Source: Sphaerolaimus hirsutus
Taxonomy: Eukaryota; Nematoda; Chromadorea; Monhysterida; Sphaerolaimidae
Direction: 5' to 3'
Assembly: GCA_964036195.1 (NCBI GenBank)
Contig: OZ038454.1
Span: forward strand, 4,898,001-4,962,000
Length of the DNA: 64,000 bases
The notes under the pieces were generated by a model. It was given only the letters and a program-made list of their open reading frames with translations. It searched no databases and was not told the DNA's origin. Made by a program: the position numbers and the translations under genes. Positions 1 through 64,000 of this stretch are shown in pieces. Every line of letters starts with the position of its first letter. Positions within the stretch are counted from its first letter, which is position 1.

Positions 1-389
1 TCAAAAATTTGGGAGGGTGTATTTCCGCGCAGTAAGTTTTAAAACAATGCCTTTGGCTTCCTCTTTCATGTGGAAGTTTTTTTCCAATCACGTTTCGCAG
101 CACAAGAAAGTTCTGCGATAAGAATGACGACAGCATGCATTCCGCGGTACAAAGCAATACAAAATTAAAATATCATTATCTTATTTTGAAAGGTAAAAAT
201 GCCATTGAAATGGCTTTTGGCACTTCGCCATGAGCCTGTTCTGTTTTTCAGGCCAAAAAACGGCTATGAAAGACATGATTTCAGTGAATTATAACTCGCG
301 ATTGGACTTGAGTGATCAGCGAAAAATTGTATAAAAAAAGTGTGGGCCGTTTACACGGCCCACGGGGGGTTTCAGCGGGGGGTGCCCAT

Positions 390-960
390 TAGGGTGTCAA
401 CTTTCCGTTTTCCGTTTTCCGTTTCCGCTTTCCGCAGGCAAATATTTTTCCGTTTCCGTTCCCGTTTTCTGGCTGCTAAATTTTTTTTCCGTTTCCGTTT
501 CCGTTTTTCCGGCTCATTTTCCGTTTTCCGGCAATTTTTTTCAGTTTTTCCGCCTTTATTATTTTCCGGTTCAATTGTCTGTTTTTCCAACTTTTTTCCA
601 CTTTCCAGCTCAATTTTCTGTTTTCTGTTTCAGCCAAACTGGTAAAAATGCATGCAGGTTCTTAATGAAGTGAATTTTTCCTATTTCTAGTGAGATTTCT
701 GCAAATTTTTTAAATTCAGGATAAATTTCTGCAAATTTTTTGCCATTTCCGGCAAAATTTCATCAAATTTTTTCCGTTTCCGGCATAATTTCAGCAAATT
801 TTTCCGTTTCCGTTTCCGTTTTCCGGCCTTCCATTTTTCCGTTTTCCGTTTTCCGGCAAGTGCAAAAAATTTTCCGTTTCCGTTTCCGTTTTCCGGGATG
901 TGCAAAAAATTTTCCGTTTCCGTTTCCGTTTTCCGCCAAAAAGTTTTTGTTGACACCCTA
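390..960. mobile_element. hAT-type MITE with TTTCCG-rich interior (family A, copy 1)
   Basis: The element begins TAGGGTGTCAAC and ends with the perfect inverted repeat GTTGACACCCTA. It is flanked by an exact 8-bp target duplication GTGCCCAT (382-389 and 961-968). An 8-bp duplication and TAGGG termini are the usual signature of hAT transposons. The 571-bp interior has no credible gene and is a degenerate array of TTTCCG/TTTTCCG words, so it is non-autonomous. Two further copies lie at 43,242 and 49,308. The long ORFs on both strands here are by-products of the low-complexity array. Confidence 0.85.
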
Positions 961-1187
961 GTGCCCATATACTTTTTTAGACAAATGTTTAAACTTTATT
1001 TTTCATGGAACACACCCAACCGATAAGTCCTAGATTGGGGGTGGCGAACTTTTAAAAAAAATCGCTCATGGTTGGATGTTAGTGATCAGTGGTGTACACA
1101 TAGGTGCCCGCGCCGCGCACACAAGGCGCATTAAGCTTTCCCTAGACCGCACGCTTCACAATGAAATCTACTGTATTCCATCTGAGT

Positions 1188-1692
1188 CAGGGGTCTCCAA
1201 GATTTTGGCCCTCGCGGGGGCTGGATAGATAGCAAATCGCTCCTCCCAGGGATAGATAGCTGAAAAAATTTTCTGGGGGGGGGGGCTCGCGGGGGCAAAA
1301 TTTATAGGCTTTTTCAGTGCATAGAAGGCGGAAAGGGGAAAATTCGCTAGTAATTGGTTAAAAGTGGCTAAAAGTAGGTTTAAAATGGCTAAACACAGGC
1401 ATATAACCATGCATATAGCTGGAGAGCACAATTTTGAAGATGAAAAACTATAAAAAGGTGCGATAATTATTGATTTTGAGTGAAAATTTGGGGAAAATTT
1501 CTCAAAAACAGCTCCAGATAGATAGATAGCTGAGCGATTTGGGGGGGGGGGGTCTTTGGGGGTAGTAGCCAAAAATTTTGCCTCAGGATAGATAGATAGC
1601 TGAGCGGCCTCCGGGATAGATAGATAGCTGGCGGATTTGGGGGGGGGCAGCCCCCCCCCCAGCCCCCCCCCCCCCCCCCTAGGAGACCCCTG
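1188..1692. mobile_element. hAT-type MITE with CAGGGGTCTCC termini (family D, copy 1)
   Basis: The terminal inverted repeats are CAGGGGTCTCC and GGAGACCCCTG, flanked by a perfect 8-bp duplication ATCTGAGT (1180-1187 and 1693-1700). The 505-bp interior contains G/C homopolymer runs and repeated GATAGATAGCTGAGCG words and no transposase. Fragments of the same family recur at 2,245-2,460, about 2,971-3,474, about 40,765-40,970 and around 36,211. Confidence 0.85.
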
Positions 1693-1965
1693 ATCTGAGT
1701 AATCGCATGTCAACTTTAGCTTATTTACTACTGTATTTGCATTTGTATTTGTATTTTTGTAATTGTTTCATAACAAGAGTGAAGTGTCAATTTGTATTTC
1801 ACATGTATCTACCATATTTCCTTGAAATTGGGTTTATTTTTACAGGGGGGAGTTTCGAGCGGGGGGGTTATTATTTCATGCAAGGTTGTAGTAAAGTATA
1901 GGTATTTAAGTCAGGGGTAGGAAAGGGGGGGGGGGGTTACCCCCCAAACCGCCCAGATATTTATC

Positions 1966-2100
1966 TAGGGTTGGAAAAAAAACGTTTTTTTTAAACTCGA
2001 TGTTTTTTTACAAAAAAACGTTGTTTAAAAAAAACACGTTTTTTAAATAAAAAACGTTTTTTTTATATGACCTTGTGTCAACATGTATAGGTATATCAGA
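1966..2100. repeat. AAACGTTTT-rich palindromic repeat (family J, copy 1)
   Basis: The sequence starts TAGGGTTGGAAAAAAAACG and is a run of self-complementary AAAACGTTTT words, followed by a tail reading GACCTTGTGTCAACAT. The same order recurs at 3,551-3,700, so this is a dispersed repeat. No target duplication could be fixed. Confidence 0.5.
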
Positions 2101-2237
2101 CGTGTGCATGGGTTGTACCTATTTATATTTATATTATTGTATTTTGGCTTACGAAACGACACAATGGCTTTTTTAACGATACACTTTAGGTTAAATATCG
2201 ACGCACTTTCAAAAGTTCAATGAGGCTTTTTTAATGA

Positions 2238-2498
2238 CATACTTTGAGTGAAAATTTGGGGAAAATTTCTCAAAAACCGCTCTAGATAGATAGATAGGTG
2301 AGCGATTTGGGGGGGGGGGTCTTTGGGGGTAGTAGCCAAAAATTTTGCCTCAGGATAGATAGATAGCTGAGCGGCCTCTGGGATAGATAGATAGCTGGCG
2401 GATTTGGGGGGGGGGGTAGCCCCCCCCCCAGCCCCCCCCCCCCCCCCTAGGAGACCCCTGATCTGAGTAATCGCATGTCAACTTTAGCTTATTTACTA
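2238..2498. repeat. Near-identical partial copy of 1,471-1,728 (family D end plus host flank)
   Basis: About 255 bp matches the right half of the family D element at 1,188-1,692 and continues through the ATCTGAGT target duplication into the same 30 or so bases of flanking DNA. Because the flank is shared, this is a local duplication of an occupied site and not a second transposition. Confidence 0.7.
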
Positions 2499-2970
2499 TT
2501 TTGTGGGAACCAGTAGACCAGTTTAGTGTCCTTGTCAACTAGCTGTGTAGGGCCATAAAAGCTCAGTGTCATTGCTTTTGCTAGGGTTGGGAATTTCAAA
2601 ATTCTGGGTTCGGGTATGGGTATCGATGCCAAAAAAGTTTGGAATTACAGCAAAGTTTTTTTGGGGGGATTTTTTAGGGTGAAAATCACGCAATGGGGAA
2701 TGATTTTTTCCAATTTAAAAGTATGTGTGTGTAATTGTGAGGCGTCATTTTCTTCTGGTGTAGTTGGTGTCCCTGTTTAGATTTTCATTCCAGTCCATAG
2801 TGGGTCTAGTTGTGCCATCAGAAACTACGCGTAATTCATCAGCCAGTCATTTCTGATGACCTCTTCTGGTTTAGCGTGACTTGGTTGGTGACTGCGGAGT
2901 AGGCACACTCAAGGCTCACTATGTCTTTTTTTGGTCAGTCACAAAAAATGACATCAACTACACCAACAAT
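2499..2970. other. No gene recognised
   Basis: This spacer holds another TAGGGTTGG word near 2,583 and otherwise unremarkable AT-rich sequence. No ORF longer than about 60 codons shows a family resemblance. Confidence 0.4.
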
Positions 2971-3474
2971 CAGGGGTATTCTAGATTTTGATCCTCCCAG
3001 GGTTGATGGATAGCAAATCGCTTCTCTGAGGGATAGATAGCTGAAAATTTTTCTGGGGGGGGGTTCAGGGGTTCAATATATAGGGGTAGAAGAAAAGAAA
3101 GGGAGAAAAATCGCTAAAAGTAGGTGAAAAATGGCTAAGTTGGGGTGGGGTATAGTTGGGGTATAGTTTCTGAAAAATCGCATCAGATGGATAGATAGCT
3201 GGCCAATTTGGGGGGGGGTTAGGGTATAGTAGCCCAGGGGTCTCCTAGGGGGGGGGGGCTGGGGGGGGGGGTTGCCCCCCCCCAAATTGCTCAGCTACCT
3301 ACCTATCTGGAGCAATTTTTGAGAAATTTTGTTGCAATTTTTGATCAAAATCCCTAATTTTCATACCATTTTATAGTTTTTTATTTACTATCTATCTGAA
3401 CCCTATTTACTATTTATCTGAACCCTATTTACTATTTATCTGATTTACTATCTATCCAAATCTACAAGACCCCT
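2971..3474. mobile_element. Composite family D remnant
   Basis: The segment starts CAGGGGTATTCTAGATT and ends AATCTACAAGACCCCTG, a degenerate inverted pair. It contains an internal CAGGGGTCTCC end at about 3,236, G/C runs and GATAGATAGCT words. The flanking octamers (CCAACAAT and CTTCCAGC) do not match, so it looks like two overlapping or rearranged copies. Confidence 0.5.
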
Positions 3475-3550
3475 GCTTCCAGCGTAGGCCGGGCAATGAT
3501 GCAGACGCGTATTGTTTTTTTATTATCGTGTCTTAACAATGCTTTCCTGC

Positions 3551-3705
3551 CTAGGGTTGGAAAAAAATGTTGTTTTTTAACTCAATGTTTTTTTTTTTAA
3601 ACAACGTTTTTTAAAAAACAAGCAACATTTGAATAAAAAACGTTTTTTTTAAAAAGCTCCCAGATATGACCTTGTGTCAACATATATAGGTATATCAGAC
3701 AGTGG
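3551..3705. repeat. AAACGTTTT-rich palindromic repeat (family J, copy 2)
   Basis: The same TAGGGTTGGAAAAAAA start, AACGTT words and GACCTTGTGTCAACAT tail as at 1,966 are present, with substitutions. Confidence 0.5.
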
Positions 3706-3899
3706 CAATACTCTGTGATGTTATATATGACCATATAATGGCTGTTGAGCCATGGGATAGCATTATAAGTGGTGATTTGTGTCAAAAATATCCATTTTTT
3801 GTGGATATGTTCCTATATCGCCTTATAGTCAATGTTCCTGACTTCAGGTAACCAAATCAAATCAATCAGAAAAATCAAACGTGGCTGCCAGCCAAGCCG

Positions 3900-4500
3900 C
3901 TTGTGGGCAGTTTTTTTTCAAAGGGCGCCGCCCATTCCCCACGCGCCATTCCCCACGCGACCAAACTTTTGGGGATTATCCCCATTTCCTGCCAGCGAAA
4001 GCGCACTTGCGCAGTTTTTTTTCAGAGGGCCCCGCCCATTCCCACGCAACCCACCAAACTTTTGGGGATTATCCCCATTTCCTGCCAGCCAAAGCGCACT
4101 TGCGCATGTCGCGTTTTTTGATTTCAAAGGGGGCCGCCCATTCCGACCAACGCAACGCGACCAAACTTTTGGGGATTATCCCCATTTCCTGCCAAAGTGC
4201 ACTTGCGCATGTCGCGTTTTTTTATTTCAAAGGGCGCCGCCCATTCCAACCAACGCAACGCGACCAAACTTTTGGGGATTATCCCCATTTCCTGCCAGCC
4301 AAAGCACACTTGCACATGTCGCGGTTTTTTATTTCAAACGCCCCCCCCCCGCGCCCACGCAACCTACTGCACCACGCCAAACGTAACTTTTGCGGGCAGT
4401 TTTTTTATTGCAAACAGCCGCCCCCCCCGCGCCCACCTGCACGCAACCTATGGCGCGGCCCCAAACTTAACTTTTGCCCGGCAGTTTTTTTTCATTTGAA
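3900..4500. repeat. Minisatellite of about 92-108 bp units
   Basis: Four clear and two degenerate units occur. The core CCAAACTTTTGGGGATTATC starts at 3,961, 4,053, 4,161 and 4,264. Each unit also carries CAAAGGGCGCCGCCCATTCC and GCACTTGCGCATGTCGCG segments. The near-palindrome TGGGGATTATCCCCA sits at the centre of the core. Long open frames on both strands and in more than one frame simply reflect the repeat period. Confidence 0.8.
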
Positions 4501-5930
4501 GTGCGCCACCCCCCATTTCCCCTAGCCAACACTTACCGAACAGCCAAAAAAATGCTTGATAATTGTGGGGGGGAGGCATTTTTTGCACTTTGCACTAGAC
4601 GCGCAATTGCGCAGTCTTGCTTGCGGTACATTTGGGGGAGTGTGGTTTTTGAGCGCATAAACTGGACAGCTGTGGTAAAATTTTTACGCGGCCCTGGGGG
4701 ACCAATAAATAAAGCATATTTTTGCCTGAGGGGCGGTCTCACAAGCCTAGAAATATGGAGGGGAAAAATTACCAGCTGGCCGCGCACTGGGTACGTTTTG
4801 TATCTTTGCACTTGACAAAACATTAGAATGGGTTGAAGTAATTGAAGAGTTAGAAGGTTAGAAGAGTTCCAGCCAAGGCACAAAAAAAAACAAGGACAAA
4901 ATAACCAGGCGTTCCAGCACTTTGCGTATGTATTTGAGACCGCTTTTCTAAGAGTGTATTCCGTTTTTCATCCCTTATGGTTTACATGCTCACGTTTTTC
5001 ATCTAAAATGCTCCATTTTACTTGCTGAAGCGTGCCGTTTTCAAGCCCCAGACATGTTTTCACATGTCAAATTTATGTGTCACTTTTCATGCCAGAGTAT
5101 ACCACTTTACAAGCACGCCACTAAATACCGTATTTCGTCTAATAGAACGAGCCCTTCTATTTTTTCAACAACTTTTTTACCCTCCCTTCTATTGAAGATT
5201 GCCCGTCTATTTTTGTCATCATCTTTTCAGACATTTTCTTCAAATGTCAGCCAAAATTGTACAGGGCATACTGACCAGTCTTTATTAAGCATCATTCCGT
5301 GTGGCGATACTCATTGGATCTTGAATACTTGAAGGAATACTTGCTGACGCATATACGGAATGAAACTATTCAATTGTGCCCGCGCAATTCGAACCCCCGT
5401 CAAAGTGTAGTTGAGTTTTTTGGCATGATGCCATCCAAGCGTCGTCTGGATCTGAATAAATACAAAGCGGGAACGTTTTCTGAATTCAAAATTTTGAACG
5501 TAACAAGTTTTTGTCAAAATGAATCGATAGCGTGTAACTTTTCTAAATATGAATTAGATTAAACGTAGGTAAACGTATAATCAAAAATTTGCAGTACCTA
5601 TCGGCACAAAAATTGGAGTAAACGAGTAAAGAACAGCACATTTTTATTTTCCTTCTTACTATCTTTGTATTTTCTTTTTTACTCAATTCCTTTCTCGTTC
5701 GCTCTACAAGAACAAAATATAACTTTCCAATTTTGTAGAATGATATGTCCGTCGACTATACATATTGACATATTCACGACCCACTGTGCACCGTTTTTCT
5801 ACCGTATTTAAGATGTATCGCACTTCGCTGTTCAGTAAGATGTTGAATTTCATTGACGCTCAGCGAAGGGAAACATAAGTGGACCAAACCTGTGTAATAT
5901 CATGTCTGCGACTATACTTATCAAAAAAAA
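4501..5930. other. No gene recognised
   Basis: The stretch includes short ORFs of 90-116 codons, none with a recognisable domain. A fragment resembling the end of family H (CCGTATTTCGTCTAATAGAA and a partner CCCTTCTA) lies near 5,130-5,210. Confidence 0.4.
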
Positions 5931-5934
5931 TTGT

Positions 5935-6225
5935 ACAAAATTTGTATGTGCCCGCGCTGGGGAACATACAATCACCTCGGAATCATGTATGTGCCCAGTA
6001 ACGGGAACATACAGAGTTCTAAAAAAATGTATGTGCCCGCGTTTTGGAAACATACACACGCGCGCGCGCGTGCATGTGCCCGGCCGCGGGCACATACAAA
6101 CATGCATGTGCCCGGTAGTTTGGGCACATACAAACTGAAAAAGAAATGTATGTTTCCAAGTTTGGGCACATGCAAATTTGTATGTGCCCCGTGTACCCCA
6201 GTTTGTATGTGCCCCTCCCGGACAG
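5935..6225. repeat. Palindromic GTATGTGCCC / GGGCACATAC array
   Basis: About ten copies of GTATGTGCCC, GTATGTTCCC or their complements occur in both orientations in 290 bp, so either strand can fold into many hairpins. It ends a few bases before the left LTR of the Gypsy element at 6,234. ORFs here on both strands translate the repeat and are not genes. Confidence 0.75.
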
Positions 6226-6233
6226 CCTGGTCC

Positions 6234-7696
6234 TGACAGTTCCTGAGGACGGACATGGCAACTTACCAATTCCCTTTCGTAATTGCAGCCGGCGGATTAC
6301 TTCGATTACTTGTTAATAAGCCGTAAATAAAATAAAGCCGTAATTAATAAAATTCAAGTTAAAATTCAAGCAGTTAGTATGCTTCAGGGGGACCAAGTTG
6401 GATTCACGGGAACTTTATTTAGCAATATAATCAGAGTCAATTTCACAATAGCTCAAGTGAGTCGTATAGCCTCTAGTGGGTGAAAAAATGTAAAATCAGC
6501 GCGTTTTATAATCACCAAAAATCTACCATAAAAGAAATGAATACTAAATCTGAGACACAACAATTAACCGTAATGAGCGAATTATAAGGCGAATCAATGA
6601 TCACTGAAAAACTGTTAACGTAGCGTACAAGGCACAAGTAATTTAATGAAACGCGGGAAAAAATAACTAATTAAATAAACGGTTGCAAACGTGAATTAAA
6701 CCAAGCGTGAAGTAACTGTGATTATCAATGACGTAATTAAAATACTAATTATCTCGTAGGTGAGTGTCAGGAACTGGGTTTCTATTCAGAGGTTACGGTA
6801 CAGTCTAGAGCAGGTGGTGTGACACGTGTTATCAACCTGCGCCCCTTTAGGTGAAAATATTTTATAGCGCGCCCGACCAAGGCCACAGAAAGAACGCTCA
6901 TTTGCGGGGGTTGTTCAAGGTTATTGCATTGCCGGGTAAGGGTTGGAACTTCGGGCCTGAACACACGCCACAAGACACTAGCACTTGCGAGTTCACCAAT
7001 CACCCTGGGTGATGGGAATAATTAGTTGGCACAGCTGTGCTCTTCACTGTAAACTGTGCTCTGCATGTGTCTTGCAGTCGCATGCCGACAATAATTGCCG
7101 TTTGCCACTTTTCCACCCATTACCTAGTCCTAAATAAAAATGCACTTGGTCGGGGAATTTTCTGAATGTTATCTATCGGGGCGTCTAAGCGTTTAACAGA
7201 GTCAACACCCTTTAGCTTAACTAGAAACATTAAAGCCTTTCTAACCCATTCCCAGACACTGCACCCTTTTGACCAAAAATGTAAACTTGATAAAAACCTA
7301 AAAATTATAACATTCGAAAGTACATATTGGGAAATGCATTTAAAAAACGAAAATACTCACTTAATTAACTTAAAATGCGGGTAACCTAATTAGCTTAATT
7401 AATAAAACATGGAATGAAAAATTAACATCACACGGGAAGTAATTACGTAATTAACGGAAAGGAAAATATTTAATAAAATCATGGCCGCAGTAGTGTCCAT
7501 TCAGGGGTACCGTCCTGGGGCTGCGGCTTCGTTGGCGGATTTGCAGTGCACAGCAAACCGCACGTTCACTGTGACTTCCCTGTGCACCGCGGGCCGTCAT
7601 TCAGTCACACATGGTCGTCCTTGAGTCGTCGGAGTGTCTGCACAAAATTGTCGTTACGTTTTTACGCATGATTGGCTAGCCATATTTCCACCTACA
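6234..7696 (-). repeat. 3' LTR of the Gypsy-class element
   Basis: On the minus strand this 1,463-bp LTR starts TGTAGG and ends CTGTCA. It is near-identical to 34,615-36,078 and more distantly similar to the plus-strand LTR at 61,515-62,978. The short ORFs inside it recur in the other LTR and have no family resemblance. Confidence 0.95.
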
Positions 7697-8282
7697 ATCC
7701 CACCAGCCATTAATTTTTACCTCCGGGCTAAAAACGACATGTTCAGAAAAAGTGTTTTGCACTGTTTTTTGATTATTCAAAAATCATGCCTTCTCTGCAT
7801 TTTTCGGTGGACGGCCGTGGCAGTCACATGCCCTGGGGATGCAAATATGGCTCGTCTTCATTCGAATTATGGCATCAGCTTTCTGCCGTGCCAGCTTTTT
7901 GTGCCCGAAACTTCGAAATTTTGGTTCCCGCACAGGGCTCGATGTGAGAGAAGTTTTTTCTTTTTGAAAATTTTTTTTTTTTTGAAAACTAATTAAGTAG
8001 ATTACTAATTAGTGTTACTTCACAGCCTCGTGCCACTGTTGGACGGGCAGTTTGGGGTCAACATTCAAATTACCTGCTCGACCGACATGTCGCAGTCCGT
8101 GCGTGTGAAAATTGATCGCCGACAAGATTTTCTAATTGTTTTCATGGAATACTAACAAGTATGTTTCTAATTACTGGTTTTTTGTTACAAAGTTGTCTGT
8201 TTTCTCCTGATGACAAAAAGTTGTGCATGAATTATTACACCTCAACATTATTATGACTGGTTTTGACAAAAATTGTTTTGTA
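7697..8282 (-). other. 3' untranslated region with purine-rich tract before the 3' LTR
   Basis: No gene is seen between the helicase stop and the LTR. On the minus strand the bases next to the LTR read GGCTGGTGGGAT, a plausible but short polypurine tract for plus-strand priming. Confidence 0.5.
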
Positions 8283-9029
8283 TCAATTTTCACAATTACC
8301 ATTTTCCATGTGGTGTTCTACCTGTTGCGCTGGAGCCTCCTCCGGTGGCAGTGGGATGGCCTCGACCGCGTCGTGGTGCTCGGGCGGCGGCGAGGGGGGC
8401 TCGGCTACGTTCTGCAGTGCCATGGCCGCCATGTCGTTGCTAATGGGGGAATATTCTTCATTAGGACGGTAAACTGGCTCGACAACGGGCACTACCTCCT
8501 CCACCACCTGCACAACTTCCTCCCGTGCGTCTGCGGAGGAGTCAGAGCCCGAGGAGGCGGTTTCAATATCGGATAAAACTTCCGCCTGCAGTTCTTCTTC
8601 AAGGGCCGGGTATCTATCCGGTCCGATCAGTTCTTTCAAGTCAGCCCATGGGCGCCATTCCGGTGGCCAAAATCCCAGCACATTTCCCCAGATTTGGCCC
8701 GATTCGTAAGAGTAAATTCGGTCGGCTTTGTGCTCGACCGTCAGAAACCGGTGGAAAAAGGTTGACCACAACATGGTCTCGGCATTGGCCACCACGATGC
8801 GCACACATTTGGCGCGGGAGGTGGCTACGTTTCCCTGGGGCAACTCTGCTACAAATCCAACTCTACCGTACGCCTTCTTGGGATCGGCGTCCAGCTGGGC
8901 AGAGTCGGTTGGCGTGCTGCCGCGCACGCAGGAAATGATGACCACTTCCGCTTCGCGGGCCTGTGCTTTGTCGGCAGTAATTACGCGGGTGGCCCAGTAG
9001 GCCGCGTCGTGTTCTGTATGGGCTACTAG
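8283..9029 (-). CDS. Upf1-like SF1 helicase, C-terminal part (after in-frame TGA)
   Basis: This frame continues the 9,030-12,254 ORF in the same phase, separated from it only by a TGA at 9,030-9,032. It supplies the second half of RecA domain 2. The stretch AREAEVVIISCVRGS just after the break matches helicase motif V of Upf1-like proteins (QGRExDxxIxSxVR type). GNVATSRAKCVRIVVAN matches motif VI (NVAxTRAK followed by xxIVGN). The arginine of motif VI expected to contact ATP is present. After the motor comes an acidic, proline- and glutamate-rich tail of about 100 residues with no recognisable domain. The frame ends at a TGA at 8,283. The motif order across the break shows one gene was interrupted, and that the TGA is a lesion or a recoded codon. 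Confidence 0.85.
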   Translation of the reverse strand, partial: LVAHTEHDAAYWATRVITADKAQAREAEVVIISCVRGSTPTDSAQLDADPKKAYGRVGFVAELPQGNVATSRAKCVRIVVANAETMLWSTFFHRFLTVEHKADRIYSYESGQIWGNVLGFWPPEWRPWADLKELIGPDRYPALEEELQAEVLSDIETASSGSDSSADAREEVVQVVEEVVPVVEPVYRPNEEYSPISNDMAAMALQNVAEPPSPPPEHHDAVEAIPLPPEEAPAQQVEHHMENGNCEN

Positions 9030-12000
9030 TCAACTGATTAGGGCGCGCGCCTGCGCCGCATAAAAGCACACAATTAGCAAACTAGCGGGATCTGTGAGAT
9101 CTGCCCAGGGTAGGGTGGGATCTTCTTTCACCGTGGCCACGAGGTAATCGTACAGGTGCAGGATGATGCGCAGTTCCTTCTTGTTGATAATAGACATGCC
9201 CTCTTTCGATTCGCAGCCCTGGTGCACCAACGTCGATGACAGCATGACGCCGTCCTCGAAGTCGCCAGGCGAAGGCAACATGGTGGCGCCGTGCACTGCT
9301 GTGTCGTTGTAGGCGCGTAGCAGTCCATTGTACGCCGCCACCGAGTTAGCCTGAATGAGCTGGCGATGCCCGCGGAACACTGTTTCCAAGTGAACCACGG
9401 GACATAGTTGATATTGTGTGAGCCTATCAATGAGGGTGGGGTCGGGTTTCAGGACGGGCTCCACCCAGTCTTGCACGCGAATCATACGCGTCAATTGTTT
9501 ACTGTCTCCAAATAGAAGTAGCATGCCGTTCACTGGGAGCTGAGCCGCCTGAACCACGCTAATTACGGCAGCGTCAGACGCCAAAGACGCTTCATCAACA
9601 ATTACCGCACACGCCGTCACACTTTTTATACGGGCGTCGTTGGCGGAGTCTAAAGTGACATGGATTTGACCGGGCTGCACCACCTCCAAGAACACCCGGT
9701 GCAGCCTGACCGTAGACCTGACATATTTAGACAGCGCCCTACGCAGCACCTTACCCCAGAATCCCTGGTCAGCTAAGCTAGCCTCTCCAGCCCGGGCGCC
9801 CGCCACGCCTGCCTCGAAGTCATCGAATGGCTGTTTGTCTCCATCTTCGGCGGTGAGAAATGGCACCTGTTCGGTCAGCTGCGCGCGTATAACGGCGTCG
9901 TCCGTGCAGTTGTTGATAATTTTGTCCACCAGTTCGTAGTCTTTCTTGGCGCCGTCGTACTTTTCCAGCGCTGCCGTCCATTTGGGGCTGAGGCGGACAA
10001 TGTTGTGGCCGGTTCGCTGTGCTAGGGTGTGCAGGGTTGGTAATTGGGTCGCGGGGGTGGTGCTATAAGAGGGGTCACTTTCCCACATGGGGCTCAAAAC
10101 ACGCACCGGAAATGCCGCTCTTAATTTCAAAAATTCTTCAAAACCCTCCAGTTTTTGCATTTCAGAAAATGGCGTATCAGCCATAGCGGTCCATTTCGCA
10201 CGTTCCCGCAACAAAACTTCCAAAGCCCCAAAAATATCCTGCTGCCCTAATTTATTCAGGTTGGTCAGGGCCCTGCGCGCTCCTTCGTCAGCCGCCGAGT
10301 TGACCGTGCACGTGATGAGCGTCGAATGGTATTTGGCGTTCGGCTGCTTGTCTGATGGCAAGTCAGAGCCCGCGCGCACCCTGGGTCTCGAGTTATAGTA
10401 ATTATAGCCGCGTGAACACACATACGCCAGTTGATTTTGTGTGGTCGTCTTCCCGGACCCGAAAGGCGAGTCACACATAATCAAAAGGGGTTTGCGCATT
10501 TGCACGGCCGTGATTACAGCTCCTAAAACTTCTACCTGGCCTTGCTGCGGCAGAAACTCACCTAATTTGGCCTGAATCATTTGTTCGTTTTTTCCCCTGA
10601 ACAATGATTCGTACAACTCATTAGCCTCGTGGCTAATTAGCGCCCAGTCAGTTTCGTCATCCAGCAGACGCAAATTCAATATCACAGCTAATTGGATTTG
10701 CGCCTCCAGGGTGAGTACTTTTGACCCCTGAACCACTTTTGGCACCCAGCCGACCGGCGCTTTGTTCAGGGCGGCTTGCAGTGACCGCATGGTTTGGTCA
10801 TAATTGGGCGAGTCGTTTGAGCCGCGCACCATGTACCTTCCACTCTCCAGGGTACGGGGCAGTGCTGACTGCGATGCCGCCATGTCCAATTTTGCATGCA
10901 GCATTGTAGTAGTTGGTTCTGATTCCACACTGGTAATTCTCACTGACAAATTGGGGCTGCCCGCCGCTGGTTTGTCTTCATCTTGTCGGGCCTGCACCAG
11001 ACTCAACACGGACATGGGCGTCGCCTGGTTCAGCAGCTGTGTCTGCGTATTCACCTGCTCCAGCAAACAAACGCGCTGCTCTTCTGGTCCCTCAAAAGTG
11101 TCAGCTTGTAATTCCTCTGGGTCGGGGCGGCGCACCATAATGTCGCATGCAGTGCCCTGCGGCGTGTGTTCCCAGAACACATGTGCGCACACATCCGTTG
11201 CGCGTTTCTCCCGAAACCGCAAAAATGACTCGTTGTAGCAGTGGGCCGCTGCTAAAATGCTCAATTTGTACCTGAGAAATATGTCCATGCTGTCTCGATT
11301 CTCTGTATCTGGCTGGATGCCCGAATTACTGATGTCCTCGGCCGTGGCGACCTGCAGCCCGTACGCATGGCCGTAAAATTCGTCGCCGAACACGTCCAAA
11401 TCGTTCAGGTCGTGATATTCGACGTGGGCCAGCCCCAACTGTCCAGCACTCAAATTTTCCACTCTGCTGTCACTCACATACTCTCTGTGCAAAATGACCA
11501 ACTTTTCCGGCCCGGCATCGCCCCGCTCCGCCGCGCCCAGCGGTTCCAAATTCTTGTAATTCGACGGCGTGAAGGCCGCTCGCAGCCGCGCCGTTTTCCA
11601 GTCGCTCGTATAGGGCTGGTAGCCGGAAGTGTCGCCGCGCGTCAATGTACGTGCCGCTTGAGTGATGCGCCGCGTGCCCTGCGTACTCACTACCACTGGG
11701 GCGGCAACGTTTAAGGGGCACTTTGTCTGATTACCCCATATCGCGATGCCGGTGAACTCCCAGTACCTTGGATTTTCTATTTTCTGTGCGATCGCGGTCG
11801 CCGAGAAACGCATTCCATGGCGCACCAGGGGCAGAAACATCGAGGGGTGTTGTTTCTGAATTCTTGCGCACAAATCCACCAGCTGGGTGGTCCGTTTGTC
11901 CCTGGCCGCTTTGGCCCGCTTATTTGAATAATAAAAATACGGATAGGCCTCATCCGCATTCACCCACTGCTCATTTTCGCTGAGTATCGCCATCGTTTGC

Positions 12001-12254
12001 TCAGAAATTCTCACATGGCACTGATACTCAACATGCCCGTCGGCGCCCGTGTCAATATACACTCTATCTACCCAACCTTCGAATTTCCCTCTGCTGGGGT
12101 AGATTTCCGGTCCGTTTTGCATCTGCTGCGCGCGGTAAAGTTGTCGCGGGGGAATGGTTCCACCGCCGCAGGCACCATGCGTATTTGTCTCCTTGGACTT
12201 TATGGGCGGGGCGTCTGCACCTTCAAATGGGCGTTTGCGAGAAGCCGAAGCCAT
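9030..12254 (-). CDS. Upf1-like SF1 helicase encoded by the retrotransposon, N-terminal part
   Basis: The ORF has its own ATG (12,254), 230 bp after the integrase stop. It is 1,074 codons long before an in-frame TGA and about 1,320 with the continuation. Seen in the sequence: Walker A SPFGSGKTTT at about residues 596-605, a motif Ia-like TCTVNSAADE near 648, Walker B VDEAS at 886-890, motif III FGDSKQLT at 915-922, and FRGHRQLI near 960 in the position of the arginine-containing motif IIIa/IV. With motifs V and VI downstream this is the SF1 Upf1-like signature (DNA or RNA unwinding driven by ATP). Residues 1-560 match nothing I can name; the start is basic and may be a nuclear targeting region. 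A helicase is not a normal component of Ty3/Gypsy elements. It might unwind nucleic acid during reverse transcription, integration or export, or counter host RNA decay; these are guesses. Confidence 0.88.
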   Translation of the reverse strand: MASASRKRPFEGADAPPIKSKETNTHGACGGGTIPPRQLYRAQQMQNGPEIYPSRGKFEGWVDRVYIDTGADGHVEYQCHVRISEQTMAILSENEQWVNADEAYPYFYYSNKRAKAARDKRTTQLVDLCARIQKQHPSMFLPLVRHGMRFSATAIAQKIENPRYWEFTGIAIWGNQTKCPLNVAAPVVVSTQGTRRITQAARTLTRGDTSGYQPYTSDWKTARLRAAFTPSNYKNLEPLGAAERGDAGPEKLVILHREYVSDSRVENLSAGQLGLAHVEYHDLNDLDVFGDEFYGHAYGLQVATAEDISNSGIQPDTENRDSMDIFLRYKLSILAAAHCYNESFLRFREKRATDVCAHVFWEHTPQGTACDIMVRRPDPEELQADTFEGPEEQRVCLLEQVNTQTQLLNQATPMSVLSLVQARQDEDKPAAGSPNLSVRITSVESEPTTTMLHAKLDMAASQSALPRTLESGRYMVRGSNDSPNYDQTMRSLQAALNKAPVGWVPKVVQGSKVLTLEAQIQLAVILNLRLLDDETDWALISHEANELYESLFRGKNEQMIQAKLGEFLPQQGQVEVLGAVITAVQMRKPLLIMCDSPFGSGKTTTQNQLAYVCSRGYNYYNSRPRVRAGSDLPSDKQPNAKYHSTLITCTVNSAADEGARRALTNLNKLGQQDIFGALEVLLRERAKWTAMADTPFSEMQKLEGFEEFLKLRAAFPVRVLSPMWESDPSYSTTPATQLPTLHTLAQRTGHNIVRLSPKWTAALEKYDGAKKDYELVDKIINNCTDDAVIRAQLTEQVPFLTAEDGDKQPFDDFEAGVAGARAGEASLADQGFWGKVLRRALSKYVRSTVRLHRVFLEVVQPGQIHVTLDSANDARIKSVTACAVIVDEASLASDAAVISVVQAAQLPVNGMLLLFGDSKQLTRMIRVQDWVEPVLKPDPTLIDRLTQYQLCPVVHLETVFRGHRQLIQANSVAAYNGLLRAYNDTAVHGATMLPSPGDFEDGVMLSSTLVHQGCESKEGMSIINKKELRIILHLYDYLVATVKEDPTLPWADLTDPASLLIVCFYAAQARALIS

Positions 12255-12359
12255 TATAATTATAACAATGTGATAAGATAATTAATTGCGAAGGTTTTTA
12301 TGAACGGGGAAAGCAATAAAAACTCGTGCGGTCCAGTTGCCCGTGGGCAAAAGGGGTGC

Positions 12360-12390
12360 ACAAGCTTCCTAAAAAACACACGCACACTTT
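12360..12390 (-). promoter_or_regulatory. Candidate splice acceptor upstream of the helicase
   Basis: On the minus strand a GTGTGTGTTTTTTAG tract precedes GAAGC, with the AG at 12,370-12,369. This is a strong pyrimidine tract and acceptor, 115 bp before the helicase ATG and after the integrase stop. Together with the donor at 33,861 it could produce a spliced helicase mRNA. Usage is inferred only. Confidence 0.5.
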
Positions 12391-12483
12391 CACACACACA
12401 TCACACCTGTTATACCTGGTTCCGTGTTGCTCGATGCGACGGCGATGGTCATAACGGCTAATTAATCAGCTAATTAATCCATT

Positions 12484-13980
12484 TTAGTCGTCGCCGTATA
12501 ATTCACTGTAAGAAGGGGGAATTAAATATTCACTGGTTGCTTTGCAACGATCTGCATGAACTACATATATTTTCTTATTAATATTGTTGAACAAAGTCAC
12601 TAATGGGTGGGCATAATCAATGCACTCATACGGACCGATAAAGCGAGGCGCGAATTTCTTACTAGGGCCCGTCAACTGAGTAATACGCGGCGTGTACACG
12701 CGTACCGCTTGCCCGCGTTGCACATTCAATCGGCGCGCACGGCAATTGGCGTAAAATTGCTCCTTTTGCTGCGCCTTTGCTAAAGCGGTGTGCGCTGCTT
12801 CTCGCGCTGTGGTCAGACGCGCGCCTAATTCATTTATAAGAGCGCGCTTATGCGGCAATGAGGGCAATGCCTCGGTGTCAGGGGGAGGCTCGATCATACG
12901 CTCCCACATGGACGCAGCAGGCTTGCCAAATAGCAACGCATAGGGGGTGGTTTGCAAAGAAGGGTGTTTCGATGTATTGTACGCATGTACAGCGGCGCCT
13001 AAATGTATGTCCCAATCGTCATGTGTACGATTTACATAGTGGGATACTATTTCCATCAGAACACCATTCCTACGTTCCACCATTCCATTACTCTTGGGGG
13101 TGTACGCAAAAGACGTGTGTTGAGTCGCGTTCAAATATTGTAAAAGCTTGGCAAAAGTGCCCTCAGTAAAGCTAGGGGCGTTATCACTGAGTATAATGGC
13201 CGGCACACTAAATATAGGCAAAATGTGCAACAAAAATGCAAATGATACTGTGTCTTGTTTTATGTCGGGAACGGGCACGGCAATCCCAAAACGTGTGCAC
13301 TGATCAACAAATACTAACACATGTCGGTTTCTGCGTTTCGTGGTTAGTAAAGGTCCTATTGCGTCTACTGCTATCACATCACCTGGCCTTTTGGCTACCT
13401 GGCGGCACACCATTTGAGTTCGCATTGCCGCTCTGAGACCTTTCTTGGCGTTGCACGAAGGGCAAGTAGCAACCCAGCGCGCACTTTCTGGCCGCATTCC
13501 TGGAAACCACGCGAATTCCTGCAACCTTTCAAATGTTTTTATTATTCCTAAATGGCCCGCCGTGGGGTGATTGTGAGCTAATTCTAACACGAATGGAACT
13601 AATTCCGACGGGATACACACTGGGTCGTATAGCTGTATACCTGGTATCTGGGACGTTCCCGCTTGGCGACGTAATAAACCGTATTGATCAATAAAATACG
13701 GCGCGGCGCTGTAAAAATTATCTGCGCGACACACTTCTATAGTTGTGGCTATGTACGGTTCTTCTGCTTGTAGTCGCTTCAACTTATCAACCGAAGTCAT
13801 GGGAGGTAGCGCCATGATTGTACTGCGCTTGGTTACACTCGTTAAACCCGGAACACGTTCATTTCCGGCTCCTGAACCACCAGCCATTGTTCCAGTTCCA
13901 GGCGCTTCCGCATTCTGCTGCCGCTCTCGCAGCCCAGGTGACTCCGCCTCTTTTCGCCCGCGCGTCCGGTCGCTGATTGG
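12484..13980 (-). CDS. pol: Integrase (Ty3/Gypsy class)
   Basis: The open frame runs from the TGA at 13,981 to a TAA at 12,484. Numbering from the ATG at 13,887, the zinc-binding HHCC region has a histidine pair near 107/112 (HPTAGH) and cysteines at 142 and 145. The catalytic core has D175, D235 (LSDNAPSF) and E271 (GMVERRNG). The last two are 35 residues apart, the DD35E arrangement that cuts and joins LTR ends. A GPY/F-like stretch (FAPRFIGPYECIDY) lies near the C-terminus, and no chromodomain is visible. The frame is the same as the RNase H segment upstream, so pol was continuous through 13,981. It is intact as a domain, but in this copy it could only be made by reading through the upstream stops. 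Confidence 0.92.
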   Translation of the reverse strand, partial: PISDRTRGRKEAESPGLRERQQNAEAPGTGTMAGGSGAGNERVPGLTSVTKRSTIMALPPMTSVDKLKRLQAEEPYIATTIEVCRADNFYSAAPYFIDQYGLLRRQAGTSQIPGIQLYDPVCIPSELVPFVLELAHNHPTAGHLGIIKTFERLQEFAWFPGMRPESARWVATCPSCNAKKGLRAAMRTQMVCRQVAKRPGDVIAVDAIGPLLTTKRRNRHVLVFVDQCTRFGIAVPVPDIKQDTVSFAFLLHILPIFSVPAIILSDNAPSFTEGTFAKLLQYLNATQHTSFAYTPKSNGMVERRNGVLMEIVSHYVNRTHDDWDIHLGAAVHAYNTSKHPSLQTTPYALLFGKPAASMWERMIEPPPDTEALPSLPHKRALINELGARLTTAREAAHTALAKAQQKEQFYANCRARRLNVQRGQAVRVYTPRITQLTGPSKKFAPRFIGPYECIDYAHPLVTLFNNINKKIYVVHADRCKATSEYLIPPSYSELYGDD

Positions 13981-14030
13981 TCACAGTAACTCCGCCTCCT
14001 CGTTTAAGCCACTTCGTTCGCTGATTGGCT
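13972..14030 (-). promoter_or_regulatory. Tandem CCAATCAGC boxes inside pol
   Basis: On the minus strand, two copies of the CCAAT-box sequence RRCCAATCAGCGA (at 14,030 and 13,982) lie 48 bp apart, each followed by GAGGCGGAGT. This is an imperfect 48-bp tandem duplication in the RNase H to integrase linker, and the TGA at 13,981-13,983 sits at its junction. The match to NF-Y-type CCAAT boxes may be chance, or it may mark an internal promoter. Confidence 0.35.
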
Positions 14031-14371
14031 GGTACGCTGCCCTGCTCGCCGCAGCTACCGTAACCTGCTTATCGTGCGGGATAGCGATTTCACGGCACGT
14101 AACTTGTGCAAACTGCTCAAAAGCCTCATCCAGGTCCTTTTTCTCGTCGAATACCACTGGCGCGTCTTGTCTTCTAGATAATGCATCTGCTAATTCGTTG
14201 CTTTTTCCCCTCAAGTGCTTGAACGTGATTTGGTACGGCGTAATTGCTAAAGCGAACTTGTGTAGCATGGCGTGCGGGGTAGTCTCTAAATTAGGATTCT
14301 TTACCCACGAAATACTCTTGGCGTCAGTCCAGACTTCAAAGGGCCGTCCCGCCAGATAACAATGCCAATTA
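13981..14371 (-). pseudogene. pol: RNase H C-terminal fragment, cut off by the BEL insertion
   Basis: The open frame starts at the BEL insertion edge. It shows FEVWTDAKSISWV and then GKSNELADALSRR, both typical of the second half of Gypsy RNase H. It stops at TGA 13,981-13,983, with integrase in the same frame below. Taking away the BEL element and one copy of CGTAT brings this frame into phase with the RT/RNase H frame ending at 26,873. The insertion therefore split one continuous ORF. Confidence 0.85.
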
Positions 14372-14376
14372 CGTAT

Positions 14377-15664
14377 TGTGCTGACCGTGGCAAAATGGAT
14401 GGATAAAGAAATACAGAGAATTGATAATTAGGCTCATATTTATCTATTTACCTATTTGCACCAATTTACATTTCATGCACCATATTAATTTACCGCAAAT
14501 TGTATTTCCTACACTTATTACGTATCCATGGAGAATATTCAATTAGGAAAGTGTTCTATAAGTTATTGATAGGTTTATGTGGAATGTTTAGGTTAAAAGG
14601 TCAAATATGTTATTATTAGGTGTATTAATATAAAATTAGGCTCATTCAACTCGCCGTAATTTTCTGATCATGATTATACATACATTTGCATAGTTTACTT
14701 GCAGTTTACAAAAGTCAAATCTTGTAAATATTTACGTGCTGCGTAATTATCTAGGCCAGCGTCCTAATAGAGAAATGGTGCCCTGCGTGCAACTAGCATT
14801 TACTTTACAAAGCCCTTCGCATAGGTATAATTGTCATAACCCTGTTCACAACTATTTATATTTACTTAATAATTATAATACCTTGCTCAATCGAATATAT
14901 TATAAACTCTGCTCAATTACAATACCCATTTACCTCAAATAAGTCCCAATTTGCTAGATTATTCAACATACGTTTCCAGGAAGTGATTATTATTATCATG
15001 TTGAATATACCTTATTCTATTTACGTCATTAGGAACATTTACACTACTATTTACAGTTTTCAAACCCTATCTTATTAGTTCCAATGTGCGTCAATGTTTT
15101 CTGACAAATTGAAGCAAATTAGTAAATCGGCCGAGTTTGCCGACTTCGCGCCTCTCAAGATTAATAGTTTTTCTATTAACCCAATTTGTACTTGGTATTT
15201 CTTTACCATAATTGTTTGAATGTATGCACGCATAGAATAAGCCAACTGTTTCTGTTAAATGTGTCTTATTGCTATATTAGTGGTTTATTTGTGCATTTGT
15301 ATTAGGAAATTACTGTAGCTGTTTTTCTATACGTGATTTCCGTGTCTTAGCTACTTTGAGAGTTTTTACTTCAGTCTGCGGACCCACCCCAAGTGAACAA
15401 AATAAGCTAGCGATAGAAACTTCGACTAGGAAGCTCGCTAGGCTTTGCGCTTTTGTAACACGCTGTATCTGATCGAAATAAAGTACCTGAAACAATTCGA
15501 ACCCCCTTTCAACACGCAACTACGAAATAAACTCAACTTGGCTGTCGACAAGTGGACGTTCGGCAACAACGGGAAATCAACCACTCTAAAGGCCGTTTCT
15601 CACTACGGTCTTGAAGCAGCCGGATTCGGTGGTAGAAGACGCTGACTTCGGTGGCTTCATCACA
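14377..15664 (+). repeat. 5' LTR of the BEL/Pao element
   Basis: It starts TGTGCTGACC and ends CTTCATCACA, obeying the TG...CA rule. An AATAAA lies at 15,477-15,482. The small ORFs inside are duplicated in the 3' LTR and match no family. Confidence 0.96.
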
Positions 15665-16891
15665 TGGCGCAGCGAGCAGGGTGATTGCATGACATTGTGC
15701 TATCACCAAGCCGGAACGGACATTGTGCGGCAGTTGGCAGAACTTCAAAAGTCCTGCTGAACATCAATTGGCCTTGGCTGAGCGTTGGCTGTTGATTTGC
15801 AGACAGCATTGTGCCAGAGTCACGGCACTCCTGTCTACATCCTGGGAGCGGTTCTACGCTCACGCGCGGAGGACACTGGAGTTCTGACAAGCCTGTCAGG
15901 ATTTCAGGCAGCTTTCACCAGTGTTCTGGCAAGGTGCTAGACGCTGGGCGGCACCGGCATTTGACAAGGAGTCATTGTCGGACGGTGGTCAAACTTTTGC
16001 TGGACGCTCCTGGACATCCGGACGCCAGTGACCGCTCGCACGTCCTTCCTAAGCCAAGGGAGGGTGACCTGACGGAGACAGGATCGCCACAAAGCCACGC
16101 TAGTCAAAGGGCTGTTTTTGGGCATTCGCGGAGGTCCCTCGCTCCACTGGGTAAGAGTGGACTCATACCTCGGAAGTGCAAAAGTAGGGGTATCAGTGTA
16201 CAAAGGGCTGTAGCTGACAGAGGGCTGTAGCTGACAGAGAGTGGATTTGAAAACCAAGTATTAGGATACTTGGTAGCGTGTAGGGGCTTTGCGGAGCTCC
16301 CATCAAATATACACGCTGTGCCTGCTCGGTACCATCAGATCAGACAGCACAAAAGTGCCAGAATTCTGCATTGCACAAGCGCAATTGCAGAGCAGTGTAC
16401 AGAAACACTGCCCAGAATCAGAAAGTGCACCAGAGTGCACAGAAACGTGTCACGGGCGACACGGCAAGCGCAACACTGCGCACAGCGGCACAGGAGCCGC
16501 TCAGGAAAGCAAGTGGCCGGCGTGGTCACAAGGCACACAGGCGTGCCAGAAAGAGCGCCAGAGCGCTCAGAAAGAGTGTGTACGGACCCTCTTTGGGCGC
16601 ACACTGCTGGGCAAATAACTTGTTTATTGTCCAGGTGGATTTGACCGGTGTGTTGAAGTCAACGCGTGTAAACAATCACGTCAGGGGCTTTAGGAACACA
16701 CCTGGTGCCAGTGCAGTAAAGGTCAACGCGTGAGAACACGTCAGGGGCCTGTAGGACTGCATTGGTATTGTGCGTGGCACAACAAATCCGTAGTGCACAG
16801 AGCACTACACAGAAACACGCAGAGAAGCGTCACAAGCGTCACAGGAGACGCACTATAAAGAGAAACAGTGAAGGAAAATTCATCAGCGAAA
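15665..16891 (+). other. BEL/Pao leader with primer-binding site
   Basis: The leader begins TGGCGCAGCGAGCAGGG immediately after the LTR. It starts with TGG as expected for pairing with a tRNA 3' CCA; which tRNA is not decided. Two local duplications occur: GGGCTGTAGCTGACAGA repeated near 16,205-16,240, and a roughly 70-bp imperfect repeat starting GTCAACGCGTG at about 16,658 and 16,722. ORFs of 100-140 codons here do not resemble proteins. Confidence 0.6.
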
Positions 16892-17713
16892 ATGGTTTCG
16901 CCAACGGGTCACATCAGAAAGACCCTGGGGCCAGCAAAGCACAGGGTGGAAAGTAGATTGGCAAGAGAATTTGCCAAATATGACCTGGAACTATTTGCGG
17001 AAGCATCAAAGGATGATAAGAGAACAGAGATGAGAAGAGTGATTGCATCTGTCAAACAGGAGGGTGCAAAATTGGAAAGTGCAATGAATGCAGTGAAAAC
17101 TCAATTTGACGCATGGAGGGATATCGTCAAGGACATTGACGAACCCGACCAGATGGAACAAGAACAGAAGATATACCAAGACTCATATGAGGAATATGCA
17201 AATATGTCGGACTTGGTGACACAGAAAGTAGTAGCCATGAATGTGTACATCGAAGAGTTGCAAGACATGATCCAGCAACAGAGCGGAAATACCATGTATG
17301 AAGTCAATACAGCATTCATACAGCAGATGGCTGCCCAGATGGCTCTGACAGCTCAGGGAGCTGCTCCGGGGGCCAGTTCAACCAATGCAACCACAGCAAA
17401 GAGCGTCAAATTGCAGAAACTGGAAGTTGAACAGTTTACTGGGGAAATTGTCAAATTTCGATCATGGTGGCAAATGTTCGAATCCCACATTCACAATCGG
17501 ACAGATTTGGAGGACATTTCCAAGTTCTCATACTTGAGGAGCTTGTTGAAAGGCTCAGCATTTGGCATGATCAGTGGATTGAGTGTGACCGCAGAAAATT
17601 ATGCACCCGCAATTGCAATGCTCAAAATGAGATATGACCAGCCAGTTGTGGTCAGAAACACGCTGATGAGTAATATCATGAAGTTGCGACAGGCCAGGAA
17701 TACCTGCAATTGA
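16892..17713 (+). CDS. gag: BEL/Pao Gag, N-terminal part
   Basis: The start chosen is the ATG at 16,892; the frame also extends upstream to a GTG at 16,868. After an alpha-helical N-terminus, the stretch VEQFTGEIVKFRSWWQMFE, followed by ISKFSYLRSLLKGSA and then AENYAPAIAMLKMRY, is the conserved core of the Pao-type Gag family (DUF1759). The frame ends at a TGA (17,711) just after MKLRQ, where Gag should continue. The missing continuation is in the +1 frame from about 17,694. This is a break in mid-Gag, unlike a normal gag-pol junction. Confidence 0.9.
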   Translation: MVSPTGHIRKTLGPAKHRVESRLAREFAKYDLELFAEASKDDKRTEMRRVIASVKQEGAKLESAMNAVKTQFDAWRDIVKDIDEPDQMEQEQKIYQDSYEEYANMSDLVTQKVVAMNVYIEELQDMIQQQSGNTMYEVNTAFIQQMAAQMALTAQGAAPGASSTNATTAKSVKLQKLEVEQFTGEIVKFRSWWQMFESHIHNRTDLEDISKFSYLRSLLKGSAFGMISGLSVTAENYAPAIAMLKMRYDQPVVVRNTLMSNIMKLRQARNTCN

Positions 17714-20309
17714 AAGGCTGCTCCAGCAGTTGGAGTCACTGGGCGAATCAGTGGAACATCCAATGCTGTTGAGCCAGCTGCAACAGAAAGTGCCACCCGA
17801 GGTTCTCAGAGAAATCCAGAAGGAACAGGGAACTGAGGAAGCCTTGACGGTGGAAAAATTCAGAAAGCTGTTTGGCCAGCAGCTAGCGCTCAGTGAGGCT
17901 GTACAGCACGCACAGCAAACTGAGGCACCAGTTCAGCAATCGCGCCAAGGATTCTGGAATAATCCTCGCGCACAGCAATTCAATAATCGATTCCAAGGCA
18001 ATGGGAATCGATTCAGAGGGCCAGAGAACCCAAGGACCAGCACAGGGAGCATGTCTGTGATCCAGAATGGTCAGAGTGCACCACAGGCTGGATTCATGAA
18101 TCCTGGGAGGCCGTGTGTGTTCTGCAATGACACACAGCAATTACACTTTAATGATAAGTGTCCAAAGTTCAAAACTGCCAGAGAAAGGAGAGTGATTTTG
18201 TCAAAGGCAGAGCGATGCCTGAGATGCCTGCAGAAAGGGCATTACATGAATCAATGTCAATTTACGAGAAGTTGCTTCTATTGCAAGTCTAATAGGCACC
18301 ACACTGCGGTGTGCCCAGAGAAATTTGGTGACAATGGCAATGGAAACGTTGGACGGCAAATTCCAGCGTTCAGAGCGAATGGTCAACAGAATGGCCAGCA
18401 ATCAGCAAACAATGGCAGAAAGTCTGTGCCGACGGCCGGTCGACCAGCACAGAGCCAACAGAGAAAGGCCACAGTGAATTGTGTCACTGTGGAAGAAGCT
18501 GGACCAGAAGTGGTAGAGACAGAAACCATATCCAGCACAGTGGTTACAGAACCAAATACAAAGCAACAGAATACGTCAGTGAACCTGTCAGTAAACAGGA
18601 ATATGTCAATGTTGATGACAGCCAGAACCGTGATTGAGGCTTCAGGAATGGATACAGAGATGGAGCCTGAACAGCCACCACTACAGATTCAAGCGTTCCT
18701 GGACACAGGATCCCAGGGAACGTACATGTCAGAGAAAGTGGCCAAGAAACTCAATTTGAAAAGTACAGGTGAACACCACATCCAGGTGTACACATTCGGA
18801 AATGAAAAGCCGCACTATAAAGTAGTACAGCAAGTGGAATTCAGAATGCGGCTCAGAAATGGCCAGAAAGTTGATATGGTGGCTGATGTGGTCCCGACGT
18901 TGACCACAGAACAAGTCAAAGTGCCTGTGTCAGAACAGGACGAAAAGTACCTGCAGAAGTACTTCCCGGATGAGAGCTACTTTGCAGACAGAATTCCCAA
19001 GGAAAAAGGGACAGAGGGCAAGTTCAAGCCAGACATTATAGTGGGCTTGAATTATTTCTGGGACTTGATGTCCAGAAACACCAGCACCACCAGACTTCCG
19101 TCAGGATTGTATGTCATTCCATCAGAATTGGGATTGCTGATGGGAGGTGGGCAGCTGACGAGCAACAGAAATCAATGGACCACGGATAGCGCATATTCGG
19201 TGGTGGTCAACACAATTGTGCATCAAATTCAGAGAGAAAAGTGGTATGAGGAAGCACCGTTGTCAATTGCTCCTGTACCAAATGTCAAAGACATGGATAG
19301 ACTGGATACCATTGGCATAATGGACCAGCCAGACCTCGTTGAGGACGATGAGGCCATCAAGCAATTCAATGAGAGTGTACAGAGAAACCCAGATGGACGG
19401 TACTCTGTAAAGTTCATGTACAAACCGAATTTGCATGAACTCCCAGATAACAAAGCAATGGCGTTCAAGAGGTTCAGGTACCTCACCAACAGGCTCAAGA
19501 GAGACCCAGAATTACTGGAGAAAATTCAGGCAATCATGAAAACACAGGAGGAGCAAGGAGTAATTGAGAAAGTCCAAGAGGATATTATGGATGGCAGAAA
19601 GTTCCATATATTGCCTCATCAACCAGTGATAACGCCAGAGAAAACTACCACAAAGGTCAGAGAGGTATATGATGCCTCAGCAAAACCGCCAGGCATGCCA
19701 AGCTTGAATGAGTGCATGTACCGCGGTCCAGTTATACTACCACAGCTGGTAGGGATGCTGATGCGATTCCGGTTGAATGGAATCGCCCTGGTCGCAGACA
19801 TAGAGAAAGCATTTCTGCAGATTAGTCTACAGGACAGTGACAGAGATGTAACAAGATTTCTGTGGTACAAAGATCCCACGAAACCATCCATGGAGGACAA
19901 CATTCAGATTTACAGATTTGCCAGAGTACCATTTGGTATAATCTGCAGCCCAGCGCTGCTGGCGCTGACAGTCAGATACCACCTGAATCAAGCTGGCACA
20001 GAAAATGCAAAATTGATCGATGAAAATCTGTATGTGGATAATTTGATCCTCAGTGTGGACACAGAGCAGAAAGCAATCGAATTGTACCAGGAATCCAAAG
20101 TGTTGTTCACAGAGGCACAGATGAATCTGAGAGAATGGAACAGCAACAATAAGAGCTTTACTTGGCAATTGGCAGAGTCAGATGTAGCCAAGGAAATTGT
20201 CACAACAGTCCTAGGAATGAAATGGGACACAGAGAGCGACCAGATGTGGCTGAAAACGCCAAAGACAGTTCAGCAAAGAAAGAAAGTAAAAGGACAGTTG
20301 CAAAGGTGA
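17694..20309 (+). CDS. pol: BEL/Pao Gag C-terminus, protease and reverse transcriptase
   Basis: Numbering from the ATG at 17,730, three zinc knuckles lie at about 129-144, 163-176 and 182-195 (for example CLRCLQKGHYMNQC). An aspartic protease with FLDTGSQGTYMS follows at 323-334. The RT then shows MPSLNECMYRGP, VADIEKAFLQI, FARVPFGIICSPALL and the catalytic LYVDN near 767-771, the YVDN-type box of BEL/Pao. The frame runs past the RT and stops at 20,309. The true path moves to the -1 frame within 20,230-20,305. Confidence 0.93.
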   Translation, partial: PGIPAIERLLQQLESLGESVEHPMLLSQLQQKVPPEVLREIQKEQGTEEALTVEKFRKLFGQQLALSEAVQHAQQTEAPVQQSRQGFWNNPRAQQFNNRFQGNGNRFRGPENPRTSTGSMSVIQNGQSAPQAGFMNPGRPCVFCNDTQQLHFNDKCPKFKTARERRVILSKAERCLRCLQKGHYMNQCQFTRSCFYCKSNRHHTAVCPEKFGDNGNGNVGRQIPAFRANGQQNGQQSANNGRKSVPTAGRPAQSQQRKATVNCVTVEEAGPEVVETETISSTVVTEPNTKQQNTSVNLSVNRNMSMLMTARTVIEASGMDTEMEPEQPPLQIQAFLDTGSQGTYMSEKVAKKLNLKSTGEHHIQVYTFGNEKPHYKVVQQVEFRMRLRNGQKVDMVADVVPTLTTEQVKVPVSEQDEKYLQKYFPDESYFADRIPKEKGTEGKFKPDIIVGLNYFWDLMSRNTSTTRLPSGLYVIPSELGLLMGGGQLTSNRNQWTTDSAYSVVVNTIVHQIQREKWYEEAPLSIAPVPNVKDMDRLDTIGIMDQPDLVEDDEAIKQFNESVQRNPDGRYSVKFMYKPNLHELPDNKAMAFKRFRYLTNRLKRDPELLEKIQAIMKTQEEQGVIEKVQEDIMDGRKFHILPHQPVITPEKTTTKVREVYDASAKPPGMPSLNECMYRGPVILPQLVGMLMRFRLNGIALVADIEKAFLQISLQDSDRDVTRFLWYKDPTKPSMEDNIQIYRFARVPFGIICSPALLALTVRYHLNQAGTENAKLIDENLYVDNLILSVDTEQKAIELYQESKVLFTEAQMNLREWNSNNKSFTWQLAESDVAKEIVTTVLGMKWDTESDQMWLKTPKTVQQRKKVKGQLQR

Positions 20310-23300
20310 CTGCGGGATGTTTTGATCCAATGGGACTCGTCAGTCCTGTCCTACTGCCAGCAAAGAGATTTTTGCAGACATTATGGCATTCAGGACCAAG
20401 TGCCAAAGAGTGGGATACTCCCCTGTCTGAGGAACAGACAGCAATTTGGCAACAATTGGAGACAGAATTGCTCAAGGTTGGACAGATCAAGTTCAACAGA
20501 AATTTGAATTATCAGAGTGGTGCAGATGCACAACTGCACATTTTCGTTGATGCCTCAGCAATGGCATACAGCGCAGCGGCATACATATGCCAGAAAACAG
20601 AAAATGACAGCGGCACATCAAGCCTGCTGTACTCCAGATTGAGACTAGCTCCAAAGAAACCAGAAGTGACAATTCCACGGCTGGAATTGTTAGCGATGTT
20701 GATCGGCAGCAGAATGTCAAAGTTTATTCACAAAGAGCTCAAGGACGTCAAATTCAGTCAAACAGTTGTATGGTCAGATTCAACCTGTTGTCTGAAGTGG
20801 CTAACAACAGCGAAGCCACTGGCATGTTTTGTCAAAAACAGATTGGATGAAATCAGGAAAATTCAGAGTGAGACAGAGAACATGCACATCAGACACATCA
20901 CAGGACTGGAGAACCCAGCTGACATGGCCACAAGAGGCATGAATATGTCAGAGTTGGAAGGCAGTAACCTGTGGTGGAAGGGGCCAGAATGGCTAATGAC
21001 TGGAGAGTGGCCAGAGCCAAAAGTGGAGCCAGTCACGCCAGAAGTAATGGCAGAAATCAAGAAAGAAGAACTCAAGTTCCCAAAAGCCAGTCCAATTTAC
21101 CTGGGTGCCACACAGCAAGTGGTCAGTGACCCAGATACCAGCAATGAGCAAGTTGATGAAAGCAAGCAAAGCAACCCATTGGGAATTGAGATTCAGAGAT
21201 TCTCATCACTGACGAAATTACTGGATGCAACAGTATACGTGATGAGATTTGTGCGACAGATGCACAAAAAGCGCAGCAAAAATGACAGTCAGAATGGATT
21301 GTCAGAAATCATGAAAAGTATCTGTGGTACAATAAAACCACAGGGAATTATCAGTATTGAAGAGAGAGAGATTGCGTTGAAATATTGGATCAAAGTGACG
21401 CAACAGAATCATTACAAAGGAGTGGCAGAGATTCTGGCAACAGGCCACAGCAAAGGCAGCCAGAATGGCAAGAAAACAGCTGCAGACCAGCAGTTGATTA
21501 GATGGCTCAATGTGCAAATGCATCAGGATGGAATCTTGAAATGCCACGGCAGAATGGAGCATACAGACCCACAGGAGGTCACAGTGCCACTCATACTGTT
21601 GCCAGCAACGGCTACAGTGACTCAGCTGATCGTCAGAGACCAGCATGAGAAGTTAATGCACGCAGGAGTGCAACACACATTGGCAGCAATCAGACAAAAG
21701 TACTGGATTACACAGGGCAGACGGGTGATCTATAATGTGACCAGAACCTGCCCAATCTGTAAGAAATTGGGAGCGAAGCCGTACCAGCTTCCACCAATGC
21801 CAGATTTACCAGAAACCAGAGTTCAGAGAGCCAGACCGTTCCAGTACATGGGCTTGGATTATTTGGGACCAGTTTGGTACAAAGTGGACAAAGATCACAG
21901 GAAAATGTGGATCTGTTTGTTCACATGTATGGTGACACGTGCAGTTCACCTGGAAAGTGTGCTGGACATGACGGCACAAGAATTCCTGAATGCAGTCAGG
22001 AGATTCATCGCCAGGCGCGGAAAGCCTGAGGCAGTGATTTCAGACAATGCGACGCAATTCAAATTGACAGAGAAAGTGCTCAACACAAGCACTGACAAGG
22101 TCATTAACACTGGGAAAGAATGGTCAGAAATGGTCAAAAGTGGAGCAGTACAGACATATTGCTCACAGCAACAAATCCAGTGGAACATGACTACTCCTAT
22201 GGCACCATGGCAGGGAGGTGTCTATGAGAGAATGGTGGGCATCACCAAGAAACATTTCAAGGCAGCTGTGGGGCACAGAATGTTAACCCTGCAAGAATTG
22301 TTGACACTTCTGCCAGAAGTTGAGGCAGTGATCAACAGCAGGCCAATCTCTTACATCTATGGTGATGTAAAAAGTCTCAGAGTGCTGACGCCAAAAGACT
22401 TCCTGACAGGGGAAGGTCAGATTGGAGCACCACAGTTTGATGCAGACAAAGATGGAGAATTTGTGCCCAGAATGGATAACGCAGCGAAACTGCAGAAATA
22501 TTGGGAGACAACCCAGCAAACTTTGGATAAGTTCTGGGACTTATGGCATCAAGAGTACATTCCGAGCTTGAGGGAAAGAACTCAGGTGACGCACAAACAT
22601 GGCAGATTGACAGCGACTCAAGAACCCAAAGTGAATGAAGTTGTGCTGATTTATGAAGAGAACATGCCCAGAGGTGCATGGAAGATGGGTCGCATCGAGC
22701 AGTTAGAATCCAGCAAAGATGGACAGATTCGCTCAGCAAAAGTCAGAACTGCCAACAGAAATGTGGTCAGCAGACCACTCAATCACTTGTATCCGCTGGA
22801 AATCAATTCAAAGACAATGGATATCCCAGAGACAGCAGTGACAGTCAAAGTGGATTTACTGGACTCGGCAATTGTCCAGAAACATGTCAGAAATCAGAGC
22901 TCGAACAGAGACTCTGTACAAAACCCTGCTCAGAGGAACTCAGCATCGGATAGAGTCCTGAGGAATGCAACAGGGAAAACCACAGCAACCACCAGCAGTC
23001 TAGTGATTGGAATGCTGTGTATGATATTGATGTTGACAGGCATGTCAGAGTCAGCAACGCTGAGAGAAGCCGGCAAAGCTTACAGCGAAGTATTTTCCAG
23101 AACATACGTTCTAGAAACCTCGACAGTAAGGCCACCATCATTGGCAGCGCATCATGGATTGCCGCCTTTGCCTTCAGAATGGCCACCAAAATCTGTCAGA
23201 GAAATGCAGACTTATGAGAGATTCAAAGATGCAATCAAGGACCATCCTGTGGAACAGGTGATCAGCTCACAAAGCCAGAAGTATCAGATTTGCACCAGTG

Positions 23301-25537
23301 GAAGGCATGGACATGCGCTTACAGTTCCTGAAGAAGTGCAGTGCCATATCCCACCAAGGAATTTTGTCAAGGCAATGAAAGTTACACTTTACGCACAGAG
23401 ACAGATTCCACAGAAAGAGAAAGCATACAGATGCTACATCAGAATCAAAGAGATCATCACACACACCAGTTTCTGGGGAGCGAAAGGTATTACAGGCAAT
23501 TTTGAGAGATACCAGCAAGTTGGCGTGGTAGCCTGTAACTATGCAAGAATTCACAAGATGTTCAGAGGAACACCTTTGGTGGAAATGGAGCCCAGAGTGT
23601 GGACAACCAATCAAACCTTGAATGTGGAATATTCATGGTGTTGTCATGACAAAGAAAATGTCGTCAGTAACTTCTACATGGAAGAAGGAACCGTGGCTTC
23701 ACTTGATGGAAAGACTGTAATCAGCGACTTGCAAGATTTCAGCCAGTGCAGAGCCATGATGGGACATTGCAGAGACCACAATTATGGAATCACAGTGTGG
23801 GACACGGAGAATTTCAAGCATCAATGTGCATATGAGAGAATTGGCAGATTCAAATCAGAAATATCTGGCCAGACAATTATTGTATCAAAGTTGCAAGCAG
23901 CATACTCCCACAGCAACAAGACAAAGAAACCAATTGGCTCAGAATGTGTTCCAGGAGACACGTACTACACCGATCAAGGAGGTGTATTCATCCAGTTTGA
24001 CAGAAGAGAAGATGTGCCTGTAGAATGGGCAATGCCAGGAAAGATAGTGGAGGCGAGAGAGTCGACAATCAGTGGAACACTGTATGCCAGATTGGACGAC
24101 AGAAACTCCAAGTTTCAGTTCCTGCAACATGTAGTCAGAGAGATGACTCAGGCACAATTTGCGATTGTATGGCATCAGCTATGTCAACTTCGCAAGAACC
24201 AGCTGGACATGTTGACTCAGCTTTTCCGCATCGATCCAACACTGGGGATTCGAGCCATGCTGGGAAGACAGGATGTTCATGCAGAGTGGGCTGGAGAAGC
24301 AATTATGTTTTGGGAATGCAAGGAAGTGCAGCCATACATAATTTATCAGACAGGAAAAGTGGGAGAAACATGCTACAAGTACACACCAATGAGATTGGAC
24401 AAAGACGGGCCCTTGTGGTTTAAGAGCCCAGGCAGTAGAGACTTGGTGGAGAAATCACCAGAAGAGGACTGCAGCCATACCACACCGCACCTGTACAGAA
24501 ATGAACATGGACAATGGAAGTCCGCACATGGAATGGTGCATGTCACAGAGACTCCAATTGAAATGACATGGAAAGGACAATGGCAGGCCTTCACGTTTGA
24601 TGCGCCTCACCTGTTCACCAACATTGTCAACAGAGCGACCAATTTCATGGATGTCAGAGGCCAAATTCAGAGACTACAGAACTTAGAGCATGTGCAAAAC
24701 CAGTTGATCGATTACACAGCAGACATGTCATTGGATCCCAGAGTGATCAGAAATTCAATAGAAGGCATTGGAGCTGGAATTGGACAGACAGCAGTAGGAA
24801 TTGGCAAAGCATATGGTCACTATATATCTGGAGTGTCAAAAGGGTACACCAACTTTATGGGAGGAATGCTGAAAGGACCCTTTCAAGTGATCATCAACAC
24901 AATCGCAATGCTGCTGGGGATCACAATCCTGATAGCCGGAATTGTAGCTGCAGGATACCTGTGGTACAATTGGAGGATTGCCACAGGGAAACCAGTGATT
25001 CCACCATGTGTATACACATGCATATGGAAATGCATAGTGTGTCCGTTCAAATGCATATGGCTATGCTTCAGAGCCATCAGATATACTATCAAGAAATCAA
25101 CTCAGAAAGAGACCAATTATCCACAAAGGAAAGTGCGCAAGACAGAGTTGAGACCAGCAATCAAGAGGAGAGCCAGATCCAACTCAACACAGTCCGTCAG
25201 ATTTGCCAGGAGAGCAGAAACAGAGGACAGAATGGCAAAGTCACTATCAGCATACGTTCAGCCAGATGAAAGTTCAGCTGATGAAGGACAAGTCAGAGCC
25301 AGGAACAGAGACAGTGTTCACATGCCCGATATCCGCAAATTCACCTCACGCGAACGCGCAGGAAGCGACACGGGCAACTACCTGCTTCATCATCAGGCTA
25401 GGTCGGCGTTGGCATCACCAACAGCCGGACCTGCAATTTCACGCACACCCACGACTTCGCGCACGACCACGTTCACCACCGAGGCGACTGTGGAAACGCC
25501 ACTCATCACTTTGGCGCCCACCACCACCAGCATGTGA
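20240..25537 (+). CDS. pol: BEL/Pao RNase H, integrase and envelope polyprotein
   Basis: The frame is open from 20,162, but the genuine product begins in the overlap near 20,240-20,305, where GCFDPMGLVSPVLLP restores the end of RT. RNase H is marked by IFVDASAMAYSAAAY, IPRLELLAM and VVWSDS. The integrase has a HEKLMHAG...CPICK zinc region, core motifs GLDYLGP, ISDNATQF and GGVYERMVG, and a C-terminal DUF5641-like region near 22,560-22,800. Without a stop the frame continues into an envelope: a hydrophobic signal-like segment (LVIGMLCMILMLTGMSES, 23,003-23,056), a cysteine-rich ectodomain, and a membrane anchor near 24,880-24,975 followed by a cysteine-rich tail. Most BEL/Pao copies lack an envelope. 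Confidence 0.92.
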   Translation, partial: PDVAENAKDSSAKKESKRTVAKVTAGCFDPMGLVSPVLLPAKRFLQTLWHSGPSAKEWDTPLSEEQTAIWQQLETELLKVGQIKFNRNLNYQSGADAQLHIFVDASAMAYSAAAYICQKTENDSGTSSLLYSRLRLAPKKPEVTIPRLELLAMLIGSRMSKFIHKELKDVKFSQTVVWSDSTCCLKWLTTAKPLACFVKNRLDEIRKIQSETENMHIRHITGLENPADMATRGMNMSELEGSNLWWKGPEWLMTGEWPEPKVEPVTPEVMAEIKKEELKFPKASPIYLGATQQVVSDPDTSNEQVDESKQSNPLGIEIQRFSSLTKLLDATVYVMRFVRQMHKKRSKNDSQNGLSEIMKSICGTIKPQGIISIEEREIALKYWIKVTQQNHYKGVAEILATGHSKGSQNGKKTAADQQLIRWLNVQMHQDGILKCHGRMEHTDPQEVTVPLILLPATATVTQLIVRDQHEKLMHAGVQHTLAAIRQKYWITQGRRVIYNVTRTCPICKKLGAKPYQLPPMPDLPETRVQRARPFQYMGLDYLGPVWYKVDKDHRKMWICLFTCMVTRAVHLESVLDMTAQEFLNAVRRFIARRGKPEAVISDNATQFKLTEKVLNTSTDKVINTGKEWSEMVKSGAVQTYCSQQQIQWNMTTPMAPWQGGVYERMVGITKKHFKAAVGHRMLTLQELLTLLPEVEAVINSRPISYIYGDVKSLRVLTPKDFLTGEGQIGAPQFDADKDGEFVPRMDNAAKLQKYWETTQQTLDKFWDLWHQEYIPSLRERTQVTHKHGRLTATQEPKVNEVVLIYEENMPRGAWKMGRIEQLESSKDGQIRSAKVRTANRNVVSRPLNHLYPLEINSKTMDIPETAVTVKVDLLDSAIVQKHVRNQSSNRDSVQNPAQRNSASDRVLRNATGKTTATTSSLVIGMLCMILMLTGMSESATLREAGKAYSEVFSRTYVLETSTVRPPSLAAHHGLPPLPSEWPPKSVREMQTYERFKDAIKDHPVEQVISSQSQKYQICTSGRHGHALTVPEEVQCHIPPRNFVKAMKVTLYAQRQIPQKEKAYRCYIRIKEIITHTSFWGAKGITGNFERYQQVGVVACNYARIHKMFRGTPLVEMEPRVWTTNQTLNVEYSWCCHDKENVVSNFYMEEGTVASLDGKTVISDLQDFSQCRAMMGHCRDHNYGITVWDTENFKHQCAYERIGRFKSEISGQTIIVSKLQAAYSHSNKTKKPIGSECVPGDTYYTDQGGVFIQFDRREDVPVEWAMPGKIVEARESTISGTLYARLDDRNSKFQFLQHVVREMTQAQFAIVWHQLCQLRKNQLDMLTQLFRIDPTLGIRAMLGRQDVHAEWAGEAIMFWECKEVQPYIIYQTGKVGETCYKYTPMRLDKDGPLWFKSPGSRDLVEKSPEEDCSHTTPHLYRNEHGQWKSAHGMVHVTETPIEMTWKGQWQAFTFDAPHLFTNIVNRATNFMDVRGQIQRLQNLEHVQNQLIDYTADMSLDPRVIRNSIEGIGAGIGQTAVGIGKAYGHYISGVSKGYTNFMGGMLKGPFQVIINTIAMLLGITILIAGIVAAGYLWYNWRIATGKPVIPPCVYTCIWKCIVCPFKCIWLCFRAIRYTIKKSTQKETNYPQRKVRKTELRPAIKRRARSNSTQSVRFARRAETEDRMAKSLSAYVQPDESSADEGQVRARNRDSVHMPDIRKFTSRERAGSDTGNYLLHHQARSALASPTAGPAISRTPTTSRTTTFTTEATVETPLITLAPTTTSM
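23003..25350 (+). other. env: Envelope-like glycoprotein domain of the BEL/Pao element
   Basis: A signal-like segment at 23,003-23,056 is followed by ectodomain landmarks EKAYRCYIRIKE, THTSFWGAKG and YSWCCHDKENVV, a CRAMMGHC cysteine pair and then CAYER. The anchor is MLLGITILIAGIVAAGYLW. These landmarks recur in the same order in the Gypsy element (29,500-30,800), so the two envelopes look homologous. The pattern suggests an envelope taken from a negative-strand RNA virus; chuvirus-like glycoproteins are known in some BEL/Pao elements. I could not test this. Confidence 0.75.
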
Positions 25538-25579
25538 CGTTGCTGCAACAACGGGGTGCAGCAACTCTTACGCCCGGAG

Positions 25580-26867
25580 TGTGCTGACCGTGGCAAAATG
25601 GATGGATAAAGAAATACAGAGAATTGATAATTAGGCTCATATTTATCTATTTACCTATTTGCACCAATTTACATTTCATGCACCATATTAATTTACCGCA
25701 AATTGTATTTCCTACACTTATTACGTATCCATGGAGAATATTCAATTAGGAAAGTGTTCTATAAGTTATTGATAGGTTTATGTGGAATGTTTAGGTTAAA
25801 AGGTCAAATATGTTATTATTAGGTGTATTAATATAAAATTAGGCTCATTCAACTCGCCGTAATTTTCTGATCATGATTATACATACATTTGCATAGTTTA
25901 CTTGCAGTTTACAAAAGTCAAATCTTGTAAATATTTACGTGCTGCGTAATTATCTAGGCCAGCGTCCTAATAGAGAAATGGTGCCCTGCGTGCAACTAGC
26001 ATTTACTTTACAAAGCCCTTCGCATAGGTATAATTGTCATAACCCTGTTCACAACTATTTATATTTACTTAATAATTATAATACCTTGCTCAATCGAATA
26101 TATTATAAACTCTGCTTAATTACAATACCCATTTACCTCAAATAAGTCCCAATTTGCTAGATTATTCAACATACGTTTCCAGGAAGTGATTATTATTATC
26201 ATGTTGAATATACCTTATTCTATTTACGTCATTAGGAACATTTACACTACTATTTACAGTTTTCAAACCCTATCTTATTAGTTCCAATGTGCGTCAATGT
26301 TTTCTGACAAATTGAAGCAAATTAGTAAATCGGCCGAGTTTGCCGACTTCGCGCCTCTCAAGATTAATAGTTTTTCTATTAACCCAATTTGTACTTGGTA
26401 TTTCTTTACCATAATTGTTTGAATGTATGCACGCATAGAATAAGCCAACTGTTTCTGTTAAATGTGTCTTATTGCTATATTAGTGGTTTATTTGTGCATT
26501 TGTATTAGGAAATTACTGTAGCTGTTTTTCTATACGTGATTTCCGTGTCTTAGCTACTTTGAGAGTTTTTACTTCAGTCTGCGGACCCACCCCAAGTGAA
26601 CAAAATAAGCTAGCGATAGAAACTTCGACTAGGAAGCTCGCTAGGCTTTGCGCTTTTGTAACACGCTGTATCTGATCGAAATAAAGTACCTGAAACAATT
26701 CGAACCCCCTTTCAACACGCAACTACGAAATAAACTCAACTTGGCTGTCGACAAGTGGACGTTCGGCAACAACGGGAAATCAACCACTCTAAAGGCCGTT
26801 TCTCACTACGGTCTTGAAGCAGCCGGATTCGGTGGTAGAAGACGCTGACTTCGGTGGCTTCATCACA
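25580..26867 (+). repeat. 3' LTR of the BEL/Pao element
   Basis: It has the same length and ends as the 5' LTR, offset by exactly 11,203 bp, and is followed by the CGTAT target duplication. The preceding bases ACGCCCGGAG are a weak candidate polypurine tract. Confidence 0.96.
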
Positions 26868-26872
26868 CGTAT

Positions 26873-27698
26873 ACTTTCGTAGATTGCACATGCTTCCAGT
26901 GAAATTGCTGGCCATTTGCTTTGGGTTGCACCTAACTTCCGGCTGTAAAAGGCACATGCATGTAGTATTTTTTCGTCCTCTGCTCGTTGTGCTAGCACTC
27001 CTGCAACAGCAATTTTAGAGGCGTCCGTGATAATTATAAACATACGTTTAGGATCGGGAAATTGCAAACATGGGCTTCCTAACAATGCTTCCTTGAGCTT
27101 ATGAAAAGCTTCCAGTGCTTTGGGTTTCGCTGTCAAATCCACCGGGGTGTCGCTATTGTAATTTTCTCTTGGTCCCGTACGCGTGAGATTTGACAAAGGT
27201 ACGGCTAACTCTGCGCATCTGTGAATCATGCGTCTAAAAAACCCTATAGCTCCCAGAAAACCCTTAACCTCTTTTATGGTAGTGGGTACCGGCCAGTCCT
27301 GAATTATGTGGCGTTTGTCATCCGGTACGCACACGCCGTCACGGCCAATCATAAATCCTAGAAAACGTACAGCTGTGACGCGTGTGAAAAAACACTTTTT
27401 TGGACTAATTTTGAAATTATTTCTAATTAATCTTTCCAACACCTGCCCTATGTCGTATAAATGTGTTTCCCAGGTTGCACTATAAATCAGTAAATCGTCG
27501 ATGTATAATAACACATTTCGATGTATTAAGCCGGCCATAGCTAATTCAAAACAGCGCTGCGCTAAACTAGGTGAGCATTTTAATCCCATTGGTAAACGTT
27601 TCAGTTGAAATTGTCCAAAAACATTTCTAAATGACGTAATGTGTCAATCATCTGGATGCAAAGCAATGTTATAGAAAGCTTGATTTATGTCGGCACTG
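26873..27698 (-). pseudogene. pol: RT palm and RNase H N-terminus of the Gypsy element (broken)
   Basis: The frame contains the tail of the RT fingers and palm: PMGLKCSP, the catalytic YIDDLLIY box and the FLGFMIGRDG connection. The RNase H start MFIIITDASKIAVAGVLAQ follows. Three lesions affect it. A 1-bp frame change in a run of five A at 27,701-27,705 separates it from the upstream RT. A TGA at 27,644-27,646 falls shortly before the PMG box, where other Gypsy RTs have a sense codon. The BEL element then cuts it at 26,868. Domain order and spacing are otherwise normal. Confidence 0.9.
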
Positions 27699-30600
27699 CT
27701 AAAAATACTTGCAGCTACATAAAGATTTGACTGTTTCATCTAAGCGAGGTAATGGGAATTGGGGAGCGTGCAAAACAGCGTTCAGGCGTCTGTAATCAAT
27801 TACCATCCGCTTTGATCCATCCGGTTTGGATACCACCAGCATGGGGGCACAATACGGGCTCGTGCTGGGTTCCACGATGTCGTGCTCAATGAGGCATCTC
27901 AAATGATTTTCTAAGTATTGCTGATCATCCAGACTCAACCGGTACATTCTGCATGCAATTGGTTTTTTGTCCACTAATTGCAGCCGGTAGTCCACTAATT
28001 CGCTGTAGCCGATGTCATACTTATGTCGGGCAAAAGCTTCTTTGTACTGCAAAATCACCTTTTTCAGTTCCTCTCTGCGTTCGTCCGTCAAAGTTTCTGG
28101 CACGGTGAATTCCATCACGTGTCCATCTGGGCATGCAACTTGCAGTGGGGGTCCTAATTTGTCTTCGGCTACTTTGGGGGGAGGTTCAGTCGCTTGAACT
28201 TGTCGACACACATCTCTGTCATAACACTGCTTCACCCATTCAGCAGGGGGGTTCCCAGGTTTCACTTTCAGCACGCAATCCACTGGTTCGACCACCGCAA
28301 TGCGCTGTCCTACCTGTAGCACTACGGGCTGATTTCGTACATTTGCACATCTCACCTGAAACACAGGGGCACTAGTTTCATAGGCCGCTGAAGCAGCCAT
28401 AACGCCACAGCGTTCGCCTACCGTATCCAATCCCATGACCGTAAATAACTTTTCATCCATGGGGGCAGATAATTTTGCCGTCACTAGCGCTTCATGTCTA
28501 GCCAGAATTTCTATTTTTTTGTTCACAATAGCGTAAATTCTGCGCTGCTGCACTTCCGGGTCTGGGTTATCAAAGGGAATTATCGCGTTAGCCGTAGGGA
28601 TTCGTAGTTCCCTTGCAGGTAGGTCTACTACCATGTGCCGCAAGACGTCTGCGCCAATTAAAATTTCACCAGCTAATCCGTTCACCGCCTGAAACACAAT
28701 CCCGAAGGTGTGGTTTCCCATCGTTACCGGTATTTCCATCTGTCCCAATACCAAAAGTTTCGAGTCTGCTGCACACCTGAGGGCTCCAATAGGTGAAACT
28801 TCATCATGCTTAGTAGCCTTTTCCTTGTGTCGCATCAGCACGTCTCTGTTGCATAATGAACGCATGGCGCCTGTGTCCAGTAGACATCTCCGATATTCTC
28901 TCCCATCGATGGTTATGGTAATGGATGGGCTGTAATACACATGCACGATTTCTTCACGTCGATTGGCTACTTGATGTATGTTATCTCTTTCTTCCGTCGA
29001 GAAAGTGATCATGCATACCGATTCTTTTTCCAGATCGCATTTTCTGTTGATACTGTATTGTATAGCGGGAAAACGACGCGCGCCCGTGAGTGCGGGCATG
29101 CCACTTGGCATTCCCACGCACGGGTTAATTACCGTTCTTACCTTTACCTGTTCGCTAGGGCGGTCCTCAGCCAGTTCGACGATGATATTGGATTTTTCTT
29201 CTGTCTTTGGTCGTTTTTTGATTTTTTCCTTTGCCCAGTTCACCAAAGTCACGGCCATTTCCGGCGCTGCAGCCATGAGCGCGGCTAGTAAATACTGCAT
29301 GGTGACTAGTGCACATATCAGGTAAATCCATACTTGTAGCCAGGTGCGCCAGGTGTCAAAATCCCACCATCCCAGCGCCAATACCGATTTTGCCAAGGTT
29401 CGATGCCTTTGCATGTGTGATTCCACCTTCGGCTCCGCCCCCTGCGTAATTTGCTGCACGATTGAATATGCATGCCAGACGTCATTCAGGGTGGTCGTCG
29501 GCAATAATTCTGACAAGTTGTACATGGTCGTGGCGGCAAAAATCTGATGATGCACATCCTTAACCTTTTCCTGTTGCCATTTCTGCGGGAAACTGTGTGT
29601 GTTATACATAGGTAAGTGTTCCAGGCCGCCTACTTCCAGCAGATATTTATACCACTGTCCATTTAACATTACCACACGATTGTGCGCATTGGTGCATGAT
29701 CCCGGGATTGCTTGAAAGTGCAAAATGTTTGTCAACCTATTCATGTGTAACGTCACATTTTGCCCATGCACACTAACTTGCACAGGTACTGTTTCATAAC
29801 ATTCTGGAGACTTTTCCTCTTTCATTATCTCGTATGTTTTTACCGCAAAACATTTGTGAACCAAAAATTCGTCTGGCGCAGGTTTAGCAATTATTTCATT
29901 ATCATTCATGTACCAGCGGGCTGTCGTAGTTGCGTGTTCGCTCATAGCCAGGCGCACAAATTCTTGGAAATGTTGCACATTCTTGCAGGTGGCTACGGCC
30001 TGCGCACGCATGGTTTGTTCTGCTGTTTCGTATACCGCCTGCATGCTGGCTGCTAATTGGCCTGCGCTCACTATCCCCAGTGTGGGTTGACCTTGCTCTC
30101 TTTTTTGTCTGACGCTTCGAATCACTGCCTTTTCAAATGGCGCCACTACGATATCCTGATCTGATTTCCATAATTTGATGCCGCATGATTCAACCTCTTC
30201 ATATGCTCTGAAAGACAATGATAGCGTATGATCATCAGCTAGCCAGATATCCTGTCTAATGCGTCCATGCATTTCACGCCATTTTTCATATGGGCATTCC
30301 GCCTTCGGGTTCGGTTTCCATGTTAATTGGCTGCCGTCTTCTAGCGTACATGCACCCATTTCATAATTGCACTTGCTGACCTCACCCAGCGTGCTTTGCA
30401 TGGTGTTGGCTCCATATCTCATTCGTACTTCCCCACGAAACAGCCCACAGTGTGGCGTCGTTTCACTCACCCATTTGCAACAGTACAATCCGTGTCCTGA
30501 GTAGCTAACATTGGTGGGGTATTGAGTGTCCCATGCGTTGTCCAAATCACTCACAGGGGTCATAGGCCCATTATTGCATTTGTGATATTTAATCATGCCT

Positions 30601-30827
30601 TCGCACTCGGCGGCGCCCACAGATCGGGGGTTAGAATCAAACTTTTCCAGCGTGACGTCGCCCCAGAAGTTCTGGTACGTCCTTGCTGTTCTGGTAGAGG
30701 CCACACACCTGTACGCTGCCGCACGATATTCTACCATATTTCGCTTGTAGATTGTCAGTGTCAATTTTCGTGGCCGTTCTAATGACGCCGTAGTGTCTAC
30801 AATGGCCGTGCAATTTGGTAGGGGGGG
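27699..30827 (-). CDS. pol: Env-like glycoprotein fused to protease and RT N-terminus
   Basis: The frame is open from 30,857; it has no ATG until 30,737, and entry by -1 frameshift from gag at 30,821-30,827 is likely. Numbering from the codon at 30,764, residues 1-460 form a cysteine-rich ectodomain. It has a furin-type RQKR at 219-222, then a glycine/alanine-rich segment and probable coiled coil. A membrane anchor lies at about 475-505 (WIYLICALVTMQYLLAALM). An aspartic protease follows at about 605-720 with LLDTGAMRSL at 628-637. RT starts near 920 with KYDIGYSELVDYRL and reaches KRMVIDYRRLNA before the frame is lost at 27,701. Placing an envelope between gag and protease is highly unusual. 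The ectodomain resembles that of the nested BEL element. Confidence 0.88.
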   Translation of the reverse strand, partial: PPLPNCTAIVDTTASLERPRKLTLTIYKRNMVEYRAAAYRCVASTRTARTYQNFWGDVTLEKFDSNPRSVGAAECEGMIKYHKCNNGPMTPVSDLDNAWDTQYPTNVSYSGHGLYCCKWVSETTPHCGLFRGEVRMRYGANTMQSTLGEVSKCNYEMGACTLEDGSQLTWKPNPKAECPYEKWREMHGRIRQDIWLADDHTLSLSFRAYEEVESCGIKLWKSDQDIVVAPFEKAVIRSVRQKREQGQPTLGIVSAGQLAASMQAVYETAEQTMRAQAVATCKNVQHFQEFVRLAMSEHATTTARWYMNDNEIIAKPAPDEFLVHKCFAVKTYEIMKEEKSPECYETVPVQVSVHGQNVTLHMNRLTNILHFQAIPGSCTNAHNRVVMLNGQWYKYLLEVGGLEHLPMYNTHSFPQKWQQEKVKDVHHQIFAATTMYNLSELLPTTTLNDVWHAYSIVQQITQGAEPKVESHMQRHRTLAKSVLALGWWDFDTWRTWLQVWIYLICALVTMQYLLAALMAAAPEMAVTLVNWAKEKIKKRPKTEEKSNIIVELAEDRPSEQVKVRTVINPCVGMPSGMPALTGARRFPAIQYSINRKCDLEKESVCMITFSTEERDNIHQVANRREEIVHVYYSPSITITIDGREYRRCLLDTGAMRSLCNRDVLMRHKEKATKHDEVSPIGALRCAADSKLLVLGQMEIPVTMGNHTFGIVFQAVNGLAGEILIGADVLRHMVVDLPARELRIPTANAIIPFDNPDPEVQQRRIYAIVNKKIEILARHEALVTAKLSAPMDEKLFTVMGLDTVGERCGVMAASAAYETSAPVFQVRCANVRNQPVVLQVGQRIAVVEPVDCVLKVKPGNPPAEWVKQCYDRDVCRQVQATEPPPKVAEDKLGPPLQVACPDGHVMEFTVPETLTDERREELKKVILQYKEAFARHKYDIGYSELVDYRLQLVDKKPIACRMYRLSLDDQQYLENHLRCLIEHDIVEPSTSPYCAPMLVVSKPDGSKRMVIDYRRLNAVLHAPQFPLPRLDETVKSLCSCKYF

Positions 30828-33800
30828 TATGTGTATAAATCGTAGTGATCCGTCAAGTCACTGCATAGCAATGGAAACGAGGGCATGGTAGTCGCGCCCG
30901 CGCCCGGTAATAAAGCTAATCCCATTATAATTAACCCAACTGCCAATACAAAAAACAGCACCTGTGCGACCTGGGGCATGTAGGGAGGTTCTGAGTACGC
31001 GCGCGGCGCGGGGCGCACCCCTTCCTCAGTAGACAGAAAGCCCATATACCTGTCTATCTGGTTGCTGGATCCAGTACGCGGCGGCAGAGCGGCCGGCATG
31101 GCGTACAAAAACGGGTCCAGACTGATGTTCATGAGCACGTCCAAGGGCACCTCAGTCAGCGTGTCCGAGTGGTCGTCTGCAGGGCAATTAGGCCACAACG
31201 TACAGTCCGTTTCTCTCAAATCATGCATTCCGATCCTGCGTAAAAAGGCCAGCCAGGTAGTTCGAAACAAGTAACCTTTTTCAGTTCGCATGTATGCCCA
31301 TGGTTTGATCCAGAATTCCCGCTCTTGCGCGAGCACATGCATTCCCGTAGTGCGCTGCTGTTCTTCGGGTGACTCTGGAACCAGTTCGTCAGGTTCCTCT
31401 GCCTCTAATTCCAAGCCTTGCATCACAGGGATTAACTTATTAACGGGACGTATCATCATGCAGCGATCATCTTCGCGCACATGCATGGTCATTCCAGTCG
31501 TACTGGTCACTCGTGTGGGGTTCAGCGACTCTACGTGGGGGTTACTTACCTGTACTGGTTGCATGTTATATTGTTGCATGCGCCCATCCGGTCCCATAGC
31601 CATCCAATTGGCTGGCGGCGTTTGATATGCCATCATCTGCGGTTGCATGTTCATATCACCAGCCCTCTGTACCGTCTGCGCTGGCTGCACAGGCATCGGC
31701 TGAGCTGGTTGCCACTGCGGATATGCATATTGCATGGGCATCATACCTGGCTGCATCGCTTGGGCTTGGTCATTTCTCTGATAGCCGCCACGTTGTCCTC
31801 CGCCGCGCCCACGTCCATTTCCTCTGGATGCTCCGCCGCCGCGGCTCCTTTTGAAATACTGTTCCCTTTGTTCTGGGGTGAGTTTGGGACACTCATATCT
31901 GATGTGCTCTTCAGAGCCACATTCCCAACATCCCTTGTCAAATTTGCGTGGGGGCAATTTAGGGGGGTCCCTATTCAATCCCAAAAGTTTACCTTCCAAC
32001 GCGCCCAGTTGCGCTAATTTCTTCGCTATCTCTTGGTGCACCGAGTCAAATTTGGCAACACTCTCAGTCATTTTCTGTTCCATTGTCTCTAACGTCTTGT
32101 CGGCCTGGGACGGCAGTCCAGCCATGGCGGGCATGTTTAGCGCCATCAACCTGTCCATTACCTTGTCGGTCGCGCTGGCAACCACATCCTGTTTGGATTT
32201 TTCTCCCTTATTCTGGCTCTGTTCTGCTTCCAAAAAGCTCTCCTGAGCACGCGCGTTGTCAACCATTTCTTTCCATGTGATAGAAGCCGTGACAGGTACA
32301 TTGCGCCGAATTTCATTCCTCAGTCCTCCATGGAATTTTATCATGCATGTGTCACCTCGTTTTTCATGACCCATGCCTGGATAGGCGCGTTTTATCAATT
32401 TTTCCAAACGTACCGCCCATTCCAGTACTGACTCATCTGCGCCCTGTCGCGTCTCGAAGATCTCCCTCTGCGCATGGTGCTTATCATTTGGATTTTCATA
32501 GAACTTCTCCAGTGCCTGCATCATGTCCTTGTAGTTCAGGTCGCGCAATTCTCTGTATCGCGTGTTGAAAATGGCTCTGGCACTGCCTTTCAAAAACAAT
32601 TTTACCAGTGGCTTCCGCTCCTGTAATTTTATGCGCAGCGCGTCACATACTGTGTCCCAGCTCCTTCTCCAGTCCCTGAAACCCTCATTTGGTTTGCCGC
32701 GAAAATATCCACATTGTTGTGCTAGGGCTGTAATGACTGCCGCATTGCTTTGTTCTAATTGCCAGTTTTGTCCCGGGTCCGTGGGCCTTGCCACTTCGGA
32801 CGCAGCTGACGAGCTTCTTGAAGACGCCGGCGAGCGGGATCGAGCGCGTCGCTGCGTAACAGTTCTCACCTGGTTTGTTCCAGCTGCCGACGGGGGCGCC
32901 GCTGGTGCCGTCGATGATTGCAAGGGCGCTGCTTGACCATTGGTCAGCACTATTGGCTGCTGACCACTGGCCGGCGAATTTCCTCCCAGCGTTGCGTTCT
33001 GATTTTGTAGGGCTTGATTATACTGCTGGTACGCAGTCGCCAGATCAGCTATATCGTCGCCATGTAAGCTGTGGTGCGCTTCGAATTCCCTCAAATAATG
33101 TTCCACCCTAGGTACCTCGGTGACTGGGTCACTTCCCCATAAATTCATAGCAGTTTTAATTAGTGCCACCATACGCAAGTCCCCTGCTTCACCATTCTGT
33201 GAAAATGCACCAACCGGTCTCGCCTGACTCATCATGTTTGCCCATTTCTTCGCAGCTTCACATGCCTTTTTGGGTGTCCATTGTGCACAGGATGGCGTTG
33301 TTTGCACCGGGTCCAGGTCCATTATGGTAGCTTGGTAAATTAAATTCACATTAGTGACATTTGCGTATCTGTCTTCCAGCGCCGGGGCCGCCGTCTGGTT
33401 CGCGCCATTGTTTGTCATTCTGCTTGCGGGGCTGCTAATAATTATCACGGGGGGATTACTTGAAATTTCGGTCTTAATTAACTGGCGTCTAGCCTTTGCA
33501 GTTGCACTCTGCGATCTCGACTGGTCGCTCGATAAGTTCCGACTGCTGTTGCCTGACACGTCTCTCGGCGTCGAAGTGCTCTTTGGTGGGCTTAACTGCA
33601 GCGCCGGGGAAGTGTCTCCACTCTGCGCCGCTGTCTCCAATAATTCCGCTACGGTATTTTCAATCACGGGAAATTGATCTGCAGTAGCTCCAAGCTCAGC
33701 TGCAATCAAAGGATAATCACGTTGAATCGACGGCTGCCCTAGAGGCTCGCTGTCACCAACGTATCCGTCTGAACCGACTTCAGAACCCGATCGCACTCCA

Positions 33801-34294
33801 GGCGATATGGATGAGCTGCCCGCGCTCCAACCCAATGTCCTCCGAAGCTTAGACCACTTACCTGTCTTTCCTGCTTCCTTTCCTGCAGCTTGTCTACTTG
33901 TCCCAGGCGCTTCTTCAGCTTCTGCGCTGGACGTTAGCTGCCGTGCCGCTGCCGGTACAGCTGGCGTTTTCCACTGACTAAAACTGTCTGGCGCGGGCCC
34001 TGCGCCTTCAACCGTTGATAACCTGATTACCGGTGTATCCTCAGCTGTCTGTCCAGACCAGCGTTGACTTTCACTCTCCTCTAGCGCTTCCGGCGCGTCT
34101 GTTTCAGGGTTAACCGAATCGTTCGACTCACTGTCTTCTGCTTGACTCTCAGCTGCAGCAAGTTGTGCGTCCACTTCTTGCCCAGCCTTCTGTTGTCGCG
34201 CGCGCCTTCGTGCTTGTTTTTGCTTCTCCAACGCAGCGTGCCAAACTTGTTCTATGGTGTCCCCTTGTAAGCTTGCTGGCCCCCTCGATCTCAA
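30797..34294 (-). CDS. gag: Gag polyprotein of the Gypsy-class element
   Basis: The ORF is 1,165 codons long from a TTG at 34,294; the open frame extends a little further upstream, and the first ATG is only at residue 293 (33,418). The N-terminal 290 residues are acidic and serine-rich. A retrotransposon capsid domain lies at about 515-695, a single zinc knuckle CWECGSEEHIRYEC at 789-802 and an RGG-rich stretch at 818-840 (both nucleic-acid binding). The C-terminal 300 residues are unusual for Gag. They end with a strongly hydrophobic segment VLFFVLAVGLIIMGLALLPG at about 1112-1131, just before the switch to the env frame. That segment looks like the signal peptide of the downstream glycoprotein. 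The ORF is intact and unusually long for a Gag. The second copy at 63,303 repeats the missing-ATG feature. Confidence 0.9.
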   Translation of the reverse strand: MRSRGPASLQGDTIEQVWHAALEKQKQARRRARQQKAGQEVDAQLAAAESQAEDSESNDSVNPETDAPEALEESESQRWSGQTAEDTPVIRLSTVEGAGPAPDSFSQWKTPAVPAAARQLTSSAEAEEAPGTSRQAAGKEAGKTGKWSKLRRTLGWSAGSSSISPGVRSGSEVGSDGYVGDSEPLGQPSIQRDYPLIAAELGATADQFPVIENTVAELLETAAQSGDTSPALQLSPPKSTSTPRDVSGNSSRNLSSDQSRSQSATAKARRQLIKTEISSNPPVIIISSPASRMTNNGANQTAAPALEDRYANVTNVNLIYQATIMDLDPVQTTPSCAQWTPKKACEAAKKWANMMSQARPVGAFSQNGEAGDLRMVALIKTAMNLWGSDPVTEVPRVEHYLREFEAHHSLHGDDIADLATAYQQYNQALQNQNATLGGNSPASGQQPIVLTNGQAAPLQSSTAPAAPPSAAGTNQVRTVTQRRARSRSPASSRSSSAASEVARPTDPGQNWQLEQSNAAVITALAQQCGYFRGKPNEGFRDWRRSWDTVCDALRIKLQERKPLVKLFLKGSARAIFNTRYRELRDLNYKDMMQALEKFYENPNDKHHAQREIFETRQGADESVLEWAVRLEKLIKRAYPGMGHEKRGDTCMIKFHGGLRNEIRRNVPVTASITWKEMVDNARAQESFLEAEQSQNKGEKSKQDVVASATDKVMDRLMALNMPAMAGLPSQADKTLETMEQKMTESVAKFDSVHQEIAKKLAQLGALEGKLLGLNRDPPKLPPRKFDKGCWECGSEEHIRYECPKLTPEQREQYFKRSRGGGASRGNGRGRGGGQRGGYQRNDQAQAMQPGMMPMQYAYPQWQPAQPMPVQPAQTVQRAGDMNMQPQMMAYQTPPANWMAMGPDGRMQQYNMQPVQVSNPHVESLNPTRVTSTTGMTMHVREDDRCMMIRPVNKLIPVMQGLELEAEEPDELVPESPEEQQRTTGMHVLAQEREFWIKPWAYMRTEKGYLFRTTWLAFLRRIGMHDLRETDCTLWPNCPADDHSDTLTEVPLDVLMNISLDPFLYAMPAALPPRTGSSNQIDRYMGFLSTEEGVRPAPRAYSEPPYMPQVAQVLFFVLAVGLIIMGLALLPGAGATTMPSFPLLCSDLTDHYDLYTYPPYQIARPL
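30821..30827 (-). promoter_or_regulatory. Candidate -1 frameshift site (C CCC CCC)
   Basis: On the minus strand seven C residues lie in the gag frame as TAC CCC CCC, the X_XXY_YYZ phase of a slippery heptamer. A -1 slip here enters the env-pol frame exactly. Gag ends 22 bp further on at TAG 30,797-30,799. A homopolymer indel in this copy would look the same. Confidence 0.55.
33856..33864 (-). promoter_or_regulatory. Candidate splice donor within gag
   Basis: On the minus strand the sequence is CAG|GTAAGTG, with GT at 33,861-33,860, a consensus donor. The same sequence is present in the second copy (about 63,733-63,745). It could pair with the acceptor at 12,369 to make a subgenomic helicase message, or with an unseen acceptor near env. 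Confidence 0.45.
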
Positions 34295-34614
34295 TTCCCT
34301 TTGGGGTGATTCGTTATCCGTGAAGCCGTTTTTTGTAGAGGCGTTGATCAGGCGCCCCAGACAGAAAACTTTATGGCTTGCTTAGGAAACCACTCGCTAC
34401 GCTACCAGTTGTCAGATATTTTACGTTTTTACTAATTTTACTAGTTTCCGTTTTTTCCACAAAAATATGCCACTCGTCGAATTTGCCGCGGCGGAGAATT
34501 GTAAATTCCGGTCCCTTTGCGCTTTTAATTGCGTGCGTAATTAAATGAATGGTTGTTTTTATGGTACGGGGATTTTACACGCAAATCAGGAACGGCGAGT
34601 ACCCCTTGGGGTCC
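34295..34614 (-). other. Leader and primer-binding region of the Gypsy element
   Basis: Read on the minus strand, the LTR ends CTGTCA and the next bases are GGACCCCAAGGGGTAC, conserved in the second copy. There is no TGG directly after the LTR, so the primer is unclear. The same five bases GGACC also follow the outer end of the 3' LTR. Confidence 0.5.
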
Positions 34615-36078
34615 TGACAGTTCCTGAGGACGGACACGGCAACTTACCAATTCCCTTTCGTAATTGCAGCCGGCCGGATTACTTCGATTACTTGTTAATA
34701 AGCCATAAATAAAATAAAGCCGTAATTAATAAAATTCAAGTTAAAATTCAAGCAGTTAGTATGCTTCAGGGGGACCAAGTTGGATTCACGGGAACTTTAT
34801 TTAGCAATATAATCAGAGTCAATTTCACAATAGCTCAAGTGAGTCGTATAGCCTCTAGTGGGTGAAAAAATGTAAAATCAGCGCGTTTTATAATCACCAA
34901 AAATCTACCATAAAAGAAATGAATACTAAATCTGAGACACAACAATTAACCGTAATGAGCGAATTATAAGGCGAATCAATGATCACTGAAAAACTGTTAA
35001 CGTAGCGTACAAGGCACAAGTAATTTAATGAAACGCGGGAAAAAATAACTAATTAAATAAACGGGTGCAAACGTGAATTAAACCAAGCGTGAAGTAACTG
35101 TGATTATCAATGACGTAATTAAAATACTAATTATCTTGTAGGTGAGTGTCAGGAACTGGGTTTCTATTCAGAGGTTACGGTACAGTCTAGAGCAGGTGGT
35201 GTGACACGTGTTATCAACCTGCGCCCCTTTAGGTGAAAATATTTTATAGCGCGCCCGACCAAGGCCACAGAAAGAACGCTCATTTGCGGGGGTTGTTCAA
35301 GGTTATTGCATTGCGGGGTAAGGGTTGGAACTTCGGGCCTGAACACACGCCACAAGACACTAGCACTTGCGAGTTCACCAATCACCCTGGGTGATGGGAA
35401 TAATTAGTTGGCACAGCTGTGCTCTTCACTGTAAACTGTGCTCTGCATGTGTCTTGCAGTCGCATGCCGACAATAATTGCCGTTTGCCACTTTTCCACCC
35501 ATTACCTAGTCCTAAATAAAAATGCACTTGGTCAGGGAATTTTCTGAATGTTATCTATCGGGGCGTCTAAGCGTTTAACAGAGTCAACACCCTTTAGCTT
35601 AACTAGAAACATTAAAGCCTTTCTAACCCATTCCCAGACACTGCACCCTTTTGACCAAAAATGTAAACTTGATAAAAACCTAAAAATTATAACATTCGAA
35701 AGTACATATTGGGAAATGCATTTAAAAAACGAAAATACTCACTTAATTAACTTAAAATGCGGGTAACCTAATTAGCTTAATTAATAAAACATGGAATGAA
35801 AAATTAACATCACACGGGAAGTAATTACGTAATTAACGGAAAGGAAAATATTTAATAAAATCATGGCCGCAGTAGTGTCCATTCGGGCGTACCGTCCTGG
35901 GGCTGCGGCTTCGTTGGCGGATTTGCAGTGCACAGCGAACTGCACGTTCACTGTGACTTCCCTGTGCACCGCGGGCCGTCATTCAGTCACACATGGTCGT
36001 CCTCGAGTCGTCGGAGTGTCTGCACAAAATTGTCGTTACGTTTTTACGCATGATTGGCTAGCCATATTTCCACCTACA
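34615..36078 (-). repeat. 5' LTR of the Gypsy-class element
   Basis: This 1,464-bp LTR starts TGTAGG and ends CTGTCA on the minus strand. A TATAAAAT box lies at 35,248-35,241 and an AATAAA at 34,801-34,796. This puts transcription start near 35,215 and the polyadenylation site a little below 34,790. Confidence 0.95.
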
Positions 36079-36210
36079 ATATCATAAACGGTGTACATGT
36101 GCAAACAATCATGATTACAAAAAATGTGCAAAAGAAAGTAAATTTTTTTTAAATGTATCACTCTAGAGTGGGTAAAGGTATTTATTCTACAAAATAATAT
36201 TTTTGCACTG

Positions 36211-36910
36211 CAGGGGTCTCCAATCCAATTGTAGGGGGTAAATAAGCCAGAGTTGTAAAAATACCGGTATTTTTGGAAAGCGTAAGCGTAAGCGTAAATA
36301 CACTTTCCAAATTTTGAGTATGGATACTCAAAGCGTAAGGTATTTTTCAAATACCTGGGAAAGCGTAAAAAAAGCGTAAGCGTAAAAATTTTTAAACAGA
36401 GTCTTTGTTCAGAGGATTCTTACAAAATCAAGCTCCCAGCAAAATTTTTTTGATGCCCATTTGGTAGTCTGCCCTTAGATTCATTCAATTCATTGGCAAT
36501 TCATCGGCAGAAACACTTAGTCATTGCCGCAGGCAGAGTTCACTAAGGCAGAGGCATTTCCGCTTTTTCCAGTGCATTATTGCACACACGCAGTCACTTT
36601 TTTTGGTACGCAGTATTTTTGGTACTTTTTCAAACGCGTAAAACCGTACTGTGTGAAAAACTTTTTTACACTTTTAGTACCCGGGTAATTTGGCCGGGAA
36701 AGCGTAATAAAGCGTACGGGTATTTTATGAAAGCGTAAGCGTAAGCGTAAGTATAAATACCCATTTACCCGGGTATTTCGGGTAAGCGTAAATACGCTTT
36801 CGCAACTCTGGGGTAAGCCCTTCCCCAAATTGGCCAGCTATCTACCTATCCCAAATCAATTTTTTTGTTTACTATCCGCTGAGTCCCCCTCCCAAATCCC
36901 TCTGCTTTTT
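36211..36910. mobile_element. Family D remnant split by a family C element
   Basis: A CAGGGGTCTCCAA end starts at 36,211. The body resumes after the insertion at 36,811 with GGTAAGCCC and GGCCAGCTATCTACCTATCC, words typical of family D. The far end is not defined. Confidence 0.5.
36248..36810. mobile_element. hAT-type MITE with AAGCGTAAATACC interior (family C, copy 1)
   Basis: It starts CAGAGTTG and ends CAACTCTG. The interior is an array of AAGCGTAAGCGTAAATAC words and their complements. Flanking octamers AAATAAGC and GGGTAAGC agree at five of eight bases, so the duplication has drifted. Better copies are at 44,008 and 56,436. Confidence 0.7.
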
Positions 36911-37211
36911 ATCACTGACCTTTTTCACAAATTGTAGGCATTTGAGATTTTTTGAGATTTGGATTTTTGCCAATGATAGATGTTGTGTCAATTTTAAGTG
37001 CAGCCTTTTTATCTGTATTTAGATGAGCCCATAACACTTTAGGGGTTGTTGTATTCAATTGAGGCCCAGTCTGTTAATTGTTGGATCATTTTATATTAGA
37101 AACATATGGCAAAATTGAGCTTGTGGAGTATGTGAAAGCATTCTAGATGTGATGAAGCATAATTCACCAGCACTATGATTGTGGGTGAAGCATTTCTTAC
37201 ACCCTTCACCA

Positions 37212-37435
37212 GGTGCCAGTTCCGAAAAAATGAGAAGTGAGAAGTGAAATGGCAAAGGCGAAGTGAAATGGCAAGTGAATTGGCAAGTGAAACGGCAAAC
37301 GCGAAGAGAAATTACTTTTTATATTTATTTTTTACTTTGCTTTTGCCAATTCACTTGCCGTTTCACTTTGCCTTTGCGCTTTTACCATGCCTTTGCCATT
37401 TCACTTCTCACTTCTCATTTTGCGGAACTGGCACC
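37212..37435. repeat. 224-bp foldback palindrome ending GGTGCCAGTTCCG
   Basis: The two ends, GGTGCCAGTTCCG and CGGAACTGGCACC, are perfect complements. The whole unit is a near-palindrome built of GAAGTGAAATGGCAAA words. A relative lies at 60,774-60,952. No target duplication was found. Confidence 0.65.
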
Positions 37436-37659
37436 AGTTTAGCAGCACAGCTGCTTCTTGTGTATCCAGAATTGTGGAAGACACTTCACAATACTTTACT
37501 GAGATAGGTCTCCATTTTTTAATTAATACGTTGAAGAGGCTTCTTCAATATGAAAATTGATCAAGTGCTGTGAAGCATTGAAAGCTAGCAGGGCAAGAGA
37601 CTTAATTTCATGTCATTTCAGTGCATTAGCATATTTCTCAGTGTAAAGCATCTGCCCCA

Positions 37660-37870
37660 TGCATAACACACAGGGCGTTTCACCCCCGGGCACCTTTCTG
37701 GTGCCTTTGGCACCTTTCTCTGGTGCCTTTGGCGCCCAGTGCAATATTTCCAGGATGGCGCCTTTAGTGCTTGGTGCCCTCTTTCTGTGGCACTTTTAGT
37801 GCTTGGCAGCCTGATTCTGAATGGCGCCATGGTGCCCTATTTCTGAGTGCCTTCTTTACAACTTTTACAT
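37660..37870. repeat. TGGTGCC/GGCACC word array
   Basis: About ten TTTGGTGCC or GGCGCC words occur in 200 bp. This is probably a diverged fragment of the GGCGCC or CACCGG families, without definable ends. Confidence 0.4.
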
Positions 37871-38208
37871 CGCTACGCTGGGGCTGGTGTCTAAAATTTT
37901 GTTTAAAGGTTGCTGAAAAGTGCCTCCTATTTTATAACACCCTGTCACCCTGGTCTGGTGGTTTACACACAGAATAATGGTACACCCATTTTCCTGCCAA
38001 ATTCTCTGGGACATACTGTAAAAGGTCCTATTGGTCAGTATTCATCAGAGAATTTCATGTGATAAAAATACTTGCAATGATGAAGAATATGTATGATTTT
38101 TGCGATGAATTTAAAACCTGTGCAGTGGGATCATTTATCCAAAAAAGGTTCCCATTTGATGATTCTGCTCCAATCCATATTTTCTCACCCTGTAGTGTAA
38201 AGCAAATT

Positions 38209-38345
38209 TAAGATTGGTTTTCAAATCAAAATTAAGATTGTTTTTCAAAATCAAAATTGAGATTGTTTTTCAAAATCAAAATTAAGGTTGTTTTTCAAAA
38301 TCAAAAGTAAGATTGTTTTTTAAAATCAAAATTAACATTAGTTTT
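38209..38345. repeat. 25-bp minisatellite
   Basis: Five to six direct copies of TTAAGATTGTTTTTCAAAAT plus CAAAA occur, with few substitutions. Confidence 0.8.
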
Positions 38346-38842
38346 TTAATGATCCCATTTTATGTCCACAATCCCAAAGTAAAAAAGAAACTGAAAGGAA
38401 AGTCGAAACTCATAAGTTGATATTTAAGTCAAGAAAAAAGTACCTAGATAAATACATATAACAAAATATTTACTTATGAGTTCATTCCAATTGTCAACTT
38501 GCAAATTTGAACCGTTTCCCACCTTGTGAACGACTCCATTCTGCAAAAGTGCAGCCAAAGTGCTCAATGTGTGAATGTGTGGCAATCTGGCATCTTAAAT
38601 GCAGCAAAAATGCATTTGTTGAGGGAGAGTGTTTAAATAAAATAATTACCTACTTTATTGCACAAAAAGCGTGCCAATTGAAACAAACCATTTGCTGCAC
38701 ATTCTTCCCATGCCCTGGGGTGAGATTTAATTGTTCCAACATATTTTTGGCAACCCAATTCATTCCTCTGAACCAGGGTTGGTTTTAGTAAAATTCTTTT
38801 TAGTAAAATTGTATTTTATTTTAATTTTATTCATGTTTCGTT

Positions 38843-39306
38843 GGCTATTTACACAGGTCCCGGCCGGGGACCGGGACCCGGCAAAAAATTTTTTTTCTTC
38901 AAAAAACAATAATTGGTGTGCATGGGTTCTTTGTGTGTTAATTAGGTTTATTAACACCAAATTTGTATGCACAAAATTTCTGCACAACGTTTACACACGC
39001 CGATGCAAATTTTGTTGGGGGGTGTAGATTTTTTTTCTTTTTTCTCTCAAATTTGACATGCGTGTACTCCTTCGTTTTGTGAGTACGCATGCCAAATTTG
39101 AGAAAAAAAAGAGAATAAAAATTTACACCCCCCCAACAAAATTGCATCGGCGTGTGTAACCGTCGTGCAGAAATTTTGTGCATGCAAATTTGGTGTTAAT
39201 TAACCTAATTAACACACAAAGAACACATGCACACCAATTATTGTTTTTTGAAAAAAAATATTTTTTGCCGGGTCCCGGTCCCCGGCCGGGACCTGTGTAA
39301 ATAGCC
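38843..39306. mobile_element. 464-bp MULE-like foldback element
   Basis: Almost the whole element is one inverted repeat. The arms start GGCTATTTACACAGGTCCCG and end with the complement, and a short loop lies near 39,065-39,080. It is flanked by a perfect 9-bp duplication TGTTTCGTT (38,834-38,842 and 39,307-39,315), the size typical of Mutator-like transposons. It has no coding capacity. Confidence 0.8.
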
Positions 39307-39315
39307 TGTTTCGTT

Positions 39316-40429
39316 CCATGTTTCGTTATTTTATTCCAAAATGGCAATAATAAAATAAAATGAAACATTTTACACAATTTTTACAATAATTGTACAAAAA
39401 ATCAGAATCTTGCTTGTATTTTCAATACACTTTCACAGTTTTTCATTTGAACATGGTGTTTTTAATGAAACATGAACAACATTTTATAATCAGAGCATCA
39501 ATTCAAACAAGACGAAATGTGTAAACAACCCTAAATTAGGTACAGTTGTGAACACCTTGGGTGTTCTCACCGCCTACTTTTATAATAGTTTTGTGTTTTG
39601 GCTCTCTTCCAACGTGATTTCTATCTGCCGTTCTATTGGAGGTGCCGTTCTATTGGAGGCTTCCGTTCTATTGTTTTCGTGAGTGCAAAAACGTGCCAAA
39701 ACCGTACTATGAGAAGAAATACGCCGGTAAATTATAAAAGTTAAAGTACGAAGGAAAGAGTAAAAAAAAAGGTAGAGTAAAAAGTAAAGTAAAAATTTAA
39801 AAGGGAAGTACTTCACCACTTGCAGAACAGGCCCCACGTCTCCAACTTGTAAATACAACGATATTTACTAATCCACCATTCAATTGTGTCCAAAACTCAA
39901 CATGCATGGCCCACAGTTTTCGGGGATGTGGATTGTCAATGATTTCACATTTAATGTTGACTTCACGTTGAATTTAATTTGTTCTCGTTGTCTTACATTT
40001 CGACGTAAAATCATTGGAAAGTCGATATTTCCAGAAAATGCTTACAATACACTCTGCGTGTTACCAACGATGGGTAATGTTTCTGAAATAACACTGTCTG
40101 TGTTTTGAATTTTTCAAAATTGAATACCTGTTTTGTGTGTTTTGTGAGTTTTTTTGCAGAAAGATTTGAGTAAATCTGTTTTTTTCTGTGTTTTATGTGA
40201 AAACTTGAGTTTTTGAAACAATAAACATGAAATGGGCAAATTCCGTATTTTCAACAACTCTGTTAAAATGAATCGTGTTGCATGAAAAGTTGTTGAGTTT
40301 GTTAAATCTCATTCATTCTGTGGTTTGCCAACAGTTCCAGCCGAAAAAAGCAACTTTTGTGCACAAAAACACTTTTGCGATCCATTGAATTGCATTGTTC
40401 TATCAATGCTGAAAGTGTTTGCTTACGTT
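39316..40429. other. No gene recognised; family H-like fragment near 39,610-39,690
   Basis: Three CCGTTCTATTGGAGG-type words near 39,620-39,680 resemble family H interior. The rest is AT-rich without a recognisable gene. Confidence 0.35.
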
Positions 40430-41375
40430 TAGTGATGGAAAAAGCGCCAGGCTTTTGGCGCCAAGCGCCAAAAGCGCCATGGCGCTTTTCTGACCCCGGC
40501 GCCAAGCGCCAATGGCGCCAGAGCAAAATGGCGCCAAGCGCCATAAGCGCCATGGCGCTTTGTTGAACCTCAGCGCCAAGCGCCAATGGCGCCAGAGGGT
40601 AATGGCGCCAAGCGCCAATAGCGCCAGCGCCAAAAAAATCGTTCTACAATTTGATGGTAGAAAAATGAGTGCATAACTGTGAGTGACGTACCGCTGAAGT
40701 CATAGTAGTCTATTGAACTTTTTTGCCCATTCAAACAACCACTAAATCGGGGCAAAATTTCTCAAATAATCGCTCTGGCTGGAGAGATACATATCTGGTT
40801 AATTTGGGGTGGCGGGGTGGGGGGCTCGAGGGATAGTAGCCTAAAATTTAGCCTCAGGTTAGATAGATAGCTGAGCGGCCCGGGAATAGATAGATAGCTG
40901 GAGCATTTGTTGAGGGGGTAACCCCCCCCCCCTCCGGCTCCAACCACCGCCAGACTGAACCCCTGATTTAGACTGCAAGAAAGAATTGGGAGCAAAGCAC
41001 AAAAGAAGATTTACCACGATTTTAACACCTCTGCTTTCATTCAATGTATGCATCTATTTATATAATGTCTACCCTAATATTGCCTAGTTGCCTCAATATT
41101 GATCAACTGCAGTGTCGATTTCACCGTATTATAACAATTTTTTTATTATCATGGTTGGCGCTTTTTTGGCGCCATTTAAAATGCCGGCGCCAGGCGCCAA
41201 TAGTGCCACCAGAAAATGGCGCCAAGCGCCAAAAGCGCCATGGCGCTTTCTCGGACCCCAGCGCCAAGCGCCAATGGCGCCAGAGCGTATTAGCGCCAAG
41301 CGCCAAAAGCGCCATGGCGCTTTTTGCTTTGGCGCTAGCGCCAGGCGCCAGCGCCATGGCGCTTTTCCATCACTA
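40430..41375. mobile_element. hAT-type element with GGCGCC interior (family B, copy 1)
   Basis: It starts TAGTGATGG and ends CCATCACTA, flanked by a perfect 8-bp duplication CTTACGTT (40,422-40,429 and 41,376-41,383). Both flanks of the interior are arrays of GCGCCAAGCGCC words. The centre (about 40,647-41,148) is different DNA that includes a family D fragment. Confidence 0.85.
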
Positions 41376-41865
41376 CTTACGTTTAATAACAAATGGGGCA
41401 AATGTTTATGTTGAAACCAGTTTAATTTGATGAAAGAGAAAATTGGTCAACCTTTTTCCAGGTTTCTCAAAAACTGCGTGGCCATTGTCCCTTTCAAATG
41501 GATAATGCATAGTGCATATAGCAAGATCAGAAAGTTATAATGGCCTAAATTCATGCTTTTCTGCATGCTTTTCTTTGAACAGTGTTCAGCTGAATATTTT
41601 CAGGGAAGGCACTGAACACTTGTGTTTTATGTCAACTAATTTATAAGTAATGGTTGATTTATGTATTGGCAGAGTATGATTGAAGGAACTGGTGCCAATT
41701 CCAAAAGCTGACAAGTTATAATTAAAGTTCTGTGTTGTATCTATTTATGTTTACATGTGGTTGTATGTGTGTAGGGTTCAAACGAGACCAGTTTATTAAA
41801 AAACGTTGTTTATTCCTACCCAGGTCATCGAAAAAAGTTTTTTCATCCTTTATCGGCACCACTAT

Positions 41866-42000
41866 GAAATTCTGGGATCGGGACCGGGGCGGGACTGTGT
41901 GGTCGGGACTGGGACTGGAACTTGGACCGGGACAGACATTTTGTATTATCGGGACCGGGACCGGGACCGGGACTGGTACTGCCTCAGTCCCGGAATTTTG
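41866..42000. repeat. GGGACC/GGGACT minisatellite
   Basis: About fifteen GGGACCG or GGGACTG words occur in 130 bp. Similar words occur at the tips of the foldback at 38,843. Confidence 0.6.
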
Positions 42001-43115
42001 CTGAACCATCTACTGGGTCCGGCACCATGGTTCCATTTGAATGAAGCCTAGTGTTAAGTGAAATGACAAAAAGATATGTAACAAGTAAAGTTGTTTATGA
42101 ATGTGTATAATTTTTAATGCATAACTTCGGCACATACCATTTTTAATGTCACATCTCCAGATGGTACCGTGGCACAATGAATTTCATTTTGATTGGAGAT
42201 TTCCAATACAAGTTACCATTAGGTTCCAAATCAAGTCAACACACAAACATTTTATCCACAAATGTAATCGTCACTTGACAAGCTGCAAATTCGGTTCAAG
42301 GTCCTGTCTTCAACATAAAACCCCCCTAATAAATTGATAATCATTACCTTATTTCATGCATGTCTGAATGTCAGATCCATTTGGCTGGCTTGCGAATTTT
42401 TTCACCGTAATTTTTTCAAAGAAAGTCCATTAACATTTGCGAGTGAAATGATTATGTCAGATGTCTGGATAGCGATGTAAAGTCGGCGGACATTTCACCC
42501 TACAAAATCGGAGAGTTAGAATTCGCTCGTGAATAGAGTGAACAACGAAACTTGTGTCCCACGCGGACGCTAGAAATCGAAGAAAAAAAATCATATTAAA
42601 AGAAAAATGGACATTTCGCCGCGTGCGTGCGTGCCACGCCCTAGTTATCTACATTTTCAACGTTGCTCGTTGAAAGCGAAAGAATTTGACCGTTCAAACT
42701 ATCGTTTTACCGATCAAACTACCGTTTTTGTTTTTATTTTATTTTTTTCATCCGTTGGCTCTGTTCCAACAGAAGAGAACTTGGCAGCAGGCCAAAATTT
42801 CGAAATCCGCTATAACTATGAATAAAATAGGCTCACAATAGCTATATAACCATGTATATGAACAAAAATAGCGATTATGAAGGTGGAAATTGGCAAAGCG
42901 AAGCAAATTTTAACGATTTTTAGCTAACTTTTAGTTTTCACTCTCATTTGTATAATACGCAACTGGTAACTGGGATAAGGGCCAAGTTTTCATACGTGAC
43001 CCGATCTATTCCAATGGTTAAAATATTGCGTCACAATACCTAATGCCGTCATGCACTCTCCACTGGAGAGATTGACGCAAATGTTTGTAGGGCGATACGT
43101 CTGCTGACTTTAAAT
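42001..43115. other. No gene recognised
   Basis: The stretch is AT-rich, with one 72-codon ORF at 42,607 lacking any recognisable feature. Confidence 0.35.
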
Positions 43116-43915
43116 AAGAGCGCCCGGCCCAAATTGCGAAAAGCACCATAGCGCCATTTCAGGTATTTCAGGTACCTGCGCTAGTGCCAGGCGCGTATAT
43201 CAGTAGATTTTGGCGCCATTTATAAAAAATAGCACCAAAAGTACGGTGTCAAAAAAATTTTTTTACGGAAGATGGAAACAGAAAAAAAATTCAGCGGCTG
43301 TCAAAAACGGAACGGAAACGGAAAAAATTTCAGCGGCCAGAAAACGGAAGAAACCGGAAACGGAAAAATGAAATTTGCATGGAAATGGAACAAAATTGCT
43401 GTAATTTTGCCGGAAAATGGAAAAAATTTCTGAAATTTGCTGGAAATGGTAAAAATTCCTGAAATTTTGATGGAAAATGGAAAAATTAACATAATTGAAA
43501 ACCTGCATGCATAGTTACCAGTTTGGCTGAAAGAGAAAACAAACAGTTGAGCCTGAAAAAGGGAATATGAGGTGGAAACAAAATTGTGCTGGAAAATGGA
43601 AAAAAGGTGGAAAAACAGAAAAATTGAGCCGGAAAACGAAAAATACTTTTAAACGAAAACTGAAAATGAGCAGGAAAAACGGAAATGGAAAAAAATTAGT
43701 GGCCGGACCGGAAAACGGAACGGAAAACGGGAAAAAATTGCCTTCGGAAAACGGAAATGTGACACCCTAGCCAAAAGCACAAAAGCACAAGTGCTGCAGA
43801 GACTCCACATAAGAATAATGTGGTCGGGTGCCAATGAGCCGCCATCCGTTCCATGGCGCTTTTCTATTTGCACTGGCGCTGGGCGCCAGCACCGCGGCAT
43901 ACATTTACATCACTA
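43116..43915. mobile_element. Family B remnant split by a family A element
   Basis: GGCGCC-type words flank the insertion on both sides (43,116-43,241 and 43,778-43,915). The right end reads TTTACATCACTA, the family B terminus. The left terminus is not recognisable. Confidence 0.5.
43242..43769. mobile_element. hAT-type MITE with TTTCCG interior (family A, copy 3, inverted)
   Basis: Its ends are TACGGTGTCAAA and TGTGACACCCTA. The flanking octamers ACCAAAAG (43,234-43,241) and GCCAAAAG (43,770-43,777) differ at one base. The array reads CGGAAA on the plus strand, opposite to copy 1. Confidence 0.8.
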
Positions 43916-43937
43916 AATCGTGTTTACCTAACTCTAA

Positions 43938-44881
43938 AGCCAGAATTAAAGCTCAGCGGCATTTGACGTGAAATGATGACGTCGTAAAATTGATTACATC
44001 ATAATATGAGAGTTGTACAAATACTGGTATTTTTGGAAAATTTAAACGTAAACGTAAATACCTTTTCGAAATTGTTAGTATCAATACTGAAAACGCAAAA
44101 TACTTTTAAAATACCCGGGTAAACGTAAAAAGAATGTAAACGTAAAAATTTCTTTGAAGTGCACCACCCATGATCAAGTGCATTGAAAAACACCTTTGTT
44201 TTTCTTATTTCAACCATTTCTCTATTCAACCATCAATACGATCACATTCTTGCTTACCTATGTTATTTTTCAAACAATTGAGAAGATAATTGGCCAAAAA
44301 CATAAATTGTATGTATTGTATCAGAAAAAAGTTAAAAAATGCACTGTTTTTGTGCATTTTCCATACGATTTTTACGTTTTCTCTGGTACCCGGGTAATTG
44401 TGCCAGGAAAACGTAACAAAACAAAATGGTATTTTTGGAAAACGTAAACGTAAACGTAAATATAAATACCCAAATAACCGGGTATTTTGGGTAAACGTAA
44501 ATACGTTTTTCCAACTCTGCATAATAGACAAAGGTACAGCATTGAAATTTCAGAACTAAATAGTTCTAGTAATTGTGATGTAATGTCCCAAAAATTTTTA
44601 TCAAATAATAATTATTTAAGTAGTTATTAATTTAACATCAAAATTTTTTGGTGACGTTAAATGTTTGACGTGAAATGTTGTTGTAGAATGTGTAAATTTT
44701 GACGTAAAATTAATAACTTATTAAAAAATAATTATTTTCTTAATTTTTTTAGGACATTACACACAATTACTAGAACTATCAAATTCTGAAATTTCAACGC
44801 TGTACATATGTCTATTTTGATGTAATCAATTTTAATATGTCATCATTTCACATCAAATGCCACTGAGCTGTAATTCTGGCT
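43938..44881. mobile_element. Harbinger-like foldback element, interrupted
   Basis: The ends AGCCAGAATTA and TAATTCTGGCT are flanked by TAA on both sides (43,935-43,937 and 44,882-44,884), as for PIF/Harbinger targets. The two arms are complementary over about 200 bp (for example GGCATTTGACGTGAAATGAT against its complement near 44,845). A family C element at 44,008 splits the left arm. Confidence 0.65.
44008..44519. mobile_element. hAT-type MITE (family C, copy 2)
   Basis: It starts GAGAGTTG and ends CAACTCTG. Its octamers CATAATAT (44,000-44,007) and CATAATAG (44,520-44,527) match at seven of eight. The interior has AAACGTAAATACC words. Confidence 0.78.
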
Positions 44882-45042
44882 TAACATGTGCTTGGTAGCA
44901 ACGAGAGTGGCGTAAAAACGCAGCCTCGATCTAGTTTTTGCCTGCCTTGTGAATTTATTTGTCTCAATTTTTAAAGTGATGTTTATAAGTAATTGGTGAT
45001 GTGTAGCGTCCCGGCCCGGGGCGCATGACGCCTTTTATCATA

Positions 45043-45333
45043 CCATATTTCCTCGAATTACCCCTGGGCGGTTTATTCATTCAGAGTGGAAATTTTGAGG
45101 GGGGTATTTCGAGGTTCTTATTCGAGGAGGGTTTATTATTTTGTAAAGAATTTTCATGAAATTCGTAGTGAAGAGTACGCTTTTATATACCCAAAACCGA
45201 CAATCAATGTGTCCAAATATTGCATACATGATGTACAAAATTCCAGACGGGGGTATTTCGAGACGGGTTATTGTTTCCCAGCTCGAAACCACCTGGGGGG
45301 TTTCCGAGGGGGTGGTATTTCGACGAAATACGG
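45043..45333. mobile_element. Tc1/mariner-like MITE with TTTCGAGG interior (family G, copy 1)
   Basis: The ends CCATATTTCCTCGAATTACC and the complementary GAAATACGG are each bordered by TA. The interior has GGGGTATTTCGAG words. Confidence 0.65.
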
Positions 45334-45631
45334 TATTCCATTTTCCTTGATCTCATTTTCTTGTCATTTGCCATTTCTATGACATTTTGCGTGAAATGTC
45401 TCGCATGTGACTTTACACTCTACAGAGTGAGGGACTTTTGAGCCATGATCATGGGTCATTACTTGGATGGAACTTCTGATGCGATGATTTTGAATGGCAC
45501 CATGGAAAATTGGTGCCGATAGCCTGAATCCCTGGCTCTTACCATCACAAATCGCCACAATGATAATACTGCAAACGATAATTGATGTGCTATGATGGAA
45601 AGCTGAGTTTGAAACAAATTGTTTGCCATTA

Positions 45632-46055
45632 CCGTATTTCCTTGAAATACACCCCCTCGAAATACCCCCTCAAAATGGGCACTATGAATTTATCAGCTCC
45701 CCCCTCGAAATACCCACCAAATTGAGTGTAAATGGAACGTAAACGACAGAAGATACGTTTTGTGATCCGGGCAATGCAGAACAGACGTTAAACACAATGA
45801 CTGTGTTACGTTAACACCTGTTTAATACCATCTACATAAATACTTATATAAGTCTATAGACTCTTATACATGGTGCTTATTGTTGCGTTTTTCGACGTCT
45901 GCGCAGGTTACAAACAACAAATTAGTACTGGGAGTTCAAAAATATTCTGGCGGAATAATAAGCCCCACTCGAAATACCCCCCCCCCCCATTTAACCCCCC
46001 TCAAAATTCTCACTCTGAAACAATTACCCCCGGGGGGTATTTCGAGGTAATACGA
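45632..46055. mobile_element. Tc1/mariner-like MITE (family G, copy 2)
   Basis: The ends CCGTATTTCCTTGAAATAC and GGTATTTCGAGGTAATACGA are each bordered by TA. C-rich CTCGAAATACCCC arrays lie inside each end. Confidence 0.65.
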
Positions 46056-47045
46056 TAAATTTTTTGCCAATAATGATCAATTGCAGTCTGTGTTACTGTA
46101 TTTTTTTGGTGGCGATGCATAAGCCAGCATAATGCTACACTTACAGTATTGTAAATTTTCTAATAATATGACAGTTGTACATTGTTTTCAGCACATTTTT
46201 AGGGGTCACACTAATGGCACCACACAAGCTGGTTTTCAATGTTCCGTCTGTGAAAACCCATTATTTAGTTCATTTAAACACTCTGTGTAATCAGCAAAAC
46301 GGCTGCCATCTTTGTTTTTTTTAAATATTTTTCCGCCGGTAGAGAACACATATTTGAAAACTCTGGTAAATAGCTGCAGACAAAATATTTTTTTGTGGAA
46401 TAAGTACGCATTTGTAGGACAACCTGTAAGTGGCATGTGATGCAGAAAATTATGCTTGATTTTTGGGACTGTATTGTATATTTTTAATGCTGTGATACAT
46501 TTTTTAAATTAATTTGTTTTCTAACCATGAATATTTTAAAAAATTATGTTTTAAATTGTAGATGATATCTGTCTCACATATATGTCTAGTTTTTTTATTA
46601 TCTTTCATTCGATACCATGTTTCGCGATAGAAGTACAAAGATGATGGAGAAAGTGTAGAAATGCATAAAACATTTTAAAAATTTTTAAAATTACATCCCT
46701 GTACCTGTAATTATCACATTATCACAGTAAACAGCGCTTATTTTTTCACATCAAACAAAAAAAACTGAATTCAATAACATTTCCGCAAAATAATGATATT
46801 TTTAAACAATCAACGTTATAATTTTTAAAAAATCACAAGTGCAATTCAGACAGCCAATTTTGTATGTGAATGAAAGCCAAAAAATGAACAACAAGTGAAC
46901 ACTGACTGTGACAATTTCATATTGAATACACTAGCACAAAAACATCAAAACAATTTTATTGGTATGTTTTCAAAAATGTTTTCATTTCATAGTAACATGA
47001 GTCACAAAATTTAACATAAAAGTGAACATTTTTGAAAACTCGAAA
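46056..47045. other. No gene recognised
   Basis: This is AT-rich sequence without long ORFs or recognisable repeat ends. Confidence 0.35.
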
Positions 47046-47049
47046 GTTA

Positions 47050-47650
47050 TTTGGATCTATCCATGGAACCCTGCCATGAGTAGATTTCAACCAGTTTTTC
47101 AGTTTATCTCTCATTTGCCGGGCATCTCGCGGTTCACCATTGTGATTTAGGACTCTAATCCATCCTCTAAGTCATTGTACGCCTGGCGCCAATCTAGCTG
47201 CATTTATGAAATTTTCAGCAATCAAAAGTTTCAAAAATCTATATCAATTTATAAAATGAAAAATATATATAATTTCAAACTGTTTGGTTGTGTAGACTTT
47301 GTTCTTCAACAGCGCGCGCAGGTGGCTTTTCATTTCCTCCCTTGTCAAAGTGATCCGATACATTTGTGCCACACAATTCTTTGATAAAATTGTGCAAATA
47401 ACATGCAGCCATAACCAGTTTGCTGACCCTGTGTAGTTCCATTGAAATTTTCGTTAGCAGGATGCACCACCGAGCAGCCAAAATCCAAAAAACGCATTCT
47501 ACACAGCAGCGTGCATGGGACAATCTGTAATGTAAGATCATTCATAATCATTGCATGGTCCACATAAATTTCACAAAGAGAAATTTAACCGGTAGTTGTG
47601 CCTCTGAACCCTTCATAATGGTAGTACCAAGTCCCAGATTCTGTGTTGTT
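47050..47650 (-). pseudogene. PIF/Harbinger transposase remnant
   Basis: On the minus strand, HYRLSHARCCVECVFWILAARW followed by VMAACYLHNF (about 47,540-47,390) matches the C-terminal third of the Harbinger DDE transposase family, where YRLSRAR, FGILAxRW and LHN are conserved; the late catalytic E is in the VECVF position. Further down, in another frame, RDARQMRDKLKNWLKS and then GRVPW (about 47,130-47,050) matches the usual end of these proteins. The segment upstream of 47,548 is a degenerate LPVKFLFVKF. Frameshifts and stops make it a dead fragment. It could be the source of the enzyme that moved the TAA-flanked foldback at 43,938. Confidence 0.7.
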
Positions 47651-47743
47651 GATAAATGCATGAATTCTTTCATTTTATAAATACTTTTCAAAATTGGTAA
47701 TAAGTTATGGAAACAGGTGTTGCCTGAAACGTAGCCGTAATTA

Positions 47744-48423
47744 CCGCAAATCCTTGAATAAAACCCCTCTAATAACTCCCCCCTTGAATAACCCCCCCCC
47801 CCCCCTGTTGGCGAGGTGAGGAAAAAATGCCCTCCCCCACTTGAATAACTCCCACCTCTAGAATAACTCCACCCATCTGGATGAAAAGGTACAATACAAA
47901 AATACAAAAAAATTGCTTACAGCAGTGACAGCAAATACATGATGTCTACGCAGTGTATACCATATTTCCTCAAATTACCCCCTGGGGGTTTATTTTTCAG
48001 AGTGACAATTTTGAGAGAAAAACGTGAAAAATGCAACAATAACCACCATTTATAAGTTTTTACAGCCTTATTTAAGGATGTAGATGGTATAAACAATGTT
48101 CTAACGTAACACAGTAAGTGTTTTGAACGTCTGTTATGCATTTCCCGGACCACAAATTCATAGTGCCCATTTTGAGGGGGGGTATTTCGAGGGGGGGGGG
48201 GTATTTCGAGGAAATATGGTACACATCTTGTTGTCGTTGTTGGACAGTTAAATACTGAATTAAATGAGTTGACAGACTGCATCTTTACAATGAATTAAAT
48301 CCAAGTATTCTGAGGAAAAAATAACTCCACTCGAATAACGCCCCCCCCCCCATTGAATAACTCACTCCTCCAAAATTTCTGACAAAAAATAACTCCCCTG
48401 TGGTCTTATTCGATGATTTAGGG
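47744..48423. mobile_element. TA-flanked MITE (family I, copy 1) carrying a family G insertion
   Basis: It starts CCGCAAATCCTTGAATAA and ends GTCTTATTCGATGATTTAGGG, a degenerate inverted pair, with TA on each side. It aligns with 60,976-61,384. The homology continues about 130 bp past the right end. Confidence 0.6.
47960..48219. mobile_element. Tc1/mariner-like MITE (family G, copy 3) nested in family I
   Basis: The ends CCATATTTCCTC and GAGGAAATATGG lie between TA dinucleotides. The uninserted copy of the surrounding repeat at about 61,175-61,200 reads through the same site with a single TA, which proves the 2-bp duplication. Confidence 0.85.
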
Positions 48424-48556
48424 TACTTCTCAAATTTGAAAGAAATAAATATTTTAAAGTGAGTTCAGCGTTAAATACTCCGCATCAAATTACTGCTGGT
48501 GCTGGGTAATGATGACAACGCTATATAAAAAGGGCGCCAGACGACAGTTAAATTTT
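48424..48556. repeat. Repeat with TATA box shared with 61,385-61,513
   Basis: About 130 bp is nearly identical to the sequence before the third Gypsy LTR. It ends in CTATATAAAAAGGGCGCC, a good TATA box, so it may be a promoter fragment of another element. Confidence 0.5.
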
Positions 48557-48808
48557 TTAATTTAATATTAATTTGTTTTCAAGTAGGGAAGGAATATTAC
48601 TTGTCATAATAAGCTGTCACCCTCAATAGTCAAACTGTTTGTCAAATTTCTGTTGTTTTTTTTGTGTCTGAATTTCTCAATGTGCCAAGACAAAAAACAC
48701 ACACAAATATCAAACCACATATTTCAACATGGATGGCAAAAACACACGTATTAAACATAAAAACTCATAAAATTGAGTTCACAACAAATAATAAATACAT
48801 TGTGAATA

Positions 48809-49164
48809 CTGTATTTCTTCTAAAAGAAGGGCGGGTCTCCAATAGAAGGGTGTCTCCAATAGAAGGTACAATTTTTCGACTTAATTTGGTCCATGAAATA
48901 AATAGAAGTGCAGTCTCCTTTAGAGAGTACACAACGTGATGGAATTGTGCCAAATGCATACAAAGACGAAAAAATATCAACAGATGCTGTGATTTGGTGG
49001 CTTTGGTCCATTGATTTTGCGCTAATTTGACATCAAATGTTGAATGAACTCTATGTATCTCATTGTATGTACTGTCTGTGACATAACACTTTGAAAAACC
49101 TTGGCAGAACTTGAAAAAGCTAACGAAAAATAAGAAGAGCACCCTTCTGTTAGAAGTGATACGG
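48809..49164. mobile_element. TA-flanked MITE (family H, copy 1)
   Basis: The ends CTGTATTTCTTCTAAAAGAA and CTGTTAGAAGTGATACGG are complementary with a few mismatches and are bordered by TA. The interior has CTCCAATAGAAGG words. Confidence 0.7.
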
Positions 49165-49307
49165 TAGTAACTTATCAGTGACGAGGTGTTGCTTTGGGGC
49201 CTCAGGCCTCAGCACTGCGGAGTGAGCTGTTTGGTGCAAGTGCAATCCTCCGATCACAATTCCCATCATTGTCAGAATGACCAGGTGTCACGGATGCCAA
49301 TTGTAAA

Positions 49308-50133
49308 TAGGGTGTCAAATTTCCGTTTCCATTTTCCGTTTCCGCCTTTTCGCAGGAAAATTTTCTACCTTTCCGTTTCCGTTTTTCCAGCCCATTTTTC
49401 CATTTTCCAGCTGAAAATTTTTTACCCTTCTGTTTCCATTTTTCCAGGCCATTTTTCCATTTTCTGGCTCGATTTTCAGTTTTCTGGCATTTTTCCATTG
49501 TTTTTCCAATCTGTATTTATATTTTTCCACTATGGTGTTTTTAACTACCAGGTTCTTCTTTCATTCATAGTTTTTATCTGTATCCAAATCTGTAAAAAAC
49601 ACAAAGCAATGTTGGACACATACTTTGCAGTCTGCTGAGTATACTTTTTACTGTTCAGTTACATCATAGTTCACTTTTGCTAAATTCTTATTGTTGTTGT
49701 AGTGTATTTTTGCTACCTTTTGGTGATTTTTTGTTGGTTCAGTTAAGCTTGAACTACAAGTGAAGTTACTGGCATGACCCATAGTTGCAGAATGTACAGC
49801 TACCACAATCAAAGCCAAACAGGCAAACCTGCAACAGGCAAACCTTCATTTCTTTCTGCAAATTTGTCTATTAGCATGCAAATTTCACTTTATTTTTTCC
49901 ATTTCCGTGAAAATTTCACTTTCTGTTTTCTGTTTTCGGACATTTCATTTTTCTGTTTTCTGTTTTCCGGCTGACAATTTTTTTTTACTTTTCCGTTTTC
50001 CGTTTTCTGCTGAGTGAAATTTTTTTACCTTTCCGTTTTCCAGCAGAAATTTTTTTTTTACCTTTCCGTTTTCCGTAAAGTGAAAAATTATTACCTTTCC
50101 GTTTTCCGTGAAAAAATTTTTTTTGACACCCTA
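49308..50133. mobile_element. hAT-type MITE with TTTCCG interior (family A, copy 2)
   Basis: It starts TAGGGTGTCAAA and ends TTTGACACCCTA, with a perfect 8-bp duplication ATTGTAAA (49,300-49,307 and 50,134-50,141). The array parts are separated by about 340 bp of other sequence (49,520-49,860). Confidence 0.87.
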
Positions 50134-50189
50134 ATTGTAAATAATTTTGTTACTTTTCCATATGTTTTATTGAGTTTATATCCCTATTG

Positions 50190-50272
50190 TAGTGATGGAA
50201 TGGCGCCATGGCGCTGGCGCCCTTGAATGGCGCCAAAGGGCGCCAGCGCCATGGTGCCATTGGCGCTTGGCC
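50190..50272. mobile_element. Family B left-end fragment
   Basis: It starts TAGTGATGGAATGGCGCC with GGCGCC words, then breaks off at 50,272. No right end was found. ACACGGAAAC words follow at 50,310-50,450. Confidence 0.55.
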
Positions 50273-50876
50273 AACGATGGCAAAAACACACATATTAAAT
50301 ACAGAAACTCATTGAGTTTCCGTGTTTTTGTTTAACACAGAAACACGGAAACTCAACAATTTTGAAAAACATGGAAACTCAAATGAGTTCTTTTTTGGAG
50401 AACACGGAAACACGGAAACACAGAAAATACGGAAATGTTTTTTGAGTTTTTTATTCAAGCAATTGAAGGCACAAGATTTGAACTGAACTGTTTTATATTT
50501 ACAACATGGACTAAAAATCTTCAAATAAGACCGACAATTGGAAAAACTTCGATGAAAAAAGATTTTTCCCAGCCTTTAAATCATTGATTATACTCCGCTT
50601 ACTTTACACCTTGCACGCGTGGTTCCCGCTGGAAGTGCGCAATGATGGTTAACGCGTGCAAGTTTCATAAAAAAATCACAAAGACGTGCATAAGACTTCG
50701 ATAACCTAAATTCGGTTGCAGTGCAGTACATACAGTCACATGTAAATACAATCTGTGTGCACCTGTACAATCTGTGACCATGTTTTAGAGAAACATAATT
50801 GAAATAATGTTAGGTGATGTTCTTTATGTTGTTGTTGACATTGGAATATTGTTCATTCTTTTGTTGACTTTGAATA

Positions 50877-51332
50877 CCGTATTTCCTCGAAATACCCCCC
50901 CCTTGAAATACCCCCCCCCCTCGTTTGACCCCCCCCCCCCCTCTCGGGACCACTATGAAACAATCACCCCCCCCTCGAAATACCTCCCCCAAATTGAGTG
51001 TAAAGGGAACGTTCATGACAATAACTGCAGTTTGTGTTCTGTGTACTGCAGAACACACGTTAAAACAATGTCGGTGTCACGTTAGAACAGTGTACATACC
51101 ATCTACATTCTAATATTAGTCTACAGAACCTTATAAATGGCGGTTTTTGTTGCTTTTTTCGACGTCTGCGTACGTTTCAGACGACAATTTCGTACTTGGT
51201 TTTCAAAAATTTTCTTGTGAAATAATAACCCCCCCCCCCTCGAAATACCCCCCCCCCCTCGTTTAACCCCCCCCCCCTCTCGGGACCACTATGAAACAAT
51301 CACCCCCCGGGGGGTATTTCGAGGAAATACGG
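50877..51332. mobile_element. Tc1/mariner-like MITE (family G, copy 4)
   Basis: Perfect inverted ends CCGTATTTCCTCGAAATACC and GGTATTTCGAGGAAATACGG are bordered by TA. C-rich CTCGAAATACCCC arrays lie inside both ends. This is the best preserved copy of the family. Confidence 0.8.
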
Positions 51333-51698
51333 TATATAGGTATTTCATATATACTGTATCCTGTGCGGAAGGACATCAATCATAAGACTATCGTCCAACC
51401 AAATTTGGGAACACTGACGATTGAATGAAACAATGTGTGCTGCCAGCGTCGCTGAATAATGAGCTATGTTTGATTGAATAATAGATGTTTATCAATCCAA
51501 CATGTAGGTATTAGCTGTTTATACCTTAGAGTTTGTCTAGGTAAATGTGGATTGTGTTTAAATGTGTACCACCGGCACCGGGCAAATGAACCACCCCTCA
51601 AAATGTGCAGCTTAAATAACAAACGCTCTGGGGATATTTCGAGAAATGTGCAATAATGGACTCTATCTGGGAAGAACACCTGGAGATCATAGTCAATT

Positions 51699-52000
51699 TT
51701 ATTCCTGGCAGATACCTGCTCTGCAAGCTTCTTGACATGTTTGCACCTCAGAGGTTCCTGTACAGGCAACAAGACAATCCCTACATGGCCTACATGGCCC
51801 ATTTAAATAACAATCACCATTACAATAAGTATCATCTCCACAATCAGAGATACAGCTAGGGCAAGCGCCAGCAGATCCGCCGACGCCCGCCAGTGCGGCC
51901 AGGGCAGCCAGGGCGGCCAGAGCACCTTTCTGCCCCTTCGGTCCCGGTTGCGCGCGTTCCGGTTCCGGTACCACCTGATCGAGTGCGGTTTGAATGGATC
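51699..52000 (-). CDS. Possible cysteine-rich exon with collagen-like linker
   Basis: The minus-strand open frame (opened by a TGA near 52,006, stop TAA at 51,699) reads GPKGQKG, an alanine/leucine run, then 12 cysteines in about 55 residues (CPSCISDC, CNGDC, CRPCRDCLVAC, CQEAC). AATAAA overlaps the stop codon, as in a compact last exon, and a possible acceptor AG lies near 51,976. I do not recognise the family. The dense, regularly spaced cysteines argue for real coding sequence, while the single exon and the repeat-rich surroundings argue for caution. Confidence 0.4.
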
Positions 52001-52061
52001 GGAGTGATCATAAAGGTGGATTTACGTATAGCATAACAACAAATAAAACGTGACTGATAAG

Positions 52062-53840
52062 TAGTGATGTAAAGGCACCGGGGCACCGGTGCCCCGGTGC
52101 TGGGCACCGAAGGGCACCAGCACCGGTGCTGGTGCGGTGCCATTGCAATCTTCAGGGGTGCCATGCCGGTGCCGGTGCCATTTTTTTCAGAATAGCACCG
52201 GTGCCGGTGCGGTGCGGTGCCATTTTTGTGCCGGTGCCAAAGGTGCTAGCACCAGGGCCAAAGTAAAAGGCACCGAAAAGGCACCGGCCAAGGCTTCATG
52301 TGCTGTGCAATTTTGTCCATAGTATGTGCTTATTCATATTTCAAAAAACAGCGATATATTTACCCAACCGTTTTTGTCTATTTTGTAAACCTCCCATCAA
52401 ATAAATATACCTACTGTGAAATCCATTATACCCGATGATACCTGATCTGATGAGCAAATCTAAAATTTTGTTGAATTTTAAATCATTTTTATATTTTATA
52501 TTTATCTTACTTGTTTGTTCAAAATTTGTTGTCAGTTTATGAGAGAGTATTAGTGATGGAATGGCGCCATGGCGCTGGCGCCATTTGAGGGCGCCAAAGG
52601 GCGCCGCGCCATGGCGCCATTGGCGCTTGGCGCCCTTTTTCTGTGGCGCCCTTGACGCCTGGCGCCCACATTCTGAAAGGCGCCATGGCGCCCTTGGCGC
52701 TTGGCGCCATTTTTCTGTGGCGCCCTTGGCGCCTGGCGCCCTGCTTTTAAAGGGCGCCAAAAAGGCGCCAGCAGGGTTTCAATGTGAGTGCTGTAAAAAT
52801 GGAAGAAAAAAGAGAAAAACGCATTCATGGATGATCTGAATTCGCCAGAAATATGGACGAAGTGGTGTGAGTGGGTATAAATCTTTTGTGCAACGGTTCA
52901 TCAGACGAGAATGATGGAACGTTGAACTTGCAAAATCATAAATCAACGGCTTCAATTCGTTGCAATTCCGTTTTTTTGTCCATTTCGAGGAAACATTGAT
53001 CGGAAAAGTCAATTTGAAGTGAATGGATTGTTGTCAAATGACAATATCCATTGTGTTTGAATTGTCATGTGAGTTTTACTCGAATTTTTTTGTTACTAGT
53101 GTTGTCTTTGTTCATTACACCCTGGAGAACGCAAATTAAGTAGTGAATGCATGTACTAGGGCGCTGTAGAAACACTTTTAGCACACGCAGGGTGTTGTAT
53201 GCACTTATTTATCCTGGCGCCCTTGGCGCCTGGCGCCCTATATATCAAATGGCGCCATGGCGCCCTTGGCGCCTGGCGCCCTTTTTCTGTGGCGCCCTTG
53301 GCGCTTGGCGCCCACTTTCTGAATGGCGCCGTGGCGCCATTGGCGCCTGGCGCCTTTTTTTCTGGCGCTTTTCCATCACTAGAGAGTATAGTTCCATTCT
53401 CTGTACAGCAACGACTCCGATCAGTAGACAATAGTGGCTATGGACATTGCAGTGAATTAAATATTTTATCTTTCATTTGTAATCAGTGTAATTGCTTCAT
53501 AAAAGTGATTGCCACATCATTCTGATCATTTTAAGTGCTCAACCATCAAAATCGGTTGAAAATTCATGGAAATATGCACTTCCAAAGGTGAGACCACTGA
53601 GAAACTGCCCGATATTTACTTCAGAAATTCCAGCCCGGTGCGGTGCCTTTCGGTGCTAGCACCGGCAACCCGCCGGTGCCCTTCGGTGCCGGTGCCATTT
53701 TTTCCAAAAGGCACCGGTGCCGGTGCGGTGCGGTGCCATTTTCTGGCCGGTGCCCCAAGGTGCCAGGTGCCCTTTTCATGCGTCGGCAAAGGTGCCGGTG
53801 CGGTGCGGTGCCATTTTTCCCGGTGCCTTTAACATCACTA
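52062..53840. mobile_element. hAT-type element with CACCGGTGCC interior (family E)
   Basis: It starts TAGTGATGTAAAGGCACCG and ends CGGTGCCTTTAACATCACTA. A perfect 8-bp duplication CTGATAAG flanks it (52,054-52,061 and 53,841-53,848). CACCGGTGCC-type palindromic words fill both ends. A family B element is nested at 52,551-53,381. Confidence 0.87.
52551..53381. mobile_element. hAT-type element with GGCGCC interior (family B), nested
   Basis: It starts TAGTGATGGAATGGCGCC and ends GGCGCTTTTCCATCACTA. A perfect 8-bp duplication GAGAGTAT (52,543-52,550 and 53,382-53,389) flanks it. The centre (about 52,790-53,200) is not repetitive. Confidence 0.87.
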
Positions 53841-53848
53841 CTGATAAG

Positions 53849-54639
53849 TTCATTATTTTCGTGTCTTCGAGCTTTTTATTGAAAATTAATGTAAATACGT
53901 ACAATACTCAATTTTTTTTGCAAAAATTTATCATGTAGCAGATGTTAAATTCTAATTTGAATGAAAAAGGCTGGATGAAAAATGGTCCATCGACAAATCA
54001 ATTTCACGTTGACACCTAAAATCGATTTGTAAGTGATCATTGCATGCAATGACCGACGACAAATTGATTGATTTGTACTAATATTTAGAAGTATTTTATG
54101 TCTTTAATATCTAGATATACAATAATTCAATACCATTTTGAAGAGCATCTTTGTGTAACTACTTACCCTTTCAGGCGGAGCGCAATCATCATAAAATTTC
54201 TCCACACTGCACACCTCCACGTAGAGGTTCCCCTGGGGCAGTCCCGGACCCTGTAAAGTGCCCGGTGAAGTGTCAAATGGCAAACACGCTTAACATTTTA
54301 CACGACTTTTGACACTTTGCATGACATTTGACATTTTACAGGGCATTTTACATGGTCTGGGACTGGCACCGTGTCTCCATCCAGGGCGACAACATCGGCT
54401 ATTATGGTGCCGAATGGTGTCAAATGCGGTCTGCACCATCTGCAGTTGTAAAGTTTTTGCGATTTGGTGAAGCAGCAATTGACACCTTTTGATGGGTCAA
54501 AACCGGACGCAAACACGTGCCAGCCGCCCGTCTGTCTCCACTGGGGAAGCGTTCTGCAGCTGTCCACCCACTCGCACTTCTGCAAATGTGAAATCGCATT
54601 TCGGGACAAAAAAACACAGATCATTTGAGTACTCCAAAC
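53849..54639. other. No gene recognised
   Basis: A CATTTGACACTTTACA-type short inverted cluster lies near 54,255-54,350. ORFs of up to 124 codons show no recognisable domain. Confidence 0.35.
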
Positions 54640-55051
54640 TAGTGATGGAAAGAACCACAAAAAGGGCGCCAAGCGCTAATATGGCACCATGGCGCCATTC
54701 GGAAATTGGGCGCCAGGCGCCAAGGGCGCCACAGTAAAGAGGCGCCATGGCGTTATTCGGAAAGCCAGGGACTAAATTTAATTCTCGCATAATCCACCCT
54801 ACGTGCACATAATGCACCCAAAATCGGGCAGAGGCCCTACATATTGATTACGGTTGCCCAGCGTGCACGCGACTCACGCAAACGCAATGCAATTGCGTGT
54901 CGGGAGACCGCGTTCATGGCGCTTTTCATGAGCATGGCGCTAAGCGCCAATGGCGCCACAGAAAGATAGCGTAGACCGCCAAAATCGTCATGGCATCTTT
55001 TTCTTTGGCGCTAGCGCCAAACGCCAGCGCCATGGCGCTTTTACATCACTA
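54640..55051. mobile_element. Family B remnant with mismatched flanks
   Basis: It starts TAGTGATGGAAAG and ends TTACATCACTA, but the octamers CTCCAAAC and GTCTAGTC differ. It is probably two elements joined by deletion or an inserted piece; CAGGGACTA at 54,766 and TAGTCCCTG ending at 55,063 form a second inverted pair. Confidence 0.5.
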
Positions 55052-56262
55052 GTCTAGTCCCTGCCTGTGTTTACAATCTATTGTAGAGCGGGAATGTCCA
55101 ATAATATGCCATTCTCTTAATTCTAGATGTGTGATGGTAGAATACGATGGGTGGCAGGTTTAGATGTGTAATGGGTTTAGATGTGTACTAGGCCTCAGTC
55201 ATCAGATCATCATTGCTAAAACCAGATGATACAAGCACCTTATAAATATATAATGTCCCTGAAATCAAATTGTAGCCATGGACTTTCCTAAATTGATAAG
55301 AAGCTTTAATAATTCATCTGCCGCACTAATCAATAATAAAACCAAAGTTGTCTGGGTGCCCTGCAGCTCCATTTTAATCCTAACCCAATTTATTTGTCAA
55401 CTGTATCTATGATTAACGTGTTTTGGCACACAGCCAGCTTTTTTTTGGAGGAACACATTCTATTGAAAATAGGCATTTTATTTATTTCATCAAGTTTGAA
55501 AATGACAAAAACTATAAATACCTTCAACTAGAGTGGTGTGGTACCTTTTATTGGAGGTGTGTTTACAATTGGAGTAAGTACGGTAAGTAACAACTAACAT
55601 CAAAGCAATTTTTGGCACTTTGGAGTTTGCGGCAGTTTGGCTCAAAAGTTGACTTATCAAATGAGCTCATAGCTTCGCCCCTTGGACATGTGATTTCATG
55701 CGTATTGGTCTGGATTTGCGGTGGACTGGTGTATGCTGGAATCAGTAATCTGCGCCGTGTGCCAGCAACGGTAAGTCTGTCTGCACTGTACCACAAAATT
55801 CCAAAGTAAGCCAGGGCGATGATCATCTTCGATGTATCCATCATTGAACCTATCTGTGTTTGAATTGTCTACATAAAAATACTTGTGATAATTGGATTGA
55901 ACTTTGTATTCAAATATTCAAAAACTGCCTTGTAAAATCAAAAATACCAAAAATTTGTGATTCGGTAACCGCAGTTCGGTTCGGTTCGGTTCGGGGTCCC
56001 AACCGTAATACCGTAAAAAATTGACATTTTGATGACATGTCAATTTCCTTTTCCAGTAGTGTGGTGCTATTTGTTTAAGTTTTGATACTTTCCAAACCAA
56101 TGAGGCCGCATTCTATTTTTTCCCCGGAACTTCGGTCCAGTTCATTATACCCCAAACACACATTCACTGAATATATTTTTATATGCGGATCTTATGCATT
56201 TAAAGACACCGTGATAATTCCCTGTTTCCATACCCGGTTTTGTTATATATTCATCATATTTA
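55052..56262. other. No supported gene; possible short exon near 55,612-55,789
   Basis: On the plus strand an open stretch with a hydrophobic run (HVISCVLVWICGGLVYAGI) ends at a good donor CAACG|GTAAGT (55,769-55,775). A 93-codon ORF overlaps it on the minus strand. Neither resembles a known family, so both are left unassigned. A short GGTTC run lies near 55,975. Confidence 0.3.
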
Positions 56263-57270
56263 CCGTATTTCTTCTAATAGAGGGCGTCCCAATGGAAAGT
56301 ACACTATTTCAACTTACCTAATTTGGGCCATGAAATAAATAGAATGGCGGTCTCCAATAGAAGGTACCCAAAGTGCTGGAATTGTGCCAAATGCATGAAA
56401 AATAAAAAAACATCAGCGGACACTGCTGTGATTTACAGAGTTGCGAAAGCGTATTTACGCTTACCCGAAATACCCGGGTAAATGGGTATTTATACTTACG
56501 CTTACGCTTACGCTTTCATAAAATACCTGTACGCTTTATTACGCTTTCCCAGCCAATTTACCCGGATACCAAAAGCGTAAAAAACTTTTCACATGGTCCA
56601 GTTTTACGCTTTTGAAAAAGCATAAAACTACAAAAACGAAATTGAACGACAACGCGTACCACAAAAAAATTACCGCGTGTGTGCAGTAAAACACTGAAGA
56701 TAGCGGCACATGTACAAGTTGTGTCGAAATACAAATGTGTGGTAAAAATTGTATCGCCTTGCAATATTGTGGCTTCAGATTAGGAATTTTGGGGGTGCAA
56801 ATGGATTCCGACAACGATGTTGTCGCCGTCGACAGCACCAACTTTGAGTTACAAGGTGAGGAGGAATTGAGTGTCGCTGTCCATAAATTGCCATCTACAT
56901 CAAAGAGCAGACTACCAAGTGGGAAAAATGTCGCTGAGAGCTTGATTGTGAAAGTATTCACTTTACAAAAATGAACAGAATCTGTGATGCATTGATCTAA
57001 ATGTGAAAGCAAGGGTATTTTCCGATGCTCAATAGCAAGAGCGCTCTCGCAAACAATTTTTACGCTTACGCTTTTTTTTACGCTTTCATAGGTATTTTAA
57101 AAATACCTTACGCTTACAGTATCCATACTCAAAATTTGGAAAGTGTATTTATGCTTACGTTTACGCTTTCCAAAAATACCGGTATTTTAACAACTCTGGT
57201 GATTTAGTGGCTTTGGTCCATTGATTTGGTGCTATAAAATCAAATGTTTAATGAACTGTTGTGAGCAAAA
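56263..57270. mobile_element. Family H element (copy 2) split by a family C element
   Basis: It starts at TA then CCGTATTTCTTCTAATAGAGGGCG. After the insertion the text GTGGCTTTGGTCCATTGATTT resumes exactly as in copy 1 near 48,998. The right end is lost. Confidence 0.65.
56436..57198. mobile_element. hAT-type MITE (family C, copy 3)
   Basis: It starts CAGAGTTGCG and ends CAACTCTG, with a perfect 8-bp duplication GTGATTTA (56,428-56,435 and 57,199-57,206). AAGCGTAAATACC arrays lie at both ends, and a non-repetitive middle (about 56,650-57,040) contains a 79-codon ORF with no recognisable domain. Confidence 0.87.
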
Positions 57271-58900
57271 GTGGGTGTCCAAAAATTGTAAAATTTCTAA
57301 AAATTTCTAACGTAAATGTGTATACCGGTCATCTAGTGAATTTATGTAGAGGGTTGTTTACACTTCCGAGCTTATAGTAATCAAAACATTTCAGTTCTAC
57401 TTCGACGTTGGGCGATTTGGTGGGCGAACGTGGCGTTGACGTTTTTGGCGACGTTGCTGCGCTACATTGGCAACGTGTATTTCCGTTTTTCTGGTGCCCC
57501 ATTGTGTTATGTATGTCCATTTGGCCAAGGAAAGGATTGGAGGTATTGAGGATCTGACACAAAGTTGACGCTGTGACGTAAATAGTTGTTTTTTTCAATG
57601 TCTAGATTTTTTTTTCTCCACTAGAAAGTATTTTCTTAGAGTAAAGAAGTGAGACAAGTGAGATGGCAACAATTTTATTTGTGGCAAATTGACTAAAAAG
57701 TAATTTTATAATTTTACTTGCGGTTTAGATTGCATTATAAAGTTTTGATCTTTTCTTTAAGCAAAAAAGGAGTGACACTGTTGTTACGCGTCGTAGTGCG
57801 TGAATGGTCAGTGATGGCTGAGGACACATAGGTTGATGCTTGACTTTAACTTTCACTGCAATTTTGGAAGTGGGGGCCGTGGCTATTGGTCTAGTATGCA
57901 CTGTGCATTTCTGCATTTCCGATTGAGAGACAAAAGTTTATTTTCAAGCGATTTTACAAAAGTACACTGGAATACAGTGGTGTGATGATGATTGGTGTTG
58001 AGATGAGAGGTAATTAAAAGAATTGAGTCTAACTCGACAAACATGATTTCATGTTTAAATACCTACTCCCTTGGCTTGCTGTGAGAGCAGCCCAGTCCGC
58101 CAATCTCATCGAAACAAGCACCCATACAGTGACAAGTGTACTTATCTTTAGATTGGACAGTTCGGTATTTTCGGGGTGTGGTTTCTGTGCAGTGCGTATG
58201 GGACCAAAAGCCATGGTTAACTAACTAAAATTCTGGTAGCAGAATGAGTGGTGTAGCAGCGAAAGTGGTCATTTTCTGGAGATAAGTGTCTTTGGTGGTC
58301 AGTGGCTGTTGCGTTTCGGCATGTGACAATGGATTCACTTATGTATTTCGTTCAATTCAATTTCGAACTTCTAAAGTCATGCAATCTAAACATGCGTTTA
58401 AGTTCTAAAAAGATTGAAGTTGTCAAGTTTCCGGTTGCCAATCATTTGTGTTCGTATTTTGCGTCATACTGATTTAACATTCATTTTAACTTTAGGTTTG
58501 GTAGGGAATAGGTAAAGGGAATAGGTAAAGGATTATGTTAATTTTTGTCTGATTTTTTAGTTTTGCAACTTCGCTATTTTTTATCTACCTAATCCTAGAT
58601 CGTTTTTGAGTATTTCCTTTTTCCTAAACTGATAACTTGACATTCGGATATTTAGGAATTTATGCAAATTTTGTGATTGATCTTTATTATACAAAGAGAT
58701 GAAATAATAAGCCGCTTGGTTTTCCTGTTTTTTCCCCGAATATTTTGATAAGTGTAAAGGTGATTTGATTTGAGTGTGAATTTTATCACTCTGGTGGAAT
58801 TTCAGCTAAGCGTCTTTAAAACGGTACCGTAATTTTATTTTTCCTTGACAGTCAGTGTGAAAGTTAATTCTATTCGCCTTACCGGTATCCTAATCTCATC
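57271..58900. other. Low-repeat region, no gene recognised
   Basis: Only short ORFs on both strands occur (for example minus 57,329-57,598 and 58,029-58,214), without family features. Confidence 0.35.
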
Positions 58901-59107
58901 ATGGATTATCCCCCTTACGACATTTTGTCATTGTGCATTAATAATATGTGTGCGTCTTACGTTTTGGATATCAATGTTGTGTTCGTTTACTATACGCTCT
59001 TTTTGCTAATGGGATTGTTGTTCGCGTGCCTATTTGTTTCGCTTATCGCCGTGTGTTTTCCCGTTCGTGGTGGTGGTTTTGGATTTTCGGTAGAATTCGC
59101 TGAGTAA
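58901..59107 (+). CDS. Small predicted membrane protein, unknown
   Basis: A 68-codon ORF starts at an ATG and holds one long hydrophobic segment, FVYYTLFLLMGLLFACLFVS, followed by a glycine-rich end. It lies in a low-repeat stretch 300 bp upstream of a TATA box. No homologue is recognised and chance cannot be excluded. Confidence 0.25.
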   Translation: MDYPPYDILSLCINNMCASYVLDINVVFVYYTLFLLMGLLFACLFVSLIAVCFPVRGGGFGFSVEFAE

Positions 59108-59413
59108 TTTTTGAATCGCCCGCCATTTTTTCGCGCTAAACCAAGTTTTTATAGTATCTCCTGTGTTTTTCCTTTTCTTTTCATTCTTCTCGCATTCGTT
59201 CATTTTCTATTTTTGTACTCATTCCCATCCATTTTTGTGCGTGAATTCTTTGTGTTTTTGTGTGCCTTGATCGACATATCCTGTAAACCGACGCCATGAA
59301 TAATTTTAGGTATGCCCATTTTCAAATTCCGCGTGTCCGTCAAATCGGCTGTAAGCATGCTTCTTGTGGTATGTGGAAGTGCTGTCTGGACTTGGCTTAT
59401 GTTGTTGCATATA

Positions 59414-59600
59414 AAAGCGTACCGTAATTTAGAGTAGGGGTGATTCAGTCGAATTGCTTCGGTTTTATTTCTTGGAGTATTTTCGAAGGTTTTGTGCCGC
59501 TGGTTAGAAACTCGCTCTCAGTGTGTTCCCTGTGTTTTATTTGAATGTGTGAATTCTGAGTCTAAAAATCGCCTAAAATAAAAACTCTTCTAAAAAAACT
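59414..59600 (+). promoter_or_regulatory. Candidate TATA/initiator promoter and nearby AATAAA
   Basis: TATAAAAG at 59,414-59,421 is followed about 35 bp later by TCAGTCG, an initiator of the arthropod TCAGT type. An AATAAA lies at about 59,577. This spacing is typical of a solo or decayed LTR, but LTR ends could not be defined. Confidence 0.35.
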
Positions 59601-59894
59601 TTGGACCCCTTGGTGTAAATTAGACATTCAATTAATTGCTAGCGCGTTGATAAAAACGCCATTCACTAAATGCTAACTTAATTGACGTAGCGTACACCTG
59701 TGAAATTCACTCCGGTGGATTCACCATTGTGCGTTGCAAATTCAATCGGTAGTCGTTTTTCCGTTGCCTTACTTTGTCACTCATCCAATGAGTAGGTGTG
59801 AGATCGGTAAAACTTGGCAGTGTGCCATAGTGGAATTTGGTTGAGTAAAAAGCAGCCGGTGAAAATTCATGACACTGTACTTATCAACATATGA

Positions 59895-60701
59895 ACTGAT
59901 CTGACGTAACACTTTGTAAAACCTTGGCAGAACTTGAAAAAGGTTGGCTGAATAGTTGACGAAAAAAATAAAAGGGAGGTCTCCAATAGGAGGTCTCCAA
60001 TAGAAGGGTGTCTCAAATAGAAGGGCAGGTGAGGAGTTTATTTCCAAAACCCGTTATCTCCACGTTTCTCAATGTTGTCAAAATTGCATTTGAAACTTTG
60101 ACATCGGCCCGAGCCAGCATGCTTTGAGTGACAATGCTTGCCAAAAACTTTTCGAAAAGGTCATGAATTTCTCTACATTTTCCATATGTACAACCCTCTG
60201 GCTGGCAAACATGGTTAAAGTTATGGCCACTTGTTTGACATCACATCAACAACGTACATAGAGATTTGCTCATTAACGGGTTTCGAGTGCAAAATGCATT
60301 TTTGTATGGGGATTGCGCTCCCTCCCTACTAAATTTGTAACGGGTTTCGGATGCAAACTTTTTGTCTGTGCAGATAACGGGTTTCGGGTGCAAAAAGCGA
60401 TAGATTTTTTTTGGAGATAACGGGTTTCGAGTGCAAATTCACCTATTTCGGGCTGGAGATAATGGGGTTCGGATGCAACATTCCTTTTTTTTAAATCGGT
60501 ATCTCTGTATCTTGGGAACGGCATGAGATATTGAGATGATTTTTTTTCTATCAAGAACAAAAAGATATATACCTATACGTCAGATCCGCACTTAACTCAA
60601 TTTTTCTCACTTTGGTCCTTAACGGGTTACGGAACCAAACGCCTCAGGTAAAAAAGTTGGCGAAAAAATAGAAGGGCGCCCTTCTATTAGAAGAAATACG
60701 G
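59895..60701. mobile_element. Family H remnant (copy 3), rearranged
   Basis: ACCTTGGCAGAACTTGAAAA and CTCCAATAGAAGG words match copy 1. The right end CCCTTCTATTAGAAGAAATACGG borders TA at 60,702. About 600 bp of other sequence, including the TAACGGGTTTCG repeats, lies between. Confidence 0.5.
60274..60640. repeat. Irregularly spaced TAACGGGTTTCGRRTGCAAA repeats
   Basis: Copies start at 60,274, 60,338, 60,375, 60,418 and 60,460, with a degenerate one near 60,620. Spacing is 64, 37, 43, 42 and 160 bp, and the intervening sequences are unlike each other. Confidence 0.6.
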
Positions 60702-60773
60702 TACTAACCTCAGTATTTAGCGGCGGGTTTTCAAATAAAATATATAGCAAATGTCGAAGATCAAAAATGTCCC

Positions 60774-60952
60774 AGTGCCAGTTCCGCTAGTGGAAAAATG
60801 ACAGCGCAAATCGCAAAAGCGAAGTGAGTTGCAAGTAAATTGGGAAAAGCGAAGTAAAATGAGAAGTTACATGGCCTTCGTTGACAAATTGAGTTGCCAT
60901 TTCACTAGGCTTTTGCTGTTTGCGCTTTCACTTCTCTACTTACGGCACTGGC
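60774..60952. repeat. Foldback palindrome related to 37,212-37,435
   Basis: The ends AGTGCCAGTTCCG and a degenerate CGGCACTGGC frame AAAGCGAAGTG and CACTTCTC words. Confidence 0.5.
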
Positions 60953-60975
60953 CACCGGTTGTCGTTGCGGAATTA

Positions 60976-61384
60976 CCGCAAATCCTTGAATAAAACCCCC
61001 TCGAATAACTCCCCCTTGAATCACCCCCCCCCCCATGTTGGCGAGGTAAGGAAAAAATACCCCCCCCCCTTGAATAACTCCCACCTCTTGGATAACTCCA
61101 CCCATGGATGAAAAGGTACAATACAAAAATACAAAAAAAATTGCTTACGGCAGCGACAGCAAAAAAATGATGTCTACGCAGTGTATACACATCGTTTTGT
61201 CATTGTTGTACAGTTAAACTGAATTAAATGAGTTGACAGACTGCATCTTTACAATGAATTAAGTCCAAGTTTTCTGAGGAAAAAATAACTCCACTCGAAT
61301 ACCCCCCCCCCATTGAATAACTCACCCCTCAAAAACTTCTGACGAGAAAATAACTCCCCTAGGGTCTTATTCGATGATTTGGGG
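60976..61384. mobile_element. TA-flanked MITE (family I, copy 2), uninserted
   Basis: It has the same ends and text as 47,744-48,423 but lacks the family G insertion, so it serves as the empty-site reference. The next 130 bp match 48,424-48,553. Confidence 0.65.
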
Positions 61385-61514
61385 TACTTCTTAGATTTGA
61401 AGGAAATAAATATTTTAAAGTGAGTTCAGCGTTAAATACTCCGCATCAAATTACTGCTGGTGCTGGGTAATGATGACAACGCTCCATAAAAAGGGCGCCA
61501 AACGCCAGTTCGAT

Positions 61515-62978
61515 TGTAGGTAGAAATATGGCTAACTAATCATGCGTAAAAACGTAACGACAATTTTGCGCAGACACTCCGACGACTCGAGAACGACCAT
61601 GTGCGACCGAATGACGACCCGCGGTGCACAGGGAAGTCACAGTGAACGTGCGGTTCGCTGTGCACTGCAAATCCGCCAACGAAGCCGCAGCCCCAGGACG
61701 GTACGCCCGAATGGACACTGCTGCGGCCATGAATTTATTAATTAATTTCTTTTCCGTTAATTACGTAATTAATTCCCGTGTGATGATAATTTTTCATTTC
61801 ATGTTTCGTTAATTAAGCTAATTAGGATACCCGCACTGTTAGTTAATTAAGTGACTACTTCCGTTTTTTCTTTTTTGCATTTCCCAACATGTACTTTCGA
61901 ATGTTATAATTTTTAGGTTTTATCAAGTTTACATTTTTGGTCAAAAGGGTGCAGTGTCTGGGAATGGGTTAGAAAGATTTTAATGTTTCTAGTTAAGCTA
62001 ACAGGTGTTGACTCTGTTAAATGCTTAGACGCCCCGATAGATAACATTCAGAAAATTCCCCGACCAAGTGCTTTTTACTTAGGACTAGGTAATGGGTGGA
62101 AAAGTGGCAAACGGCAATTATTGTCGGCATGCGACTGCAAGACACATGCAGAGCACAGTTTATAGTGAAGAGCACAGTAGTGCCAATTAATTATTCCCAT
62201 CACCCAGGGTGATTGGTGAACTCACAAGTGCTAGTGTTTTGTGGCGTGTGTTTAGTCCCAAAGTTCCAACCCTTACCCGGCAATGCAATAACCTTGAACA
62301 AACCCCGCAAATGAGCGTTTCTTTCTGTGGCCTTGGTCGGGCGCGCTATAAAAATATTTTCACCTAAAGGGGCGCAGGTTGATAACACGTGTCACACCAC
62401 CTGCTCTAATTTGTACCGTAACCTCTGAATAGAACCCAGTTTATGACACTCACCTTTGAGATGAATTGCATTTTAATTACGTCAGTGATAACCATAGTTA
62501 CTTTACGCTTGATTTAAACTACGTTTGCACCCGTTCGTTTAATTAGTTATTTTTCCCGCATTGAATTAATTTACTGTGCCTCGTACGCTATGTTTAGGGT
62601 TTTCCAGTGATCATTGAATTTGCCTTATTAATTCGCTTATTACGGTTAATTGTTGTGTCTCTGATCTAGTATTCATTTCGCTTATGGTAGGTTTTTGGTG
62701 ATTATAAAACGCGCTGATTTTACATTTTTTCACCCACTAGAGGCTATACGACTCACTTGAGCTATTGTGAAATTGACTCTGACTATATCGCTAAATAAAG
62801 TTCCCGTGAACCCAACTTGGTCCCCCTGAAGCATACTAACTGCTTGAATTTTAATCTGAATTTTATTAAATTTCGGCTTTTCATTAATTACGGCCTTTAA
62901 CAATTAATCGAAGTAAACCGCCGGCAGCAGCTAAGAAAGAGATTGGTAAGTTGCCGTGTCCGTCCTCAGGAACTGTCA
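61515..62978 (+). repeat. 5' LTR of a second Gypsy-class copy (plus strand)
   Basis: The LTR starts TGTAGG, ends CTGTCA and is 1,464 bp long. TATAAAAAT lies at 62,347 and AATAAA at 62,794-62,799. It is clearly homologous to the LTRs at 6,234 and 34,615 but differs at many sites. Confidence 0.93.
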
Positions 62979-63302
62979 GGACCCCAAGGGGTACTGGCGC
63001 CGTTCCTGATTTGCGTGTAAACATCCCCGTACCATAAAACCAATTAATTATTTAATTAAGCACGCAAGTGGAAGCGCAAAGGGACCGGAATTTGCAATTC
63101 TCTGCCGCGGCAAAATTCGACGAGTGGCGTATTTATGTGGTAAAAACGGAAAATAGTAAAATAGATAAAAACGTAAAATATCTGACAACTGGTAGCGTAG
63201 CGAGTGGTTTCCTAAGCAAGCCATAAAGTTTTCTGTCTGGGGCGCCTGATCAACGCCTCTACAAAAAACGGCTTCACGGATAACGAGTCACCCCAAAGGG
63301 AA
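62979..63302 (+). other. Leader of the second Gypsy-class copy
   Basis: It begins GGACCCCAAGGGGTAC as in copy 1. The first 200 bp are clearly diverged from copy 1, with indels. From about 63,175 onward the two copies become almost identical. Confidence 0.7.
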
Positions 63303-64000
63303 TTGAGATCGAGGGGGCCAGCAAGCTTACAAGGGGACACCATAGAACAAGTTTGGCACGCTGCGTTGGAGAAGCAGAAACAAGCACGAAGGCGCGCGCG
63401 ACAACAGAAGGCTGGGCAAGAAGTGGACGCACAACTTGCTGCAGCTGAGAGTCAAGCAGGAGACAGTGAGTCGAACGATTCGGTTAACCCTGAAATAGAG
63501 GCGCCGGAAGCGCTAGAGGAGAGTGAAAGTCAACGCTGGTCTGGACAGACAGCTGAGGACACCCCGGTAATCAGGTTATCAACGGTTGAAGGTGCAGGGC
63601 CTGCGCCAGACAGTTTCAGTCAGTGGAAGACGCCAGCGGTACCGGCAGCGGCGCGGCAGCTAACGTCCAGCGCAGAAGCGGAAGAAGCGCCTGGGACAAG
63701 CAGACAAGCTGCAGGAAAGGAAGCAGGAAAGACAGGTAAGTGGTCTAAGCTTCGGAGGACACTGGGTTGGAGCGCGGGCAGCTCATCCATATCGCCTGGA
63801 GTGCGATCGGGTTCTGAAGTCGGTTCAGACGGATACGTTGGTGACAGCGAGCCTCTAGGGCAGCCGTCGATTCAACGTGATTACCCTGTGATTGCAGCTG
63901 AGCTTGGAGCTACTGCAGATCAATTTCCCGTGATTGAAAATACCGTAGCGGAACTGTTGGAGACAGCGACGCAGAGTGGAGACACTTCCCCGGCGCTGCA
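63303..64000 (+). CDS. gag: Gag of the second Gypsy-class copy (partial, runs off the window)
   Basis: The frame is open from the equivalent TTG codon through the window end, about 232 codons, with only a handful of amino-acid changes from copy 1 (for example AEDSE to AGDSE). No ATG is present in this part, as in copy 1, and the CAG|GTAAGTG donor is conserved. The copy lies in inverted orientation to copy 1. Its env, pol and helicase would lie beyond the window. Confidence 0.88.
   Translation, partial: MRSRGPASLQGDTIEQVWHAALEKQKQARRRARQQKAGQEVDAQLAAAESQAGDSESNDSVNPEIEAPEALEESESQRWSGQTAEDTPVIRLSTVEGAGPAPDSFSQWKTPAVPAAARQLTSSAEAEEAPGTSRQAAGKEAGKTGKWSKLRRTLGWSAGSSSISPGVRSGSEVGSDGYVGDSEPLGQPSIQRDYPVIAAELGATADQFPVIENTVAELLETATQSGDTSPAL

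Follow-up and report, generated by a model that had tools for sequence, protein, structure and literature searches.

We found that a high-copy family of Ty3/Gypsy-type proviruses carries a helicase as a standard gene between the integrase and the 3' LTR. Judging from its sequence, this gene encodes a 1323-aa superfamily-1 helicase of the Upf1/Sen1 type, with an N-terminal region of about 570 aa that has no Pfam match. Because some LTR pairs differ by just 0–1 bases, the family is young and was recently active. The window (the 64,000-nt stretch of Sphaerolaimus hirsutus DNA that we analyzed) contains one provirus and the start of a second copy (Table 1).

Table 1. Features of the helicase-bearing proviruses and the nested element in the window.
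Feature	Position	Strand	Remarks
Gypsy-type provirus, whole	36.08-6.23 kb	(-)	About 17.5 kb; split by the nested BEL/Pao element
5' LTR	34410..36078	(-)	1669 nt, TGTAGG...CTGACA; repeat with 6229-7698, 99.2%; inner end set from other copies
Primer-binding-site-like TGG... stretch	34390..34407	(-)	2 nt inside the LTR boundary; putative role
Splice-donor-like GTAAGT in LTR	34642..34647	(-)	Seen in 3 of 3 LTRs compared; putative role
gag ORF	30797..34294	(-)	1165 aa; Retrotrans_gag 3.3e-6; PNMA 1.7e-5 (under its cut-off)
Env-like fusion glycoprotein, aspartic protease, and RT start, one ORF	27699..30764	(-)	RT start by eye
RT (YIDD) and RNase H	26868..27643	(-)	RVT_1, RT_RNaseH, RT_RNaseH_2; interrupted by the BEL insertion
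Nested BEL/Pao element	14377..26867	(+)	Does not belong to the helicase element; Peptidase_A17, DUF1759
Integrase	12484..13980	(-)	Integrase_H2C2, rve; DD35E, D-to-E spacing 35 residues
Splice-acceptor-like TTTTTAG	12369..12375	(-)	Integrase/helicase interval; 20 of 20 copies; putative role
Helicase ORF through TGA	9030..12254	(-)	N-terminal region 1-574, then motifs I-IV
Helicase frame, continued	8283..9029	(-)	Motifs V and VI, acidic/proline-rich tail; AAA_12 3.9e-10
Noncoding interval, helicase to 3' LTR	7697..8282	(-)	
3' LTR	6229..7696	(-)	Window copy lacks about 200 nt at the outer end
Second copy, start: 5' LTR, leader, gag start	61515..64000	(+)	Runs on past the window

An earlier note on this DNA had described a long separate ORF between a DD35E integrase and the 3' LTR, and the ORFs do lie there, with LTRs flanking the whole. 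It gave the helicase as two frames of 1,074 and 248 residues. The positions (12254-9030 and 9029-8283) are right, but this is really one frame with a single in-frame TGA. At the local base composition, and treating bases as independent, a frame of 1332 codons with no more than one stop would arise by chance with a probability of about 3e-23. Among the 20 copies that we fetched, the TGA (at 9030-9032) is unique to the window copy. It is followed by CTAG, a known readthrough context, but the other 19 copies have no stop at codon 1075, so we ruled out programmed readthrough. The frame is open to its natural end (1322–1324 codons) in 15 of these 20 copies and ends early in the other five, and the 1074-aa part is stop-free in 41/43 helicase rows. 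An AlphaFold model of the 1074-aa piece, made without relatives, had a mean pLDDT of 32.9 and was set aside.

The earlier note also held that the helicase is cargo of the element, and the genome search decides this in its favor. On the helicase side, 43 copies were scored and 20 of them fetched; 19 of the 20 have integrase upstream, and 19 have an LTR downstream. On the integrase side, 91 copies were scored and 49 examined for the downstream gene, and all 49 have the helicase 213–234 nt downstream of the integrase. (29 of the 91 adjoin a scored helicase; from the remaining 62, we fetched 20, and the N-terminus of the helicase was present in every one.) Not one of the 49 examined copies has the integrase followed directly by the 3' LTR, and the other copies exclude a host gene caught in the window copy alone. 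We also rejected a separate inserted element as the carrier of the helicase: the flanks share only 8–9-nt matches, and the position is the same in the copies examined. Third-position GC is 0.62–0.63 in the helicase vs. 0.37–0.53 elsewhere in the element, so its origin may be foreign. This is the one point for a chance capture, in a single copy, of a host gene or pseudogene, an explanation that is almost certainly wrong, given that the helicase is present in all 49 integrase copies examined and is under purifying selection.

Low pN/pS between copies indicates that selection keeps the helicase. Across 190 pairs from 20 copies, pN/pS is 0.068 for the N-terminal half and 0.086 for the helicase half, as compared to 0.042 for the integrase (18 of the 20 copies); the genome tables list the best-preserved copies first, which may lower these values. 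After codon 1075, pN/pS is 0.087, and for the stretch from motif V to motif VI it is 0.034 (13 of the 20 copies). Changes seen in a single copy (199 synonymous and 138 nonsynonymous) show looser constraint than shared changes. Motifs I, Ic, and III show no variation across all 20 copies, and motif VI none across 13/13. Motif II has the variant DKAS once, and motifs Ia and IV have single variants among the 20 copies. By these comparisons of sequence, the helicase is under purifying selection within the provirus family.

All of the helicase motifs quoted in the earlier note are present and in the correct order. Motifs I, Ia, II, III, IV, V, and VI are ordered as in Upf1-like SF1 helicases. Its label of "Upf1-like SF1" agrees with the Pfam, NCBIfam, and PDB matches. 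Among the Pfam families that it had proposed, AAA_12 scores above the cut-off, and AAA_11 and Viral_helicase1 stay under theirs. AAA_12 matches residues 575–1074 in the first piece (E = 3.4e-8, 33.7 bits, cut-off 27, profile positions 4–125) and, separately, the second piece (40.1 bits, profile positions 139–194; see Table 1). In two other copies, which are open throughout, AAA_12 reaches 8.1e-25 and 3.2e-25. AAA_11 gives only 19–23 bits (cut-off 27). Viral_helicase1 gives 13.6 and 12.9 bits in the two other copies and 12.2–14.0 bits in the window pieces (cut-off 21; E = 0.045–0.16). N-terminal to residue 575, Pfam gave no match even at E values up to 10, and the zinc domain of UPF1 proper was not found there. 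The helicase had no matches to Rep or Pif1 (the Helitron type) in Pfam, and the gene sits between LTRs. Among PDB sequences, the significant matches (best E = 2.7e-6) are to chains named "5'-3' RNA helicase-like protein," which we take to be Sen1. UPF1 and its kin are weaker (UPF1 at E = 0.05), and SEN1 itself is at E = 2.4. The 12 PDB sequences that matched at E up to 10 did not include a nidovirus chain. We found no relatives by searching a protein database with the whole helicase and with residues 575–1074 (among the ~8,000 candidates with the most shared words), by scanning viral contigs with the helicase, its second piece, the integrase, and env-pol, or by tblastn against phages.

A nuclear, Sen1-like role would fit the best PDB chains: the helicase would act on RNA:DNA hybrids, in transcription termination at the element, or as an aid to integration. 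By eye, a short run of basic residues also lies close to the N-terminus. However, the match is modest and to one chain family, and SEN1 scores poorly, so we consider this role quite unlikely. A second possibility, which we think is somewhat improbable, is that the helicase shields the element's RNA from host surveillance, with a zinc-less Upf1-type motor that competes with host UPF1 or clears decay factors. The Upf1-type core in the AAA_12 and PDB matches, the N-terminal region without a domain match, and the more than 10 kb behind the gag stop are consistent with this. Also, UPF1 is reported to bind long retroviral 3' regions, and an RNA element of Rous sarcoma virus counters UPF1-dependent decay, according to the part of PMC3484045 that we consulted. 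On the other hand, the "5'-3' RNA helicase-like protein" chains outscore UPF1, the absence of the zinc domain is a missing Pfam match rather than a structural result, and UPF1 is also reported as a helper of HIV-1 RNA (in the consulted part of PMC11360189).

We searched the literature and found no Upf1/Sen1-type helicase gene in any Gypsy element. Viral SF1 helicase domains are known from insect LINEs and from two Ty1/Copia-related ORFs (PMC5563155, PMC6338049; both sources in part). These resemble our element in that an SF1 helicase with conserved motifs is found in a retrotransposon protein, but they are RNA-virus-type domains that are fused to LINE proteins or to Copia RNase H or integrase (RNase H in Aedes aegypti; integrase in Leptopilina boulardi, in an ORF with stops; PMC6338049, in part). 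In contrast, our element has a separate Upf1/Sen1-type gene that is standard in a Gypsy family. The viral helicases in insect retrotransposons were proposed to counter small-RNA silencing, and they gave weak suppression of silencing in a plant system (PMC6338049, in part). The same could be proposed here, with unwinding of double-stranded or hybrid RNA, but the insect ones belong to the RNA-virus type, and Viral_helicase1 is under its cut-off for ours, so we think this is unlikely. Some LTR elements of bdelloid rotifers also have an enzyme gene behind pol, captured as ORF3. There, the enzymes are a GDSL esterase and a DEDDy exonuclease, and "helicase" appears just once, in the reference list, in the part of PMC5408684 that was consulted. 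Cellular UPF1, SEN1, and SMUBP-2 share the AAA_12 core and the motif order with the element's helicase, which differs in its long unmatched N-terminal region, the ~230-residue gap from motif Ia to motif II, its acidic tail, and being encoded by a provirus.

We give nearly an even chance to the idea that the helicase, translated from spliced RNA, acts on RNA or cDNA of the element itself and aids reverse transcription. The predicted activity is ATP-driven 5'-3' unwinding. The helicase would be made from a spliced subgenomic RNA, in the manner of an env or ORF3 gene, with splicing from a donor in the LTR to an acceptor about 115 nt ahead of the helicase's ATG. Either inside the particle or attached to the genomic RNA, the protein would act on the element's nucleic acid, moving 5'-3' and removing structure, proteins, or RNA:DNA hybrids, and this clearing would let the 17.5-kb RNA be copied to DNA. 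That it is targeted to gag or RNA is guesswork because the stretch before residue 575 has no Pfam match. The motifs of the candidate donor and acceptor are short, and this GTAAGT is one of several donor-like sites within the 2 kb that we scanned.

HIV-1 does not encode a helicase (PMC3484045, in part) and borrows those of its host: UPF1 helps, while MOV10 restricts (PMC3484045, PMC11360189; both in part). HIV-1 virions contain packaged UPF1, which increases the yield of reverse transcripts, an effect tied to the ATPase of UPF1 (PMC11360189, in part). The element's helicase may be the counterpart of this packaged UPF1; the proposed working principle is shared, but in HIV-1 the helicase is the host's. 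Since MOV10, a relative of UPF1, is an inhibitor of reverse transcription (in the consulted parts of both papers), a helper role cannot be read from the fold alone.

A preserved Upf1/Sen1-type motor that is encoded by a provirus is a helicase uncoupled from the host's decay pathway. With a family that bears one, it can be tested whether the motor helps reverse transcription, guards RNA against surveillance, or permits retroelements to have larger genomes. One reading, possible but doubtful, is that a provirus lineage whose env lies between gag and pol captured a Upf1/Sen1-type helicase and made it essential for replication, becoming the first among retroelements to encode its own processive motor, with which to copy a genome far larger than the usual ~10 kb. 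If so, this would be a natural test of whether the supply of helicase limits the size of retroviral genomes.

The name Ty3/Gypsy is based on the gene order, Integrase_H2C2 and rve, YIDD, and a GPY-like motif, which presumably indicates this family. The order of gag, protease, RT, RNase H, and integrase is that of Ty3/Gypsy, with all aspartic protease matches in the provirus under the Pfam cut-offs. A database search with the integrase found five distant relatives (26–30% identity), one of them from Plakobranchus ocellatus; a scan of genome contigs with the integrase found none. The family would be a further Gypsy family in which env is placed between gag and pol, besides Burro of planarians (PMC6431247, in part), the one such case that we found described, but the env match is marginal: Monjiviricetes_fusion scores 24.1 bits against the whole env-protease ORF (1.1e-5; cut-off 27) and 27.3 bits against the env part alone. 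Burro, a giant Gypsy element, resembles ours in having env after gag and before protease, in carrying accessory domains, and in its large size. It also has its own features (over 30 kb, a giant polyprotein, and BIR, BCL2, and ankyrin motifs), and the part of PMC6431247 that we consulted does not mention a helicase for it. Our element does not have a single giant gag-env-pol frame as in Burro: gag and env are in different frames, with an overlap of 58 nt. It had no Pfam matches to Burro's apoptosis or ankyrin motifs at E up to 0.001.

The LTRs have TG...CA ends. Their full length, set from other copies, is ~1670 nt rather than 1470 nt; the 3' LTR in the window stops ~200 nt short of its end. 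A 4-bp target duplication is exact in two of the four copies with both ends read and has one mismatch in the other two. The window copy, with its truncated 3' end, has none. Beyond the window, the second copy continues with integrase, helicase, and a 3' LTR that equals its 5' LTR over 1471 nt. The nested BEL/Pao element is 12.5 kb, with LTRs that are 99.92% identical and a 5-bp target duplication (CGTAT).

The helicase gene lies in a Gypsy-type provirus that runs on the minus strand of the window from 36.08 to 6.23 kb; by arithmetic from the feature coordinates, the provirus is ~17.5 kb long. The order of the element is gag, an ORF for an env-like glycoprotein, a weakly matched protease, and the start of RT, then RT with RNase H, integrase, helicase, and the 3' LTR. 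Its RNase H region was hit by the insertion of a BEL/Pao element. Besides this insert, the window copy has a broken RT frame (near 27.6-27.7 kb), a stop that falls after RNase H and before integrase, a TGA in the helicase, and a truncated 3' LTR.

Features of the helicase-bearing provirus and of the element nested in it (window coordinates)
Feature	Position	Strand	Remarks
Direct repeats (LTRs)	34610-36080 and 6229-7698	minus-strand element	99.2% identical
gag	34294-30797	minus	Retrotrans_gag match
Env-like fusion glycoprotein, then protease (weak match), then RT start	30764-27699	minus	one ORF
RT and RNase H	27643-26868	minus	
Integrase	13980-12484	minus	H2C2 and rve, D-35-E
Helicase frame	12254-8283	minus	between integrase and 3' LTR
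Nested BEL/Pao element	14377-26867	plus	LTRs 99.92% identical; target duplication CGTAT

The env-like glycoprotein between gag and protease (27699-30857, minus strand) matches Monjiviricetes_fusion with 27.3 bits for this part alone (cut-off 27). Its frame and the end of gag share 58 nt, among them a run of seven C; the two frames could be joined by frameshift, splicing, or an indel. Burro, reported as the first case of env between gag and pol (PMC6431247), has the same arrangement. The nested BEL/Pao element is very young, as its LTRs show a single difference in 1288. Its pol frame ends in a separate env that resembles Monjiviricetes_fusion (4.3e-16).

To ask whether the helicase belongs to the element, we searched the genome (348 Mb in 762 contigs) with the helicase and with the integrase. 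Using the helicase as the query, 43 of 592 candidates were scored; these are 97-100% identical over residues 1-1074, and 41 of them have no stop within those residues. We fetched 20 copies, including the window copy. Integrase lies upstream of the helicase in 19 of the 20 (in two pieces at locus L012), and an LTR starts downstream in 19 of 20, so the helicase is cargo of the element, as the earlier note had claimed. At locus L016, the 3' noncoding stretch is only partly kept. Locus L007 has no integrase nearby, but the integrase table places one ~12.8 kb upstream of the helicase, so this copy was probably interrupted by an insertion. The 10 kb that we fetched from between helicase and integrase (L007/L032) had no match to the helicase family's LTR, integrase, RT, or env-pol, so an insertion of other identity is likely.

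With the integrase as the query, 91 of 2230 candidates were scored (98-100% identical), and 75 of the 91 have open frames of 914-919 amino acids (counted by eye). A scored helicase follows 217-234 nt after the integrase in 29 copies. For the first 20 of the other 62, in table order, we fetched 800 nt downstream: all 20 contain the helicase N-terminus, starting 213-234 nt downstream, and none has an LTR directly after the integrase. Thus, all 49 examined copies (of 91 scored) have the helicase behind the integrase, and the alternative that other copies go straight from integrase to 3' LTR was not borne out in any of them. Decayed copies are under-represented, as both tables start with the copies that are best preserved.

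In the window copy, the helicase frame has 1074 codons, one TGA, and 248 more codons in the same frame. Each piece separately passes the Pfam cut-off for AAA_12, and together they cover positions 4-125 and 139-194 of the 195 in the profile. Of the families that the earlier note had proposed for these two frames, only AAA_12 was confirmed: AAA_11 and Viral_helicase1 scored below their cut-offs, both in these pieces and in other copies. Two other copies, translated as found, match AAA_12 at 8.1e-25 and 3.2e-25. NCBIfam's IGHMBP2 model matches one other copy at 1.7e-13, yet with 49.9 bits against a cut-off of 348.9. The SF1 motifs do occur in the right order, at residues 596-605 (I), ~646-656 (Ia), 866-871 (Ic), 884-890 (II), 912-921 (III), and 957-966 (IV), followed by V and VI. 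No Pfam family matched the N-terminal stretch before residue 575 (583 codons counted from the preceding stop). We compared residues 575-1323 of one copy to PDB and found 12 matching sequences. The three significant ones are named "5'-3' RNA helicase-like protein" (2.7e-6 to 1.4e-5); non-significant matches include UPF1 (from 0.05), NAM7 (0.21), SMUBP-2 (0.43), and SEN1 (2.4). Third-position GC is 0.62-0.63 in the helicase (window 8283-12254) and 0.37-0.53 in gag, pol, and integrase; perhaps the helicase was acquired later or came from a foreign source.

As judged from sequence variation, the helicase is clearly under constraint, somewhat looser than integrase. Across 190 pairs of 20 copies, mean pS/pN was 0.163/0.011 (ratio 0.068) for residues 1-574 and 0.108/0.0092 (ratio 0.086) for residues 575-1074. 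In the 13 of 20 copies with the 1323-codon frame, pN/pS was 0.087 after codon 1075, with 0.034 in the motif V-VI stretch and 0.126 in the tail; integrase gave 0.042 (18 of 20 copies). Variants common to at least 2 copies were 229 synonymous and 35 nonsynonymous, and single-copy variants were 199 and 138; this higher nonsynonymous share indicates that young changes are less filtered. Mean distance was 0.040 in the helicase, below the 0.059 and 0.072 of the noncoding stretches on its two sides (171 pairs from 19 copies for each). The natural frame end is reached in 15 of 20 copies, and the other five stop prematurely, after 1074 (window), 1108, 1119, 1178, and 1183 codons. The gag start piece differs from the second copy (a plus-strand element) by 13 synonymous and 5 nonsynonymous changes, not counting one codon with multiple changes.

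In the copies compared, the repeat runs 203-205 nt beyond the repeat ends tabulated above at 34610/6229. The full LTR is TGTAGG...CTGACA (1669 nt for the window 5' LTR); just inside are AC and then a TGG stretch, which is suited as a candidate primer site. Four copies had both ends read: the 4-bp target duplication is exact in two and has one mismatch in the other two. LTR pairs differ by 0/1471 (second copy), 1/1393, and 1/1483 substitutions, or, in more diverged copies, by 9/1468, 10/1472, and 11/1470 (window copy, whose LTRs differ over 1471 by 8 transitions, 3 transversions, and a single gap). By this comparison, the family has moved recently. The second copy (L021; window 61515-64000) starts 25 kb from the window copy in opposite orientation, and its LTRs are identical over 1471 nt.

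A spliced helicase message is plausible because GTAAGT occurs in the LTR (34647-34642, and in the three LTRs compared), and because the segment between integrase and helicase contains TTTTTAG with GAAG directly after it in all 20 copies, ~115 nt before the ATG. There are further donor-like sites within the scanned 2 kb. Expression from spliced messages is reported for rotifer ORF3s (PMC5408684).

We favor the reading that the helicase would act on RNA or cDNA of the element itself, because HIV-1, which is reported to encode no helicase of its own (PMC3484045), packages UPF1, which is reported to increase the amount of reverse transcripts, an effect linked to UPF1's ATPase (PMC11360189). Against such a helper role, the UPF1 relative MOV10 is reported to inhibit reverse transcription (PMC11360189, PMC3484045). 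Alternatively, the helicase may protect the element from RNA surveillance, suppress small-RNA silencing, or have a Sen1-like nuclear role.

LTR elements with captured genes are already known, and helicases have been described both in LINEs of insects and in two ORFs related to Copia (PMC5563155; PMC6338049). These are retroelement helicases too, but the window family is Gypsy and its helicase is of the Upf1/Sen1 type. Our searches of open-licence PMC listed no helicase in a Gypsy element and no Upf1/Sen1-type helicase in an LTR element; an earlier description in subscription journals, preprints, or Repbase is possible. What appears to be new is that a Gypsy family has a helicase of this type as a standard gene under selection.

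Elsewhere in the window, repeats of the TGGCGCCAAGCGCCA type form clusters at 40456-41388, and stretches related to them occur near 52.6 and 55 kb. The region 440-4350 contains several short tandem and duplicated repeat blocks, spaced by ~18, 39, or 103 nt, as well as a duplication of ~770 nt.
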